Of a stretch of DNA of 64,000 nt, positions 1 through 64,000 are shown one piece after another. The position numbers and the translations under genes were made by a program. The stretch comes from Hanleya hanleyi (lineage: Eukaryota; Mollusca; Polyplacophora; Lepidopleurida; Hanleyidae): NCBI GenBank assembly GCA_036873755.1, contig JAVTVY010045365.1, positions 62,001 to 126,000 of the forward strand. Reading direction: 5' to 3'. Under the pieces are notes generated by a model. That model was not told where the DNA came from. It worked only from the letters and a program-made list of their open reading frames with translations, and ran no database searches. Within the stretch, counting starts at the first letter, position 1. The number at the start of each line of letters is the position of its first letter.

Positions 1-59
1 CATTCTAATCTGTGTTGATAATCAATTGGGTAGTGCAATAAAATAGAAATAATCTTTCC

Positions 60-151
60 AGGCGTGCTCAGTGGATATTTTACGCACTATTTGCCCTAAA
101 ATATAAACTTCTCCACACTAACCGTGCGTAAAATAACCATTGAGCACGCCT
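60..151. repeat. Short fold-back MITE with 28-bp inverted arms
   Basis: The first 28 bases (starting AGGCGTGCTCA) reappear as the reverse complement at the end of the 92-bp unit with two mismatches. The interior is AT-rich and non-coding. The superfamily is not identifiable from this copy alone. Confidence 0.7.
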
Positions 152-824
152 ATGAAAACATTATTTCTAACTAACATTATATGGTAAGAATAAACATATT
201 ATTATATCTCCTGGTGGTTATTTTAAGGATGCGTAACCCTCTTGAAGCAGTTTTGTACACTCCTTGATAATTTGTCTTCTTTAGCAATAAATGTTCAACC
301 TAACAATAGTAATGTATATATTTTATGAAGACGTATATCGGAGGAATTCACTTATGCAATTTACATAATTGTTGCTAATTGTTGTATGTAGAAAATATTC
401 AAAATAAAAATAAATTCACAAGTACAACTAGTAAACGTCTCAGTTTTTTTATATTTCTGCCTGGTTCTATTTTTATAGCATTCTAACTAAAATGATTGGA
501 CACAAATCGATTATCTTACAACTTCCTGCATTAAAAGTTGAATATTTGACAAACTAAGCCGAACCTATGAAAGCTGAGACGCCGTTGACTAGATCACGAC
601 GTAAATAACAGGCATGCCAAACTTCACAAGCGTCGCTTGAATACTTTTCGAGTTGAAACTTGAAGTTTGGCAAAAAATGAAATGCTACAAAAGAATTCTG
701 TTACAAAATACATTTTGCAACGTGCCATATAGTATCTAGTCCCCAACCCACTTATTTCAGATATCTTTTATACAAGAAGTATTTATTATAGTGGTTCAGA
801 TCCGATTTAAACTTAGAAAACTTT

Positions 825-1210
825 ACAAGCGTCTGGTCCGTCATTCATAATTCAGCCGTCGTCCATTAAAGAATCTCCGCGCCCACAATCCAAAGACCTA
901 TTCCATATAACAATATCAGCACCAAATTTAAAAAAACAAACAATCATAGTATACATAAACATAGGCTAGTTTCCTGCAAGAGAGAAGCGGCCAACAGTTT
1001 TCAGTGATGCCGGCAAGACATCATGATGTTCCAAAGATATCAAATCCGTATCGCTGATCAGTATTCTTAATCCATACTATGAATTGTAAAGTCGTCATCT
1101 AGAGAATGATGTATCTCAGTCAGGCTTTGATTTTGACGGTTCATTTGAGCATCATGAGGATATTGAAGTACATGTGTTCATACGGCCTCTAGCCCCTAAA
1201 ACTTCTTAGG
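825..1210 (-). repeat. Penelope-like 3' module, degraded copy
   Basis: This stretch is about 85-90% similar by eye to the segments at 34112-34530, 43301-43723, 52245-51840 (inverted) and 60316-60670. All share an ACAAGCGTCTxGTCCGT end and, on the minus strand, a small ORF with a hydrophobic segment. This copy is frame-broken and has no reverse transcriptase attached. The family assignment comes from the copies at 34.1-35.4 kb and 51.7-52.2 kb, where reverse-transcriptase-like C-terminal sequence is adjacent. Confidence 0.7.
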
Positions 1211-1675
1211 CTGGAATATTTTCACACCTGTGTCGATCGTCACACGGTGGTCTCTGAGCAAAGCCCAGGGTGCTCTTCTGTTTATTAATGTGTCAGAAAT
1301 TAGGCTGGTAATTCCCTGCAGTCAATTAGAGTACAATACACACTCAGTCTTTAACGCCCCACAATATACAGTCACTCGATTTGTTAATGTGTTACCAGCG
1401 GGGCACCGGTGTGACGGAAACGGTGGCCCCATGCATCCAGTGTCCGGGGGACACTCGCGTCTAGATGTAAGTGTCCCAAGACACTAAGATCTGGATTTAA
1501 TTGTCCGTCGGGCATTCAGGTCTGGATTTGGATGTCCTGGGACACTGGCTTCCAGGAGACGAAAGTCCTAACCTGGAGCCCAATGTCCGCCTCGATTACT
1601 ACTTCCGATTTTCCATCCAGTTTACACGTGAACATGTTTACCAGGGAGTAGTATAGAAACGGGAGTTACGACGTT

Positions 1676-1911
1676 ATTGACCTACTTCCGACAGGTGGCG
1701 CCAACAGATCATTTCCGTCTGACATTTGTGAAGTGACTTCCGGTTCCGGTCATGTGATATAAAGTGACCTTTAACCCTGCGCATGATTTTCGCTATTGTG
1801 CGCATTTCCACTATTGTGCACTTCCGATCACGTGACCGGAACCGGGAGTGACCTCACAAAGGTCAGCCGAAAGTGACCTGTTGACGTCACCGGTTGTAAG
1901 TAGGTCAATTA
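1676..1911. repeat. Fold-back MITE with about 95-bp inverted repeats
   Basis: ATTGACCTACTT at the left end reappears inverted at about 1900-1911. The arms extend inward through the CCGGTTCCGGTCA region (about 1745-1770 against 1816-1840), giving two imperfect 95-bp arms around a short spacer. It has no coding capacity. Confidence 0.65.
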
Positions 1912-2368
1912 CGCCCTAAGCCCCCCTCTCTCTGTCTCTCCCTCCTACTCAGGAGGTGAGTGAGGACGAAAATGAAATGAAAAAAACAAGATAATTTTAA
2001 CAGAAAATCTTGAAATTTATGCTAAGAAATAGCCAGGTAAGACTGCATCACACCTAAGGGCTTTTCCTCGTTCTTTTGCGCCTCTTTGCTTGTCCGGTGG
2101 GAGCTTGTTCACTACAATGAAGAATACAACATATTGGCGAGCATACGTTACAACAAGTCAACACGAGAAATAACACGTTCTTCTGTTTCCACGAATGCAA
2201 GTCGCGATATGTAATTGTTCTATAAAGGTGTGGAAGCTGCCATTCAGTGGGGTAACTAGGCCACTACTTGTATTCTTTTAACGGCATATTCCGTGGGTCT
2301 TCCAAAGACGGGGTCAAATTTGCATGTTTTCTATATATCTTGGACTATTTTATGCAAACAATTCCTTG

Positions 2369-2870
2369 TTTAACCCTACCAGGCCTGGGGGAGGGACATT
2401 CGGCACCCCCCCCCCCCAAACTTTCTGCGCAATCTCCGGAACGACAAAAACTTGAGAGCTGACACTCCGTGAATTTGTAGTTTATCATATTGGGGTCATT
2501 TGGAGTCTATTTACATAACCTCCCGAGCAGAGGATCACGGGTAAAATCACGGTTAATTTATCATGCATTTTTGTTTGGAAAAATTACATGAATAAAATTT
2601 TCGCAAAATTTGATCAAAAAATCGATTTACTCTGCTGTTTAAAACGGTGTAAACGTTTCCAAGAGTTTTGTTTGGTTTTCGTTGGAAAAAAAATAAAGTC
2701 AATTATGACGACGTTACTAGAAATGACAAAAATGTAAAGAAAACATGTGATAAACTAAAATCTGTTTGTAGAAAATAGGCGAAAATCAAGAATGAATGCA
2801 GAAAATGTAATAAAAAAATGAAGAAAAGAAAATTTATCGATGTCCCCTATGGGCTACCCTTATTCAATCT
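2369..2870. repeat. TTAACCCTAcc-family MITE, left end and body
   Basis: The start (TTAACCCTACCAGGCCTGGG) and body (phrases such as 'ctccggaacgacaaaaactt' and 'tatcatattggggtcat') match the elements at 21968-22547, 22968-23397, 32673-33310 and 37392-37592. Several of those end in the inverse, AGGGTTAA. A TTAA target with a CCCT terminus is typical of piggyBac-type elements. The right end of this copy is unclear. Confidence 0.55.
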
Positions 2871-3177
2871 TGGATGGAATAGGCAAATATACCCGGTGTT
2901 TGTCACGAATACACCATTAGTTTGCGAGCGCCTTAGGTTGAACTACCGGTAATATATACATATTCGCCATACATAAAGTCTACAAAATATATTAATTGCG
3001 GGTCACAAGGACTCAAACAATCAAAGTTAAAACTCATAATAAATATATTCACTTTCAATGATCAAAACAACGGAATTTTGTTGGCATACTGCTAATATCG
3101 CAGACTATCGGCAGGATCTAAGGATGACATGGGTTTGATTGTGGACAGGTGGTCAGCTTTTATACACACCTGATCAG

Positions 3178-3397
3178 GTACACAGAAAAAAAAATCCTTA
3201 ACAATTTAAGGAATATTTCCCGACTGTTACCCAAGCGAAATATTCCTCAACATAACTAAGGAATATTCCTTACCATGTTAAGGAATTTCCTTAACATGCT
3301 ACGGAATATTCCTCATTGAATGTTAAGGAATATTCCGCCGGTGTAATAGTCGGGAAATATTCCTTAAATTTTAAGATTTTTTTTTTCAGTGTACTCA
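3178..3397. repeat. Fold-back MITE with about 52-bp inverted repeats
   Basis: The left arm starts TACACAGAAAAAAAAATCC and the right arm ends in its inverse (TTTTTTTTTTCAGTGTA). Between them lies an alternating series of GGAATATTCC-type palindromes. No ORF. It ends about 350 bp before the large element begins. Confidence 0.75.
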
Positions 3398-3884
3398 ATA
3401 TAATCCATTAATTTCGCAGCTGTGCCATATATGAATGCAGTAATCAGATGCATGCAGTTGTCGTGGCATTTTTTATTTTGCATTTATGTTAGGTTTTATT
3501 TATTTGATTATTTTTTAATGATACCAGATGCACCCCTTTACGGTTAATGTGAAAACAAATTAAAACTTATATTTTATGGTATGCTCCTATGCAAACAAAT
3601 GACCCGATCCTAGTTCACGAACGGCGAGTCAGCTTGAAATGTCCGGAGAGATCGTTCAGGATATCCCGCATTCGGAAGATACGTAACGAATATGAAAAGA
3701 CCTTGGGTATTATATTTGCATATCGTAAAATATTCCAAGTTCGCCCTGAGTAGTATACTTAGCGTAAATCGAGTATCCTTTCACCCGGATGTAGAGGTCA
3801 TTTGCGGAGGATTTGTGGCGGCGAGGTCAAATAGGTGTCGGCCATTTTGGAAAATGGCGGCTTTTTGTTGCGGCCATTTTGTTT

Positions 3885-4490
3885 TGGCGGCCATTTTCGA
3901 ACGTGGCGGCCATTTTCGAACGTTTTAGCGGCCATTTTCGAACGCGGCGGCCATTTTCGAATGTTTTTGATTGACAGGCGGCCATTTTCGAACGTTTTGG
4001 CGGCCATCTTGGAAAATGGCGGCTTTGGCGGCCATTTTCGAACGTTTTGGCGGCCATTTTCGAACGCGGCGGCCATTTTCGAATGTTTTTGATTGACAGG
4101 CGGCCATTTTCGAACGTGGTGGCCATTTTCGAACGTTTTGGCGGCCATCTTGGAAAATGGCGTCTTTGGCGGCCATTTTCGAACGTTTTGGCGGCCATTT
4201 TCGAACGCGGCGGCCATTTTCGAATGTTTTTGATTGACAGGCGGCCATTTTCGAACGTGTCGGCCATTTTCGAATGCGGCGGCCATTTTCGAATGTTTTT
4301 GATTGACAGGCGGCCATTTTCGAACGTGGCGGCCATTTTCGAACGTTTTGGCGGCCATTTTCGAACGTGGCGGCCATTTTCGAATGTTTTTGATTGACAG
4401 GCGGCCATTTTCGAACGCGGCGGCCATTTTCGAACGTGGCGGCCATTTTCGAACGTGGCGGCCATTTTCGAATGTTTTTAGGCGGCCATC
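3885..4490 (+). promoter_or_regulatory. Upstream activating array: YY1-like and PBX-MEIS-like sites
   Basis: Each 17-22-bp unit contains CCATTTT, which fits the YY1 core CCATNTT. The variant GGCGGCCATCTTGG is an even better YY1 match. The recurrent TGATTGACAG is identical to the usual PBX-MEIS/PREP heterodimer consensus. Units are separated by GCGG, GTGG or GTTTTGG. The array ends 16 bp before the TATA box. The binding proteins are inferred from vertebrate consensus motifs and have not been demonstrated in this organism. Confidence 0.65.
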
Positions 4491-4505
4491 TTGGATAGAA
4501 AAACG

Positions 4506-4545
4506 TATAAAAGGGGCAAATTTTTAAGGGTGGGGTGTATTCATT
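4506..4545 (+). promoter_or_regulatory. Core promoter of the CARD/PC4 gene: TATA box and initiator
   Basis: TATAAAAG at 4506-4513 is followed by TTCATT at 4540-4545, with a likely start near 4543. The same TATA-to-TTCATT arrangement occurs at 8413-8451 (+) and 17239-17200 (-), and a variant lies upstream of RING-1. The predicted 5' leader (about 105 nt) is composed of CCTG/CCAG repeats. Confidence 0.75.
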
Positions 4546-4648
4546 GCACTACCTACCTGACCTGACCTGACCAGCCTGCCTGCCTGCCTGCCTAGCCAGC
4601 CTGACCACTAGCCAGCCTGCCTGACCACTAACCTGCCTGTTTGCCTGT

Positions 4649-5947
4649 ATGAGACGTGGGGAAGCTTTTCATTTTACCAGTGCAAATTCACCAGCCTATT
4701 ACACCGTTTTTGACCAGCCTGAGTCCACAGTCATGGAGTCATACTTTTTAGTGAAGCTTCGAAAGTACCGTGTTCGCCTCATTGATGAGATGCAGCATGT
4801 GGCCGAATTATGTGATCTGCTTATGCAGGAAAACATACTCCTGAAACAGCGTGTCGAAGATATCATGGCTGAGAAAACCACTTCAGCACAAAACAGAGAC
4901 CTCATCGACGGTCTACTGCGCTCTACCCCCTATGCATTTCTAGCCTTCGTGGAGGCGCTGAAGAAGACAGGAAATGAAGAACTAGCAGATCTACTTCAAG
5001 ACCACGTTGTACACGATGATGATATCTTAGCCACGCACATCACCCCAGAGCGTACACCTGCCAAACGCGGTGCACGACCCAAGCGGTGTCGACTAACACC
5101 TTTAGAAATACCTGAGCAAGTGCTTCAGCCAGTACCCCAGCAAGTGCCTGAGCCAGTGAAAGAAGAAGAGGTGCAACTTCCTATGTCTGTGCAGCAGATC
5201 AATAACATTATCCAGCAGGCCTACCAGACAGCCCACACCAACATTTGGGAACTCTCAGCCTATTTGACTGTGAGTGTCAAAGACGAAGAAGTGCATTTTA
5301 ACGTACCGGCCTTTAACGACAGACCAGCTAGGCATATCGCCTTAACGTACGACACCTGGCTAAAACTACAGACCATTGATTCTCCCCTCGATGCAGTCAT
5401 TGACCAGCAGGCACGTGACGAAGTGAAATTTTATGTGGGTGACGACATCTTTGTCAGCTGTGGTACATTCAACGACCAGCTCCTGGTGCATATACGCAAA
5501 TGGAAAATGAGGTTAGATACGCAACAGCGTGTTCCTTGTCCTCAGGGTGTCATCTTGAAAATAACGGCGTGGCGAAAGTTGCAGAGTCTCACAGCTATAA
5601 TTCATGAAGCCCTGTCTGACCAGGTGACTCAGTATATTTGTAAGAAGTACATCGACACATTCCTGGATCATGTCAGACCTCGCATTCGACACTTGCGTAT
5701 CCAAGCGTGTGCAGGCTGTGGGAACAACAGTCCGATAAACATGCATACGTGTGTGGACAATATAATACCATCATACGCGCTGATCACTGAGGCACTACAG
5801 GACGTGACCGAGGAGCAAATTGCCCTGGCGTTGGAAGCTGCCTGCGCTCCCAGAATTCCACGTGAACAGATTGCTACCTACACCTACGTGCACCAGGGGC
5901 GGAAAGACGATGATGAGTTCAAACAAGTCTTGTTGCATAACTATTGA
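4649..5947 (+). CDS. CARD domain + PC4-like ssDNA-binding protein (432 aa)
   Basis: Residues 1-30 are a leader almost identical to that of the RING-1 protein on the opposite strand. Residues 33-117 read as a CARD: a six-helix amphipathic pattern with 'LRKYRVRLIDEM', 'LCDLLMQENIL', 'AEKTTSAQNRDLIDGLL' and a closing 'AFVEALKKTGNEELADLL'. A basic stretch (PAKRGARPKRCR, 137-148) may be a nuclear signal. Residues about 258-318 closely follow the PC4/p15 transcription-coactivator fold (F-VG...FVS...F...LLV-IR-W-M...G-V-L...W-KLQSL). Residues 205-245 look like a degenerate second copy. A Cys cluster (CAGC...HTC, 354-368) follows. CARDs mediate apoptosis and innate-immune signalling and PC4 binds single-stranded DNA. 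A fusion of the two is unusual, and its role as an immune modulator or replication/transcription factor is inference. The start is the first ATG after the predicted cap site. Confidence 0.8.
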   Translation: MRRGEAFHFTSANSPAYYTVFDQPESTVMESYFLVKLRKYRVRLIDEMQHVAELCDLLMQENILLKQRVEDIMAEKTTSAQNRDLIDGLLRSTPYAFLAFVEALKKTGNEELADLLQDHVVHDDDILATHITPERTPAKRGARPKRCRLTPLEIPEQVLQPVPQQVPEPVKEEEVQLPMSVQQINNIIQQAYQTAHTNIWELSAYLTVSVKDEEVHFNVPAFNDRPARHIALTYDTWLKLQTIDSPLDAVIDQQARDEVKFYVGDDIFVSCGTFNDQLLVHIRKWKMRLDTQQRVPCPQGVILKITAWRKLQSLTAIIHEALSDQVTQYICKKYIDTFLDHVRPRIRHLRIQACAGCGNNSPINMHTCVDNIIPSYALITEALQDVTEEQIALALEAACAPRIPREQIATYTYVHQGRKDDDEFKQVLLHNY

Positions 5948-6421
5948 ACATTTCAAGTCTTGTGTTGAAAACATTCAGACATTTACCGTATTCCTACATG
6001 CTACGTTGATGCATAACTATTGAACATTTCAAGTCTTGTGTTGAAAACATTCAGACATTTACCGTATTCCTACATGCTACGGTCATTCAAGCACCTTCAT
6101 AGCGTATAATTGTATTAAAATTCAATACCCAGAGTTTTACTGTGGTGAAGACGTTCATTCTATTGTGTTAATCTTGTTGTATAGATATTGAACATTTTCA
6201 AGTCTTGTTGCATTGAAAACATTCAGATATTATCGTATTCCTACATGCTATGTTCATTCTCTATGTTCATTCTCTATGTTCATTCTATGCGCGTTGAAGT
6301 GCCTTCATAGCGTATAATTGTATTAAAAAATTCAATACCCAGAGTTTTACTGCGGTGAACACATTCATTCTATTGTGTTAATAAAAATAGTAGAAAATTC
6401 AAAAATGAGTGTTAGTGTTCA
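5948..6421 (+). other. 3' UTR of CARD/PC4 gene with direct repeats and AATAAA
   Basis: An approximately 65-80-bp unit (ttgaacatttcaagtcttgt...) occurs three times (from 5944, 6022 and 6187). A 90-bp unit ending 'ctattgtgttaat' occurs twice (about 6083-6172 and 6300-6382). AATAAA at 6380-6385 is the likely poly(A) signal. No histone-type stem-loop lies on this strand before the signal, unlike the neighbouring RING genes. Confidence 0.65.
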
Positions 6422-6464
6422 TTGAGTGTGGTGATGGGAGCTGGTGTTGTGCTTTGAGTTAGAA

Positions 6465-6503
6465 GTTCTCTTTCGAAAACATGGGTTGGCCCTGAAAAGG
6501 GCC
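6465..6503 (-). terminator. Histone-type stem-loop and HDE-like element ending RING-1 mRNA
   Basis: On the minus strand GGCCCTTTTCAGGGCC (6503-6488) forms a 6-bp stem and 4-nt loop, starting 18 nt after the stop codon. It is preceded by CCAAAG and followed by AACCCA. This matches the metazoan replication-dependent histone consensus GGYYCTTTTCAGRRCC with its conserved flanks. A purine-rich CGAAAGAGAAC (6475-6465) lies 12-20 nt further on, where the U7 snRNA-binding downstream element is found in histone genes. Confidence 0.85.
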
Positions 6504-6521
6504 TTTGGAACATGTAAGGGG

Positions 6522-7586
6522 TTACATGGTTGGGACCAGGTCGGGTGGCCCTCTCGCACTACACACCGGGCATTTCAACGCTACGAGTTTACACACTATG
6601 GGGATGATATCACGCGTAGGCTCTGTTATTCGGGCATGTCGGTGTATACAGCCTATACACAAGGCTTGATGGCCACAGGGAAAAATGGCGTATTTGGCGT
6701 AGTTATTACAACATTCCATGCAGCGTAAATATTGTGCTGCTTTGCATTCTGTGTCTGGCGCCAGTCTTCTTGCTATGACAGCAGTGTAGTACACGATGTC
6801 TTCCTGCTGCTGCTGCTGTAAACCTTCCATTTCTTGTTGTTCTTTTTTTCTATTTTCTTGGTCTTTTTGGACATTTTCTGTTGCTTGTGGCTGTAAAATA
6901 CCCATCTCTTCTTCTTTTCTCCTTTCTGTTTCTTGGTCTTGGGCTTGGGTTTGATGTTGTTGTTTGTAGATATCTTCTAGCACGGCGTCAATTTGGTCAA
7001 ATCGTTGATATTCCAGTGTTGTAACATCCGGTGTGACTTGTGCTCCTGGGTGGTCTTCATTATCACCGCCCTGTGGTTGTTGTTCTTTTTTTCTATTTTC
7101 TTGGTCTTGTTGGACATTTTCTGTTGCTTGTGGCTGTAAAATACCCATCTCTTCTTCTTTTCCCCTTTCTGTTTCTTGGTCTTGGGCTTGGGTTTGATGT
7201 TGTTGTTTGTAGATATCTTCTAGCACGGCGTCAATTTGGTCAAATCGTTGATATTCCAGTGCCGTAACATCCGGTGTGACTTGTGCTCCTGGGTGGTCTT
7301 CATTATCGCCGCCCTGTGGTTGTTCTTCATCTTTAAATAGGTCTTGTATAATATCATCCAGCCATGGCTCATCATGTACCATATCGATGTTCTCTAGCGG
7401 TTGTAGTTGATCATCTATCATGAACTCTTGTAACAGGTTGTCAATATCCTCAATATCCATGGTTTGAGCTTCAGCCAGGGATGACTCCATGACTGTGGAC
7501 TCAGGCGCGTCAAAAACGGTGTAATAAGCTGGTGAATTTGCACTGGTAAAATGAAAAGCTTCTCCACGTCTCATACAGACTGGCAT
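6522..7586 (-). CDS. RING-1: C-terminal RING-finger protein with internal duplication (354 aa)
   Basis: The N-terminus (residues 5-34) duplicates the leader of the CARD/PC4 protein. Residues 35-87 are acidic. Residues 88-168 and 169-249 are an almost perfect 81-aa tandem duplication rich in Gln and Glu. A C-terminal RING follows: C289-x2-C292, C304-G-H306, C310-x2-C313, C339-x2-C342. The spacing fits IAP-type/C3HC4 RINGs, so E3 ubiquitin-ligase activity is likely. No BIR repeat is present. Met1 or Met5 could be the start; Met5 begins the conserved leader. A TATA box lies at 7625-7618. The gene converges with the CARD/PC4 gene and ends in a histone-like stem-loop. Confidence 0.8.
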   Translation of the reverse strand: MPVCMRRGEAFHFTSANSPAYYTVFDAPESTVMESSLAEAQTMDIEDIDNLLQEFMIDDQLQPLENIDMVHDEPWLDDIIQDLFKDEEQPQGGDNEDHPGAQVTPDVTALEYQRFDQIDAVLEDIYKQQHQTQAQDQETERGKEEEMGILQPQATENVQQDQENRKKEQQPQGGDNEDHPGAQVTPDVTTLEYQRFDQIDAVLEDIYKQQHQTQAQDQETERRKEEEMGILQPQATENVQKDQENRKKEQQEMEGLQQQQQEDIVYYTAVIARRLAPDTECKAAQYLRCMECCNNYAKYAIFPCGHQALCIGCIHRHARITEPTRDIIPIVCKLVALKCPVCSARGPPDLVPTM

Positions 7587-7594
7587 AATTGTGA

Positions 7595-7625
7595 ATGAAT
7601 CACTAAATACTGCGCGCTATTTATA
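7595..7625 (-). promoter_or_regulatory. Core promoter of RING-1
   Basis: TATAAATA on the minus strand (7625-7618) is followed about 28 nt later by GATTCATTCAC, the same TTCATT initiator as the other element promoters. The predicted 5' leader is only about 10 nt. No CCATTTT array lies upstream, so this promoter differs from the other three. Confidence 0.6.
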
Positions 7626-8090
7626 GTGTAACGCGCGGACGTGAGCGTAATCTTTATATCATATCTTTGCGCTGGCCTAGGCAGAATTTTGTGTGTGTTT
7701 GTTTTGCAACTTTAAATCGATGTGATTTTGCAATAAATGCGAGTGGACGTATAAAATTTATTTCAACTTGAATTAGGGGAACTCATCGTGCAGCATTGAA
7801 AATTTCAGAAGGCTAGCGGCAAGCGAACCCGCTATTTTTAATCCTTTTATCGATTTTTAGACCCGTAACGTTGAGTAGGGTAGTATGGAAAACGCAGTAC
7901 ACTTGAAATAAATCGGTTTTCCTCCGTAAAAATACATCAGGTATTTTATAATGTGACCCTGAAAATTGCAGCACGTTTATCGAAAAGAAAAAGTAGGAAT
8001 TTTTATCGTATTACACCGGCTACGGTAACACAGCGCTATACAGTGTGCAGGCAAATGCGAGTACAGCTATGCATGGCTCTAACATGGCGG
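7626..8090. other. Intergenic spacer between divergent RING genes
   Basis: It is AT-rich with no ORF or RNA gene that I can support. Near its right edge, AACATGGCGG (8079 on) and CCGCCATGTT form an inverted pair around 8079-8130, adding two YY1-like cores just upstream of the internal repeat array. Confidence 0.4.
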
Positions 8091-8136
8091 CTAAGGTTAA
8101 CATGACGGTTAATCCGCCATGTTTTAAAAGGGGTGT

Positions 8137-8451
8137 GATTGACAGGCGGCCATTTTCGAACGCGGCGGCCATTTTCGAACGCGGCGGCCATTTTCGAACG
8201 TGGCGGCCATTTTCGAATGTTTTTAGGCGGCCATTTTCGAACGTGGCGGCCATTTTCGAACACGGCGGCCATTTTCGAATGTTTTTAGGCGGCCATTTTC
8301 GAACGTGGCGGCCATTTTCGAACACGGCGGCCATTTTCGAACACGGCGGCCATTTTCGAACACGGCGGCCATTTTCGAATGTTTTTAGGCGGCCATGTTG
8401 GATAGAAAAACGTATAAAAGGGTCTAATTTTTAGGGGTGGGTGTATTCATT
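8137..8451 (+). promoter_or_regulatory. Internal copy of the terminal-repeat promoter, driving RING-2
   Basis: One TGATTGACAG and roughly a dozen CGGCCATTTTCGAA units lead to GGCGGCCATGTTGG, TATAAAAG (8413-8420) and TTCATT (8446-8451). This is the same order and nearly the same sequence as in the left terminal repeat, in the same orientation. A partial terminal repeat has therefore been copied inside the element and used as a promoter. Confidence 0.8.
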
Positions 8452-8464
8452 GACAACTACAATC

Positions 8465-8726
8465 ATGGTTACAAGACGAAGGTTATTCAACGATCCTAGA
8501 GAACATAGAGAGGTGATTACGAGTGAAGAACATGGCGATGGTATCACAATAATTACAAGCTTGAAGCGGATACACAATATTGCCGATACTACGTTGAGAC
8601 GGCAAAGTCAAGAACAGGACGAAGAGGTCAGGAGGTTGGCAATGGAAGAAGATGAGGATGTACCGACGGATGATGAAGAACTGCCCGACCTAGAGTGGTT
8701 AAACACAGCAAATACAGTGGCTACCG

Positions 8727-8758
<32 letters not shown>

Positions 8759-9115
8759 CCACCACCACCATGCTCTTTACCACCACCATGCTCTTGGACC
8801 GAGGTAACCCGCCTGAACGCGCGCATTATTGAAATGCAGGAAGACATGGATCACGCGGTCGCTGTGAAGTTTAAACTACAACAAGACCTAGATAAGGAAG
8901 AAAGTAAATCAAACTGTAGCGTGTGTACCAACGAGGAAAGCCTGTACGCCCTATTTCCGCGCGGGCATTTATGCCTATGTGAAGAATGCTGGGTGACCCT
9001 AACCTGTATAGGAGACGTGTGCCACTGTACTGAAACGAACCAACAGCATTTAAAGATCAAGTGTCCCGTGTGTAGGAAGCAGGTGTCCGGGGTGAAGAGA
9101 ATCTACCGCTCGTAA
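8465..9115 (+). CDS. RING-2: small RING-finger protein (216 aa from this ATG)
   Basis: The open frame reaches back to 8441, but the predicted cap site is near 8449. The first usable ATG is therefore at 8465 (product starts MVTRRRLF). An acidic segment is followed by a Thr-then-Pro run encoded by a CAA/CCA microsatellite (about residues 88-105), a short coiled region, then a RING. Ligands seen, in the 224-residue frame, are C159-x2-C162, H176, C180-x2-C183, C208-x2-C211. The position that is Cys in RING-1 (FPCGH) is Arg here (FPRGH, 174), so one zinc ligand is missing or replaced by a neighbouring Cys. The role is probably ubiquitin-ligase-like, with reduced certainty for that reason. Confidence 0.75.
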
Positions 9116-9137
9116 AAGTGTCGTAACACTTTCCAAA

Positions 9138-9176
9138 GGCCCTTTTCAGGGCCAACCCATGTTTTCGAAAGAGAAC
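9138..9176 (+). terminator. Histone-type stem-loop and HDE-like element ending RING-2 mRNA
   Basis: GGCCCTTTTCAGGGCC at 9138-9153 begins 23 nt after the stop codon. It is framed by CCAAA and AACCCA exactly as in metazoan histone mRNAs, and CGAAAGAGAAC follows at 9166-9176. The block is the inverted counterpart of 6465-6503. No AATAAA lies between the stop codon and the stem-loop. Confidence 0.88.
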
Positions 9177-9329
9177 TTCTAACTGAAAGCACAAAAATAA
9201 CACCAAGTCCTGCACATGCACATACACACACCTAGGTAACAATAGGTAAATTACACTGAGTCAATGGAAAAACTTCCTACTAACAGCGCCCAGGTATTAG
9301 TATCAATGTACGGTAAACCGAATAATGCC

Positions 9330-10490
9330 CGTCGCTGATTGGTGGCCTACAAGGTGCCTACGCCGAGGTCCGCGCGACCACCCTTCCTGGGTTAACTTAC
9401 AATCCACATATTTTGCACGAAAATTCACCTAGTATCAATTCCTACGTTAAATGATTGCATGTATTGAGATAACATTACGGTTGGCCCTGAAAAGGGTCTT
9501 TGGACCATGTACACCACTGTATTGGCGCCATTCCTGGGTGTCGTCAGAATCTCTTCATTTTGCACCAAATTCACACTGGTCAATTCCTATGTTAAATGAT
9601 TGCGTGTATTGAGATAACATTAGAGTCGATGCTGATTGGTGGTCTACAAGGTGTCTACGCCGAGGTCCGCGCGACCACCCTTCCTGGGTTAACTTACAAT
9701 CCACATATTTTGCACGAAAATTTACCTAGTGTCAATTCCTACGTTAAATGATTGCATGTATTGAGATAACATTACGGTTGGCCCTGAAAAGGGTCTTTGG
9801 ACCATGTACACCACTGTATTGGCGCCATTCCTGGATGTCGTCAGAATCCCTTCATTTTGCACCAAATTCACACTGGTCAATTCCTAGGTTAAATGATTAC
9901 GTGTATTGAGATAACATTACGGTTGGCCCTGAAAAGGGTCTTTGGACCATGTACAGCACTGTATTGGCGCCATTCCTGGGTGTCGTCAGAATCTCTTCAT
10001 TTTGCACCAAATTCACACTGGTCAATTCCTATGTTAAATGATTGCGTGTATTGATAACATTAGAGTCGATGCTGATTGGTGGTCTACAAGGTGCCTACGC
10101 CGAGGTCCGCGCAACCACCCTTCCTGGGTTAACTTACAATCCACATATTTTGCACGAAAATTCACCTAGTGTCAATTACTACGTTAAATGATTGCATGTA
10201 TTGAGATAACATTACGGTTGGCCCTGAAAAGGGTCTTTGGACCATGTACACCACTGTATTGGCGCCATTCCTGGGTGTCGTCAGAATCTCTTCATTTTGC
10301 ACCAAATTCACACTGGTCAATTCCTAGGTTAAATGATTGCGTGTATTGAGATAACATTAGAGTCGATGCTGATTGGTGGTCTACAAGGTGTCTACGCCGA
10401 GGTCCGCGCGACCACCCTTCCTGGGTTAACTTACAATCCACATATTTTGCACCAAATTTTTGCTTGGTTGGCCCTAAAACACTGAGAAAA
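9330..10490. repeat. Central 295-bp dimeric repeat array, left block
   Basis: Units start with a degenerate stem-loop (GGCCCTGAAAAGGGTC, first at 9483; others near 9780, 9925 and 10220), spaced about 295 or 145 bp. Each 295-bp unit is two related half-units, each containing 'caattcctaNgttaaatgattgc' and 'tgtattgagataacatta'. One half-unit has GGCGCC and the other a CCAAT box (gctgattggt). No coding capacity. The module content (gene end, then CCAAT) resembles the flanks of the small gene in the middle of the array. Confidence 0.85.
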
Positions 10491-10520
10491 AAACCCTGTG
10501 TGTTGGAAGGGCTAGGGGTT

Positions 10521-10708
10521 GGCCCTGAAAAGGGCCGTTGAGGTGGGAGCAGGGATTGTTTTTTGGAGTTGGAGATTGGTAATACTATAGAATATAGAGG
10601 ACATGATGTATGACCTGATTTGAATTGAATGTGCCAAGTTAGAAGTTCTCCCTTTCGGAGTAATTGGTTGGCCCTGAAAAGGGCCTTTGGTTGGCCCTGA
10701 AAAGGGCC
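10521..10708 (-). terminator. Three histone-type stem-loops downstream of the small ORF
   Basis: Perfect GGCCCTTTTCAGGGCC hairpins on the minus strand lie at 10708-10693, 10685-10670 and 10536-10521. The first is preceded by CAAC and the second by CCAAAG; both flanks are known from histone genes. A purine-rich CGAAAGGGAGAACT (10657-10644) follows the second and resembles a histone downstream element. They lie just 3' of the 10.7-11.2-kb gene. Confidence 0.8.
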
Positions 10709-10738
10709 GTTGAAGTCAATTTGTTTACCCTGTTTTAT

Positions 10739-11212
10739 TCAGGAGGAGTTTGCCTGTCTACTCCGTAAAATCGCTGACGGAAAAGTACCGGTGCGGCTGT
10801 AATGTGTACCGGTGTTGTGGCTCATCGTGGTCAGAAATGGGCATCTCTTGAGAAATGGGCATCTCTTGGAGGAAATTGGCGGGTGGAATTTCCCCGATGT
10901 CCACGAATTCCGGCTCTTGTTGTTGTGTTGGTGGTGGTGGTGGTGGTGGTGGGTGCAATTCTTCAAATGTGTTAGCCAGGCCTCATCACTGACCGTCCTG
11001 GCCAGCACGATGAGCGCACGGAGATTCTGGGCTGCCCCCGGATTGACGTTATTGTTGTCGATGTGCCGGCACCATCCTCTAATCTCTTCCAGCCAAAAAT
11101 CCTTGACAGCCTTCACCATCGCCTTCCTCTGTCGCCGGGCAATCTCCCGCTGTATTTCCATCATTCTTCCCGAAGCCTTTGTTGTGGACATCTTCGCTAC
11201 GCGGTTGTTCAT
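10739..11212 (-). CDS. Small protein of unknown function with histone-like gene architecture
   Basis: The frame opens at 11221 but the first ATG is at 11212 (MNNRVAKMSTTK). The first 90 residues are basic and probably helical (MEIQREIARRQRKAMVKAV, then ...NLRALIVLARTVSDEAWL). A CAC/CCA microsatellite at about 10928-10955 then gives a His run. In the next frame the same DNA reads as a Pro run followed by an acidic, plausible C-terminus (EPEFVDIGEI...EMPIS) ending at 10758. An indel in the microsatellite may therefore have changed the frame. I do not recognise the family. Upstream are a TATA box and five CCAAT boxes. Downstream are histone-like stem-loops. Confidence 0.5.
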   Translation of the reverse strand: MNNRVAKMSTTKASGRMMEIQREIARRQRKAMVKAVKDFWLEEIRGWCRHIDNNNVNPGAAQNLRALIVLARTVSDEAWLTHLKNCTHHHHHHHQHNNKSRNSWTSGKFHPPISSKRCPFLKRCPFLTTMSHNTGTHYSRTGTFPSAILRSRQANSS

Positions 11213-11249
11213 CTTCTTCAATATGTATACGAGTTGTTGGTCTGTGAAA

Positions 11250-11420
11250 GGTGAATGGAATGGCGCTGACCACGCTCCCGCTGGCTTTATACTGAAATAC
11301 AGTATATTTTCATTGGCTGTTTCAATGGGGTGATGCTGGCTTCATTGGTTCTTTTTAGCGATAGCGGATTGGCTCTTTTTATAGACAGCGGATTGGCTCT
11401 TATTCGAGTCTGCTGATTGG
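11250..11420 (-). promoter_or_regulatory. CCAAT-rich promoter of the small unknown gene
   Basis: On the minus strand TATAAAG lies at 11291-11285, followed by a CATTCCATTCACC initiator-like region near 11260-11250. Upstream are five CCAAT boxes (complements at 11312, 11344, 11368, 11392 and 11416), three of them separated by 24 bp. Multiple CCAAT boxes are typical of S-phase and histone promoters bound by NF-Y. Confidence 0.7.
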
Positions 11421-11439
11421 TCAATATAGTGGACCCCAA

Positions 11440-12740
11440 CCCTTCCTGGGTTAATTTACAATCCTTCATTTTGCACCAAAATTCGCACTGGCCAATTCTC
11501 ATGTTAAATGATTGCGTGTATTGATAACATTAGAGTGACATTACGGTTGGCCCTGAAAAGGGTCTTTGGAACATGTACACCACTGTATTGGCGCCATTCC
11601 TGGGTGTCGTCAGAATCCCTTCATTTTGCACCAAATTCACACTAGTCAATTCCTAGGTTAAATGATTGCGTGTATTGATAACATTAGAGTCGATGCTGAT
11701 TGGTGGTCTACAAGGTGCCTACACCGAGGTCCGCGCGACCACCCTTCCTGGGTTAACTTACAACCCACATATTTTGCACGAAAATTCACCTAGTGTCAAT
11801 TCCTACGTTAAATCATTGCATGTATTGAGATAACATTAGAGTCCATGCTGATTACAACATTACGGTTGGCCCTGAAAAGGGTCTTTGGAACATGTACACC
11901 ACTGTATTGGCGCCATTCCTGGGTGTCGTCAGAATCTCTTCATTTTGCACCAAATTCACACTGGTCAATTCCTATGTTAAATGATTGCGTGTATTGATAA
12001 CATTAGAGTCGATGCTGATTGGTGGTCTACAAGGTGCCTACACCGAGGTCCGTGCGACCACCCTTCCTGGGTTAACTTACAATCCACATATTTTGCACGA
12101 AAATTCACCTAGTGTCAATTCCTACGTTAAATGATTACGTGTATTGAGATAACATTACGGTTGGCCCTGAAAAGGGTCTTTGGAACATGTACACCACTGT
12201 ATTGGCGCCATTCCTGGATGTCGTCAGAATCTCTTCATTTTGCACCAAATTCACACTGGTCAATTCCTATGTTAAATGATTGCGTGTATTGAGATAACAT
12301 TAGAGTCGATGCTGATTGGTGGTCTACAAGGTGTCTACGCCGAGGTCCGCGCGACCACCCTTCCTGGGTTAACTTACAATCCACATATTTTGCACGAAAA
12401 TTCACCTAGTCTCAATTCCTACGTTAAATGATTGCATGTATTGAGATAACATTACGGTTGGCCCTGAAAAGGGTCTTTGGACCATGTACACCACTGTATT
12501 GGCGCCATTCCTGGGTGTCGTCAGAATCTCTTCATTTTGCACCAAATTCACACTGGTCAATTCCTATGTTAAATGATTGCGTGTATTGATAACATTTGAG
12601 TCGATGCTGATTGGTGTTCTACAAGGTGTCTACGCCGAGGTCCGCGCGACCACCCTTCCTGGGTTAACTTACAATCCACATATTTTGCACCAAATTCATC
12701 TAGTGTCAATTCCTACGTTAAATGATTGCGTGTATTGATA
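11440..12740. repeat. Central 295-bp dimeric repeat array, right block
   Basis: It is the continuation of the array, with degenerate stem-loops starting near 11549, 11868, 12163 and 12460. The half-unit phrases are the same as in the left block, with only a few per cent divergence. The small gene at 10.5-11.4 kb interrupts the array. Confidence 0.85.
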
Positions 12741-13045
12741 ACATTACAGCCCGAATCATCACGGACTTTCACGAAGGGTGAGGGTGGAATAAAAACTATA
12801 ACGTATACGGGTACGGATAGAGAGATGTGTGAAAAAAAAACCTATAACGTGTACGGCTATGGACTAGGGTTTTTTAATATACACGAGTCATCACGGACTT
12901 TCACATATGAAAAAACACAAAAATGATGGTTTTTTGACTTTTATTATTTAAGTCAAACAAGAATGTATAGAATATGTACAAATAGAATACAGGTGGTATG
13001 TACAATAGAATAGTAGTGGTATATACAAGTGGTACAAAAAAGTTC
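12741..13045 (-). other. Spacer downstream of PolB and tRNA, with AATAAA
   Basis: A phrase 'catcacggactttcac' occurs at about 12758 and 12889, and 'ctataacgt.tacgg' at about 12797 and 12842, forming short direct repeats. On the minus strand AATAAA lies at 12945-12940, about 240 nt beyond the PolB stop codon. It is the first plausible poly(A) signal for PolB, which would place the tRNA inside the PolB 3' UTR. Confidence 0.5.
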
Positions 13046-13131
13046 TGTCAGGAGTAGGATTCGAACCTACGTCCGGCATTTCGCCGACCAGCACTTAATA
13101 CCGGCGCCTTAGACCACTCGGCCATCCTGAC
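13046..13131 (-). tRNA. tRNA-Leu(UAA), class II, inside the element
   Basis: Acceptor stem GTCAGGA/TCCTGAC is a perfect 7 bp with discriminator A. The D-arm contains GGCCGAGTGGTCTAAGGC (A box). The anticodon loop is ATTAAGT, giving UAA. A long variable arm (CGGC-GAAAT-GCCG) and T-arm GTAGG-TTCGAAT-CCTAC (B box) complete a class II leucine tRNA. It has no intron and no encoded CCA. A TTTTTT pol III terminator follows at 13041-13036. All stems are intact, so it is probably functional. It lies 57 nt past the PolB stop codon on the same strand. Confidence 0.93.
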
Positions 13132-13187
13132 TTTTACAGTTTTTAACTGGTGTATCAACAGTCATATAGTGTGTGTTCGACATTTTT

Positions 13188-16100
13188 TCACAAGTCCAAG
13201 TAAGTGGTGCTCACACCATCGGCCAGTACTTTCCGTTTCGAGTAAAAGAAAGTAAAGGCGTCTCGTTGCTGGATGTACGTCCGCATCTGGTGGTCCACTA
13301 CCCGAAATCCGCGGTTAGTTCCACTCGCACTGGCCTGGCTTTGCAGCACGTTCAAGTACAAGGCTTTGTCGATGTTGGGATCGCGCCGGTTCACCCCTTT
13401 GCAGCTAAACTTATTTTCGTCTCCCCCGTAACAGTAATACGTCTTGGAGGAGAGAGCAATCATAGCATCTCCACTCCACTCCAGCTTGAAGAGGCCCGGC
13501 GTACGCTTATCGTACTGGTATTGGTCACGTGCAGGTAACCACTGGTCCCGTTCCGCTTCATACTCTGCCCGTACCTCCGGTTTCACCAGGGACTCCCAAT
13601 CTGCATTAGAGACGGCCATGTAGGCCGAGTCCGTATCCATCTCCATGAGTTGCCAGTCTGATGCATTAAAATACACAACCATGAAATCATAGAGAAACTG
13701 CAGCATCCTCAGCTTGGCCACATGGTATACCATACATCCAATCTGCAGGGGTAGGTTGTAACGGATAGTCTTCTTGGCTGAACTGACTTCATACGTGTCG
13801 TCATCGATGACCTCCACGGAGCGAAACAGAGGAGAATTCACTTTTTTGCGGGCTTGTTTGGTTGTACAAATGTTCACGTTCACGTGCTTATCCTGATTCG
13901 TGACTGTTTTTCCATAGTAACCATTGCCCGTCAATTTCCAAGATTGACCGATGATGGCCTTACTCGGGTCTTGGTCACCTTGACGACGGGCCGACGTCAC
14001 GATGTCGGCATTCTCCGCAAAACAAGCGTCGGGTACGTACTGTATCACTTGGTATATTTTGGTAATTTCCAAACCGTGGCTCATGTACCACTGCAGTAAG
14101 GGCGTGCCCAGCAAGATTTTCTCGGCCCACATACTACCAATCAACATCCGACGAGGTCGAGGCAAACACTCGTGTTGCTTCGCATAGGCCCCCATGGTGT
14201 CTCCAATATCATCCCGACCCACCAGCGTGTTCTTAAAGATGGGCGGGCACTGGGCAAAGAGGGGTTTGAGAGTATCGGGAACATGCAAATCACATTCGAC
14301 AAAGCCGTAGAGGGCCCCCGAACGAATGGCGTCGAACATCTGTGGCAGACTCAGGAGTCGCCGACGACTCAACGGGTACTCGCGCTCTTTTAGGAAACGC
14401 CGTAAATGGGGTAGGGCCTGGCACATGGTGTGAAATTCACACTCCCACATTTCGATGAGATGGTATCCTCTCTCTTTGACGTAATCTCCGTTCTCCTGCA
14501 CTTCTTCCCGTAATTCTTCTGCCGATTTCCCACGTCGTTCGTTGAAGCGTCCAGCGCTGAAATGGCATCCGTGGCCGTGCCAGTAACACCCATAAAATTG
14601 AAATACGGTCGGTGTCCTACCCACCAGGGCAAACCCATCGACGGGGAGTCGACGATCTCCTATCCGCTTCTCTGTGGCGTTGGTCTGGTGTCGTATATAA
14701 ATTGCCCGTCGATAGGCTTCCCAATCCAACCACTGATCAGCCAGATGCTTGTAGGGCGTGCGTTGCGGTGTAAAATGCCGACCTTCCGCCAACCAACGTG
14801 TATAATGGCCACTGGGCATAGGTTGGGCCAGAGACCACAGGTACAAGGCATTCGCATCGAAACCGATGATCTTAGCACAGGGTTTTCCACTGGGGAGAGT
14901 AGTGACGTCCTTCTCGTGATAACGGTGAAAAATAAGACTCGGTCCGCCGACAATGTTCTGCTTTAGACAATCATGCATGTCTGCATCTTTTTGCTGTATC
15001 AGTGAGAAGTACGTAGGACACTCTTGAAAAAGATGGCGAAGCGCCAGACCCGGTAAACTCAAGCACTCCTTGAAGATGTCGACGTGCATCTCGCGACGAA
15101 AGAGTTGAACCATTTTCTCGGTCGCTTCCAGGAAAGGAACCACATCTAAGTTATTATACCATATCAGGAAATCTCGCAAGGTCTGCATATGTTGATCGTT
15201 CCATACCTGCTGTAGTTCCCGGTACGTGTCTTCCGGACATTCCACTTGCTTCAAATCATCAAAGAAGGCATCCCGGGGTGGCAACTGTGTTTCCTGCAAA
15301 CGGTCGAGCGTTGATATATACGTGTAAGGGAACCTCCCTTTGGTTTGTGCACAGTTATACGCCTTGACCCACTGATCATAGCTACAATTAGGAGCTAAGT
15401 AGTTCCGTACATCCAGGAAATGAAGTGATGTGGTAGTGAGGGCCATATGATTATTGATTTTCTTGATGATGGACTTGATGGTATTCGCCTGGGCCAAGTA
15501 GGGATAGAGAAATTGCTTGACCATGTTCAAGTCATATTGCCCCGAGTTGAAACCCAGCACCGGTAACTGACCTAGATATTGTAGGAAGCGCACTTTCAAT
15601 TTCTGCGCATACGGTTTCGGTAAAGGCACATCCTGCGACTGCATGGACTCCGGCTCCGACTCGGACTCTTCATCGTCACTAAACGCTACACCCGGTATAG
15701 GAATCCGATCGGTGAGCTGGTCCAGTACGTCCTGGAACTTGGACACCAACAATTTCGTACTGGCCGCACTGACTTCCTCTAAATACTCCATCATGCAGGT
15801 GATCAACTCATGGGAATCCCCGGTAGACACGAAACAGACCGGTGCATCGTCATAGCCAGGTACGTTGCTGGAAATGCTGACACTCAGGGGAATATGGCGC
15901 TGCGTCCACTGCGTTTTCGCTGAAAACAGGTCCATGGGTTCCAATAGGGCCTCAAAATCGTAACACGCCCGGTAGGGAAAATAACGGTCCGCCTCCGGTA
16001 TGATGAGACCCTCATCGGCCAGGGCCTCGAAAATAGTAGGCGTATTATGATACACACCATCCGGATAGACTCGCTTGACACTGTTGTCACAACGCTTCTC

Positions 16101-17072
16101 GTGTCGATGTAAGTCGGTGGAACGGTCAAACACCCGATGGCATTGGGCACAACTGTAAGACTGGGCGTACTGGCTCATATTGCACATCAGCGAAAAATGA
16201 CTCACGCCATTGTAGTTGAAGACATTGACTTCCATCGTAGAAGCATACCGTTCTGTTGAACGACGAACCAATTCAGTCACAAATGTATCCTCCTCGCATC
16301 GTAATCGGTATACCATGATATTGATGTTGAACAGTGTTTCCACATCATCCAAATTGTTGAACGGGACTCCACGGAAGTGCCGTTCATCCAAGTCTTGCTG
16401 CTCTAAGTACCGCTCCCAATAGTCATTGGCCACTTTGTCACAACCGTGTGGATTACACTGGTCCAGATGCACGGCCAAACACAGAAACAGACATTTCCGG
16501 TCTTTGTAGGGTCCCTTCATCCCTCCCGTTAATGGATGCAGTCCATGTCGATGAAGCAGCCAAGGGGGTAGTAGTACAGGAGCACCGATAGGGTGATTTC
16601 TCATTTTTGTGACGAAAAATGTGACGTTGGTCACCCTTTCCACAAGCCAGTTGGTATTGGGGCGTTGCAACCGGGTCCATTCCAATGGGTCCAACGTAGT
16701 CAATTGGTCGATGAGTGGCTGCAGGGAAATGGCATTCGTCACCGTGATTGGCTTGTCAAACACATACGTATTATTGCTGGGATAATAATACCGCAGCTGG
16801 TCTGTCTCTTTATGGCGAAGGATGTATCCAAAAGTGAGATTCAACTTGAAGGCTGTGACCTGGTCTGTGAAAATGTTCTCCGCATAAGTAGACAAATACG
16901 TAAGATCCTGCAGTCGAAAGTTATACAAGTCCAATAGACGACGGTCACGGTGAAAACAATGGCGTATGGTAGCCCAGTGTCGTTGATAAATCTCCCTCAC
17001 ACGCTCGTCTTGAGGCAAGACTTCAACCGGAGTTACTGCTGGGTCCCAGGGCAAATCTTCTTCACGTCTCAT
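13188..17072 (-). CDS. Protein-primed family B DNA polymerase (1294 aa)
   Basis: Domain order: an N-terminal region about 185-300 with 'DRKCLFLCLAVH' and a distal 'VSHFSL' that resembles an OTU-like cysteine-protease fold; a CxxC...H...C zinc finger (308-328); 3'-5' exonuclease motifs DFEALL (372-377), FNSGQYDLN (508-516) and WYNNLD (638-643); then the polymerase with motif A DANALYLWSL (739-748), motif B KLTGNGYYGK (1046-1055), motif C MDTDS (1145-1149) and SSKTYY (1208-1213). An insert at 809-836 (LPVDGF...FQFYGCYWHGHGC) is the Vsr/PD-(D/E)XK-like segment usual in this polymerase group. All catalytic acidic residues are present. It would replicate the element from protein-primed ends. Its promoter is the right terminal repeat. 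Confidence 0.93.
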   Translation of the reverse strand: MRREEDLPWDPAVTPVEVLPQDERVREIYQRHWATIRHCFHRDRRLLDLYNFRLQDLTYLSTYAENIFTDQVTAFKLNLTFGYILRHKETDQLRYYYPSNNTYVFDKPITVTNAISLQPLIDQLTTLDPLEWTRLQRPNTNWLVERVTNVTFFVTKMRNHPIGAPVLLPPWLLHRHGLHPLTGGMKGPYKDRKCLFLCLAVHLDQCNPHGCDKVANDYWERYLEQQDLDERHFRGVPFNNLDDVETLFNINIMVYRLRCEEDTFVTELVRRSTERYASTMEVNVFNYNGVSHFSLMCNMSQYAQSYSCAQCHRVFDRSTDLHRHEKRCDNSVKRVYPDGVYHNTPTIFEALADEGLIIPEADRYFPYRACYDFEALLEPMDLFSAKTQWTQRHIPLSVSISSNVPGYDDAPVCFVSTGDSHELITCMMEYLEEVSAASTKLLVSKFQDVLDQLTDRIPIPGVAFSDDEESESEPESMQSQDVPLPKPYAQKLKVRFLQYLGQLPVLGFNSGQYDLNMVKQFLYPYLAQANTIKSIIKKINNHMALTTTSLHFLDVRNYLAPNCSYDQWVKAYNCAQTKGRFPYTYISTLDRLQETQLPPRDAFFDDLKQVECPEDTYRELQQVWNDQHMQTLRDFLIWYNNLDVVPFLEATEKMVQLFRREMHVDIFKECLSLPGLALRHLFQECPTYFSLIQQKDADMHDCLKQNIVGGPSLIFHRYHEKDVTTLPSGKPCAKIIGFDANALYLWSLAQPMPSGHYTRWLAEGRHFTPQRTPYKHLADQWLDWEAYRRAIYIRHQTNATEKRIGDRRLPVDGFALVGRTPTVFQFYGCYWHGHGCHFSAGRFNERRGKSAEELREEVQENGDYVKERGYHLIEMWECEFHTMCQALPHLRRFLKEREYPLSRRRLLSLPQMFDAIRSGALYGFVECDLHVPDTLKPLFAQCPPIFKNTLVGRDDIGDTMGAYAKQHECLPRPRRMLIGSMWAEKILLGTPLLQWYMSHGLEITKIYQVIQYVPDACFAENADIVTSARRQGDQDPSKAIIGQSWKLTGNGYYGKTVTNQDKHVNVNICTTKQARKKVNSPLFRSVEVIDDDTYEVSSAKKTIRYNLPLQIGCMVYHVAKLRMLQFLYDFMVVYFNASDWQLMEMDTDSAYMAVSNADWESLVKPEVRAEYEAERDQWLPARDQYQYDKRTPGLFKLEWSGDAMIALSSKTYYCYGGDENKFSCKGVNRRDPNIDKALYLNVLQSQASASGTNRGFRVVDHQMRTYIQQRDAFTFFYSKRKVLADGVSTTYLDL

Positions 17073-17098
17073 GCTTTCGTCTAATACAAGCTGGTAGC

Positions 17099-17965
17099 CA
17101 AACAGGCAGACAGGCTGGCTAGTGGTCAGGCAGGCTAGTGGGCAGGCAGGCAGGCAGGCACGCAGGCAGGCTGGTCAGGTCAGGTCAGGTAGGTAGTGCA
17201 ATGAATACACCCCACCCTTAAAAATTTGCCCCTTTTATACGTTTTTCTACCCAAGATGGCCGCCTAAAAACATTCGAAAATGGCCGCCACGTTCGAAAAT
17301 GGCCGCCGCGTTCGAAAATGGCCGCCTGTCAATCAAAAACATTCGAAAATGGCCGCCACGTTCGAAAATGGCCGCCAAAACGTTCGAAAATGGCCGCCAC
17401 GTTCGAAAATGGCCGACACGTTCGAAAATGGCCGCCTGTCAATCAAAAACATTCGAAAATGGCCGCCGCGTTCGAAAATGGCCGCCAAAACGTTCGAAAA
17501 TGGCCGCCAAAGCCGCCATTTTCCAAGATGGCCGCCAAAACGTTCGAAAATGGCCGCCACGTTCGAAAATGGCCACCTGTCAATCAAAAACAGTCGAAAA
17601 TGGCCGCCGCGTTCGAAAATGGCCACCAAAACGTTCGAAAATGGCCGCCACGTTCGAAAATGGCCGCCAAAGCCACCATTTTCCAAGATGGCCGCCAAAA
17701 CGTTCGAAAATGGCCGCCACGTTCGAAAATGGCCGCCTGTCAATCAAAAACATTCGAAAATGACCGCCGCGTTCGAAAATGGCCGCCAAAACGTTCGAAA
17801 ATGGCCGCCACGTTCGAAAATGGCCGCCAAAACAAAATGGCCGCAACAAAAAGCCGCCATTTTCCAAAATGGCCGACACCTATTTGACCTCGCCGCCACA
17901 AATCCTCCGCAAATGACCTCTACATCCGGGTGAAAGGATACTCGATTTACGCTAAGTATACTACT
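17099..17965 (-). repeat. Right terminal inverted repeat of the 14.2-kb element
   Basis: It is the inverted copy of 3749-4643, including the same CGGCCATTTTCGAA array, TGATTGACAG sites and CCTG-rich leader. It differs by substitutions and by loss or gain of repeat units. It ends GTATACTACT-3' and is followed by GGCCTG. Confidence 0.9.
17200..17239 (-). promoter_or_regulatory. Core promoter of the DNA polymerase gene
   Basis: TATAAAAG on the minus strand (17239-17232) and TTCATT (17205-17200) place the cap site near 17202. This gives a 5' leader of about 130 nt to the PolB ATG at 17072, the first ATG in the leader. Confidence 0.75.
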
Positions 17966-18000
17966 GGCCTGACTATGCGAGAAGTCGTAAGTAGTATCAG

Positions 18001-19365
18001 CGGACAAGCGTGGTCATTTTAGAGTAACATTAATTATAACAGTAATAGAGATCTCCGATATGACAATTTCCTCAATATTTACTGATGTCAGAAACGTGAT
18101 ATACATTTTCATTAGATATCTCAATATCTCGTGTTTCTTTCTGATTTCGCCTGTGTTAAAACAGGTTTCCACCAGGGTGATAATGTTTGCGCCCAGATGG
18201 ATACATTTTCACCCCGGTGAAAACGTTTGCACCTGGGTGGAGAGAAAGGAGTGAAAGAATTCCCCCCCCCCCTCCCACCCAAAATGAAAAAAAAAATATA
18301 TATATATATACAAAACTAAAATTAATAGCCTGTCGTATTTGGGCCACCGTAAATATGTATATTGACTTAAATACATAAAATTATTTTTTTCTAAAAAAAT
18401 ATATATATATTTAACAAAAATGCGACGGTATAACTTTACAGGACGTAATAAAGCTGTACATGAGAAACGCATAAAATCAAACATTTTCAACTGACCCCGA
18501 CGAGGATCGAACCCACAATCTTACCTCCTGCTGTACTGTCCACCGTCTATGCCTTTACCCACTCCACCACCGATTTGCTGGCCGTATCTCCGTTCAGAAT
18601 TTCTAGTCTTTACTATTCCCTTAGTTTCATATATAGGTCAACCGGACTCTGTAGAATGCCGGACTCTGAGGACTTCCATAGTTGTGGAAGCGCCCATAGT
18701 CCGCCAGATGCCATGGTCCGGGCCCTATATATATGAGAAGGGACATTCCTGTCTAGATTTCAGTGACCCGGACTACAACGATACCAGGACCCTGGTCTCT
18801 GCTGATAGGGGGACAATTGTTTCCGAGGGAGGACTTTCGTATCTGGATCTGGGTGCCCGATGGTCCCCGGACCCTCATATCTGGCGGACCACGGTTGCTT
18901 CCACACCGGACCGTACAACGTCATCTGTTTAACTCATAGTCCACATATCTTAGGAATTAAATTTTCAAACCTAAAATTGAACCACTTATCATTGGAATTT
19001 TATTTTCATTTTTTTTTCACCAAATACTAGACCCAATACTGACTATACAAATAATAAAATAACAAAAAACAAACAAATTTTGACCTTCAGGGGTTATACG
19101 TATCCTTAAACCTACTCCGAGGGAGAGACTGTCTGTTACCCAGGGGTTCCACGCTTCTATAATACACGCTTGTAAGTATCTATGAGTGGAAAAGGAAGAA
19201 TGTGTTCACTTAGTTACCCTTTGTAAGTTTCCGTTGCTCAAAAAAGAACATAGGATTGTAATATGTTTGAAATTTGACTCATTGTAGGATGTTGGGGTGT
19301 ATGCAATTTTGCAAATAGTCATTACTCATACATATGGCTGTTGTTGCAAGTACTGTAATACATTG
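18001..19365. other. Non-coding host sequence with repeats
   Basis: At 18170-18240 variants of 'ccaggtg.aaacgtttgc' repeat in both orientations. At 18490-18575 (minus strand) a tRNA-like A box (TGGTGGAGTGGGTA) and B box (GGGTTCGATCC) suggest a SINE head or tRNA pseudogene. A/T microsatellites lie around 18290-18410. I see no gene. Confidence 0.4.
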
Positions 19366-19770
19366 AATTGAATTGAATTGAATTTTTATTCACCAATCAA
19401 ATGAATATGTATATACAAAAAATATGGTATCAATTATTACAAAATATGAGCAAACAATATAATCTACATGCAACGCAATAAAGTGATTGGCGGGAATAAA
19501 ACCCCAGGGGCCTTGTTCTATCCGTGTAGGACAAGTGAGTAGCATATAGTTTATAATACACATTTCTAATTTACTTTATAATATATGGCGATTAGTGAAT
19601 AATATTAGCTCTCTATTGACTTAAAAAAAAATTGCCTTTACAGCCTTAGTTGCGATAATGGGGTTCAAATTTCTAGTAGACAGTAGATTTTTAGTTTGGA
19701 TTTGAATAAAGAGGTGGATTCGGCACATTTGATCAGAGAAGGTAGTTTGTTCCACTCTCGAGGTCCTGTA
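19366..19770 (-). mobile_element. LINE 3' end fragment
   Basis: Near 19765-19640 the minus strand encodes a phrase like PREWNKLPSLIKCAEST, a form common at the C-terminus of invertebrate LINE reverse transcriptases. It is followed by a 3' UTR and a TTCAATTCAATTC tail (19382-19366). It is strongly 5'-truncated. Confidence 0.55.
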
Positions 19771-19860
19771 GTTTTTGTGGTATAATATGACAAGTGAATG
19801 AGTAATTTAATCTGATATCAGCTCAGCCTTTCTTATAAAATATTTTCGTATTTTGCACAG

Positions 19861-22800
19861 GGCCTCCAGATCGCATTAACATCCCTCGTGATGGAATACT
19901 TCACAACCAAGCAGAGAGGGATCATGAACTGTATCATGGACATACTTTGGGGACTTGGGGCATTCCTGCTTGCCCTGCTTGCGCTCTTGATACGAGACTG
20001 GCGTTGGATGCAACTCTGCATTTCCCTCTCGACCTTACTGACTGTATTCATCGTCTGGTGAGGATGGTTAGTCTTAACATCCCTGTAGTATCGTGGTCGT
20101 AACTACCAGCATAAATAATCAGCTAATTGCCGCCATAATAGAACCCGACAGCGGGCGTTTTTAATTACCAGAAAAATAGCATAGTGTCCACTCCAAAAGT
20201 ATTAGTGTTATAAATATCACGCTATTACATTTTCTCTTTCCTTATGTTTGAAGAATATTGCGGTGTTTTATCTTCTAACTATATCAATTCAACACTTAAT
20301 TATAAAGTAGACCAAGCTCATGCATTTCTCTTAATCCAAGTCTTTCGCGTTGCTACAGAACAATTCTTACAGAGTACTGTTCATAATGTCCAGTAAACTA
20401 ACCGAGAAATTTAATCCTTAAAACGCATTTAGCGCGGAGTTCACTCACAAGCTTTCATCTGGCCATCAATTCAACCAAACTGTTCTTAAAAACACAGATT
20501 CCTTAATAACTAAACAAATAATAACTGTGAATTCTGCAATAGTGAAACTTTCATGTTAACATTTAACATTAATGTCAGACAAGATTCCACAACTGTCCAC
20601 TCACTTCCGGTCATAATCCCTGAGGAAATTCGGAGGACTTCGATCTCCCGTAGGATAACGATGCGTTGTGTCAGGTAACGTAGACCTTGGCGTCACATTC
20701 GAAGCTCCCACAACAGGCGCTGTTGTCACAAGCTCAGTAGGTGGTGTGGCTATCGAAATTCCGGGTAAAACTTCGAACGACATCCTGACTGATGGTGCCA
20801 CAGTAACATCTTGTACGGAAACTGTTACTCCAGAATTATTGTCCGGTAACACAGAATCCGTTTCATCCCCAGACCTTTCGCGGATTTGGTCACCATGGAA
20901 ACTTCCATCACACAAGATGGCAGTGTAGGATACTAGGCCAGTGACTTCTGATCCAGAGGCATACTTTCGAACAATTTCAAATTTTCCCTCCTGATGTGAA
21001 AGAACGATGTTTGGAATGGCAATCTGACACGACTGTTGCTTTTGTACGCGTACTTTCACGTCAGGTTTTAGTAAGTCCAGGCGCGTTCTCAGCAATTGTA
21101 ACAGTTCGGCTGGCAATAACCCTGTGGTTGTTTGGGGGGTTATTCGGTATAACAACAGGATCTTTGAATCCTTGGTTTCAACAGTGTCACCGGTCAATTT
21201 GACAGTGCTTCCCTTGACAATCTGTACTGCCTTTTCAGAAAGTCCATTTGTTGACGGGTGATAAGGCGCTAATGTCACATAGTGAATACCGTTCAGTTTC
21301 AGAAAGTTCATTTGTCAGATACAATCATGCGAGTTAATCCCTGATTGCTGAATGACCGTCGCAATTTCTCACTCGATGCTGATGTTGTGCTATTCATAGG
21401 GTAACTATCCGTCCATTTGGAATGAGAGTCTTCGATGATTAGGAACATTTCCCCTAACAATGGCCCTGTATAGTCAATATGGAGTCTTTCCCAAGGATTT
21501 TTGGGTCATTCCCACGGATGAAATGGTGCACTTGGAGGATCCTTCTGGTGCTCCTGAAAGGCAGGACACGATTTCATAGTTTCCACGATATGGATGTCCA
21601 TCTTGGGCCACCACAAATAACTATGCGCAAGTTCTGCATCATGGTCATTCAGTCTCGTAAAGCCGTTCCAAAACTCCCTCTGTCCTTGTGGAGGAATATC
21701 GACACGAGTGTCCAACACAATGCATCCATCCTGCAATGTAAGCTCGTATTTCCAGCAAGAAAACGGGTTTGATGTCATCAGTATACAGTTTCAGGGCACC
21801 CTTCAAAGATGTAGCGTATCACTTGATAGAATGTTGAATCTCTATTCGTCCATGATCACACCTGGTCAGCATTTACTGTTGACGTGTCCAGCTGTTCAAT
21901 AAGTAACACTATTTCCGACTGAGCCTCTGGTGCAAGATTTGCTGGTGGAGTCACTCGTAACCGACTTAACCCTACCTGGCCGGGGCATTATGGCCCCCTA
22001 CCAAACTTTTTTGCGCTAGCTCCGGAACGCAAAAAAATGGAGAGCTGAAACTCCGTGACTTTATAGTTTATCATACTGGGGTCATTTTGAGCCTATTTGC
22101 ATAACCCCCGAGCGCAGGATCATGGATAAATTCAAGATGGCGGCCACGTGGGGGTATCAGAAAAGTGACGTTTTTGTCATATTGCTTCAAAATTTATGCT
22201 TTTCCGCGATGAAAAGTGGGCAAAAACTATTTTATTTCACATCACATTAATATTTACTAATTAATCATGCAGTTTTTGCGGAGAAATTGCAAAAAGAAAA
22301 AAATCGGAATATCTGACCGAAAAATCGATCAAGAAATACCGTTTTTGAAAATGACGTCACTGTGACGTCATCAAAGCCGCCATCTTGGATTTGTTTTTTA
22401 CATTTTCTGGTAGAGCTTGATCCAAGGGTATAGTGTGATAAGTTTCAGCCCCCTAGCTCAAGGGTAAGAAAAATAATTAGGGGGGGCATTTCGCCCCCCC
22501 CCCCCCGGCCTGGACAGGTCCCAAAAAGCCCAGGCCAGATAGGGTTAAAGCATCTGCATTTGAGTGTATGATTCCTGGTTTGTAGCAACTACTGTACTCC
22601 TGAAGTGTTAATGCCCAACATTGAACACGTGTTGATTCCATTTGAGGGATGGATATCGCCTCGTTGAATAGCGTAACCAATGGTTTGTAGTCGGTGACAA
22701 TTTTAAATGCTCGTCGGTCCACATATTTGTGGAATCGTTTAATTCCAAAAATTACACTGAGGCCTTCCTTATCCAGTTGTGAATAATTCCGTTCAGCAGC

Positions 22801-25800
22801 GGTCAACGTGCGCGATACAAAACTGATGGGTCTTTCTGTTCCATCGTCCATCCGATGTGAAAGAACAGTACGCACTTCATACGGCCAAGCATCACATGCC
22901 ATGATAGCGTACACTCCAAAAGTGTAAGTGTTACAAATATCACGCTATTACAATACCTGCTCCCCCTACCCTACCTAACATTCTACACTATCCCAGAAAT
23001 CATTAACATATCATATTGGAGTCATTTTGAATCTACAAGCAGAGGATCAACTTTTTGTCTTTTTACGCATAAAAGTACCCAAGATTATTTGATTTCACAT
23101 CAGATAATCATTTTCTAATTTATTGTGCAGTTTATGCGGAGAAAACAGCAAAAATAAAAAATACGGAAAATCTGACTGAACAATCGACCCAAAATGCATT
23201 TTTCGAATATAACGTCACCATGACGACATCGATGCGATCATCTTGGATTTTTGACATTTTCTGGTCAAGGTTCAATCTAAGATATATTTTGTTAAGTCAC
23301 TGCCCAAGGAGCAAGAACAATATTTATATGAGGGGACGAAATGACCCCTCACAGGCCTGCGCAGGACCCAAATCTCCCAGGCCAGGTAGAGTTAAATATG
23401 TCAACGAACAATTATTTGAAATGTATAAATAAATCTTAGACTAGGTGTTATTTAATTGTAACTTCCACACAATTATTTCATCACATCTGTAATGCTAAAA
23501 ACTTCCCGCATCATTCATTTACACGGTTAAACCGAGCTGGTTATATTGATCACGTCCATGGAAAAGAGAACAGCAGTATTATTTGGAAATAAAGAACAAG
23601 TGCATATAAGCTAGAAACCGAATCAGGACGTTACTGTGGTGTTGATGAAGAGAGAGATATTTGCTAACAATCTGCTTGTGACCAATATCTCTTTTGATGA
23701 CCAATATCATGCTTTATTCATACGCGTTATAGTATTGTCCAGTCCTCCTTCAAAAAAATTGGAAATTTCAGTGACAAGAACTGTACGAAAGCATCAACAT
23801 ATGGCTACTCTGGCTCGTAATGTTGTTTAGTCTATATGTTGCAAGTCTGTTAACGTTGAAAATAAACACGCCGGTAAAATCCAATCATGATCGAATACCG
23901 GGTTTTTTATATCCGATTTAGATGTAATACGGCCGTATAAACATTATGCAGCTGACAGCGTGAACAGGGCACAGTAAGTTTTCTGGGCAAACCGTAAATC
24001 CCATCCATTTCGTTCCTCCAAAAAATTTCGTCTCGCCAAACCACTGATGAACTTTCCTTGCCATGAATTTCAACAACTGCATCTTAGCCATCGGACATGC
24101 GTCCATCTATAAACGTACCTTTAACACTGACCAACTGACTGTAAAATGTAATTCCTGAATGAAGAATCGTCTGTGACATTGTCGGAATAGCGTTGCTTGT
24201 CATTGTTTGAATTTCTCGGTTGGAGAAATTTCCGTACGCCTGCATAGATCCATCGTGTTTCGCAGTTTCAAAGACAGTTTGTTGAACAACACATCAAACA
24301 GTATATATGTACGTTTCAAGTTCACCATTTCTGCAATCCTCGATGTCAAATATTGCGGGAGGTAATGTTCCAACCTGACTGTCTTTCTTCTCTCTTTCTC
24401 GTTTTGTTTATCCTGACCTAGTTTGTTTCATCGAGGCGCGCGATTTTATTTTTGGCCCAGTGCCACGTGCGCGGATTTATTCAATTAGGTCAAATGAGCC
24501 TTACCACGTCACGTACACAATCAATGCGCGTGATAACACATAATTCGGAATTCAAACGCCCTATTAGGTGAATAAAAACATCCTAAGAGTTCGGTATATA
24601 TAATATCTCGTTCTCGGAGTCTGAACGCCGTATCGACCTCGACCTGCGGTCTCGGTCGATACGGCGATCAGACTCCGAGAACTCGAGCTGATACAAAGTG
24701 CGGGAACAACACAGTGTCATGATAATATATATATATCATTCTAGTCGACAAATGTTCACAACATAACGCGATTTAATAATATACAATATTTTACATTCTT
24801 CAGGATATATCCAGAATCGCTGCGTTGGCTCCTCGTTAACGGTAAATATGGACGAGCAGAGAAGCTGATACAGAGAATCTTAAGGTTTAATAATGGGCAG
24901 AAAGAAATCCCCACGGAAATGCAGTCCATGTTATCTGAACACCGCGAGAATCGCGAGAAACAAAGACTTTACAATGTATGCCATCTCTTCCGGAGCCGAT
25001 CCCTCATGATACGGAGTGTTATCCTCTGGTATATATGGTAAGTATACATCCAGTTATCATTTAGTGAGACGCTTTTGAAAGCAGCGAACATGTGAACAAG
25101 AAAATAAATCGAAAGAATCAAGATACCGAAATTGACTTGCAAAATTTATTTTGATGAAGGCATCAATACTATTAAACCCAGAGGCGGAATGTCTGGCAGA
25201 TATATCGAAACGCATATGTTATCGGTCTTTGTGTCGTTTTGGTAGAGAATTTATCAGGCGAGGCAATCAAAATATCGTTTATACGACTTTTGGTCTTTCT
25301 GTTTTCTGCATATTCCCTCTACTCTATGCAGATGATACCGCCATTCTTGCAGAGAACGTGAATAGCCTACAGAATGCTCTAACGGTGCATGCTTGATGAT
25401 TACTGTGACTGCTGGGAACTAATTGTTAAATGTCGTTAAAACGAAAATTGTTATGTTTTGTAAACTTCGAAATAATTTTTTATCAGCAATTCATTTAAAG
25501 GCCACAAACTTGATACTGTTGATGAATATTGCTGGCTGGGTATTAAGCTGAGATAACATGTACACTGGCAGTTTCTTAACTGCACGAAAACAACTAGTCG
25601 CACAAGCCACGAAATCATTATTCGGTGTCTACGGGGAAATACATTACCTCTCCTTACCAACAGATTGTCAACTTAAATTATTCGAACAAGTAGCTTCACC
25701 GATAGTACTTTATATGTGTGAAATATGGGGATATGAAATACTTGGAAATATTGAAAGAGCCCCAGGACTGAAGAAATGCTCGGAGTATATCCACTATATG

Positions 25801-28800
25801 TGAAAGTATACCTTTTAATGGTAGCATTTTGGCTGAAAATAATTCAGGGAAAAGAAAGCAAATTGTGTTAATTTGTTTATAAGTTTATATTTGCGCAAAG
25901 ACCATGTTCCAAATCCCCAGGGTTAGATTGCATTAAAGCAGCTCTGTGTAATACTGGCTTCAACTATGTGTGGGATTCACAAAATATAAGCAATGCTGCA
26001 TGACTCTTGAAACTAACCCTCAAGAATCAATTTATTCACAAGTGGCACCCCGATGTGTACTCTTCATCAAACGGTTTCGTTTACAGGATTTTCAAAACCG
26101 ACTTCCAATTCAAAGAATATCTGACTATTATGAACGGAGAAAAACAGAATTATTATCAGTAGATTTCGATCATGTGATCATAAATTGCCAATTGAAACAA
26201 GAAGATAGAAAGCTAAAGCGAGAAATGAGAGATACTGTACAGTACAGGAAATTCGAATGAAGTACATACCAAGGTAAATATATATGTACAGGTCAAATTT
26301 CATCAAGCTCAGAGAACTATTTCAGTCAAAAGATAAGCGCAAGCTCATGAATCTCTGTAAATTTATCAAAGACGGTATGTCTATATGTAGTTATTGGTCA
26401 TGCCTAAATGTTTATTGTATGTTTAATGATTTTGTCACTGTTGAGATGATCATCCGCCATCTGTATAACACACGTTGTTTACCTCACGTGCCACTCCGAG
26501 AGGTTAGAGTGTAATGAATGATTGATTGGTCTATGCGCCTTCGTCTGACAAGACAGATTCTCTTCATAAATCTGCAGTTTTCCTTCACGCTTTGTGAACA
26601 TTGTTGTAAGCATTCTCACTGAATTGCAGATCATGACAGTGTATGATGCCCCATCCATAACCCTGACGAATCCCCTCTTTTCATGCGCTGTTGCGGTGAA
26701 ACGAGATCCGTGTAGTTTGCGATAGTCGATGTGCTTTCCGTCTTCAATGTTTATTATATCTACATGTATGTGTCTCGAAGAAAGAGAATGGACTGATCAT
26801 TTCAAAGTTTACATTCGAAGTTGCTGGTCTGAGTTTAAGCTAAGTATAAATTTCACTAGGTATCTTTTCAATCCTTGGCATGAATAACCTATCCATGCCA
26901 CAGGTATTTACCCTCAGTTGACAAGGAGAGGTTTTTCTGCTTCTAAGTCTAAAAATCCTTTTCGAAAAATTAGAAGAAATAGGGTAGCTCGTGGATAATG
27001 ACGTGATTATCCATTAATAATTCTGAAGGAGTTCAAATAATTTATCCCTGAGTTCACATAGTTATACCTTTGGCGTTTTGATGATGACCTACAGCAGTCT
27101 GATGATCATACAATAAACTACATGTATACAATCAATTATGTAGATCATATAATATTGATTACCGTACCTTCTGGTGAGATTTGCTTGATAATCTCGTGTC
27201 TAATAACCATTGAACTGGTCCGTCGGGCACCATCGTGTGCTGATACAGGATTTATAACCCGGTTGTTGGTCGGTGGTAATAAGTTATCTTCCAGATATTC
27301 CGTCTCAGGGTTGTATTCTCAGAGTACAAGAACCAGAAATGCGATGTAATATTTTTGTGGCATGTTCCACTTTACAATTTTGTAGGTTCAGTGGATCTGT
27401 GGGCTATTTCGGGCTGCTCTTCAGTACAGGCTCCCTTCCTGGATTCAAATATACTACATTCATGATAGGTGCTGGAGGGGAGATTGTTATCTTCGCGTTA
27501 AACATCCCGATTCTTTACTTGTGAGTACTGAATTACATAATTCACCTGTCTGCTAGGATCGTCATGTTACGGAAGCGTAGAACAGACATGATGAAAATTA
27601 GTTGATTTAATGCGCGGTATAAAGCCTGGTTTTCCTATATTCAGTAACGACGATCACAAGCTATGAAATTACGGCCTTTTTTTGTGGAATTCCTATCTTA
27701 TCCCATATACTAGAGTAGGGTTAAATGAATAAATTCGATTATACAAAATTCCAGATTATGCAAAAATAGGCCTGGTGATCCCATAAATATAGGGCCTATG
27801 CGTTATTTTGAATGTTGAGGTCTCTTGTCAAAATATTGTAAAAATAACATTTCGTTTCCAAATGGTCTGGAACCGCCTTATGGGTGATTTTCTGAAGTCA
27901 GATAAAATAAAATAATAACCTATAAAATAATGTAAAGTTTACATACAGATTGTAAAACATGGAAAAATACAAATAGTAACTACATAACAGAGAAATCCAC
28001 CGCTACGTCCAAGAGGGGATGAGGGTGGGGAATTGCATGGGATGGGGATTGCGAATTTTCATGGATCTTTAGTTGGAAGTGAATATTCGACCTTTCGTAC
28101 AGCGACATAAGCAGTAATCCTCTACCCAGTAGGTTTTCCATAAGCCCTGAACAGAATTTCTCAAACGATCACTAAACCATAATCTAATATTTAACTCATT
28201 TGCAGCTGTTGGCCTGTTCTAATTACAAAATATATTGAACATCGAGTTTATATTGATCGTGATACATTTCAAGACATTTTAAGCTTATTGATTCCGATTC
28301 ATCAAGTTCCTATGACATCGTCTCTCTAATGCATCGTATTACTATTGTAGCTGGGGGAGGAGACTGCCCATGGGAGCATACATTTTTATTGGCGGATCAG
28401 CCTGTATTGTCTGTGGTATAATTCAGGGTAAGTAATGATCTACAGCAAATCTCAAGATCCAGGACAACAAGCTTCAATAAACTTCCATGAATCTCAGGAT
28501 TCATGGCATCAGGCTTCACCAAACTTCCGTGAATCTCCGGATCCATGGCACCAAGTTTCCTCAATCGTTCTTGAATCTCAGTGTCCATGACCCCAATTTT
28601 CAACAAATTTCCGTGAATCCCAGGGTCCATGTCTCCAATTTTCAACAAATTTCTGTGAATCTCCGGGTCCGGGCACCAAGCTTCACCAGATTTCCGTGAA
28701 TCTCAGAGTCCATGACACCTATCTTCACCAAAGTTCCGTGAATTTCAGGGTTCATGGGACCAAGCTTCATCAACCTTTCTTGAATCTCAGTGTCCATGGC

Positions 28801-31800
28801 ATCAATTTTCAACAAACTTCCGTGAATCTCCGGGTCCGTGGCACCAAATTTCACCAGATTTCCGTGAATCTCAGGGTCCATGACACCTATCTTCACCAAG
28901 CTTCCGTGAATTTCAGAGTTCATGGCACCAGACTTCACAAAACTTTGGTGAATCTCAGGATCCATGGCACCAAGCTTAAAAAAACTCCGGTGAATCTCAG
29001 GATCTACGGCACCAAGTTTCACCAAACTTCCGTGAATCCCATGACACCAAGCTTCAAAAAACTTTCTTGAATCTCAGGTTCCATGGCACCGAGCTTTACT
29101 AAGCTTCTGTGAAGCTTCACCAAATTTCCATGAATTTCGGGTTCCTTGACACCAAGATTTACCAACTGTCCGCGAATCTCAGGGTTCATGTCACCAAGCT
29201 TCATCAGATTCCGTGAATCTCAGGATTCATGTCATCAAGCTTCACCAAGCTTCCGTGAATTTGAGGATCCATGGCACCAAGTTTCGTCAAACTTTTGGGA
29301 AAATTTCACTGAGAACATCTCATGAAATAATTAAGGGTTTCCAGCAGGATACAATGTTTTCATTTTTTTTTCAAAGCTGATTTCTATACTTATTTACTTA
29401 ATAATGTACTTGATGATAATTTGCGGACAAGACTGAGTGATGAATTGTTCATTACAATGACCTCTATGTTCTTTCGCTCATAATACCGAATGCTGTTTGC
29501 TTGACTGTCTTATCTACATGTATACTCATTTGCAAAAAGAGCTTAATGATTGACTCACTGTCATGAATTCAGAATGATTTACATACAGGACTATATAACT
29601 ATATATAAGGAATAGGCGAACTGCTGATTTGAATGAATGAGTGCACTTGTAGTGTTCATTATTTGAGTGAATTTTCCAAAAACTTTGAAATTCTTTTGTT
29701 GATTTGTTTTCTCGGAAATTATCGGTGAACTTGATTGAGTGACAGTCACTATTTTCAAATGAATGTCTGATTACCAGATTGCGATCTTCTTCACCCTACT
29801 GAACCGAGGTCACCTTACATTCAGGAAGATTGCGGGATGGGTATATGCAATCTCCATGTGCCCGGCTGTAATATTACACGTGATCTAGAAGTCTAGATTT
29901 ATGTGTTGTGTATATATATAGAGTGGTACAGTAACACTCTTGCTACCATGCTCCCCGTAAAGAAGCGGACAATACAATGAGAATGAGTGAAGGTATTCTT
30001 TTCAAATTTGGCATCAGGATACCTTGCAAAAAGGATATCGCTAGGAACAAGACGTCAGGCCACAGACGGCTCTAACTTGAAATGCCTTTCCCGAAAAAAT
30101 AAAATTAGAAACGAATTTGAAACGTGCCAGCGACAATGCGCGAAGGCAGGGGCACCGTTTTTTGCCAATTCCTCGTGCATTTAAGTCGCGTAATTTAATT
30201 GTCAGGCAAAATTTTAGGTAAAAATCTGGTGATTATTTTTGTCAAATTTGATTGGTGATCATTGGTCTAAACAGCTGAATTGTTTTTACACTGATAGGTT
30301 TTTAATATGCAATCTTAATAACGTAATATTCTGTCATCGCTCCCCCGATTGTATATGTCGATATAAGCTTAATTCCCTCATTCAACATGTTCAAAGGTGA
30401 TGGTACGATAAGGCGGCATTTTGGCCTATACGTGGTGCGGTTGAAATCGAAAAAATAAAATGTCATAAAAATACTTATGTTTTACTGTAACGGCAAGAGA
30501 AAATATAAGTACACAATATGTGAAAGTTTTAGTGCGATTGCGTTATGATTATAGTTATCACAAGAAACTGAGATCTACAGCTTGTGTTATTTCGTGATAA
30601 AAGGGTCTAAATCGAGTCCTTCAGACACGCATTTAGACGCGAAGGACCCCTTGAACCAGAACGCCATTTAATCTGATGTTGTGTGGTAACATTATATTCC
30701 CACTGCAGGAAGATCTTTTTGGTCCAAGGAGTCGTTCCTACTAAAAAATGAAAAGTTATGAATCATAACTTTTGAAGTTTTTATGAGTAGATTAAAGTGA
30801 CAAAATTGCCTGTTACAGTTGTTCGTATGTCGTGGTGTAGTGGATACGCACGTTGGATCACAAGCGTCTCGAAATTTTCTTCGAATCCCACGGGGTCAAC
30901 ATGTCTGACGTCGACAAGTTATTTCAGTCTTTCTCATTTTTATAAAAAAAATGCATTCAGTAAGATTTTTTTAAATAAGATTCTAGGCTATCAGTATGAA
31001 CCAATTAAAAGTAAAATAAATATTCTTTACCGATGACACGATACCGTGTGGACATTACGGGCCAGTCAAACGTTGACATCGTTACCTGTTACAACGGCAA
31101 TATATTCGCCTAAATTGTGTATTTATTCTCCAATATGTGCATGTAAAATCGACTGCAACGTGGTGAAATAATAACGCCTTTGTACCGAACATATGTGAAG
31201 CTATCATGGTTCACCGTAACATTCAGTCCGTTGATTGGCAGTTGCCGCCGACGACAAGTTGTACATTGCATTGTGATTGACAGAGGGAGAGAAGAAATGT
31301 ACATTCCTATGAGTCGGCTGGCTGTGGGCAAAAACCCCGCCTTACAATACCATCTCCTTTGGCATCCAGTCACTGCATCTTATTTTGAAATAAGATTTTA
31401 GGCTATCAGTATGAACCAATTAAAAGTAAAATAAATATTCTTTACCGATGATACGATACCGTGTGGACATTACGGGCCAGTCAAACGTTGAAATCGTTAC
31501 CTGTTACAACGGCAATATATTCGCCTAAATTGTGTATTTATTCTCCAATATGTGCATGTAAAATCGACTGCAACGTGGTGAAATAATAACGCCTTTGTAC
31601 CGAACATATGTGAAGCTATCATGGTTCACCGTAACATTCAGTCCGTTGATTGGCAGTTGCCGCCGACGACAAGTTGTACATTGCATTGTGATTGACAGAT
31701 GGGGAGAAGAAATGTACATTCCTATGAGTCGGCTGGCTGTGGGCAAAAACCCCGTCTTACAATACCATCTCCTTTGGCGTCCAGTCACTGCATCTCATGA

Positions 31801-34025
31801 ATATAATTTTATGACACGTGACCACTGTGTATGTGGACTACTCCGCTTGTTGTCAAGGGTGACATTTCCTTCAACGGCTGAGGTCAAATAGCAGCCCCAA
31901 ATCTACCCGTGTTATGTTTGAATAGGGTGGCACGAAGTTTTCTCGGCGATGACATCAAAGGATGTTCGACAAGTGGTGCATGTTCGGTTAAACCGACAAA
32001 GAAGCCCTTGTCTTCAACGTTTCCTTCATTCGCAGCTGAAACAAACATCAGGATTGGCTGGTGCTCACGTTAATGCCAGACGAAAGATCTTAGAGTAATA
32101 TATACAATGGCATTAGCGCCGATAAGATATGAATATATTAAGATTGCTGATTATTTTTTTTTATATTAGCTGAAAATGTCAAGACGATCTTTGCCTTGCT
32201 GGGACGATGCGGAGTGGCGTCGGCTTTCGGCATCTTGATTCTATATACCGCAGAGTTGTACCCAACACAAATAAGGTAGGTACGGATCCATTTCTGATAA
32301 CAGCCAAATTATGGATATGTATATATTATCTGGTCAAATTGTCGAATCAATTCCTTTTACATAATTATGTATCTTATTCGCATGTCCTACCTGAGTTGCA
32401 AATCAGGAAAAATGTTTTAGCTGGGCTGAAAGACAGGAGTCGGACATCCTTTCCCGTCGCACATTCTTTTATTTTACACCCTAAGCCAGCCATTCTTGTA
32501 ATTGTATGGTTATTCTATTCTTATATTGATAGGAGTGTCGGACTGGGCTCTTGTACATTCTGGGCACGTTTCGGTGGTCTGTTGGCACCACAGATAAATC
32601 TGCTGGTAAGGGACCTTAAACATGAGTCTCAGAGACATCCATATGAACCAAATTATATACGCATTAATTAATCCTACAAGGCCGGGAATGAGGGGGGAGG
32701 CGGTGGGGGCATAATCGGCAAACTTTCTACTCTATATCCGGAACGACAAAAACTGGGAGACGACACGTTATGGCTATGTAGGTTATCATATTGGATTCAT
32801 TTTGAGCGTGTTTGCATGTCGAGAACAGGATTATGGTGAAATTCAAAATGGCGGCCATGTGCTGTACCAGAAAACTGATGTTTTCGTCATTTTTGTTCAA
32901 AATTCCAGAATTTCTCTAAGGAAAAGTGGGCAAAACCATTTCAATTAACATCAGATTCATTATTTTACTAATTTATTATGCAGTTTTTGGGAAGAAAACG
33001 CATAAACTAAAAAATCGGCAATTTTATGAATAATTTTTCCGAGGATGATATTTCAACATATAAATTTCAAGAAAATCTAATTTGGGAGGATTAGAGTTAC
33101 AGGATATTGTTCTTTGAATATCAAGGTCATATTCGAGAGTAAAACGTGTTGGAAACTCTCCAGCGACCTGTTTTAAACCATTCATGAGTTCTCATTACTA
33201 ATTACTGCTCCTCCTCCAATAAATATGTTTTGTCGCCCATTGAGCTAGGGGGATGAAATTTTCCGCGCTATACCCTTGGGTCAGGCTCTATCAGGAAGTG
33301 TAAAAATATCCAAGATGGCCACCTTGATATCTTGAAAAAGATAATCTTTTGGTCGATTATTCCGTCAGATTTATCTTGTGCACGAAATTATTGAAAATAC
33401 TATCTGTCCAATCCTGTGTGGATTGTAATCAAGGTTCAGGAATACCTCAGGTTTATAGCAACTCTATCCAGGTCAAAAGGTCAAAGATCAAAGATAATGG
33501 TCACTGCGTGGTGATAAGAAAAGGTCAGAAAACCGTGGAAAATGACACTTGTAAGTGAATGCATTAGCTGGAAGCGATAATGACACTTTTGTAAGTGGAT
33601 GCATTAGCTGGAAGCGATGTGTCAAGTACCACGATAGAGATAAATAAAAGCCAACGGTCAAAGTCACTGACCACGAATTGAGACAGGAAAAACATGAAAC
33701 ATTTCTAGATTTCCTTTCAATGATGTAGCCCATAATTCAAATACGGCTGGTGTCTCTTTTATCGATTATCATCCCATTATATTGATTTTCTATTTTCTCC
33801 TCTCAGGGTGCAGTCACTTATTCCTCGCTCCCAGTGATCCTCTACGGAGTTCTCGCTATCGTTGCTGCTTTCCTGGCTTTGTTGCTTCCAGAGACGTTGA
33901 ATAAGAAACTTCCCGACACGGTAGCAGAGGCAGAGGCGATGGGCTGGGGATGTTGTGGACGTGATAATGAGTATCCACCCGATGGGGACGAAGTCATCAA
34001 GAGACAGGACGCTACTAAACTTTAA
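19861..34025 (+). CDS. SLC22-type organic ion transporter, C-terminal seven exons
   Basis: Exons are 19861-20057, 24804-25037, 27386-27520, 28351-28427, 32170-32275, 32533-32605 and 33807-34025. All have AG/GT boundaries (donors GTGAGG, GTAAGT, GTGAGT, GTAAGT, GTAGGT, GTAAGG) and their phases join without a stop into 1041 coding bases (346 aa). Recognisable SLC22 pieces are GLQIALTSLVMEYF, YPESLRWLL (after TM6), GRR in the second half, and the YTAELYPTQIR signature of TM10. The tail ends KRQDATKL. SLC22 proteins are 12-TM plasma-membrane transporters of organic cations, anions or carnitine, usually about 550 aa. The first roughly 200 residues are therefore missing from this window and should lie upstream. 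Introns are filled by Gypsy, LINE, MITE and minisatellite sequence. The substrate cannot be predicted. Confidence 0.85.
20185..22955 (-). pseudogene. Decayed Gypsy pol remnant in an SLC22 intron
   Basis: On the minus strand, 22914-22480 gives RNase H-type sequence (ERPISFVSRTLTAAERNYSQ, then DKEGLSVIFGIKRFHKY and TDYKPLVTLF). 21778-21506 gives an integrase zinc-binding end (HSYLWWPKMD). 21311-20601 gives the integrase C-terminal half (YVTLAPYHPSTNGLSEKAV). A TTAA-family MITE (21968-22547) is nested inside. A 42-bp phrase 'cactccaaaagt.t.agtgtta.aaatatcacg' occurs at both ends (20190 and 22912), possibly LTR remnants. Confidence 0.75.
21964..22551. repeat. TTAA-flanked MITE with CCCTAcCTGGCC termini
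   Basis: It starts TTAACCCTACCTGGCCGGGG and ends with the inverse CCAGGCCAGATAGGGTTAA, about 580 bp. The interior shares long phrases with the copies at 2369, 22968, 32673 and 37392. A TTAA duplication plus CCCT ends suggests mobilisation by a piggyBac-type transposase. No ORF. Confidence 0.7.
22966..23398. repeat. TTAA-family MITE, divergent copy
   Basis: It has the same body phrases (tcatattggagtcatttt; gcagtttatgcggagaaaa) and ends GCCAGGTAGAGTTAA. The left terminus is worn. It lies immediately next to the Gypsy remnant. Confidence 0.55.
23399..24609. other. Intron sequence without recognisable genes
   Basis: I see no conserved ORF, RNA gene or clear repeat. It is part of the first SLC22 intron in the window. 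Confidence 0.35.
24610..24682. repeat. Perfect-looking 29-bp stem inverted repeat
   Basis: GTTCTCGGAGTCTGAACGCC (24610 on) returns as its reverse complement at 24654-24682 with one or two mismatches around a 15-nt loop. It lies about 120 bp upstream of an SLC22 exon. It may be a fold-back MITE core or a structured RNA in the intron. Confidence 0.65.
25151..26514 (+). pseudogene. LINE reverse-transcriptase fragments in an SLC22 intron
   Basis: LLYADDTAILAE with a following LQNAL (25317-25390) is the catalytic YADD box of a non-LTR reverse transcriptase. 25558-25800 continues with LPTDCQLKLFEQVASPIVLY. 26120-26514 is a degenerate C-terminal tail. Frames are broken between the pieces, so it is inactive. 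Confidence 0.7.
28445..29300. repeat. 42-bp minisatellite, about 20 copies
   Basis: The unit is near 'cttccgtgaatctcagggtccatggcaccaag'. Most units keep a 42-bp period, so translation stays open in long runs on both strands (minus strand: MDPEIHGSLVKLGA-like 14-residue repeats). The frame changes between blocks and there is no start context, so I treat it as a non-coding intronic minisatellite rather than a repeat protein. Confidence 0.8.
30830..30900 (+). repeat. tRNA-like SINE head or tRNA pseudogene
   Basis: GTGGTGTAGTGGATACGC resembles an A box and TTCTTCGAATCCCACGG a B box at normal spacing. The arms do not all pair. Low certainty. Confidence 0.35.
30976..31797. repeat. Tandem duplication of a 415-bp unit
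   Basis: 30976-31390 and 31391-31797 are almost identical, with only a handful of substitutions. They lie in an SLC22 intron. The unit itself has no recognisable gene. The near identity implies a recent duplication. Confidence 0.85.
32673..33310. repeat. TTAA-family MITE, longer copy
   Basis: It begins TTAATCCTACAAGGCCGGGA and shares the 'tccggaacgacaaaaact', 'gtttatcatattgg' and 'aattcaaaatggcggccat' phrases of its relatives. The right end (around 'ccaagatggcc') is not clean. Confidence 0.5.
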
Positions 34026-34111
34026 AGCTATCGCAGTGAATTTAATATTATTATATATCAGTATGCCGCAATTGTTTGGAGTAAATTTATTCCTGCACGT
34101 ACAGATGGGGA

Positions 34112-35400
34112 TTACAAGCGTCTGGTCCGTCATTCATAATTCAGCCGTCGTCCATTAGAGAATATCCGCGTTCATAATCCAAAGACCTATTCCATATTCC
34201 ATATAACAGTATTAGCACCAAATTCAAAAAGACAATCATAGTATACATAAACATAGGGTTGTTTCCTGCAAGAGAGAAGCGGTCAACAGTTTTCAATGAT
34301 ACCGGCAATACATCATGATGTTCCAAAAATATCAAATCCGTATCGCTGATCAGTATTCTTAATCCATCATATTTTTTTGTAAAGTCGTCATCTAAAGAAT
34401 GATGTATCTCAGTCACGCTTTGATTGAGACTGTGTTCATATGAGTACCATGAGGATCTTGAAGTACATGGGTTCATACGGCTCCTAGCCCCGGGTTTAGC
34501 GGAATTAGACACAAGTTACGAAACGTAACGCCATAGATCTTGCACGCTATGCTCGTATTTTGCTATCAGCATGCGATATGTATCGCCAACTTTGAGAAAC
34601 TTTGAGTGGAGGCGCTTGGTGGTGTAGCCCCGTTTTATAAGTTTCTGCAACAATGTTTTGTGACGTTGATTAAAATCGTCACATTTAACACAGGATCTAG
34701 CAAATGCTACTAGGCGTGATATGTATACGCCATATGCAGGTCCCACTGGAATATTACTGTCCAGAAAGGGATAGTTTACAATGTCGAAATTGTAATCCTC
34801 TCTTTTGTCATACAGTCGGCGAGAGAGAAGGCCCGCTTCATTTTTATATATAGGTCTAAATATGATGTGCCTGTAGGGTTAGCTGTAGTTTCTTTCAAAT
34901 CCAGTGAAGGTGGATTTATATCCTTCACTGCGTCATTTATATGGCGATTATCCACAGCGAGAAGATCGTCTATATAGCGTTTGGTGAATGAGAAGGAACG
35001 GGCTTTGAATGGATCGGTTTTTGAAAGCGCCTGCATGTAGTCATATTCATAAGAGAACAGATATAGGTCAGCCAATAGGGGCGCACAATTAGTACCCATT
35101 GGAATACCTATATGCTGTTGATATATTGTGTTTGCAAATTTCACATAGATATTTTAATGAGAAATTCAAGCAACTCTATAAACAAAGAAACATCCCATGA
35201 ATGATATCTCTTTTATGTAGTAGAGCTAAAGAATGCTTTATGGCTTCCAACGTTGATATATCTACGATCAGTTTTATTGAACACAGATACTATTAATGCA
35301 CTTAGACGGTCAATAAGGTCCTGATGAGGGATTGTAGTATAGAGAGTCGAGAAATCCCATGTGGATACATGTCTGTACATTCAGGGCAATAACTCGAAAA
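34112..35400 (-). mobile_element. 5'-truncated Penelope-like element with RT fragment
   Basis: On the minus strand from about 35370: WDFSTLYTTIPHQDL, a frame break, then YQQHIGIPMGTNCAPLLADL and KRYIDDLLAV (the YxDD catalytic box), then GVYISRLVAFARSC and a C-terminus ending QDLWRYVS. Beyond that is the recurrent 3' module (34510-34112), with an ORF containing SDTDLIFLEHHDVLP, SLKTVDRFSLAG and a hydrophobic FMYTMIVFLNLVLILLYG. The RT style is that of Penelope-like or related elements; the exact clade is uncertain. It is inserted 87 bp after the SLC22 stop codon. Confidence 0.65.
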
Positions 35401-36866
35401 TCCACGGTCGAGGTAAAACATCAACAGCACCCGCCAAACTTCAGTCATACATATACATGTGCTTATTCTTGCAACTACAGTTCGAACTAGAATAAAGCAT
35501 TAATAGGGATATTCATTTGCAAAGGAGAAGACCTACTAACAATAATAATTAACAGAATAGCAATAGATAATTCCAGTCGAAATGGAAGGAACTATTAACA
35601 ATAAATAACCAATATAATAACAATAGGTCAGTTCATTTAGAAATGGAAAAAAAACTTTAAAATAATGAACTTGATTTGAAGAGGTTAATTACAGTATCTG
35701 GCTAATATACATGATCCGCATGGCTAACCTTCCCCAAGGCTATCTATTTAACAAGTAGGATAAAACATATTCAGGCATACGCTGTACTGAACACATGAGT
35801 CTACGTGTTGTTAGATATTCAGTTTGAGTGATGCCCATGGCTACATCTACCTTACTACGGGTGAGCGGTCGAGCGACATTTCTGACCATATGCGATCATC
35901 AAAGACCGAAGATTGACATCTAACATTAACGACATCTATAAATATGAGCAACTGGAATACTTTCAGGTTTTGTGGGTTTGGTTCAACTTGCGGAATTTGT
36001 TCATTGGTAAAAATATATGCCCTCAATCACTCACACTAACGAGAAAACATGATGGTTTCCGTGGACCAGCTGCTACGGCATCTCGGACAACCTGGGCGAT
36101 ATCAGATTCTTCTCTGCATTTTACTCAGTTTCAGCTATTTCCAAATTGCGTTCAATCATCTATGTATGGCATTCTTTGGTGCGGCCCCTCTCGGGTATCG
36201 TTGCGGCCAAACCGAGGTCCCAGGTTCCAACTATGCTTCGTATTCCGGACACAGAACCATCGAGACTGGATCTTGTTTGAGATACGGGTCATCCAAAGCC
36301 GACATTGTGAGTTGGTGCGCAGTCCGCCAAAACTGTAGCTCGTGTAATGTCAGTACTCCATTCAACATGGAGGACAGAGAGTGGACAATAGTGGCTCAGG
36401 TATGACTGCATATATTTTATAATTATTTATATCATTGGAACATATGACCAAACCAGAAATGTCTCCGTAACATCACAATGACAAAGAATTGGAACCAGAA
36501 ACGTTTTAGATGCTTGCTACGGAGATATTCCAGCAGCTTACGTTGACATTTACTCCCGTGACTGATCATCAGCTATCTGGTGCAACATAACTACATAAAA
36601 CGTCAAACTATGCCTTGCCCGTATGAGTTTAAACGGCCTCTAATCATTTATGAACTGATAGATTGATTCTCTAACATGTTTTATAGTTTCAAATAATACA
36701 GCAAAAATAGGTGATTTTTGATGAAGTAGAAACAATTGTAAAGAAAGGAATGATGAAAACAAATTATACTCTGAATGCTTTGCATTTACTGGTAATGTCT
36801 GCATGAATTATCCCCGATGAGTTCGGTAATATATATTCATCATTGTCATCTGATGTGTCTGTCATA

Positions 36867-37170
36867 GACACATAGCACAGCTAGAAAAATGGTGATAAGT
36901 ATCGCCCCGGAAAGGTGATGAGTTGGAGACATCAACCTTATTTATGATCTCCTTTAAAAATGATGACCATCACCGCTGAAGAGTGATGGGCAATTATTGC
37001 AAATGCAGGTCTTCACCTTTTAAAGGGGATGAGGAACAATCATCACCCTTAGAAGGTGATGGTTGTCGATATTTAAAGATGATGGTTCTAACTCATTATC
37101 TTTTGATGTTGATGACCAGGTCCAATCACCATCAATGGGTGTTTCGCCATCACTTTTTTCTATCTGTGAT
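36867..37170. repeat. Fold-back MITE in the SLC22 pseudogene intron
   Basis: CACAGCTAGAAAAATGGTGAT at the left returns inverted at 37147-37170 (ATCACTTTTTTCTATCTGTGAT). The interior has repeated 'ggtgatg/catcacc' phrases. Confidence 0.6.
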
Positions 37171-37390
37171 AAAAACTGCTAAACATTGGCTTCCTTCTGA
37201 CTTCTCCCACACCGCCGATACCATTTACTCAGGATGACCTCATAAATTCAAGACAAGAAACAGCGTTATCTTACAGACAGCTGTTTAAATTTTACTCTCT
37301 GAGAACGTAAATTGTTGCACTTTTTGGCTAGTTGTCGACCTGGTATATGAATACTTCTCACGAGTTGCACTTAGTATTGCATGCAACATG

Positions 37391-37593
37391 CTTTAACCCT
37401 ATCTGGCCTGGGGTTTTTGAGACCTGTCCAGGCCTGGGGGGGGGGTCCGAAATGCCCCCCCCCAATTATTTTTCTTACCCCTTGAGCTAAGGGGCTGAAA
37501 CTTATTACACTATACCCTTGGGTCAAGCTTTCTGCTTTGAAGACATCACAGTGACGCCATTTTTAATGGCGCCCAGGCCAGGTAGGGTTAAAC
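37391..37593. repeat. TTAA-family MITE, short internal-deletion copy
   Basis: It begins TTTAACCCTATCTGGCCTGG and ends CCCAGGCCAGGTAGGGTTAAA, about 200 bp. Both ends match the 580-bp copy at 21964-22551. Confidence 0.7.
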
Positions 37594-38949
37594 ATTTGAA
37601 TTGCCTCGCTCTTGTCGACTTTTTCTTGAAATTGAGAATGAGAGATGAAATCTAAGCTGTGTCAGAAAATCTCCATCGAAAATAGTCCAAGCAGTTCTTA
37701 TCTGCAGAAGATCCATTTTGGTTATCAAATTAACACTACACTTACCTCGAATAGTGTACGTTACGGTGGGTGATCGGGTGATACAACGTATATGGATATA
37801 ATATAACATATAACGATTTTGACATTAGAAGAGACATAAGACGGCTTCAACTTTCCATAATTAGCTAGAATCGTGTTTTCACACGTAATCCAAAAATATT
37901 TTAGTAATTCATTTTTAATATGCTCATTGTTTTGTCAGTTCGATTTAGTTTGTGATTAGACGTACTTGGTTAATCTATCCTCAACCATCTATTTTCTTGG
38001 TGTCCTGGTGGGTGGCTTGGTGTTCGGTTATTTCGCCGACACCTTTGGAAGACTGCCTGTCTTGATCACCACGGCATATTTGCCAACATGTGTAGGTATG
38101 TTCCTCAGAGACTCCTACACCATCTTCGCTATCCTCAGATTCATCAGGGATTTTTTATGCAGGTGAATAGCATTCTTGTCCATAATTTGGAACAAAGATT
38201 ACTGGTCGGTGATATGATAGGAATGTATGAGCACACAGAAGTATGGCACAGACGTGACAGATCTTATTTTATATGCTCAGTCACCCGCTTGACCATGACA
38301 AATGTGGTCATGGAAGGGATGGCCTAGCATAATATTTGACCATATAAAACATGAGCAGTGTGATTAACGTCACAAGACCTATGAAGTAGGGTAGGCATTA
38401 GGACTGCGACGCGCACTGAACTGTTGGACCCTCAAGTTAAAATCCTGCCTATATTAAGATGGGCACAGACCAAGTCAGAATCACCAGTGATTTTCATCAA
38501 AAATCACCAGAAATTTTCGTCAAAAGTAGGTCAGCTCAGAACTTGCTGGTAACAGTCCCCTAATGCACCTTCATGCCAAAAATCAAGGTTCTAATTTCAA
38601 CGGTTCTCCTTATTTTGCCGAAGAAAGGATTCGGATGGACTGACTCACTCACCCACTGACTCACTCACTCATCACCGGACAATTTGCAAATGAGAGCCTA
38701 CTTCGTAGGAATATGATCGGTCACGTCTGTACCGTAGATTCATGGTCAGAATGACCATGTCCTTTTGACAGTGGTGATGTCTTACCGGGATCATTGTAAC
38801 TGTTGACGGCTTCTGTCATGTAGCTCCCAGTGTTTATATCTATAATTTCATTTCATGCTTGCTCGAGTTCCACTATTGTATTGTGAATAAGGTCTTTCAA
38901 TCAAGAAAGCGGAAATTCCTCACAGATGACGACTGGCTGCAGGATGTCG

Positions 38950-39050
38950 GACATACAAGCGTCTAGTCCGTTATTCAATATACATTCGTCGTACATGAAC
39001 CGGGTATATAAGTCAAATAAAATGTAAAAGAATTCGGAACCGGCGGTTGC
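38950..39050 (-). repeat. Terminal fragment of the Penelope-like 3' module
   Basis: ACAAGCGTCTAGTCCGTTATTCA at 38954 matches the end of the recurrent module before the sequence diverges. Confidence 0.5.
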
Positions 39051-40188
39051 CCGCATGTAAACACAAAAGATGCGCGATAACTGGAAAGCTCAACAAATTT
39101 TGAACAAAAGCAGCCTGAGATAAATCAAAGATACTAAAATCTGGAAGTCGTCCATTCGCGTTGTTCAAAAAGTACGCAAGAGATAACAGATTTTTCTGAG
39201 TTCACAGATGAAGAAAAGCTACAGCGTGTTTACAACACCCGAAATGTCGGAAAATCCTTCAGGATGTAGGCTAACATAAATGAAAGAAAAATATAGATAT
39301 ATCGTAAAAAGTATCGATCATAATGTCTCATTTGTAGCTCATACATATGTCTTTCGCAGGGACTGCAAATTGCAATGCTACCCCTTGCAATGGAGTTCTT
39401 CTCACCCAAACAACGCACGATCGTCGCCTGTGTGTTGGATCTGTTTTGGTGTCTTGGGTGTTCATTCTTTCTCTGGTAGCATTCCTTATCCGAGACTGGT
39501 GTTGGATGCCACTTTGTATCTCACTATCTACGTTGGTTACCATCTCTTACGTCTGGTTGGTATTCCCCCGTCCCCCCTCTCCCCTCGCACCCCTAATATT
39601 TGTAGTCTGTGTAAATAGTTTTTCATCACTTTTCAGCTCTTATTTTCCTTCAAGCATATGGGTACTTTGACACTGTTGGATTCAGAAAACGTGTTATGGT
39701 TGTCTCGGGTACATTGCCATCGATAATGGATAACGTCATTGAGTGGTAGGCATTGCAACTGATATGTGAACCGCTTCAGATGTAGAAAAGCGTTCAAATT
39801 CGAAAGGTGAATGGATATTCATACTATGTTTAAAACTGAACGATCTCCTCAGTAACTATAATATAAAAATGGTGGTGGCCTCTGTAATATAGAATACTAC
39901 AGAAACGTCGAGGAAGCAAAGATCAAGTGATTCTGAATAAGAAATCCCAGTATCCTGCCTCTTTCAGGTTATATCCCGAGTCCCTGCGTTGGCTCCTCGC
40001 TACGGGTAAACGAGATAGAGCGAGAAAGTTGATTAAGACGATATAACGGCCTGAAAGATATTTCAAAGAAACTTAGTACCTTGATGTATGAAAACCGAGA
40101 GAAAAGCGAGCAAATACAGGTGAATAGCACATTTGACATATCGAGGAACGGAACCTTACTGAAACGGAGTGTCATCCTCTGGTACATG

Positions 40189-41157
40189 TGATAAATCTAC
40201 TACCTTGATTACTAAAAATAATATTCACATCCAATAATGGTGGGTGTATAGAACGGCGTGATCCGACGAGTTGTCACATAAGCTCCACCTTATCGAAATG
40301 CACCATAATTTACCATAGTTTCACCAACATTATTTTTGGGCAGTTTATCTTAGTACCTTAGTGTCTGTACCAGAGTGGATGCACCACATACATGTTATGC
40401 ACTTGTATATTATTTACCAAAGTAAACCATGTCACTTAGGCATGGTACAGTATCACGACTAACCACCGTATTTTACCAATGCAAGTATCGCAAGCTGGCC
40501 AAAGATAATACGGCATAGATACCATTACTATTGGCATGTAGTATAAAATTATGGTCATTGAATAATAACCGTAATAGACGAACGACGATTTGCAAAAAGG
40601 CCATATTTTAGGAATAAAATGCACCCCCCCGCCTCGTACACACGGCCACATCCTATGTCATTTGAAAGCTTATTTAATGTACTTTTTTGTTAGACCGGAT
40701 GTGGTCTTAAAAAATATTGCCGTAAGGTAAAAAGTTCATTCAAACGAACCAATATCGAGTCTTATCGTTACGAAAAAAGAAAGGGGGTGGGTTTGCTTCA
40801 GCGTTAATAACTTTATTCCTTTTTCACCAATGCACAGTAATGAGGTAGCAATTTTATCTCCATTAAACAGGGAATCGATTGATAACAGTTTTTGTAAGCT
40901 ATCTTGAATCATGACGTCACTCGAGGGTGCTCTCCAAATTCCCAATAACATATTTTCTAAATACACAATTATGGTTTCTTTACTAAGTTATTCACTGTAA
41001 TGAAATTCACGTAATTGTGTCAAGTTATTGCCACCGCTACTGTGTATCATTGCATGAAAAGTACAGGCATATAAGGTTTGTCACTACCATAGACAATAGA
41101 TTATGTAAAGAGGAAGCATCTGTAAAAATTATACATTTTCAATGTCTACTAACTGTT
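40189..41157. other. Non-coding sequence between SLC22 pseudogene and Gypsy element
   Basis: AT-rich, with no recognisable exon, RNA or repeat. The remaining SLC22 pseudogene exons would be expected here but are not visible. Confidence 0.35.
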
Positions 41158-41402
41158 TGTGATGGCCGATTCGACGGGAATATAGTAATCAGGTAGTTAG
41201 ACCACTGGTGTGAATAACCCAGGAGACAATTTAATATCGGGTGACGACTGGTATTTATTAGGAGACACATGCACAAAGCATCCTACTAGTTCGCTCTCTC
41301 AGCTCCAACTGATTCGTCCGCCCACGCCCTCAGTGAAGACGGATAACAACCTCATGATATAACATTGTGCAATACAAAATAGTGCGCATTAGGATTATCA
41401 CA
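41158..41402 (-). repeat. 3' LTR of the Gypsy element
   Basis: It is 245 bp, bounded by TG and CA, and nearly identical to 50150-50394. It borders the polypurine tract. Confidence 0.9.
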
Positions 41403-41693
41403 TTCGTCCCTTCCCCGACAAAGAATGTCTCCTGACATTCGGGACACATGTAACTTTTCTGAACATTTTATCATCTTATCATCAATTTTAGATTAGTAGT
41501 ATTCATCGACCAGCAGTTAATGATTAGCACAATTTGATACAGTATGTCATAATCTTGACAGAAAGCAAAATAAGAATTCAAAAATCATTCGCAAAAATAA
41601 AAATCATTTACACATAACCAATGATCCTAGAATAGCCACGAATTCCCTTCCTCTCTTCCCTTAGTTACAAAAATGACAAATGACTATAAGGGA

Positions 41694-43300
41694 TCATGGG
41701 GAGGGGTCAAATCTAACTACAGGTTTTGGGATACGAGAGGACCGTCGGAGAGCTGCTGTCACTGGGGAAGAGTGTGCTACAGAAGGCGAAATATTGTCTC
41801 CAGCAGAAGGAAAAGGCAGTGACGACCGTAGTGCCGGTCTGGTTGAGGCTGCAGATTGTTGATAGCATTCGTCCATTGCATGCAAGTCCTCATCGGAACC
41901 CGAATCCGATAAGGATGGGGACGGCTTTGGAGAGCTTGTAACCGTATCCTTCCTGGATGTATCCTCCGAGGTCTCTGTAACGGGGTCGACCACTCTGGAG
42001 TATCCTCTCTTAAGGTTGCTGAAGTTGGCAACTGTTCGGTGTCCTAAACTCGGGCAATGCACTTCATACGTCACAGGACCCATCAACTTTACGACGAAGT
42101 AGGGTCCTAACCACTTGTCTGAGAATTTCTTCGTTTCGCCTTCAGCGAACATCTGTCGTTTCAAGTACACACTGTCCCCTACGCCTCTAATTTTCTGATC
42201 GTGCGACTTTTTCTGACGGTCAGAGGCAGCTATTTGGTTGCGGCGGGCCTCCTCAAACGCTGTCAAGATACGTTTATGTAGTTCCACGGCATACTCATCT
42301 ACTGTATTTTCCTGAACTGCTGTTTGTGAAGTACCAAACATCACGTCCATGGGAGTCCGAGGAAGTCGCCCATACACCAAGAAGGCTGGAGGAAACTTGG
42401 TAGAGGAATGTTGTGCTGTATTGTATGCCATGCATACTAAAGGTAGGTATCGGTCCCAGTTCCGAATATTACCACTGCAGCACTGTTTTGTCGTAACCGC
42501 GAGAGATTCAGCTATCGTTTTGTTCACTCGTTCCACCTGTCCATTACATCTTGGGGTATAAGGAGCCGTTTTCGTCTTCTTAATTTGGAGCAGTGAACAA
42601 AGAGATGTGATGAGTTTTTAGGTGAAGTTCGCGCCTTGATCTGTATGGATAATTTCTGGAAGACCAAAATGGGGAATGAACCGTTCCACCATAATGTCAG
42701 CAACTGTGGTCGCCTCTTGGTTCGCCAACGCATAAGCCTCAACATATTTGCTAAACTTGCACTGGAGTACCAGGATGTGCTTCTTGTCCCGGCTCGATGT
42801 CGGGAGGGGGCCTTGGAAGTCAATAGCTACAAACTGGAATGGTCGCGTCGCCAAAATAGGATTTAATGGTGCCCTGGGCTTTGGAGTGGGAGACTTTCGC
42901 ACAGCACAGGAATGGCCTTCATTGCAATATCTTCTTACATCCGATTGCCATCCTGGCCAAAAGAATCTATGTCTAATGTTGCTTGTTGCTTTGTCCTGTC
43001 CCAGGTGACCAGCCGTGGGATTATCGTGGGCTGCTTTCAGAACCTCCGGTATCAAACTCTGTGGTACAACAACAAGTCATTCTCTATTCTGCTGCGAGAA
43101 ATCCGTGTCCTTCTTGTAAAAGATCCCATCCCGCACGCGCAATAGTGCGAGACATTTCCAAAGGGCTTCAGTTCTGAGGCAGCATACCGGATTTTCCCAG
43201 CATGTATTTTCTTCCCACACAGCACCCAGTTGACTACCATCCGGATGACTGGATCCTCCTGCTGTGCCAGCTCGAGCATGGAGCTACTTACAGTGGCACA
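41694..43300 (-). pseudogene. Gypsy integrase region
   Basis: From the right: the H2C2 zinc end (HDNPTAGHLGQDK..., RRYCNEGHSCAV), the catalytic core (FVAIDFQGPLP, then IIHTDQGANFT), and after a frame break the C-terminal part (MERVNKTIAESLAVTTKQ, YNTAQHSSTKFPPAFLVYGR, GDSVYLKRQMF) with a Ser/Pro-rich tail. At least one stop or frameshift lies at about 42600-42540 between core and C-terminus. Confidence 0.85.
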
Positions 43301-43723
43301 ATTACAAGCATCTAGTCCGTCATCCATAATTCAGCCGTCGTCCATTAGAGAATATCCGCGTCCATAATCCAAAGACCTATTCCATATTCCATATAACAGT
43401 ATTAGCACCAAATTCAAAAAGACAATCATAGTATACATAAACATAGGCTTGTTTCCTGCAAGAGAAACGGTCAACAGTTTTCAATGATGCCGGCAAGACA
43501 TCATGATGTTCCAAAAATATCAAATCCGTATCGCTGATCAGTATTCTTAATCCATAATATTCGTTGTAAAGTCGTCATCTAAAGAATGATGTATCTCAGT
43601 CACGCTTTGATTGTGACTGTTCATATGAGTACCATGAGGATCTTGAAGTACATGGGTTCATACGGCCCCTAGCCCCGGGTTAAGCGGAATTATACACAAG
43701 TTACGAAACGTAACGCCATACTG
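43301..43723 (-). mobile_element. Penelope-like 3' module nested in Gypsy pol
   Basis: It interrupts pol between RNase H (ends ...KQEPTETV) and the integrase zinc domain. It carries the same SDTDLIFLEHH, KTVDRFSLAG and hydrophobic-segment ORF as the copy at 34.1-34.5 kb. It is therefore younger than the Gypsy insertion. A clean target duplication is not evident. Confidence 0.75.
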
Positions 43724-45412
43724 TTTCAGTGGGTTCCTGTTTGGCCGTAGCATAGATGGCGTTGATGGTGTGCTCGTCAAGGGGTTTGGGATAGGGTATC
43801 CGAGACAGAGAGTCAGCATTTGCGTTTGCCTTCCCTTTCCGGTACTGGATCTCATATTGAAATTCCTCTAGTTCCAGACTCCATCTAGTCAGTCTTGAAT
43901 TTACGTTCTTGTGGTTGCGCAGATAAACCAAAGGTTTGTGGTCTGTAAGCAGGAGAAATTCTCGTCCGTATAGGTATGGACGGAATACACGACAGGCCCA
44001 TACAATTGCCAGACACTCTCTTTGTATTGTTGCGTAGTTGGTCTCAGCGGGATTCAGTGCTCGTGAAGCATAGGCAATAACCCGTTCCAACCCGTTCTGC
44101 ACCTGTGATAACACACTGCCTATAGCGTGCATGCTTGCATCTGTGTGGAGTTGGAAGGGCTTGGTAAAGTCAGAGAATGCTAGAATGGGGTCTGACGTTA
44201 GGGCATCCTTCAGCGTGCGGAAGGCAGACTCGCATTCTGTGGACCATTCAAACTGGATTTTCTTCTCGGTGAGTCTTGTTAAGGGCTTGGCTATATGAGC
44301 GAAGTTTTGGATGAATCTCCTGTAATACCCCGCGAGCCCTGGAAAACTGCGAACCTCTTGAGCATTCTGGGGTTGGGGGTAGTTGGATACAGGGGAAGTC
44401 TTTTGTGGGTCCGGGCTTAAACCCGATTTGGAGATTTGGTGGCCCAAATACAACACTTGTCTCCTGACTAGCTGACACTTTGTCGGCTTGAGCGTCAAGT
44501 TTGCTTCTCGCAAGCGGAGGAAAACTTATTCTAGGCGGTCTAAGTGTTCGTCAAATGTCTTGGGAAAAATGACGATGTCATCCAAGTACAAAAGGCAAAT
44601 TTGGCATTGCAGGCCGCGAAGGACCATCTCCATCAGCCGCATAAACGAGGCTGGGGCATTCACCAGTCCGAAAGGCATTTTTCGGAACTGATACAGCCCC
44701 CCATCTGCGGCCGCGAATGCTGTCTTAGGCTTTGAAGAGTCATCTAGTGGGATTTGCCAGTATCCGCTGGCGAGGTCTAACGTAGAGAAGAGGCAAGCAC
44801 CCGAAAGTGAGTCCAAGGTCTCGTCCACTCTGGGAAGGGGATAACAGTCTCGCTTAGTAACGTTGTTTAGCTTTCGAAAATCAATGCAGAAACGAATTAG
44901 GCCATCGCGTTTCTTGACAAGGACTATCGGAAATCTCCAGGGACTATCACTTGGTTCAATCACCTGTTGTCTCTCCATGGTCTCAATTTGTGTTCGGACC
45001 GTTCCTTCAATGCCCATGGCATCCTGCGGGTGTGTTCCTTGATAGGGTGAGCGTCGCCAGTGTCGATAACATGAGACGTCAGAGCTGTACACCCTAACCT
45101 TTGATGATCATGGAAGAAGACATCGCTGAATTTATTCAGCAGGTTGGTCAACCGGGACTCGTCATCTGGGTTTAAGTTGGCAGCAGTCACATCGGGAAGG
45201 GAACTGGCTGGTGAAGTTGGTGAGGTTGATGCGACCCGATGTGTATGGTGGTTCTGCATGGCCGACGTGGACTCTGGGGAAATTGACCAGTCCTGATGCA
45301 ATGGTATGATGTTATGGGCCTCCTCAGCCCAAGCTACCTGTGTACCCTTGGACAGAATAACGGGGTTTGTCCCGGAATTCATCATCATGACTGTAGCGAC
45401 ATCATTTTTCAC
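43724..45412 (-). pseudogene. Gypsy reverse transcriptase and RNase H
   Basis: On the minus strand: VIEPSDSPWRFPIVLVKKRD, FCIDFRKLNNVTKRDCYPLP, STLDLASGYWQIPLD, MPFGLVNAPASFMRLM and the catalytic LLYLDDIVIF. After a frame break come KPTKCQLVRRQVLYLGH and RNase H (FQLHTDASMHAIGSVLSQ, LLTDHKPLVYL, NANADSLSRIP). Motifs are intact but the frame is broken near 44526 and 45000. Confidence 0.88.
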
Positions 45413-45484
45413 ACGAGTTAAACTGTGACCAAGAAGAACATTGGTCTTTTCAGTTAGGCCGCAAATTCAATCCATTGTGACGTC

Positions 45485-46687
45485 CTAGCATCGCTTATGG
45501 GCTGTTCCATCCACCTTCAATGGGGTAATCAACTGCTCGCCCGGGGCCAACGTGACATCGTGCTGAATGGCAACTCGGCACACGGCTGGCGCTCTCGTGT
45601 CTGTAACAATGGGAATGCCAGTTGACTTGTCGCCCTGTTCCAACACCTCTACCTGTCTTTTGACATAGTCGATGCGGATGTGGTGTTCCTCTAGGAAATC
45701 GACGCCAAGGATACACCTGTCGGCCAAGTTTCTCACAACATAAACTGCCTGGATACCTTGGGCGGAGCCCAATCGAAAGTTAACCAGAGTGGCTCCCCAA
45801 GCAGAAAATCTAGTGTTGTTTGCTGTTACAAATGAGGCTGATGCAGGCTTTAAGTCCCATTTTTGAGCTTCGGGAAGTCGGCGATAAAAGCTTTCATCAA
45901 TTATGGATATATCCGACCCACCATCCAGGAGGCAGTTAACCCTCTGACCACAAAGAGTGGCACATACGACAATGGGTTTTCCCCGATGCTGCCGACGCTG
46001 GGTGAATTCGGCCTCTTTCTCCAGTGGCCAACTACGCACTGCGTAGGAGCGACGATGTGAATTGTCTGGACAGTCCCTGGCATAGTGCGAGTTCTGATGG
46101 CAAATGTAGCACCCTCCAAAACGAACAGTCTTAGGTGGAGGTGCAGCATACTGATTTGGACTCGGGGAAGGGTACCTTTGATGACTGTGATGTGGAGGGC
46201 TGTCGTATCGGCGACTGTGTCGTTGTGGACTGTTAAATCGATCGCGCTCAAGATCTTTATAGTTCGAGCGAGCGTCTCGATAGGGGTCTGGACTTTGCCA
46301 TCGTCGACCCATATGTGGGGAAATAGACGTTTCTCTGCTGTACGATGGGCTGCGTCTCCCATACTCTGCCCTAGCTCTCCTGGAGTCATAGGAAAAATTC
46401 CAGGATCTCTCTGGGCTACGGTATCGCCGTTCGTGCGATGTGTCCCGACCATGGACTTCGGGAAATCTGTGGTATGAGGGAGAAGGCTCACGGTTGGGCG
46501 ATGGGTAATACTCACGTCTGCGTCCAAAGGAATGTTCGGGTCCATGATTGTTACAAGCCGGGGAATATGATCGTTGGTAATGATCACCAATAGTGTTGAT
46601 CTCGGCGTCGGCGGTAGTTTCGTGGGTCACGTTGTGGTGACCTTGAGGCTCGACTACCGTAACCTGATGGTGTAGTGTCTGTGTCAC
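45485..46687 (-). pseudogene. Gypsy nucleocapsid end and aspartic protease
   Basis: An Arg/Ser/Pro-rich stretch is followed by one zinc knuckle (CYICHQNSHYARDC) and then a retropepsin-like segment with LLDGGSDISII, where DTG would be expected, and CILGVDFLEEHHI. The DGG replacement suggests an inactive protease unless the clade differs. Confidence 0.75.
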
Positions 46688-47543
46688 CAGCTGCTGATGG
46701 TGGCGACCCTTTAACTGATGAGACAGACTTTTCTACCTCTGGGGGTGTTTCGAGTACCAAGTTGTCAATAGCGTCCTTTGCTCTAGCCATGTCGATCAGC
46801 TGTTCAAATGTTGCCATTTGTTGATCCAGGTTTCTTGCGTGCAGCTGTTGATATAGATATTGCCGAACGGGAGCATCCACGGTATTAAGGGATTTGTCCT
46901 TCAGGATCAAGTCGATGTGTTCCTTAGAGAGGGTGGTATAATGTTCTGTCGCTAAACGTCGGAGTCGTGACGCAAAGGCGATATACGTTTCTTGTGGAGT
47001 CTTTTGCGGCTGTGTTAAACAAAATGGACAGTGTGTGTTTATGCAGTGGGCCGGTGAAACTTGCCTTGAGCATAGCAACTATTGAGTCATAGTCGGTCTT
47101 CTTGTCATCCTCCATTACAAGCCATCTAGATCGTGTATACCCCTCTAAAAGCAATGACATAACCTTACCCTTGTTAGCAGCATACAGCGGATTATCAAGG
47201 GCTTGTTCGACTTTGTTAAGGAAGGTAGCCAGTTCCTCGTTTTCGTCAGTTGCTGTTTCACCTGAGAAAGTCTCGAGTATGTTTTTACCTTATTCTATAT
47301 ATACATGGGATCCTGGTGGATCACTGAACCCGAAGTGCGTAGTTGGGCTCCATCAATGGGTGGGGCCGTCCCTTGCCTGAGCTGATGTAACTCGGTTCTC
47401 AGTCCATCACATTCCTGTTGAAAAGCATTCTTTGCCTCGGTAACCGCATGTTGGACCGCCTCTGCCTTATCCTTATCGCATTGAGCACTTAATTTGGCAA
47501 ACTGAAGCTTAAGAGCTTGAAATTTTTCCGGGGTGACAGACAT
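46584..47543 (-). pseudogene. Gypsy gag
   Basis: It starts near 47543 (MSVTPEKFQALKLQFAKLSA, coiled coil). Gag-like helical segments follow in shifted frames (RSRWLVMEDDKKTDYDSIVA; YIAFASRLRRLATEHYTTLS; RQYLYQQLHARNLDQQMATF). There are at least two frame breaks. Confidence 0.7.
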
Positions 47544-47849
47544 GGTGCAGGGCAGGTCGGGGTTAAATACAAATTGGCATAGACAGAAATCAGAGAGTAA
47601 GCGTATCTGAGCTTGGGGTGGGGATGGCAAACACGTGGCCCAGATATTGGGTTGGAAAAAGTTCGGACCAGGGATTGGGTGGCAGTATGGGATGGCAAAA
47701 ATACAGTAGTAGGGAGTATGAAATGTTGGGTCAAGAATAAGTGGCTATCAAGTGGGCACAGATCACAATGGAAAAAAATTAAAATAAAAGAATGTACATA
47801 TGAACAGTGCAATGGAAGGGTAGTATCTGCAGAGGCAGTAACCAATAAA

Positions 47850-50149
47850 TGAGAATCTTAGCAATCAAGTGACGAGACAAAAAATCAGTAATGGTTAATG
47901 CGGTGACCAAAAAAAATTATCACCTGCAAGGCAATTATTATTATCAGTCAATAACACCCACTATCTGTGAATGAGAAATTACCAATAGGAAATCGTATAA
48001 AGGAGCAGTGCTTGTCAATCAGTTAAGAATGCTGGTAAATAAATTCAATCACTACAAATGTCATGCACATCACATTGGTTACTTCCAATAAATTGCAAAT
48101 GTGGTTTTCTAGTACGTCTCTAATCAATCAGTAATTAGTACAATGAATAATAACCATGAATAAGACCCAATCAATAACCAATCACAGTCAAGTACACTCA
48201 CCGAGAATCAATGATACTCGAGCTCAAAGATTAGCCATCAATCATCAGTAATACTCTGATGTAATCAATAATCAATGATGCAATCTATAATCAAGAATAC
48301 TCAAATATGATATTTAAATGTAACTAATAATCAATGACCAAATGTGATCAATAATCAGAATGTACTCAATAATCAAAATCTAATCAATAATCAATGATGC
48401 AATCTATAATCAAGAATACTAAAATAAGATATTGAAATGTGACGAATAATCAATGATACAATGTGATCAATGAGGCGATATGAGCAACCGTTATGCACAG
48501 TAATCAAAGGTATAGCAGGTTCAATTATTCAATTAATTCAAAGGTTCAATCTAGTAATATCGATAATCAATATCAATCAATGCTAATCCAATATCAATGC
48601 AATCAGTAGTAATCAAAGCAATCTGACGTAATCAATGGTAGTCTAATTCAATGAAAACAAATTACGAATCAATGAGAATTGAAATGTCAATCAATAGCAA
48701 TTACTAATCGATGATGTCCATAATATTCAGCAATCAGATTCGAAGTCCAACAGGAGTCAATAATTGATGTTATGCTATATCAATAGGTAGCAATAAAAGA
48801 GTTCACCGGAATCCACTAGTCTATGTTTGTTGGCTAATTTGTTCGTTTGATGGATTTGTTCACCAATTATATATAGCACAGTAATCGATTCGTGTGTTGT
48901 TCAACGTTAGCCGGTAGTAAACTCTCAGTACAATGTTCGAGTCCGTAACTTTCCCAAATGTTTTTTTTGTTCTGTGGTATTATATTTCTCTGTAACTGGT
49001 AATGTGAATGTTCTTTTCTGTAAATCGGTGTCCCGCGGGGCATCAAATTTCCCAGGGCTGTGGATAGACTGTATGGTGTTCTGTGACAGTATATAAATCA
49101 CAGAAGAATGTTATTTTCTGGCACAAAGAAAGAGCACTGCAAATAATTGTCAAGTTGGAATAAAAATAAAAAGCAAGTGCCGGGAAAACAATCCTCTGTA
49201 AGGTTTTTATGATCAACTCACCCGGTATCCCGCGGTGGTGTAGAATAAACTGTTCTCAGTTCACACGCGGCGCGAAAATCACCCCGTTGCAAGAAAGTTC
49301 ACAAAAGTCTGCAAGTGCCTTAGACTTTCCAGTCCCAAAACAGCTGATTTTCGTTGTCCGTGACGTCACCTGGCCTGTCTCAGCAGCCCAATCTTCGGCC
49401 GTCTAAATTTAGACACACACGTAAGCCAGCTCGGGGAAATAGGTCGGCGAGACAACACAACACGTGTCTTGTAGAAGCTGTGCGGCGTGGTCAATATTTA
49501 TGTACAGCGGTGACAGTTTTGGGCACGGAAATTAAAGTTTATACCTCTTCTTGAAATCCGCTCACACAAGTTCGAAATATATTGAACTAGAAGAAATTCT
49601 ACTGACGAATATTCAATCCCTGGGGCAAATAATCAATGCAATCAGTATTGTTACAGGGTTTTTTTTCTGGAATCGTCAAATTTATTTAGATAACTGATAA
49701 AACTTCAGTGTTACTGTACCTTGAGAATAAATTTGACCGGCAAACACTTGAATTTGTGTGAGAACAGCAGAGCTGGAACGGTATCCTGTTTGAAACCTGC
49801 AACGTTCGTTTCTGCAGAAAAGTTTATTACAGAATAGCTGGAAGCACATAGAATGTTCTCCTTCTGAAGAATTGTTCCACCAAGTTCCCTAGAAGAGAAC
49901 TTTCCTCTTTCTTCTCTCTCGGATTTGTCTAGAAGAGAAATCCCTGTGTCTTTCGTGGTAGGTCCGTTAAAGGGTATGTCTCCCGCAATGATTGCAGAAA
50001 TAAAAGTCGGCACACACACCGAACTCCTGTCCCGATGATTTCACACCGTCCGTTGGCGTGGTCCGCCCAGTGATGGAAAAGGTTGCAAGTCTTCCTTCTG
50101 ATCCCGTCTCCTTTCCCTCGCTTGTCGATCCTGCTCGCACCGCCAAATT
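47850..50149 (-). other. Long Gypsy leader with CAATCAATAA-type repeats
   Basis: Between gag and the 5' LTR lie about 2.3 kb without a gene. Around 48040-48780 it is dense in 'aatcaataatcaatga' phrases. Two nearly identical phrases (gatgcaatctataatcaagaatact) occur at 48277 and 48396. An unusually long untranslated leader for a Gypsy element. Confidence 0.6.
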
Positions 50150-50394
50150 TGTGATGGCCGATTCGACGGGAATATAGTAATCAGGTAGTTAGACCACTGG
50201 TGTGAATAATCCAAGAGACAATTTAATATCGGGTGACGACTGGTATTTATTAGGAGACACATGCACAAAGCATCCTACTAGTTCGCTCTCTCAGCTCCAA
50301 CTGATTCGTCCGCCCACGCCCTCAATGAAGACGGATAACAACCTCATGATATAGCATTGTGCAATACAAAGTAGTGCGCATTAGGATCACCACA
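50150..50394 (-). repeat. 5' LTR of the Gypsy element
   Basis: It is 245 bp and a partner of 41158-41402. The sequence just inside it on the minus strand starts AATTTGGCGGTGCGAGCAGG. The TGGCG could begin a tRNA primer site, but I cannot name the tRNA. Confidence 0.9.
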
Positions 50395-51029
50395 CTGTTT
50401 ATCTAAGATTGTCAAACATCTGACTTCAGCAATACTTGATAAAAATGTTTGATGACTTTATATTATATTTCAATGATTTCTTTTATCTGTTTTTAATTTT
50501 AAAGCAATATCAAAGGTTATCTTGATTATCGTTGTGGGTGGGGGAGGGGTCATCTCATAATTACTATTGCAATTTACATGTTTTCCAACAGTATGGTCTT
50601 GGTAATCTATCACTTTTAATAAGATTTGTGGATACAGTGTTCTATAAATTACTCTTTACAGGTCACTGATTTTCCATCTCGTGAAAATTTCAAAACTGTT
50701 TAATGGGTAATCTAAAATTAAGATTAAAATTGTCACATCAACAGTATGTTCTTGGAAACCTGCTTGTAGGGTTTAATATCACACAGGAAAATGCACACAA
50801 ACATACCCACTCTCTAGATATGTTCTGACCCTACAACAGCCTCAGTATAAGACATCACTATACGTATTCATGTACTTCAAAGCTGTTGTTTTGGATATTT
50901 TGGGGAGTATATCTTCCGTATACCGAGTATATCTTCCGTATACCCCAAGTATAACTCTAAACAGGGGTCAAGCGTAATCATCAATACAATTAATATTAAT
51001 GATATATAATCTCCAATATTATGATCTCG

Positions 51030-51425
51030 CTTGTTCGGGACCGCACTGCGGTGGTCTAATGGTTAGAGCGTCGGCCTCGTAAGCGGTAGGTACTGGGTTC
51101 GATCCCAGGCCGGGTCATACCTAAGACTTGAAAAATGGAACTTGTTGCTCCCTCGCTTACGCTCAGCATTAAGAGGATAGAACAAGGACTGGTTCGCTCG
51201 GTGTCAGTATAATGTGACTGAGTGGGGTGTCATGTCTGCCTACGGCATGATATTTCAGTGGGACAGCACTATAAAATGGCAGCATTAGATCTGCTCTGTT
51301 TCAAGTAGGTACCCCTGCCCCTCCCCCTCCCCTCCCTTCCCTTCCCCGTCGTGATATAGCTGAAAAAATGTTGAAAGCGACGTTAAACCCTATTCACTCA
51401 CTCACTCACTCACTCTCGCTTGTTC
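51030..51425 (+). mobile_element. tRNA-derived SINE with TCAC-repeat tail
   Basis: The head has A box TGGTCTAATGGTTAGAGCG and B box GGGTTCGATCC, with a CTCGTAA loop reminiscent of tRNA-Thr. A body of about 250 bp is followed by 'gctgaaaaaatgttgaaagc' and 'gacgttaaaccc', then a TCAC repeat. I know this tail style from molluscan, especially gastropod, genomes. Confidence 0.75.
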
Positions 51426-51639
51426 GCACATATGTGCTGCTATACAGTATTATTACGGTTTGTTGATGGTGTCAGGGCAGAATTATCGCTTCCAGTGATG
51501 TTTTTCCTGTAGCGCTGTTTAATAGCGTCTAATGTCGTCTGTAGTTTCCAAGATCCATACGGTCCAAGTTCTGTACCAAATTATTACTATTTTTCATCAA
51601 ATGTGTCTAGACAGAGTTCCCGCTTCTGGAGTTCTGTAG

Positions 51640-52246
51640 GTATTGAAATATTTCAATTTCAATTCGAGATTTATCAGCTTTGACCCATTTCATATGTATG
51701 CTGTTTCGTTCAATGTCTTTAATGAACTTATAAAAAAGGGCTATATCATCAAGCGCCTCCACTCGAATTTTCTCAAATTTGACGATACATATCGCAGGCT
51801 GATAGCAAAATACGAGCGTAGCGTGCAAGATCTATGGCGGTACGTTTTGTAACTTGTGTCTAATTCCGCTTGACCTGGAGCTAGGGGCCGTATGAACCTA
51901 AGTATTTCAATATTCTCGTAGTTTTAATATCAACAGGCACAATCAAAACGTGACTGCGATAAATCATACTCTAGATAACGACTTTACAACGTATATCATA
52001 TGGATTAAGAATACTGAACAGCGATACGGATTTGATATTTTCGGAACATCGTGATGTCTTGCTGGAATCATTGAAAACTGTTGACGCTTCTGTTTTGCAG
52101 GAAATCAGCCTAGTTTTACGTATATTATTATTTATCCTTTTAATTTAGCGCCAATGTTATTATATGAATTAGGCCTTTGGAGTATGGACGCGGAAATTCT
52201 GTAATGGACGACGGCTGAATATTGAATGACGGACTAGACGCTTGTA
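51640..52246 (+). mobile_element. Penelope-like C-terminus and 3' module, plus strand
   Basis: The frame 51643-51852 ends FDDTYRRLIAKYERSVQDLW, matching the RT C-terminus at 34.5-34.7 kb. It is followed by the recurrent 3' module ending CGGACTAGACGCTTGT. It is in the opposite orientation to the other copies and its small 3' ORF is broken. Confidence 0.65.
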
Positions 52247-52392
52247 TTCCACAGTTTCCAAGGTCGATAAGGTGCATGTTTTGTACAGTATTAGTACTGC
52301 GTTTTTTTTATATCAAAGGTTTCAGGAGAGAATTCTCGCTTCTGGAGTTCAGTATGTATAGAAAAATACCAAACTAAATTCTATGATTCTAT

Positions 52393-52752
52393 ATGCGTTC
52401 TCAGGATGCGAAGAAGCAACTTTTCTCGTCGTACTGTACCAGTATCTATTGCAGCCATCTGTGGTCTTCGTACTCGTCATGTAACTGGAAAAAAACTGCC
52501 TGTCACATACAACAGCGTATTTCGTTGGTTATAAAGCAGTCCCCGCGCAATTGTAGTGCTACCTACATGTTTGGGATTAACTCTGTACCCATCTTTTATA
52601 ATGAGGTTATTCGACGCCAGATTAATTCTCTACGGAACAGACTCATGCTGACAGACAACTTCTTACTTACAGCTTTGCGGTTTTCCGATTTGTCTCAGAT
52701 TTCGCGTTTAGTTTGTCTTTGTTATCGCCAAATCTATGTAACGCGCTGGTAA
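52393..52752 (+). pseudogene. LINE reverse-transcriptase C-terminal fragment
   Basis: 119 codons with KKQLFSSYCTSIYCSHLWSS, then PRNCSATYMFGINSVPIFYN, are typical of the thumb and C-terminal region of CR1/L2-type RTs in marine invertebrates. There is no upstream catalytic domain. A truncated copy. Confidence 0.65.
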
Positions 52753-55700
52753 TTTGTCCTTTGGCTACAATTTTATTATTTATTTGTTAATTCTATAGAT
52801 CATCTGTGTCTGAAATAAATAAGTGCTATTATTCTGTTGAATAGTTCTATCTAGGGGCTGTCCTATTGTATTTATGATTTATAGGCTTGGCCATTCCAGG
52901 GATATTCAAAATTTATGCTCTCAAAATATCTGAAACAACTGATGTGAGTTACATGAGTACTTTTACTGATATTATAATAAAACTCCTATACTCAGGCTGT
53001 TGTGAGATCGGGATATACCTGGAGAGTGGGTTATAGACATGTTTTTGTATTGTAGTGATCTATTTAATGCTGTCAGAAAAACTGAAGGTCACAGCACTCT
53101 TTCGCCAATTTTGTAACTTTGTGCCACTCTGTGTCTTCCCGTATGTTTTGTGGATATTTTGAAACGGTCCCCCATTACCATTTTAAACTAATTTGTACGT
53201 TTGACAACACAATATACAGCTACGACGTCAAATGACTCTGAATGTCTAAATCACGGAACTAGATTATTTTTGGTGGCTGACATCCGAGAACCCCGTCCTC
53301 TAATGCAGTAGTTGGTGTTTTTTACTTAATATTCTATGGTGAATGGCGCTCGTTATATTGAGGATTTAAAAGGTAATCGCACCAAATCTTTGGCGAAGTA
53401 TTTGACCGATGACTAAATTCGACATAAGAACCATTTTGGCTATTTAACAACAAAGTATTTCACCCACAAACAACTTCGACATGGTTTTCAGTGCGTTTGA
53501 CGATATTTAATTGTATTTTGGAGATGACCCCCTCTGATATGTCACAAGGCAATGACGTCATAATACTTTTTGATATTAGACGATTGAAGAACCTCTGTGC
53601 AATCAGTTGACACAAACCGTTTTGCCATATGCCTAGTACGAGTGAATATATGGTCATTTTAATACGTATACCCCAAATTTAAAAGTAGAAAGATGCAATC
53701 CAGTGGTTCTTGTATTTCCTAGTTTTTTAAGCATACGCCAATACTTTTACCACCACATCCTACCTCATCTGAAAGAAGAGAGCCCATCTTTCAAATGATA
53801 TATGTCATTATATATATCATTGTTTTGAGATATAGATGCCGCAGTACGGAATTTACTGTTAAGTTTCATATTATTTGCCATATATGGCACGCAATGGCCA
53901 ATATAACTACAACAGGTTTGAAAGTGGCTAAATATGACTGACAGATTTGCATTCGGGTCACTACAATAGCGAATATATTCAAATATGTGAGATTTATTTG
54001 CAAAAATTTTATCGTGCGTTGTATATCTATTGTAATTAGGGACTCTCCAAGGTACGACATGCACAATAAATGTATCCAAAGGAAACCTTAAATGTATTAT
54101 AAATGTATGTGAAATGTATGGCAAACACCAAGATTCGACATAGGCCAATGAACCATGGAACTCTAAAAACATTTACTACAGTGGTGAATTTGGGGCTGTC
54201 AATCATACAGAATACATGAACTACATTCATAAATATAACATCAAATATGGGATTCCAATTTTATGAGCCCTACCTCTCCGATCATATCGACTTATACGTC
54301 AAATGAATGCAAATGTTACTTATAACTGCAAGCGTAAAACTTAGTATTCAAATACTTGGAAAAACCCCAGTATATTCACCTTACATGCTAACCGTATATT
54401 AAATATAATTAAAATGACGTTTTTATGTAGTGCACCTTCACACTCCGCTGGACAGGACGTCATTCTCATGAATTATTAGTTGGAGATGATTTTTTTTTAC
54501 TTGGAGTCATCTTGGAGATCGAAATAGAATTGACTTACCCTCCGATAGGGGTCTATCGATATCTTGGCCAGATGTTATTAGGGTATCCTGTTTATGTTAA
54601 TGATTAATTAAACACACAGGTGTATGGAGAATGAGCCATAAATAATTAACTATAAGATCAGAGTAGGTTAGACTCTTTAGATTAGTTCTTTACCACTTGG
54701 AAGCTAATGCGAAAAATTATTAGAGACACGTAATGTATCGACCACCATGTCCTCATTCGTCATATCTGATGATCTATAACTTTATTCCTCAAGCCTCTTC
54801 AATTCAATTACTCGACCGCTTTGGAGCTTACCAAAAATCAATAGTTAGCTCGGTATATTTTTGTTTAGTGTGGATTACAATTGAACTCTACAAACTGACA
54901 TACACTTCAGTGTGATAGTGATAATTTCAATAACTTTGCAATTTCCCTCATATAAACTCTAAAATAGCTGTTTCATGTTTTGGCGCTGAATTGCACAGGG
55001 TACTATCATAATGTATCGGCGATCCTACATCACCGTTTATAACCTTTTATTGAGTAACCTTATTGAGTAGTCTTTTTATTTATAGCCTTTTTTTCGAGTA
55101 CATTATGGCAAGTCAACCCCAGTACATGAAATTATTATTATGGAGTTTTATATTAAGAGAATTAGTTACTCATTTCAAGCATTATAAATTATCCATTTCA
55201 CGGAGTAATGGTCATTTGGAGAACATTTAGTATGAAATCTTTATCTTTGTGGCTTTTAAAGAAATATCTTCTCAAGAATTTATTCGCTTTCCTTTGTGTT
55301 CTTAACTTGTCGGTCTCTTTGAGGGAAACCATTCATCATGGCACAAGAATTCTCATTCCTAAAATGATCGAATTACCGGGATTAATTACTTTTGTACGAC
55401 AACAACCAGAAGGTCATACAGGATCCTGTGATTGTTATGATGCAATCATATCGGGGAAGCTATCTGTGAAATATGATGCTATTAGACATTGACAGTGGTC
55501 AACAAACTTCATGTGTAAGTGAAGTAGATAAATAGCGAACATGTAGCGCTATAGTATTGTAACACTAGCTCACATGACCTATTAAATCGAATAGATAGAA
55601 CGATACAACGGATAGCAAGATGAAATAAAGCCTGTTGAATTTTACAGGTCGTTTGCTGTACACACAAACCAAAGATGGTATTTCAAGCAAGGCTGTTTCG

Positions 55701-55900
55701 ATCTACCAGATGTTGACGTTGGAGCTTCTGAATAAGTAGTTACCAAATTTGTTTTCTGAAAGTAGAATGAGTGATTTGAGGGAGAAAACAAATAGTTTGA
55801 TCTTGAATGCGTACCTCCTATGGCGATGGGCTCTCACTTCCCACGGAATAGATTAAGTAAACACGTGGACAGCGAGAGATTTTTTTCCTGCAGAATACCG
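52753..55900. other. Non-coding stretch
   Basis: AT-rich with short random ORFs only. I recognise no gene, RNA or classified repeat. Confidence 0.35.
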
Positions 55901-55918
55901 TAGATTGTTTTGGGGCGT

Positions 55919-56345
55919 TTATTCGTCAATTCGAATGTTTGAATTACCAAGAATAGAAATGAATTTGTTAAATCCGTCATACGTTAAGAGTTTACAAAGG
56001 TCCTCGATCCAAATACCTGTTTCATCAATAATATTAACATGACCGAGAGATAAAAGTACAAATTGGAGTTTACTTAAAAGATAGAAGCGGTCAACAGTTT
56101 CAATGATGTCGACAAGATTAACTGATATTCTGCTCATCAAATCCGTGTCACAAATGTTCATAGAATGTAGTACATAGTCGTGTTTAACGAACATATTAAT
56201 CTGTTAGATGAGTATCTGTCACACGTTGATTGTGACTTTTCATATAAACACTAAGGAGATGTATTTCAAATAGTTCTTATATGGCCCCTAGCAGCGGTTT
56301 AATTGAAATTAGATAAAAATTACAAAACGTAGCGCCAAAGATCTT
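55919..56345 (-). repeat. Divergent relative of the Penelope-like 3' module
   Basis: The minus-strand ORF 56194-55919 keeps CDTDL...VDIIETVDRFYLLS in the same order as SDTDL...SLKTVDRFSLAG of the other copies, although the DNA has diverged strongly. The nearby 'cccctagcagcggtttaa' and 'acaaaacgtagcgcca' also match the module start. Confidence 0.5.
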
Positions 56346-58440
56346 CAACATTATGATTCTACATCGCTGTCATGTTTGCACTACGGGATCCAATGAGATT
56401 GCGCGCGCAGCTGCCATCAGTCAATGCGCATGCCAACCATTTTTTCGGCTGCCAGCAAAAATTTTGCTCTCTGAGTTCTGCTTATGAAATCCGATAATCC
56501 AGAGACTTAACTGTGCCATCCACTCGCATAAATTAGCAGTAATTAATACTAGAGAGAACGCAGCGAGTGATTCCTACAGAATATATCGTAGATTCTTTTG
56601 GAATGCTTATTCGCGAATTCCGATGTTTGTATTACCACAAATGGAATACCGGTAATGTATTGTAATATAATGTAATTTTAACACAACCGGGTAGTCGTCA
56701 ACTAAGTGGTAATTAATTGTAGTAATTTACCGTAGTAATTATTTTGAAATCCCCAATGCAATCTTCGGGAAGTCAAGTTTTTCGAAATAACTCTTATGAC
56801 ATTTCAGTGTCCACCTAAATGGGACGTCAGGGTCCTACAAGCTGGGAACGGTGTGCTTAAGTACCCGATGCACAGTGTTACAGAGTATCGACACAATCAT
56901 CTAAAGGCCTCTGAGATTCGTTTCTGCAGTTGTTTAAATAATACAAGATTTATTTGACTGTGTTTAATACAAGCACCTTATGCCTCATATGCCTAATATA
57001 TCTTTATGTTGGATGAACCATAATGACGTCGGAACTGGTCAGGGGGTATTTTAAACTTCTGGAACTTGTGGTAGTTCGAAATACGAAAAGTTGTTACAGC
57101 CTGTCTGCCTCCATTTTTATTAGTTCGAAATAGGTATTTTACAGTACTTTGAAATGACGCATGTAAAGTATTTTGAACTATCACTTTCTATTCTATCTCG
57201 AACTACCAGATTGGCCACCACTTTTGGTAGCCAGAAAAATTAATGACAAGAATTAATCAACACAAAGTAAATTCCTCCAGCCGATGTCTCCGGGATAGGG
57301 AAATTGCCGTATTTAAGCTGGAAAACTTGGCTCTATCATTGCGGTTTGTAAGACTCAAGTGTCGCTGACGTACACGACCACAGTCCGAAGACAATATTGT
57401 GTCAATTTCCTTCGAGTGATATATAGTCTGCTGAATATCTTGTTACGAATGGCTCAATGGTTCTTTGTCATTGTACCATGGGCTCTGCTCGAAATATGTC
57501 CTAAGCAATGTCGTCGGGAAGTCGGTTGTTTCCGACTTTCTTTGAGACAATGGACGACTTTCTCTATTGAGAATTTCTCAAGAAAGCTTATATATCTATC
57601 GAGATCCGATAAAATATGAAGACCGCTCACCATCTTGAATCAGCGTGAATAACCGGCTACCTTATTGCGAGATCGGTTCTGGGACAGTTTCGTGTGTGAA
57701 CATCGGATTTAGCCGACACTAAAGTGCATGTCGTCGTCGTTTTCGTGTAAGAATCTGGTAATGCATTTTTCTTGATTTCATCACAAAGATGCCTGCAAAG
57801 GGCAGTGTTGTTTTCGCATTCGATATCGGATCTCTCGCCACGTGTAACAGAGGTCTGTTACGGCGAAGTCACTCGTAAAACCGGAAGAACGTTTATAGAT
57901 AAGTAACAGTGAAATAAAGAAACATACAGGAACGAGTATACCAAATCGGATCTCCGGATAATTAAAGTTGGGATTCCAAAAACTATAAATCACAAGGTCC
58001 GTAGATTTGGATATCCAAAAAACTGACTTATGATTATGGCTGATCTTGAATTTACAGGGAAAATGTGACGTAAACGTCTGATAACTAACAGAGGAATACA
58101 AGTGGAAACAAGAGCAATAATGAAACAAAGAACAAATGGACGTAACGAACGGACTAAAACATCCCACAAAACACAGCCTTTTCAGAGGTAATCAGGGATA
58201 TAGGGATTAAAGATTAAGGCGTCAATTTACCCAAGTAAAACTATACGCATACAGGCAATACTCTGACATGAAATATTTTTACACCGACGGAATACTAAAA
58301 CGGCAGGTTGAAAAGTTATTGATAAACATAATTTCAGTTAATGAATAAAAATAACAGAAGTCAATAAACGCTGTGACATAAGCGACGACGGCTGTCCAAC
58401 TGATACAGAATATTACGAGTTTAAAATTGATTTGAACCGT
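56346..58440. other. Non-coding stretch
   Basis: No recognisable gene or RNA. ORFs of up to 128 codons here lack conserved features. Confidence 0.35.
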
Positions 58441-58494
58441 ATGAAGGTACACATTTCGCTCGTCTTGAAAAGGTATTGTAGTCAATGATCGACT

Positions 58495-59330
58495 AGCGAA
58501 TGTCTGATCAATGATTCGGAAAATCTCATTACACTTTCACGAACTTGCGAATCTTATAATTTGTCAATACGATCATCTTCTCCGTCACTCAATATTCAGC
58601 CGTCTCTGTATGGTGTTCATACTTCAATTCCTTCGATGACAAACCCAAGAAAAGTTCGTCTAAATATCATAGATGCTTCATTTGATCAAATGTATTATTC
58701 ACGTTACCAACAGAATGGAGGAATGTCATGTCCAGAAAACACAAAAATGTCGCACAATATGTTGGCATTTACATCTAAACATCAATCAATGCAATCTGAT
58801 CGATCAGTCGATATTTCAAGTACCCTGTCATAGATGGTAATATTGATTCACGTGATATGAAAACCCTTCATGAGAACTATATTAGCTATACACCTGGGAC
58901 CCGCTCATCGAATGCCATTTGAGGATTTTTTGTTTTGCAGCCAATAAGACATAAATATATGAGACAAATGTAAGGACAAGTGGGAAATATATGAGGATGT
59001 TTTTAACATAAATATAAAGTACGTTGATGACAAACCAAACTGTGACAGATAGTACTGATGATGTAGGGACATTAAATCAAACTAAAGAGGACATTCGACT
59101 GACGACCTGTATTGATCGTACCTCACGTTATACTCGGGAACACGACGATAAAAGGCTGAACACAAACTGTGGGCAAAGTGAGAGTCTATAGGAATCGCTG
59201 GTGTTCGCATCTTTGACATACAATTGGGTAAACGCTGGTTATTTTGTAAATTTGGACATTTAACTCGAGAGTAGAACATTATATTGAAGGCCTGTTGTCA
59301 TATGCAGTGTTCCAAAACATGAAAGGTTAT
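58495..59330. repeat. About 0.8-kb direct repeat, left copy
   Basis: It matches 63137-63985 at roughly 90% by eye, from 'gtctgatcaatgatt' to 'tcatatgcagtgtt'. An internal ORF (58561-58833) is partly kept in the right copy (63159-63410), with SPSFNIQPSLYGVHTSIPSM shared. It is not recognised as a known LTR. Confidence 0.75.
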
Positions 59331-60271
59331 TATAAATTGGAGCGATATGCAAGAGGTGGGGAAAATTGACGTCTGGCGACTAAAAAGCAACCATATGACT
59401 CTGCAGGGAAGCATCCCTCGGCACCAACATTCAGACCCGAGAATACGGTAGATTCTCAGTCGTAGCCTCAGTATCTCAGCCGCGCTTTTATTGCAGTTGT
59501 TCATGTGGAGACTATGAAGTATCCACACGGCTCCTAGCACCGGCTTAAGCGGAATTAGATACGCTAGCTCGGGAGCTGTGATGACAGATCAGATCAACAG
59601 CTCATCTGATATATTTTTTTGATGTTAACAAAATATTCATCTGATCTTAATGGATGAGCATCGTGGACGTCTGATGAAGTAAACGCCTCAACATGGGGTA
59701 ACCTAGTAAATGCAAGAATACCCAGAGAAACTAACCTGTAATGTCCGACGTTTGACCGAGTTTGAAAGCTTATTGTCCTAAATGAAAGCAAAATATACTC
59801 CGCTTTTCAGCATGTCTTTGCAATGTATTAGACATAGGACTCAATTTCTACAGGTCCTGCGATTAGCCAGCCAATAAATGAACTCCCGTAAGCCCACCAA
59901 ACTGCATCGCTCCGACGCTTCATTTCTTTTCCATATCTGGATAAAAATCATATTTGGCATCTACCATATCGGAATGAGATGGCTAAAGTGTTTGCGGCAT
60001 AACACAAATCTATGCAATTAATATTTCGGGTTCAATCCCCGACCTGGTCATATCAAAGACTGAAAACTGAAAATGAAAACGAGTCACCGGGATGTTGATG
60101 TCATAATCCATAAGCCTTTCTTCGCGTCTACCAAATTAATAGATATCGTTCTTGGGATGTTTTTTAAAGAGATGCTCTAATTTCTAATTATCTAAATATC
60201 TATGTGAAATTCATTATCACAATATGCCGACAGCGTACAGGTTTTCCCAATTTCGCTCGTATTGAAAAGGT

Positions 60272-60316
60272 ATTGTAGTCAATGATCGATTACGCTAGTC
60301 GATCATTGACTACAAT
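60272..60316. repeat. 18-bp inverted repeat at the edge of a Penelope module
   Basis: ATTGTAGTCAATGATCGA and its reverse complement surround a 9-nt spacer. The same left arm occurs at about 58470-58490. It abuts the module that starts at 60316. Confidence 0.6.
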
Positions 60317-60670
60317 TACAAGCGTCTAGTCCGTCATTCATAATCCAGCCGTCGTCCATTAGAGAATATCCGCGTCCATAATCCAAAGACCTATTCCATT
60401 TTCCATATAACAGTATTAGCACCAAATTCAAAAAGACAATCATAGTATACATAAACATAGGCTTGTTTCCTGCAAGAGAGAAGCGGTCAACAGTTTTCAA
60501 TGATGCCGGGAAGACATCATGATGTTCCAAAAATATCAAATCCGTATCGGTGATCAGTATTCTTAATCCATAATATTCGTTATAGAGTCGTCATCTAAAA
60601 ATTGATGTATCTCAGTCACGCTTTGATTGTGACTGTTCATATGAGTACCATGACGATCTTGAAGTACATT
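60316..60670 (-). mobile_element. Penelope-like 3' module, another copy
   Basis: The ORF 60539-60303 contains LEHHDVFPASLKTVDRFSLA and the hydrophobic FMYTMIVFLNLVLILLYG segment, nearly identical to the copies at 34.1 and 43.4 kb. No RT is attached. Confidence 0.65.
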
Positions 60671-60710
60671 ATTAGTTATACGTCGCCCTTCCGGGGTAAT
60701 ACGGGATGAG

Positions 60711-60777
60711 ATTTGGTTTCTCTCGCCATATTTTTCCGAGGCGCAGCCGAGGAAAAATATGGCGAGAGAAACCAAAT
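60711..60777. repeat. Perfect 27-bp-arm hairpin
   Basis: ATTTGGTTTCTCTCGCCATA (60711 on) through TTTTTCC is followed by a 13-nt loop and the exact reverse complement. Such a perfect palindrome implies recent formation or a fold-back element core. Confidence 0.75.
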
Positions 60778-61461
60778 CGAATTTATCATATCTCAGAGCA
60801 TTAAGAATCACTTTGGACTTCAAGGCCGACATAATGGAACGGACTTCGATCGGACTTGCACTGGTTTCAGAACGATCCACAGCATGCACCGGAAAAAATG
60901 AACACAAAGACAAATGTATCATTTTTACAATCCTCATCTTTAAAACGTACTAAGGGAGGAGCAAAGATAACGATAACATATACTGTAATCCGTGAACAAT
61001 GAACCCGGTTTCCGTGTGAAATACCGGTGGGCTTCGGTGATAAAGAATGAACAATCTAACTTCAAATTCAGCTTCATCTCTTATGTTCTATTCTGAAAAT
61101 CAGAAACGTATAAAATACTGGAACATTAAGCTTAATCTCAATTTCATATTTAATATTTAATAGCCATCGACGAGTATAATATCTAGATTATATACCTTTT
61201 GTTAATAAATACATCGAAAGACCCGTTCCGGATTCACATCTGTTGCGTGGATATGTAAGTTTCAAATACACGTGTGAACTGTTACATTTCCATTCTGTCT
61301 ATAATTCAACACCGTGTCACTCGACAGTGTCACTTGTGTCATGTTTCCATAACATCACACAGGAGAAGGACCAACATGAACTGACTTAAATTTACAGTTC
61401 GAGAGAAAATCGGAAAAATCAAACTGTCCTGCACAATTTGGCAGAAGTATAGGTATTTGCT

Positions 61462-62937
61462 TCATTTTCGCACGATGATGTTGATTGCATTTATTGTGCA
61501 GTTATTGAACATTGGCGCTGAGGGATTTGCGGCGACCAGGATAGCTGTGGGAATGTCACACGATGTGGGCGGGACAGCGGTGCTGTCGAATTCACAAAAC
61601 AGCTGATTAAGATCAAAATCAAAGTCGTCGGCATGGCCTTCTGCTCGTACATCCTGGGTGTGTAACACGGCCGACGTGGCATCATTTGACGTGGGTGCAG
61701 GGTACTGAGAAGATGCAGGATGGGGTTTGACAAGAACATTTACTGGAAGTGTATGCGTACCGGTATTCGTCTTTCGGGTTGAACCCATCGTGTCAGGAAA
61801 GGCTACTGACGCAACCGTGTGGCCCATTTGCAGTTTCTCGCCATCACTTACTCGCTGGTAAACCGACAGCGACGAGACAGATCTGTGACCTGTGACAGCC
61901 ATTATTTGAGATGCTGAATAGTTGTTTCTACCAAGGATGGTGATGCCGGTTGCTCGTATACTGTGGTTAGTGTATGGTTCAGAAAGTTTCAGACGAGTGC
62001 CCAGGTTGGTCATGAAGGCTGCCAAGCGGTGTTTCCCAATAGGTTTGTTATAATACCAAACTTTATCGTCGTCGAGGAAACTATCAACCGGGTACTGCCA
62101 CAAGCGATCACATTTCGGATGGAGTTTGGAGATATAACTTTCGAATGAAGCAACAGGACAGAACGGGGAACCTTCTTCTTCAGGCATGAATCCGGTAACA
62201 CCCTCTTTTTGCTGGGCCCGGCGATTTTTTGTGAGTTCATCCTCCTTTTTTTTCACATACCTCTGCCCAGTTTTCGGGTCCCGCTTGATGATGAATGTGT
62301 TTTTTGTCATCTTTTCCATATTCTCCACTCCCCTTCTAAAGAAGAACAGACGTACATCGAACTGAACTTTATTTGCAAGCCCAGTTGGGGTTTTTGGGGA
62401 CATGAGAACAGACTTGTAGAGTTTACAACGATCGGACTCGTTTATGGGCTCATAATGATCGGTGTCGCCTTTTCCAGATGCCTTCAACTCTGCAAGTGCG
62501 GTTTTGAAGCACTCGTTGGCTTCATTAAACTCCGAATTTCTAATCAAATCAAAAGTTTTCAAATACGGTGGGGCCTTCAGGTAACGATTCAGAGAATGTC
62601 GAAAGTTTTCGAGAGTGGATGTTTTGTACAATTCTCCGTCTTGTTTTCGGGCATCCAAATAAAAATGACTGAGTACCTCTGCTAACCTCTCGGCCGAGAA
62701 TCCTTCGAATTCTTCACTCTGCCCCTTCTCTTTCAGGTAATACTTCAAAGTTCTGGCGGACGCTTTGTTCGATTTTTTTGTGTTGCTGGGAATAATATTA
62801 GCCCGCTTTTCAACAACTTCATCGTCCGTGTGAGACGCGAAACGTTTGCCTGATTCAGCCATTTTCTTTAGCAGACGATGGAACACCTGTTCGTTGCCCT
62901 TGGCGACGGGGGTATACGATATATATTCGACCAGCAA
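61462..62937 (-). CDS. Crypton-type tyrosine recombinase (491 aa)
   Basis: An N-terminal SAM-like helical core (about 60-150, KASARTLKYYLKEKG...LENFRHSLNRYL) precedes a tyrosine-recombinase catalytic domain. Catalytic residues seen are Arg in LFFFRRGVEN, His-x-x-Arg in NHSIRATGI, a second His in VTGHRSVS, and Tyr in LSVYQR. This is the arrangement of Cryptons and of the ZMYM2/QRICH1/KCTD1-related proteins derived from them. The frame is fully open. The tail after about residue 385 is low-complexity. No BTB or MYM zinc finger is attached. It may be an active Crypton or a domesticated gene. I see no clear element termini. The start could also be Met26 (MAESGKRFAS). Confidence 0.75.
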   Translation of the reverse strand: MLVEYISYTPVAKGNEQVFHRLLKKMAESGKRFASHTDDEVVEKRANIIPSNTKKSNKASARTLKYYLKEKGQSEEFEGFSAERLAEVLSHFYLDARKQDGELYKTSTLENFRHSLNRYLKAPPYLKTFDLIRNSEFNEANECFKTALAELKASGKGDTDHYEPINESDRCKLYKSVLMSPKTPTGLANKVQFDVRLFFFRRGVENMEKMTKNTFIIKRDPKTGQRYVKKKEDELTKNRRAQQKEGVTGFMPEEEGSPFCPVASFESYISKLHPKCDRLWQYPVDSFLDDDKVWYYNKPIGKHRLAAFMTNLGTRLKLSEPYTNHSIRATGITILGRNNYSASQIMAVTGHRSVSSLSVYQRVSDGEKLQMGHTVASVAFPDTMGSTRKTNTGTHTLPVNVLVKPHPASSQYPAPTSNDATSAVLHTQDVRAEGHADDFDFDLNQLFCEFDSTAVPPTSCDIPTAILVAANPSAPMFNNCTINAINIIVRK

Positions 62938-62999
62938 GTTGACAATACAGCATCACACATGAGGTCTGTCAGCCAATCAAAAGTCTACATGCTTCTCTG

Positions 63000-63105
63000 A
63001 GATATGATAAGGGTTCATACGGCCCCTAGCCCCGGGTTAAGCGGAATTAGACACAAGTTACGAAACGTAGCGCCATAGATCTTGCACGCTGCGTTCGTAT
63101 TTTCA
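63000..63105 (-). repeat. Penelope module fragment
   Basis: The phrase 'cggcccctagccccgggttaagcggaattag' and 'gttacgaaacgtagcgccat' match the start of the recurrent 3' module. The remainder is absent. Confidence 0.55.
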
Positions 63106-63136
63106 ATACGAGCGAAATATGGACCTTCATACAGTT

Positions 63137-63985
63137 TGATCATTGTCTGATCAATGATTTGGAAAATCTCGTTATACTTTGTCGAGCTTACAATTTGCCA
63201 ATACAAGCATCTTCTCCATCATTCAATATTCAGCCGTCTCTGTACGGTGTACACACTTCAATTCCTTCGATGACAAATTCAGGAAAAGCTCAGCCAAATA
63301 TCATAGATGCTCCAGTTGATCAAATGTATTATTCACGTTATCAACAGAATGAAGGAATGTCATGTCCAGAGAACACAAAACGTCGGACAATTGTTGGCAT
63401 TTACATCTAAACATCAATCAATGCAATCTGATTGATCAGTCGATATTTCAAGTACCCTGTCATAGATGGTAATATTGATTCACATGATAAGAAAAACCCT
63501 TCATGAGAATTGTATTAGCTGTACCCCTGGCACCCGCTCATCGAATGCCATTTGAGGAGTTTTTGTTTTGCCGCTAATAAGACATAAATATATGAGACAG
63601 GCTTAAGGACAAGTGGAAAATATATGAGGATGTTTTCAACATAAATATAAAGTACGTTGATGACAAACCAAACTGTGACAGATAGTACTGATGATGTAGG
63701 GGCATTAAATCAAACTAAAGAGGACATTCGACTGACGACCTGTATTGATCGTACATCACGTTACACGGCATGTTCATACTCGGGAACACGGCGATAAAAG
63801 GCTGAACATAAACTCTGGGCATATAGAGAGTCTATAGGAGTCGCTGGTGTCGGCATCTTTGACTAGGCAATTGGGTAAACGCTGGTTATTTTGTAAATTT
63901 GGACATTTAACTCGAGAGTAGACATTATACTGAAGGCTTCTTGTCATATGCAGTGTTCTAAAACATGTAAGTTTATTATAAAAAC
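63137..63985. repeat. About 0.8-kb direct repeat, right copy
   Basis: It is the partner of 58495-59330 in the same orientation, with small indels. The two copies enclose about 3.8 kb that includes the Crypton ORF. Confidence 0.75.
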
Positions 63986-64000
63986 CACATAAATGTTGCA

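What the first reader, a model, noticed from the sequence alone, without database searches (positions are those of the whole stretch)
6465..10708. A mobile element that ends its mRNAs like histone genes
Downstream of three element genes, in coding orientation, lie exact 16-nt GGCCCTTTTCAGGGCC hairpins. Those after the RING genes have the histone flanks CCAAA before and AACCCA after, plus a purine-rich AAAGAGAA or GAAAGGGAGAA element 12-20 nt further on. This is the full signature of replication-dependent histone pre-mRNA 3' processing (SLBP and U7 snRNP). I know of no DNA transposon or Polinton described with it. If functional, these mRNAs would lack poly(A) and accumulate in S phase, when the element's own polymerase could replicate its DNA.
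Basis: partly seen in the sequence, partly recalled or inferred. Interest (0 to 1): 0.95.

Follow-up and report, generated by a model that had tools for sequence, protein, structure and literature searches.

The report
Transposon genes with histone-type mRNA ends
A virus-like mobile DNA family in this animal genome ends several of its genes with the same RNA hairpin and downstream signal that the animal's own histone genes carry, so it probably makes some of its messages with the histone 3'-end machinery, although no RNA was examined.

Summary
The element (3749-17965; long inverted repeats, polymerase B) has exact GGCCCTTTTCAGGGCC hairpins 18, 22 and 30 nt after the stops of two RING-like genes and a 157-aa gene. 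Rfam's Histone3 model matches three gene ends (E 1.3e-6, 1.3e-6, 3.1e-6). In the window's own genome CCAAA+GGCYCTTTTCAGRGCC occurs 926 times, reversed control 0. The host's histone genes carry the same module: 14 of 14 fetched H3 ends (157 matches found) have a histone-type hairpin, and two share the 17-nt downstream element with the window's RING genes; four H1 gene ends are built alike. In 17 of 17 partner RING genes picked because they lacked the exact pattern, a recognisable hairpin follows, 12 with a perfect stem, 4 damaged. The hairpin differs less (0.083 per site) than synonymous sites (0.290). CARD-PC4 (25 of 25) and polymerase (3 of 3) copies have no sense hairpin within 700 nt but have A[AT]TAAA. 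No RNA data exist, no U7 RNA was found, and relatives L004 and L005 lack the hairpin. S-phase expression remains inference.

The parts
3749..17965 (.). the mobile element, 14.2 kb, AGTAGT...ACTACT termini, flanked by GCCCTG / GGCCTG (5 of 6 bases alike)
   Evidence: inverted arms and end sequences
3749..4593 (+). left terminal inverted repeat with arrays of GGCGGCCATTTTCGAACG
17152..17965 (-). right terminal inverted repeat
4649..5947 (+). CARD gene with a weak PC4-like match, 432 aa; poly(A)-signal class (AATAAA at 6380), no hairpin
   Evidence: Pfam (CARD 51.7 bits, cut-off 23.9; PC4 22.2, cut-off 25); 25 of 25 copies
6522..7586 (-). RING-like gene R1, 354 aa
   Evidence: Pfam (21.4 bits, cut-off 27)
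6488..6503 (-). histone-type stem-loop, 18 nt after R1 stop
6463..6508 (-). complete Histone3 module of R1 (CCAAA, stem-loop, spacer, downstream element)
   Evidence: Rfam RF00032, 33.9 bits
8465..9115 (+). RING-like gene R2, 216 aa
   Evidence: Pfam (26.8 bits, cut-off 27)
9138..9153 (+). histone-type stem-loop, 22 nt after R2 stop
9133..9178 (+). complete Histone3 module of R2
   Evidence: Rfam RF00032, 33.9 bits
10739..11212 (-). gene G3, 157 aa, no Pfam match
10693..10708 (-). first of two tandem stem-loops, 30 nt after G3 stop
10646..10690 (-). second G3 stem-loop with downstream element GAAAGGGAGAACTTCTAAC
   Evidence: Rfam RF00032, 32.9 bits
10521..10536 (-). fifth exact stem-loop, no purine-rich downstream element
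   Evidence: 24.6 bits
9334..10458 (-). ~297-bp tandem array with four GACCC hairpins (second stem pair lost)
11538..12748 (-). second block of the same array with four GACCC hairpins
13188..17072 (-). DNA polymerase B gene (viral/organellar type), 1294 aa; AATAAA at 12945, no intact hairpin before the array
   Evidence: Pfam DNA_pol_B_2; 36 scored copies
13046..13131 (-). tRNA-Leu(TAA) gene directly after the polymerase gene
   Evidence: 1061 exact 45-mers genome-wide

Best explanation
The element family carries, after its RING genes and the G3 gene, working copies of its host's replication-dependent histone 3'-processing module. Transcripts of these genes are most likely bound by SLBP at the hairpin, paired to U7 snRNA at GAAAGRG..ACTTCTAAC, cut about 5 nt after the stem and left without poly(A), while the CARD-PC4 and polymerase genes use ordinary cleavage and polyadenylation. 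Shown here: the module, its position and orientation, its match to host H3 and H1 genes, its recurrence, its slow change, and the split between two gene classes. Inferred from knowledge of histone mRNA: SLBP and U7 binding, absence of poly(A), high levels in S phase and in dividing or embryonic cells, and capture from a host histone gene.
For: Rfam Histone3 matches at three gene ends. Host H3: 14 gene ends fetched of 157 matches found; 14 of 14 have a histone-type hairpin, 11 the exact 16-mer. GAAAGAGAACTTCTAAC is identical in H3 ends L113 and L123 and in window R1 and R2; for these two ends none of 300 shuffles that keep the first 7 nt scores as well. Host H1: four gene ends (two in one contig) with hairpins 30-34 nt after the stop; two of the proteins were checked and pass the Pfam linker-histone model. 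926 places genome-wide, reversed control 0. Of 116 hairpins in the fetched stretches 96 follow R1, R2 or G3 homologues on the same strand within 400 nt and 4 follow H1. Partner test: 17 of 17 R2 genes keep a recognisable hairpin. R2 genes look selected (pN 0.071, pS 0.290) and the hairpin differs at 0.083 per site against 0.301 for the adjacent spacer. Stem pair 4 is C-G in 96, T-A in 2, T-G in 2 and C-A in 0 of the 100 places listed, though the pattern allowed all four. Published: cleavage 4-5 nt after the stem-loop, and AAAGAG as purine core of a mouse HDE (PMC7026596, passages).
Against: No RNA data. No convincing host U7 snRNA: a U7-like pattern gave 10 hits against 8 for its reversed control, a stricter one gave 0, three hits looked at lacked U7 features, and the Rfam U7 search did not complete. 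Pairing with a recalled mouse U7 is no better than shuffles. 4 of the 17 partner hairpins have damaged stems and the eight array copies in the window have lost the second pair. L004 and L005 have no hairpin. 31 of 75 R1/R2 copies have an A[AT]TAAA within 240 nt after the hairpin, and 10 of 28 within 430 nt; no shuffle control was made for these signals, and by my count only 17 of 25 CARD copies have one within 240 nt, so the poly(A) contrast is clear only over longer stretches. A small second hairpin over the downstream element might hinder U7. The loci were picked by the exact hairpin.
Confidence: 0.8

Rival explanations
1. Hitch-hiking module: a histone 3' end was captured once and spread inside the element and with it, without being used; the element's messages end at downstream poly(A) sites.
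For: The module occurs as a near-identical block of about 64 nt after two otherwise unlike genes, decayed hairpins sit in tandem arrays, 4 of 17 partner hairpins are damaged, and some copies have A[AT]TAAA shortly after the hairpin.
Against: The hairpin differs far less than synonymous sites or the neighbouring spacer; it keeps its place 25-33 nt after the R2 coding match in 17 of 17 partner genes; no sense hairpin lies within 700 nt after CARD-PC4 in 25 of 25 copies.
Confidence: 0.12
2. Structural role other than U7 cleavage: hairpin plus second hairpin act as mRNA stabiliser, transcription terminator or DNA-level signal for replication of the element.
For: A possible second hairpin over the downstream element with matched partner changes (mean energy -4.11 against -3.28 with partners dealt anew, 0 of 1000; relatedness not controlled); tandem arrays of degenerate copies.
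Against: The same arrangement stands after host histone H3 and H1 genes; placement after particular genes in coding sense.
Confidence: 0.06
3. The RING genes are host genes with histone-type ends that were swept up by the element rather than element genes.
For: Histone-type ends are a host feature.
Against: R1 and R2 recur as neighbours in many copies, lie between the TIRs with the polymerase gene and diverge within the family to 28% identity in local matches.
Confidence: 0.02

Closest known systems
Replication-dependent histone pre-mRNA 3' processing (SLBP, U7 snRNP; Rfam RF00032)
   Same: 16-nt hairpin, CCAAA and ACC flanks, purine-rich element 13-14 nt downstream, short distance from stop; downstream element shared with this host's H3 genes
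   Different: the genes are not histones but RING-like and other genes of a mobile element; RNA behaviour untested
Polinton/Maverick elements
   Same: PolB of the viral/organellar type, long TIRs, AG...CT ends (that these ends are typical is recalled), flanks that look like a 6-bp duplication
   Different: no integrase, packaging ATPase, protease or capsid gene found in this copy; histone-type gene ends
Adintovirus-like contig L004 (QGON01000029.1)
   Same: PolB 40% identical over nearly its whole length
   Different: has an ATPase, an rve integrase and a protease-like ORF (the last below the Pfam cut-off), capsid genes inferred only; no RING or CARD match among the eight L004 ORFs scanned; no histone hairpin

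Membership tests
Histone-type 3' processing signal | conserved 16-nt stem-loop with CCAAA / ACC flanks | tested here: met
Histone-type 3' processing signal | purine-rich downstream element at the right distance | tested here: met
   GAAAG 13 nt after the stem at three gene ends; 12-14 nt in the 47 distinct modules that fit the script's expression, which allowed 8-18
Histone-type 3' processing signal | same signals as the host's own histone genes | tested here: met
   H3 14 of 14 fetched, four H1 gene ends
Histone-type 3' processing signal | complementarity to host U7 snRNA | tested here: inconclusive
   no convincing U7 found; Rfam U7 search did not complete (last try)
Histone-type 3' processing signal | mRNA ends 4-6 nt after stem without poly(A); SLBP-bound; S-phase regulated | not testable with these tools
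   no RNA data
Polinton/Maverick | protein-primed DNA polymerase B | tested here: met
   DNA_pol_B_2; that it is protein-primed is inferred from the family
Polinton/Maverick | long terminal inverted repeats | tested here: met
   longest arms 97-99% complementary
Polinton/Maverick | 6-bp target site duplication (recalled) | tested here: inconclusive
   GCCCTG against GGCCTG, 5 of 6
Polinton/Maverick | rve integrase, FtsK-type ATPase, protease, capsid proteins | tested here: not met
   no Pfam match among the five large ORFs; of L004's eight proteins only PolB matched the window
Adintovirus | capsid, ATPase, integrase and protease genes with PolB | tested here: not met

The most novel reading that the evidence does not exclude
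A lineage of PolB mobile elements has sorted its genes into two 3'-end classes: RING and G3 genes finish with the host's own histone processing module, so that they are expressed like histones in S-phase and embryonic cells, while the polymerase and CARD-PC4 genes are polyadenylated. As far as the searches show, it would be the first mobile element or virus reported to use the SLBP/U7 pathway for its own messages; L042 and L087 suggest that a second element family in the same genome does the same.
Probability: 0.6. Interest if true: 0.92.

Novelty: new variant of a known kind. Interest (0 to 1): 0.86.

Why it matters
The histone 3'-end pathway is, to my recollection, regarded as reserved for histone mRNAs. 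A mobile family with hundreds of hairpin places that taps it would show a parasite tying part of its gene expression to the host's DNA-replication programme, would be missed by poly(A)-selected RNA-seq, and would give natural non-histone substrates for SLBP and U7. Many copies with differing modules provide a ready-made mutational series.

Tried and rejected
Chance: rejected by shuffles and the reversed control. IMG/VR contigs: three loci hold the hairpin with AA before and A after (two of them near-identical); the contexts I read show no CCAAA and no histone-type downstream element. PolB and capsid-candidate scans of IMG/VR and a tblastn of PolB against phage records confirmed no relative. 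CARD-PC4 protein: no homologue at E 0.001. Host identity: tyrosine-recombinase hits point to molluscs at up to 58% identity but do not decide. U7 snRNA: patterns at chance level or zero, three candidates rejected by eye and folding. Pairing to a recalled mouse U7 5' end was no better than shuffles (354 and 385 of 2000). The second hairpin over the downstream element is suggestive only. The first script for selection failed and was rerun. A genome-wide count of hairpin plus downstream element did not complete. The post hoc probability printed (1e-4) is not used because the spacer was chosen after looking.

Dropped or partial sets: of the 926 places one search listed 100; 97 of these were covered by fetched stretches (three near contig ends were skipped). 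L013 was dropped as a duplicate of L014, L089 as the window itself. The partner test used 20 of 32 R1 places without a listed R2 place; L093, L098 and L107 had no RING match and are not among the 17. One of the 17, L092, has a stop inside the stretch compared. In one search, 16 of 116 hairpins had no assigned gene; on inspection L042 and L087 follow another RING gene, L020 (twice) and L056 a 158-aa coiled-coil ORF, L016 (twice) and L037 G3-like ORFs; L009, L010 (four), L018 (two) and L026 remain unresolved.
Full report
What is there. The element spans 3749-17965. The longest inverted arms are 97-99% complementary and contain arrays of GGCGGCCATTTTCGAACG. It begins AGTAGT and ends ACTACT, flanked by GCCCTG and GGCCTG, which looks like a slightly decayed 6-bp duplication. 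Genes: CARD with a weak PC4-like match (4649-5947 +), RING-like R1 (6522-7586 -), RING-like R2 (8465-9115 +), G3 of 157 aa (10739-11212 -) and a 1294-aa DNA polymerase B (13188-17072 -), with a tRNA-Leu gene after the polymerase. The RING and PC4 matches are below Pfam's cut-offs in the window; CARD and polymerase are above. No integrase, ATPase, protease or capsid gene was found in it.

The hairpins. Five exact and eight one-mismatch copies of GGCCCTTTTCAGGGCC are present; 13 matches against 0.17 expected. R1, R2 and G3 each have one 18, 22 and 30 nt after the stop, in coding sense. The full signature with GAAAG 13 nt after the stem occurs at exactly three places in the window, one at each of these gene ends, and the 13-mer AGAACTTCTAACT occurs only there. 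The proteins of R1 and R2 are alike over one stretch of 60 residues at 35%, while their 3' modules are identical over 54 nt. Rfam's Histone3 model, an independent yardstick, gives E 1.3e-6, 1.3e-6 and 3.1e-6, each a little under the family's gathering score.

Comparison with the host's histone genes. The window lies in a 2.48-Gb genome. A search with human-like H3 gave 157 matches. I fetched the ends of 14, several of them identical cluster copies. All 14 have a histone-type hairpin shortly after the stop: 11 are the exact 16-mer of the element, one has a T-G loop-closing pair and two a changed loop. By my count, AACCA follows the stem in 13 of 14, GAAAGRG is present in 13 of 14, AAGCAC in 11 of 14, and CCGAAAGRG(A)AACTTCTAAC in 6 of 14 (exact without the extra A in 4); five read GAAAGAGAACTTCGYCAATTAAGCAC instead. 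Window R1 and R2 read CGAAAGAGAACTTCTAAC..AAAGCACAA; the first 17 nt from GAAAG are identical to those of two H3 ends. Four hairpins in the pattern sample follow linker-histone H1 genes, 30-34 nt after the stop; two of these proteins were checked with Pfam. The element module is thus of the host's own histone type. Whether it was captured from a histone gene or shaped by the same U7 RNA cannot be told apart here.

Recurrence and constraint. CCAAA plus GGCYCTTTTCAGRGCC occurs 926 times in the genome, reversed control 0. 100 places were listed and 97 of them fetched; the stretches hold 116 hairpins, of which 40 follow R1, 37 R2, 19 G3 and 4 H1 homologues, 16 unassigned. Because these were picked by the exact pattern, I fetched 20 further stretches (of 32 R1 places whose contig had no listed R2 place) where the partner R2 gene was to be expected. 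17 held an R2 gene and 17 of 17 have the hairpin 25-33 nt after the coding match: 10 exact with a CCAAC flank, 2 with a compensated stem (GGCTCT/AGAGCC), 1 with that stem and a changed last base, 4 with damaged stems. Over these 17 and the window copy (153 pairs, last 70 codons) synonymous difference is 0.290, non-synonymous 0.071, hairpin 0.083 and adjacent spacer 0.301 per site. Non-independence of pairs was not corrected. At least 36 polymerase copies at 92-100% identity exist, the window's included, 24 of 36 without internal stop; 36 of 39613 candidates were scored, so this is a lower bound.

Two classes of gene ends. In 25 of 25 CARD-PC4 copies whose end was in hand and 3 of 3 polymerase copies there is no sense hairpin within 700 nt but at least one A[AT]TAAA. 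One of the three polymerase copies, L087, is a remote relative (24% identity). R1 and R2 differ: 18 of 28 have no such signal in the 430 nt after the hairpin, whereas every CARD copy has one by then. Over 240 nt the contrast is weak (31 of 75 R1/R2 with a signal; 17 of 25 CARD, counted). No shuffle control was made for the signals. G3 in the window has both, with AATAAA at its stop.

Mechanism. From what is established for histone mRNA (cleavage 4-5 nt after the stem-loop by U7 snRNP, HDE pairing, purine core AAAGAG; PMC7026596, passages; ends 3-6 nt after the hairpin in C. elegans, PMC1924863, passages), the RING and G3 messages should be cut near the end of AACCCA or AACCAA and lack poly(A). 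SLBP binding, U7 pairing and S-phase accumulation are inferred. Because the polymerase is in the poly(A) class, the benefit is more likely timely supply of the RING and G3 proteins in replicating cells than of polymerase; this last step is speculation.

Against. No RNA was seen. U7 was not found. Pairing with a recalled mouse U7 was no better than shuffles. L004 and L005, PolB-bearing contigs filed under a tubeworm-symbiont genome, have no hairpin, so the trait is not general to the PolB clade. Decayed hairpins fill the arrays and occur in 4 of 17 partner genes. A small hairpin over the downstream element, with partner changes that go together more than expected when dealt anew, is unexplained; relatedness was not controlled.

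Literature. Searches for histone stem-loop, SLBP, U7 snRNP or histone downstream element together with transposon, Polinton, virus and similar words (listings with the starts of abstracts only) showed no report of a mobile element or virus that uses histone-type 3' ends; where hundreds or thousands of papers matched only the best 12 to 25 were listed. In an adintovirus paper and a paper on related viruses the words histone, hairpin, stem-loop and polyadenylation lead to nothing on this (PMC11071296, PMC11071308; find passages). Passages of PMC9756948 were also seen. The library lacks most subscription papers.

Noticed in passing
13046-13131 (-): tRNA-Leu(TAA) gene 56 nt after the polymerase stop and followed by a T run; an exact 45-mer of it occurs 1061 times in the genome, reversed control 0; how many lie in elements was not counted. 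A tRNA in such numbers, placed where RNase P could cut the polymerase transcript, deserves its own study.
   Followed up: partly
L042, L087: A different, shorter RING gene with the same hairpin about 20 nt after its stop; L087 also holds pieces of a remote PolB and of a packaging-ATPase-like protein, so a second element family may use histone-type ends.
   Followed up: partly
6463-6508, 9133-9178 and copies L006-L088: Possible second small hairpin with a GAAA-type loop over the downstream element.
   Followed up: partly
9116-9131: R2 3' UTR holds a further inverted repeat AAGTGTCGTAACACTT before the histone hairpin, largely kept in the 17 partner copies.
   Followed up: no
window 4649-9115 compared with L007, L008, L011, L090: Gene order varies: in the window the CARD gene faces R1, in several other copies a CARD gene lies next to R2.
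   Followed up: no
3749-4593, 8145-8396, 17152-17965: Dense arrays of GGCGGCCATTTTCGAACG in both TIRs and before R2, reminiscent (recalled) of YY1-type sites, next to TATA-like sequences.
   Followed up: no
4649-5947: A CARD domain joined to a weak PC4-like match in one protein of a mobile element; no homologue at E 0.001. Its first codons are shared with R1 (inverted repeat I20).
   Followed up: no
L028, L060, L084, L086: Two kinds of host linker histone H1 gene, one SPKK-rich and sperm-like in look, both with histone-type ends.
   Followed up: partly
L004: An adintovirus-like contig with PolB, ATPase, integrase and a protease-like ORF is filed in a bacterial symbiont genome record of a tubeworm, probably from the animal.
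   Followed up: partly
61462-62862 (-): Open tyrosine-recombinase gene (DUF3504 family) with its best named relatives in bivalves and other molluscs.
   Followed up: partly
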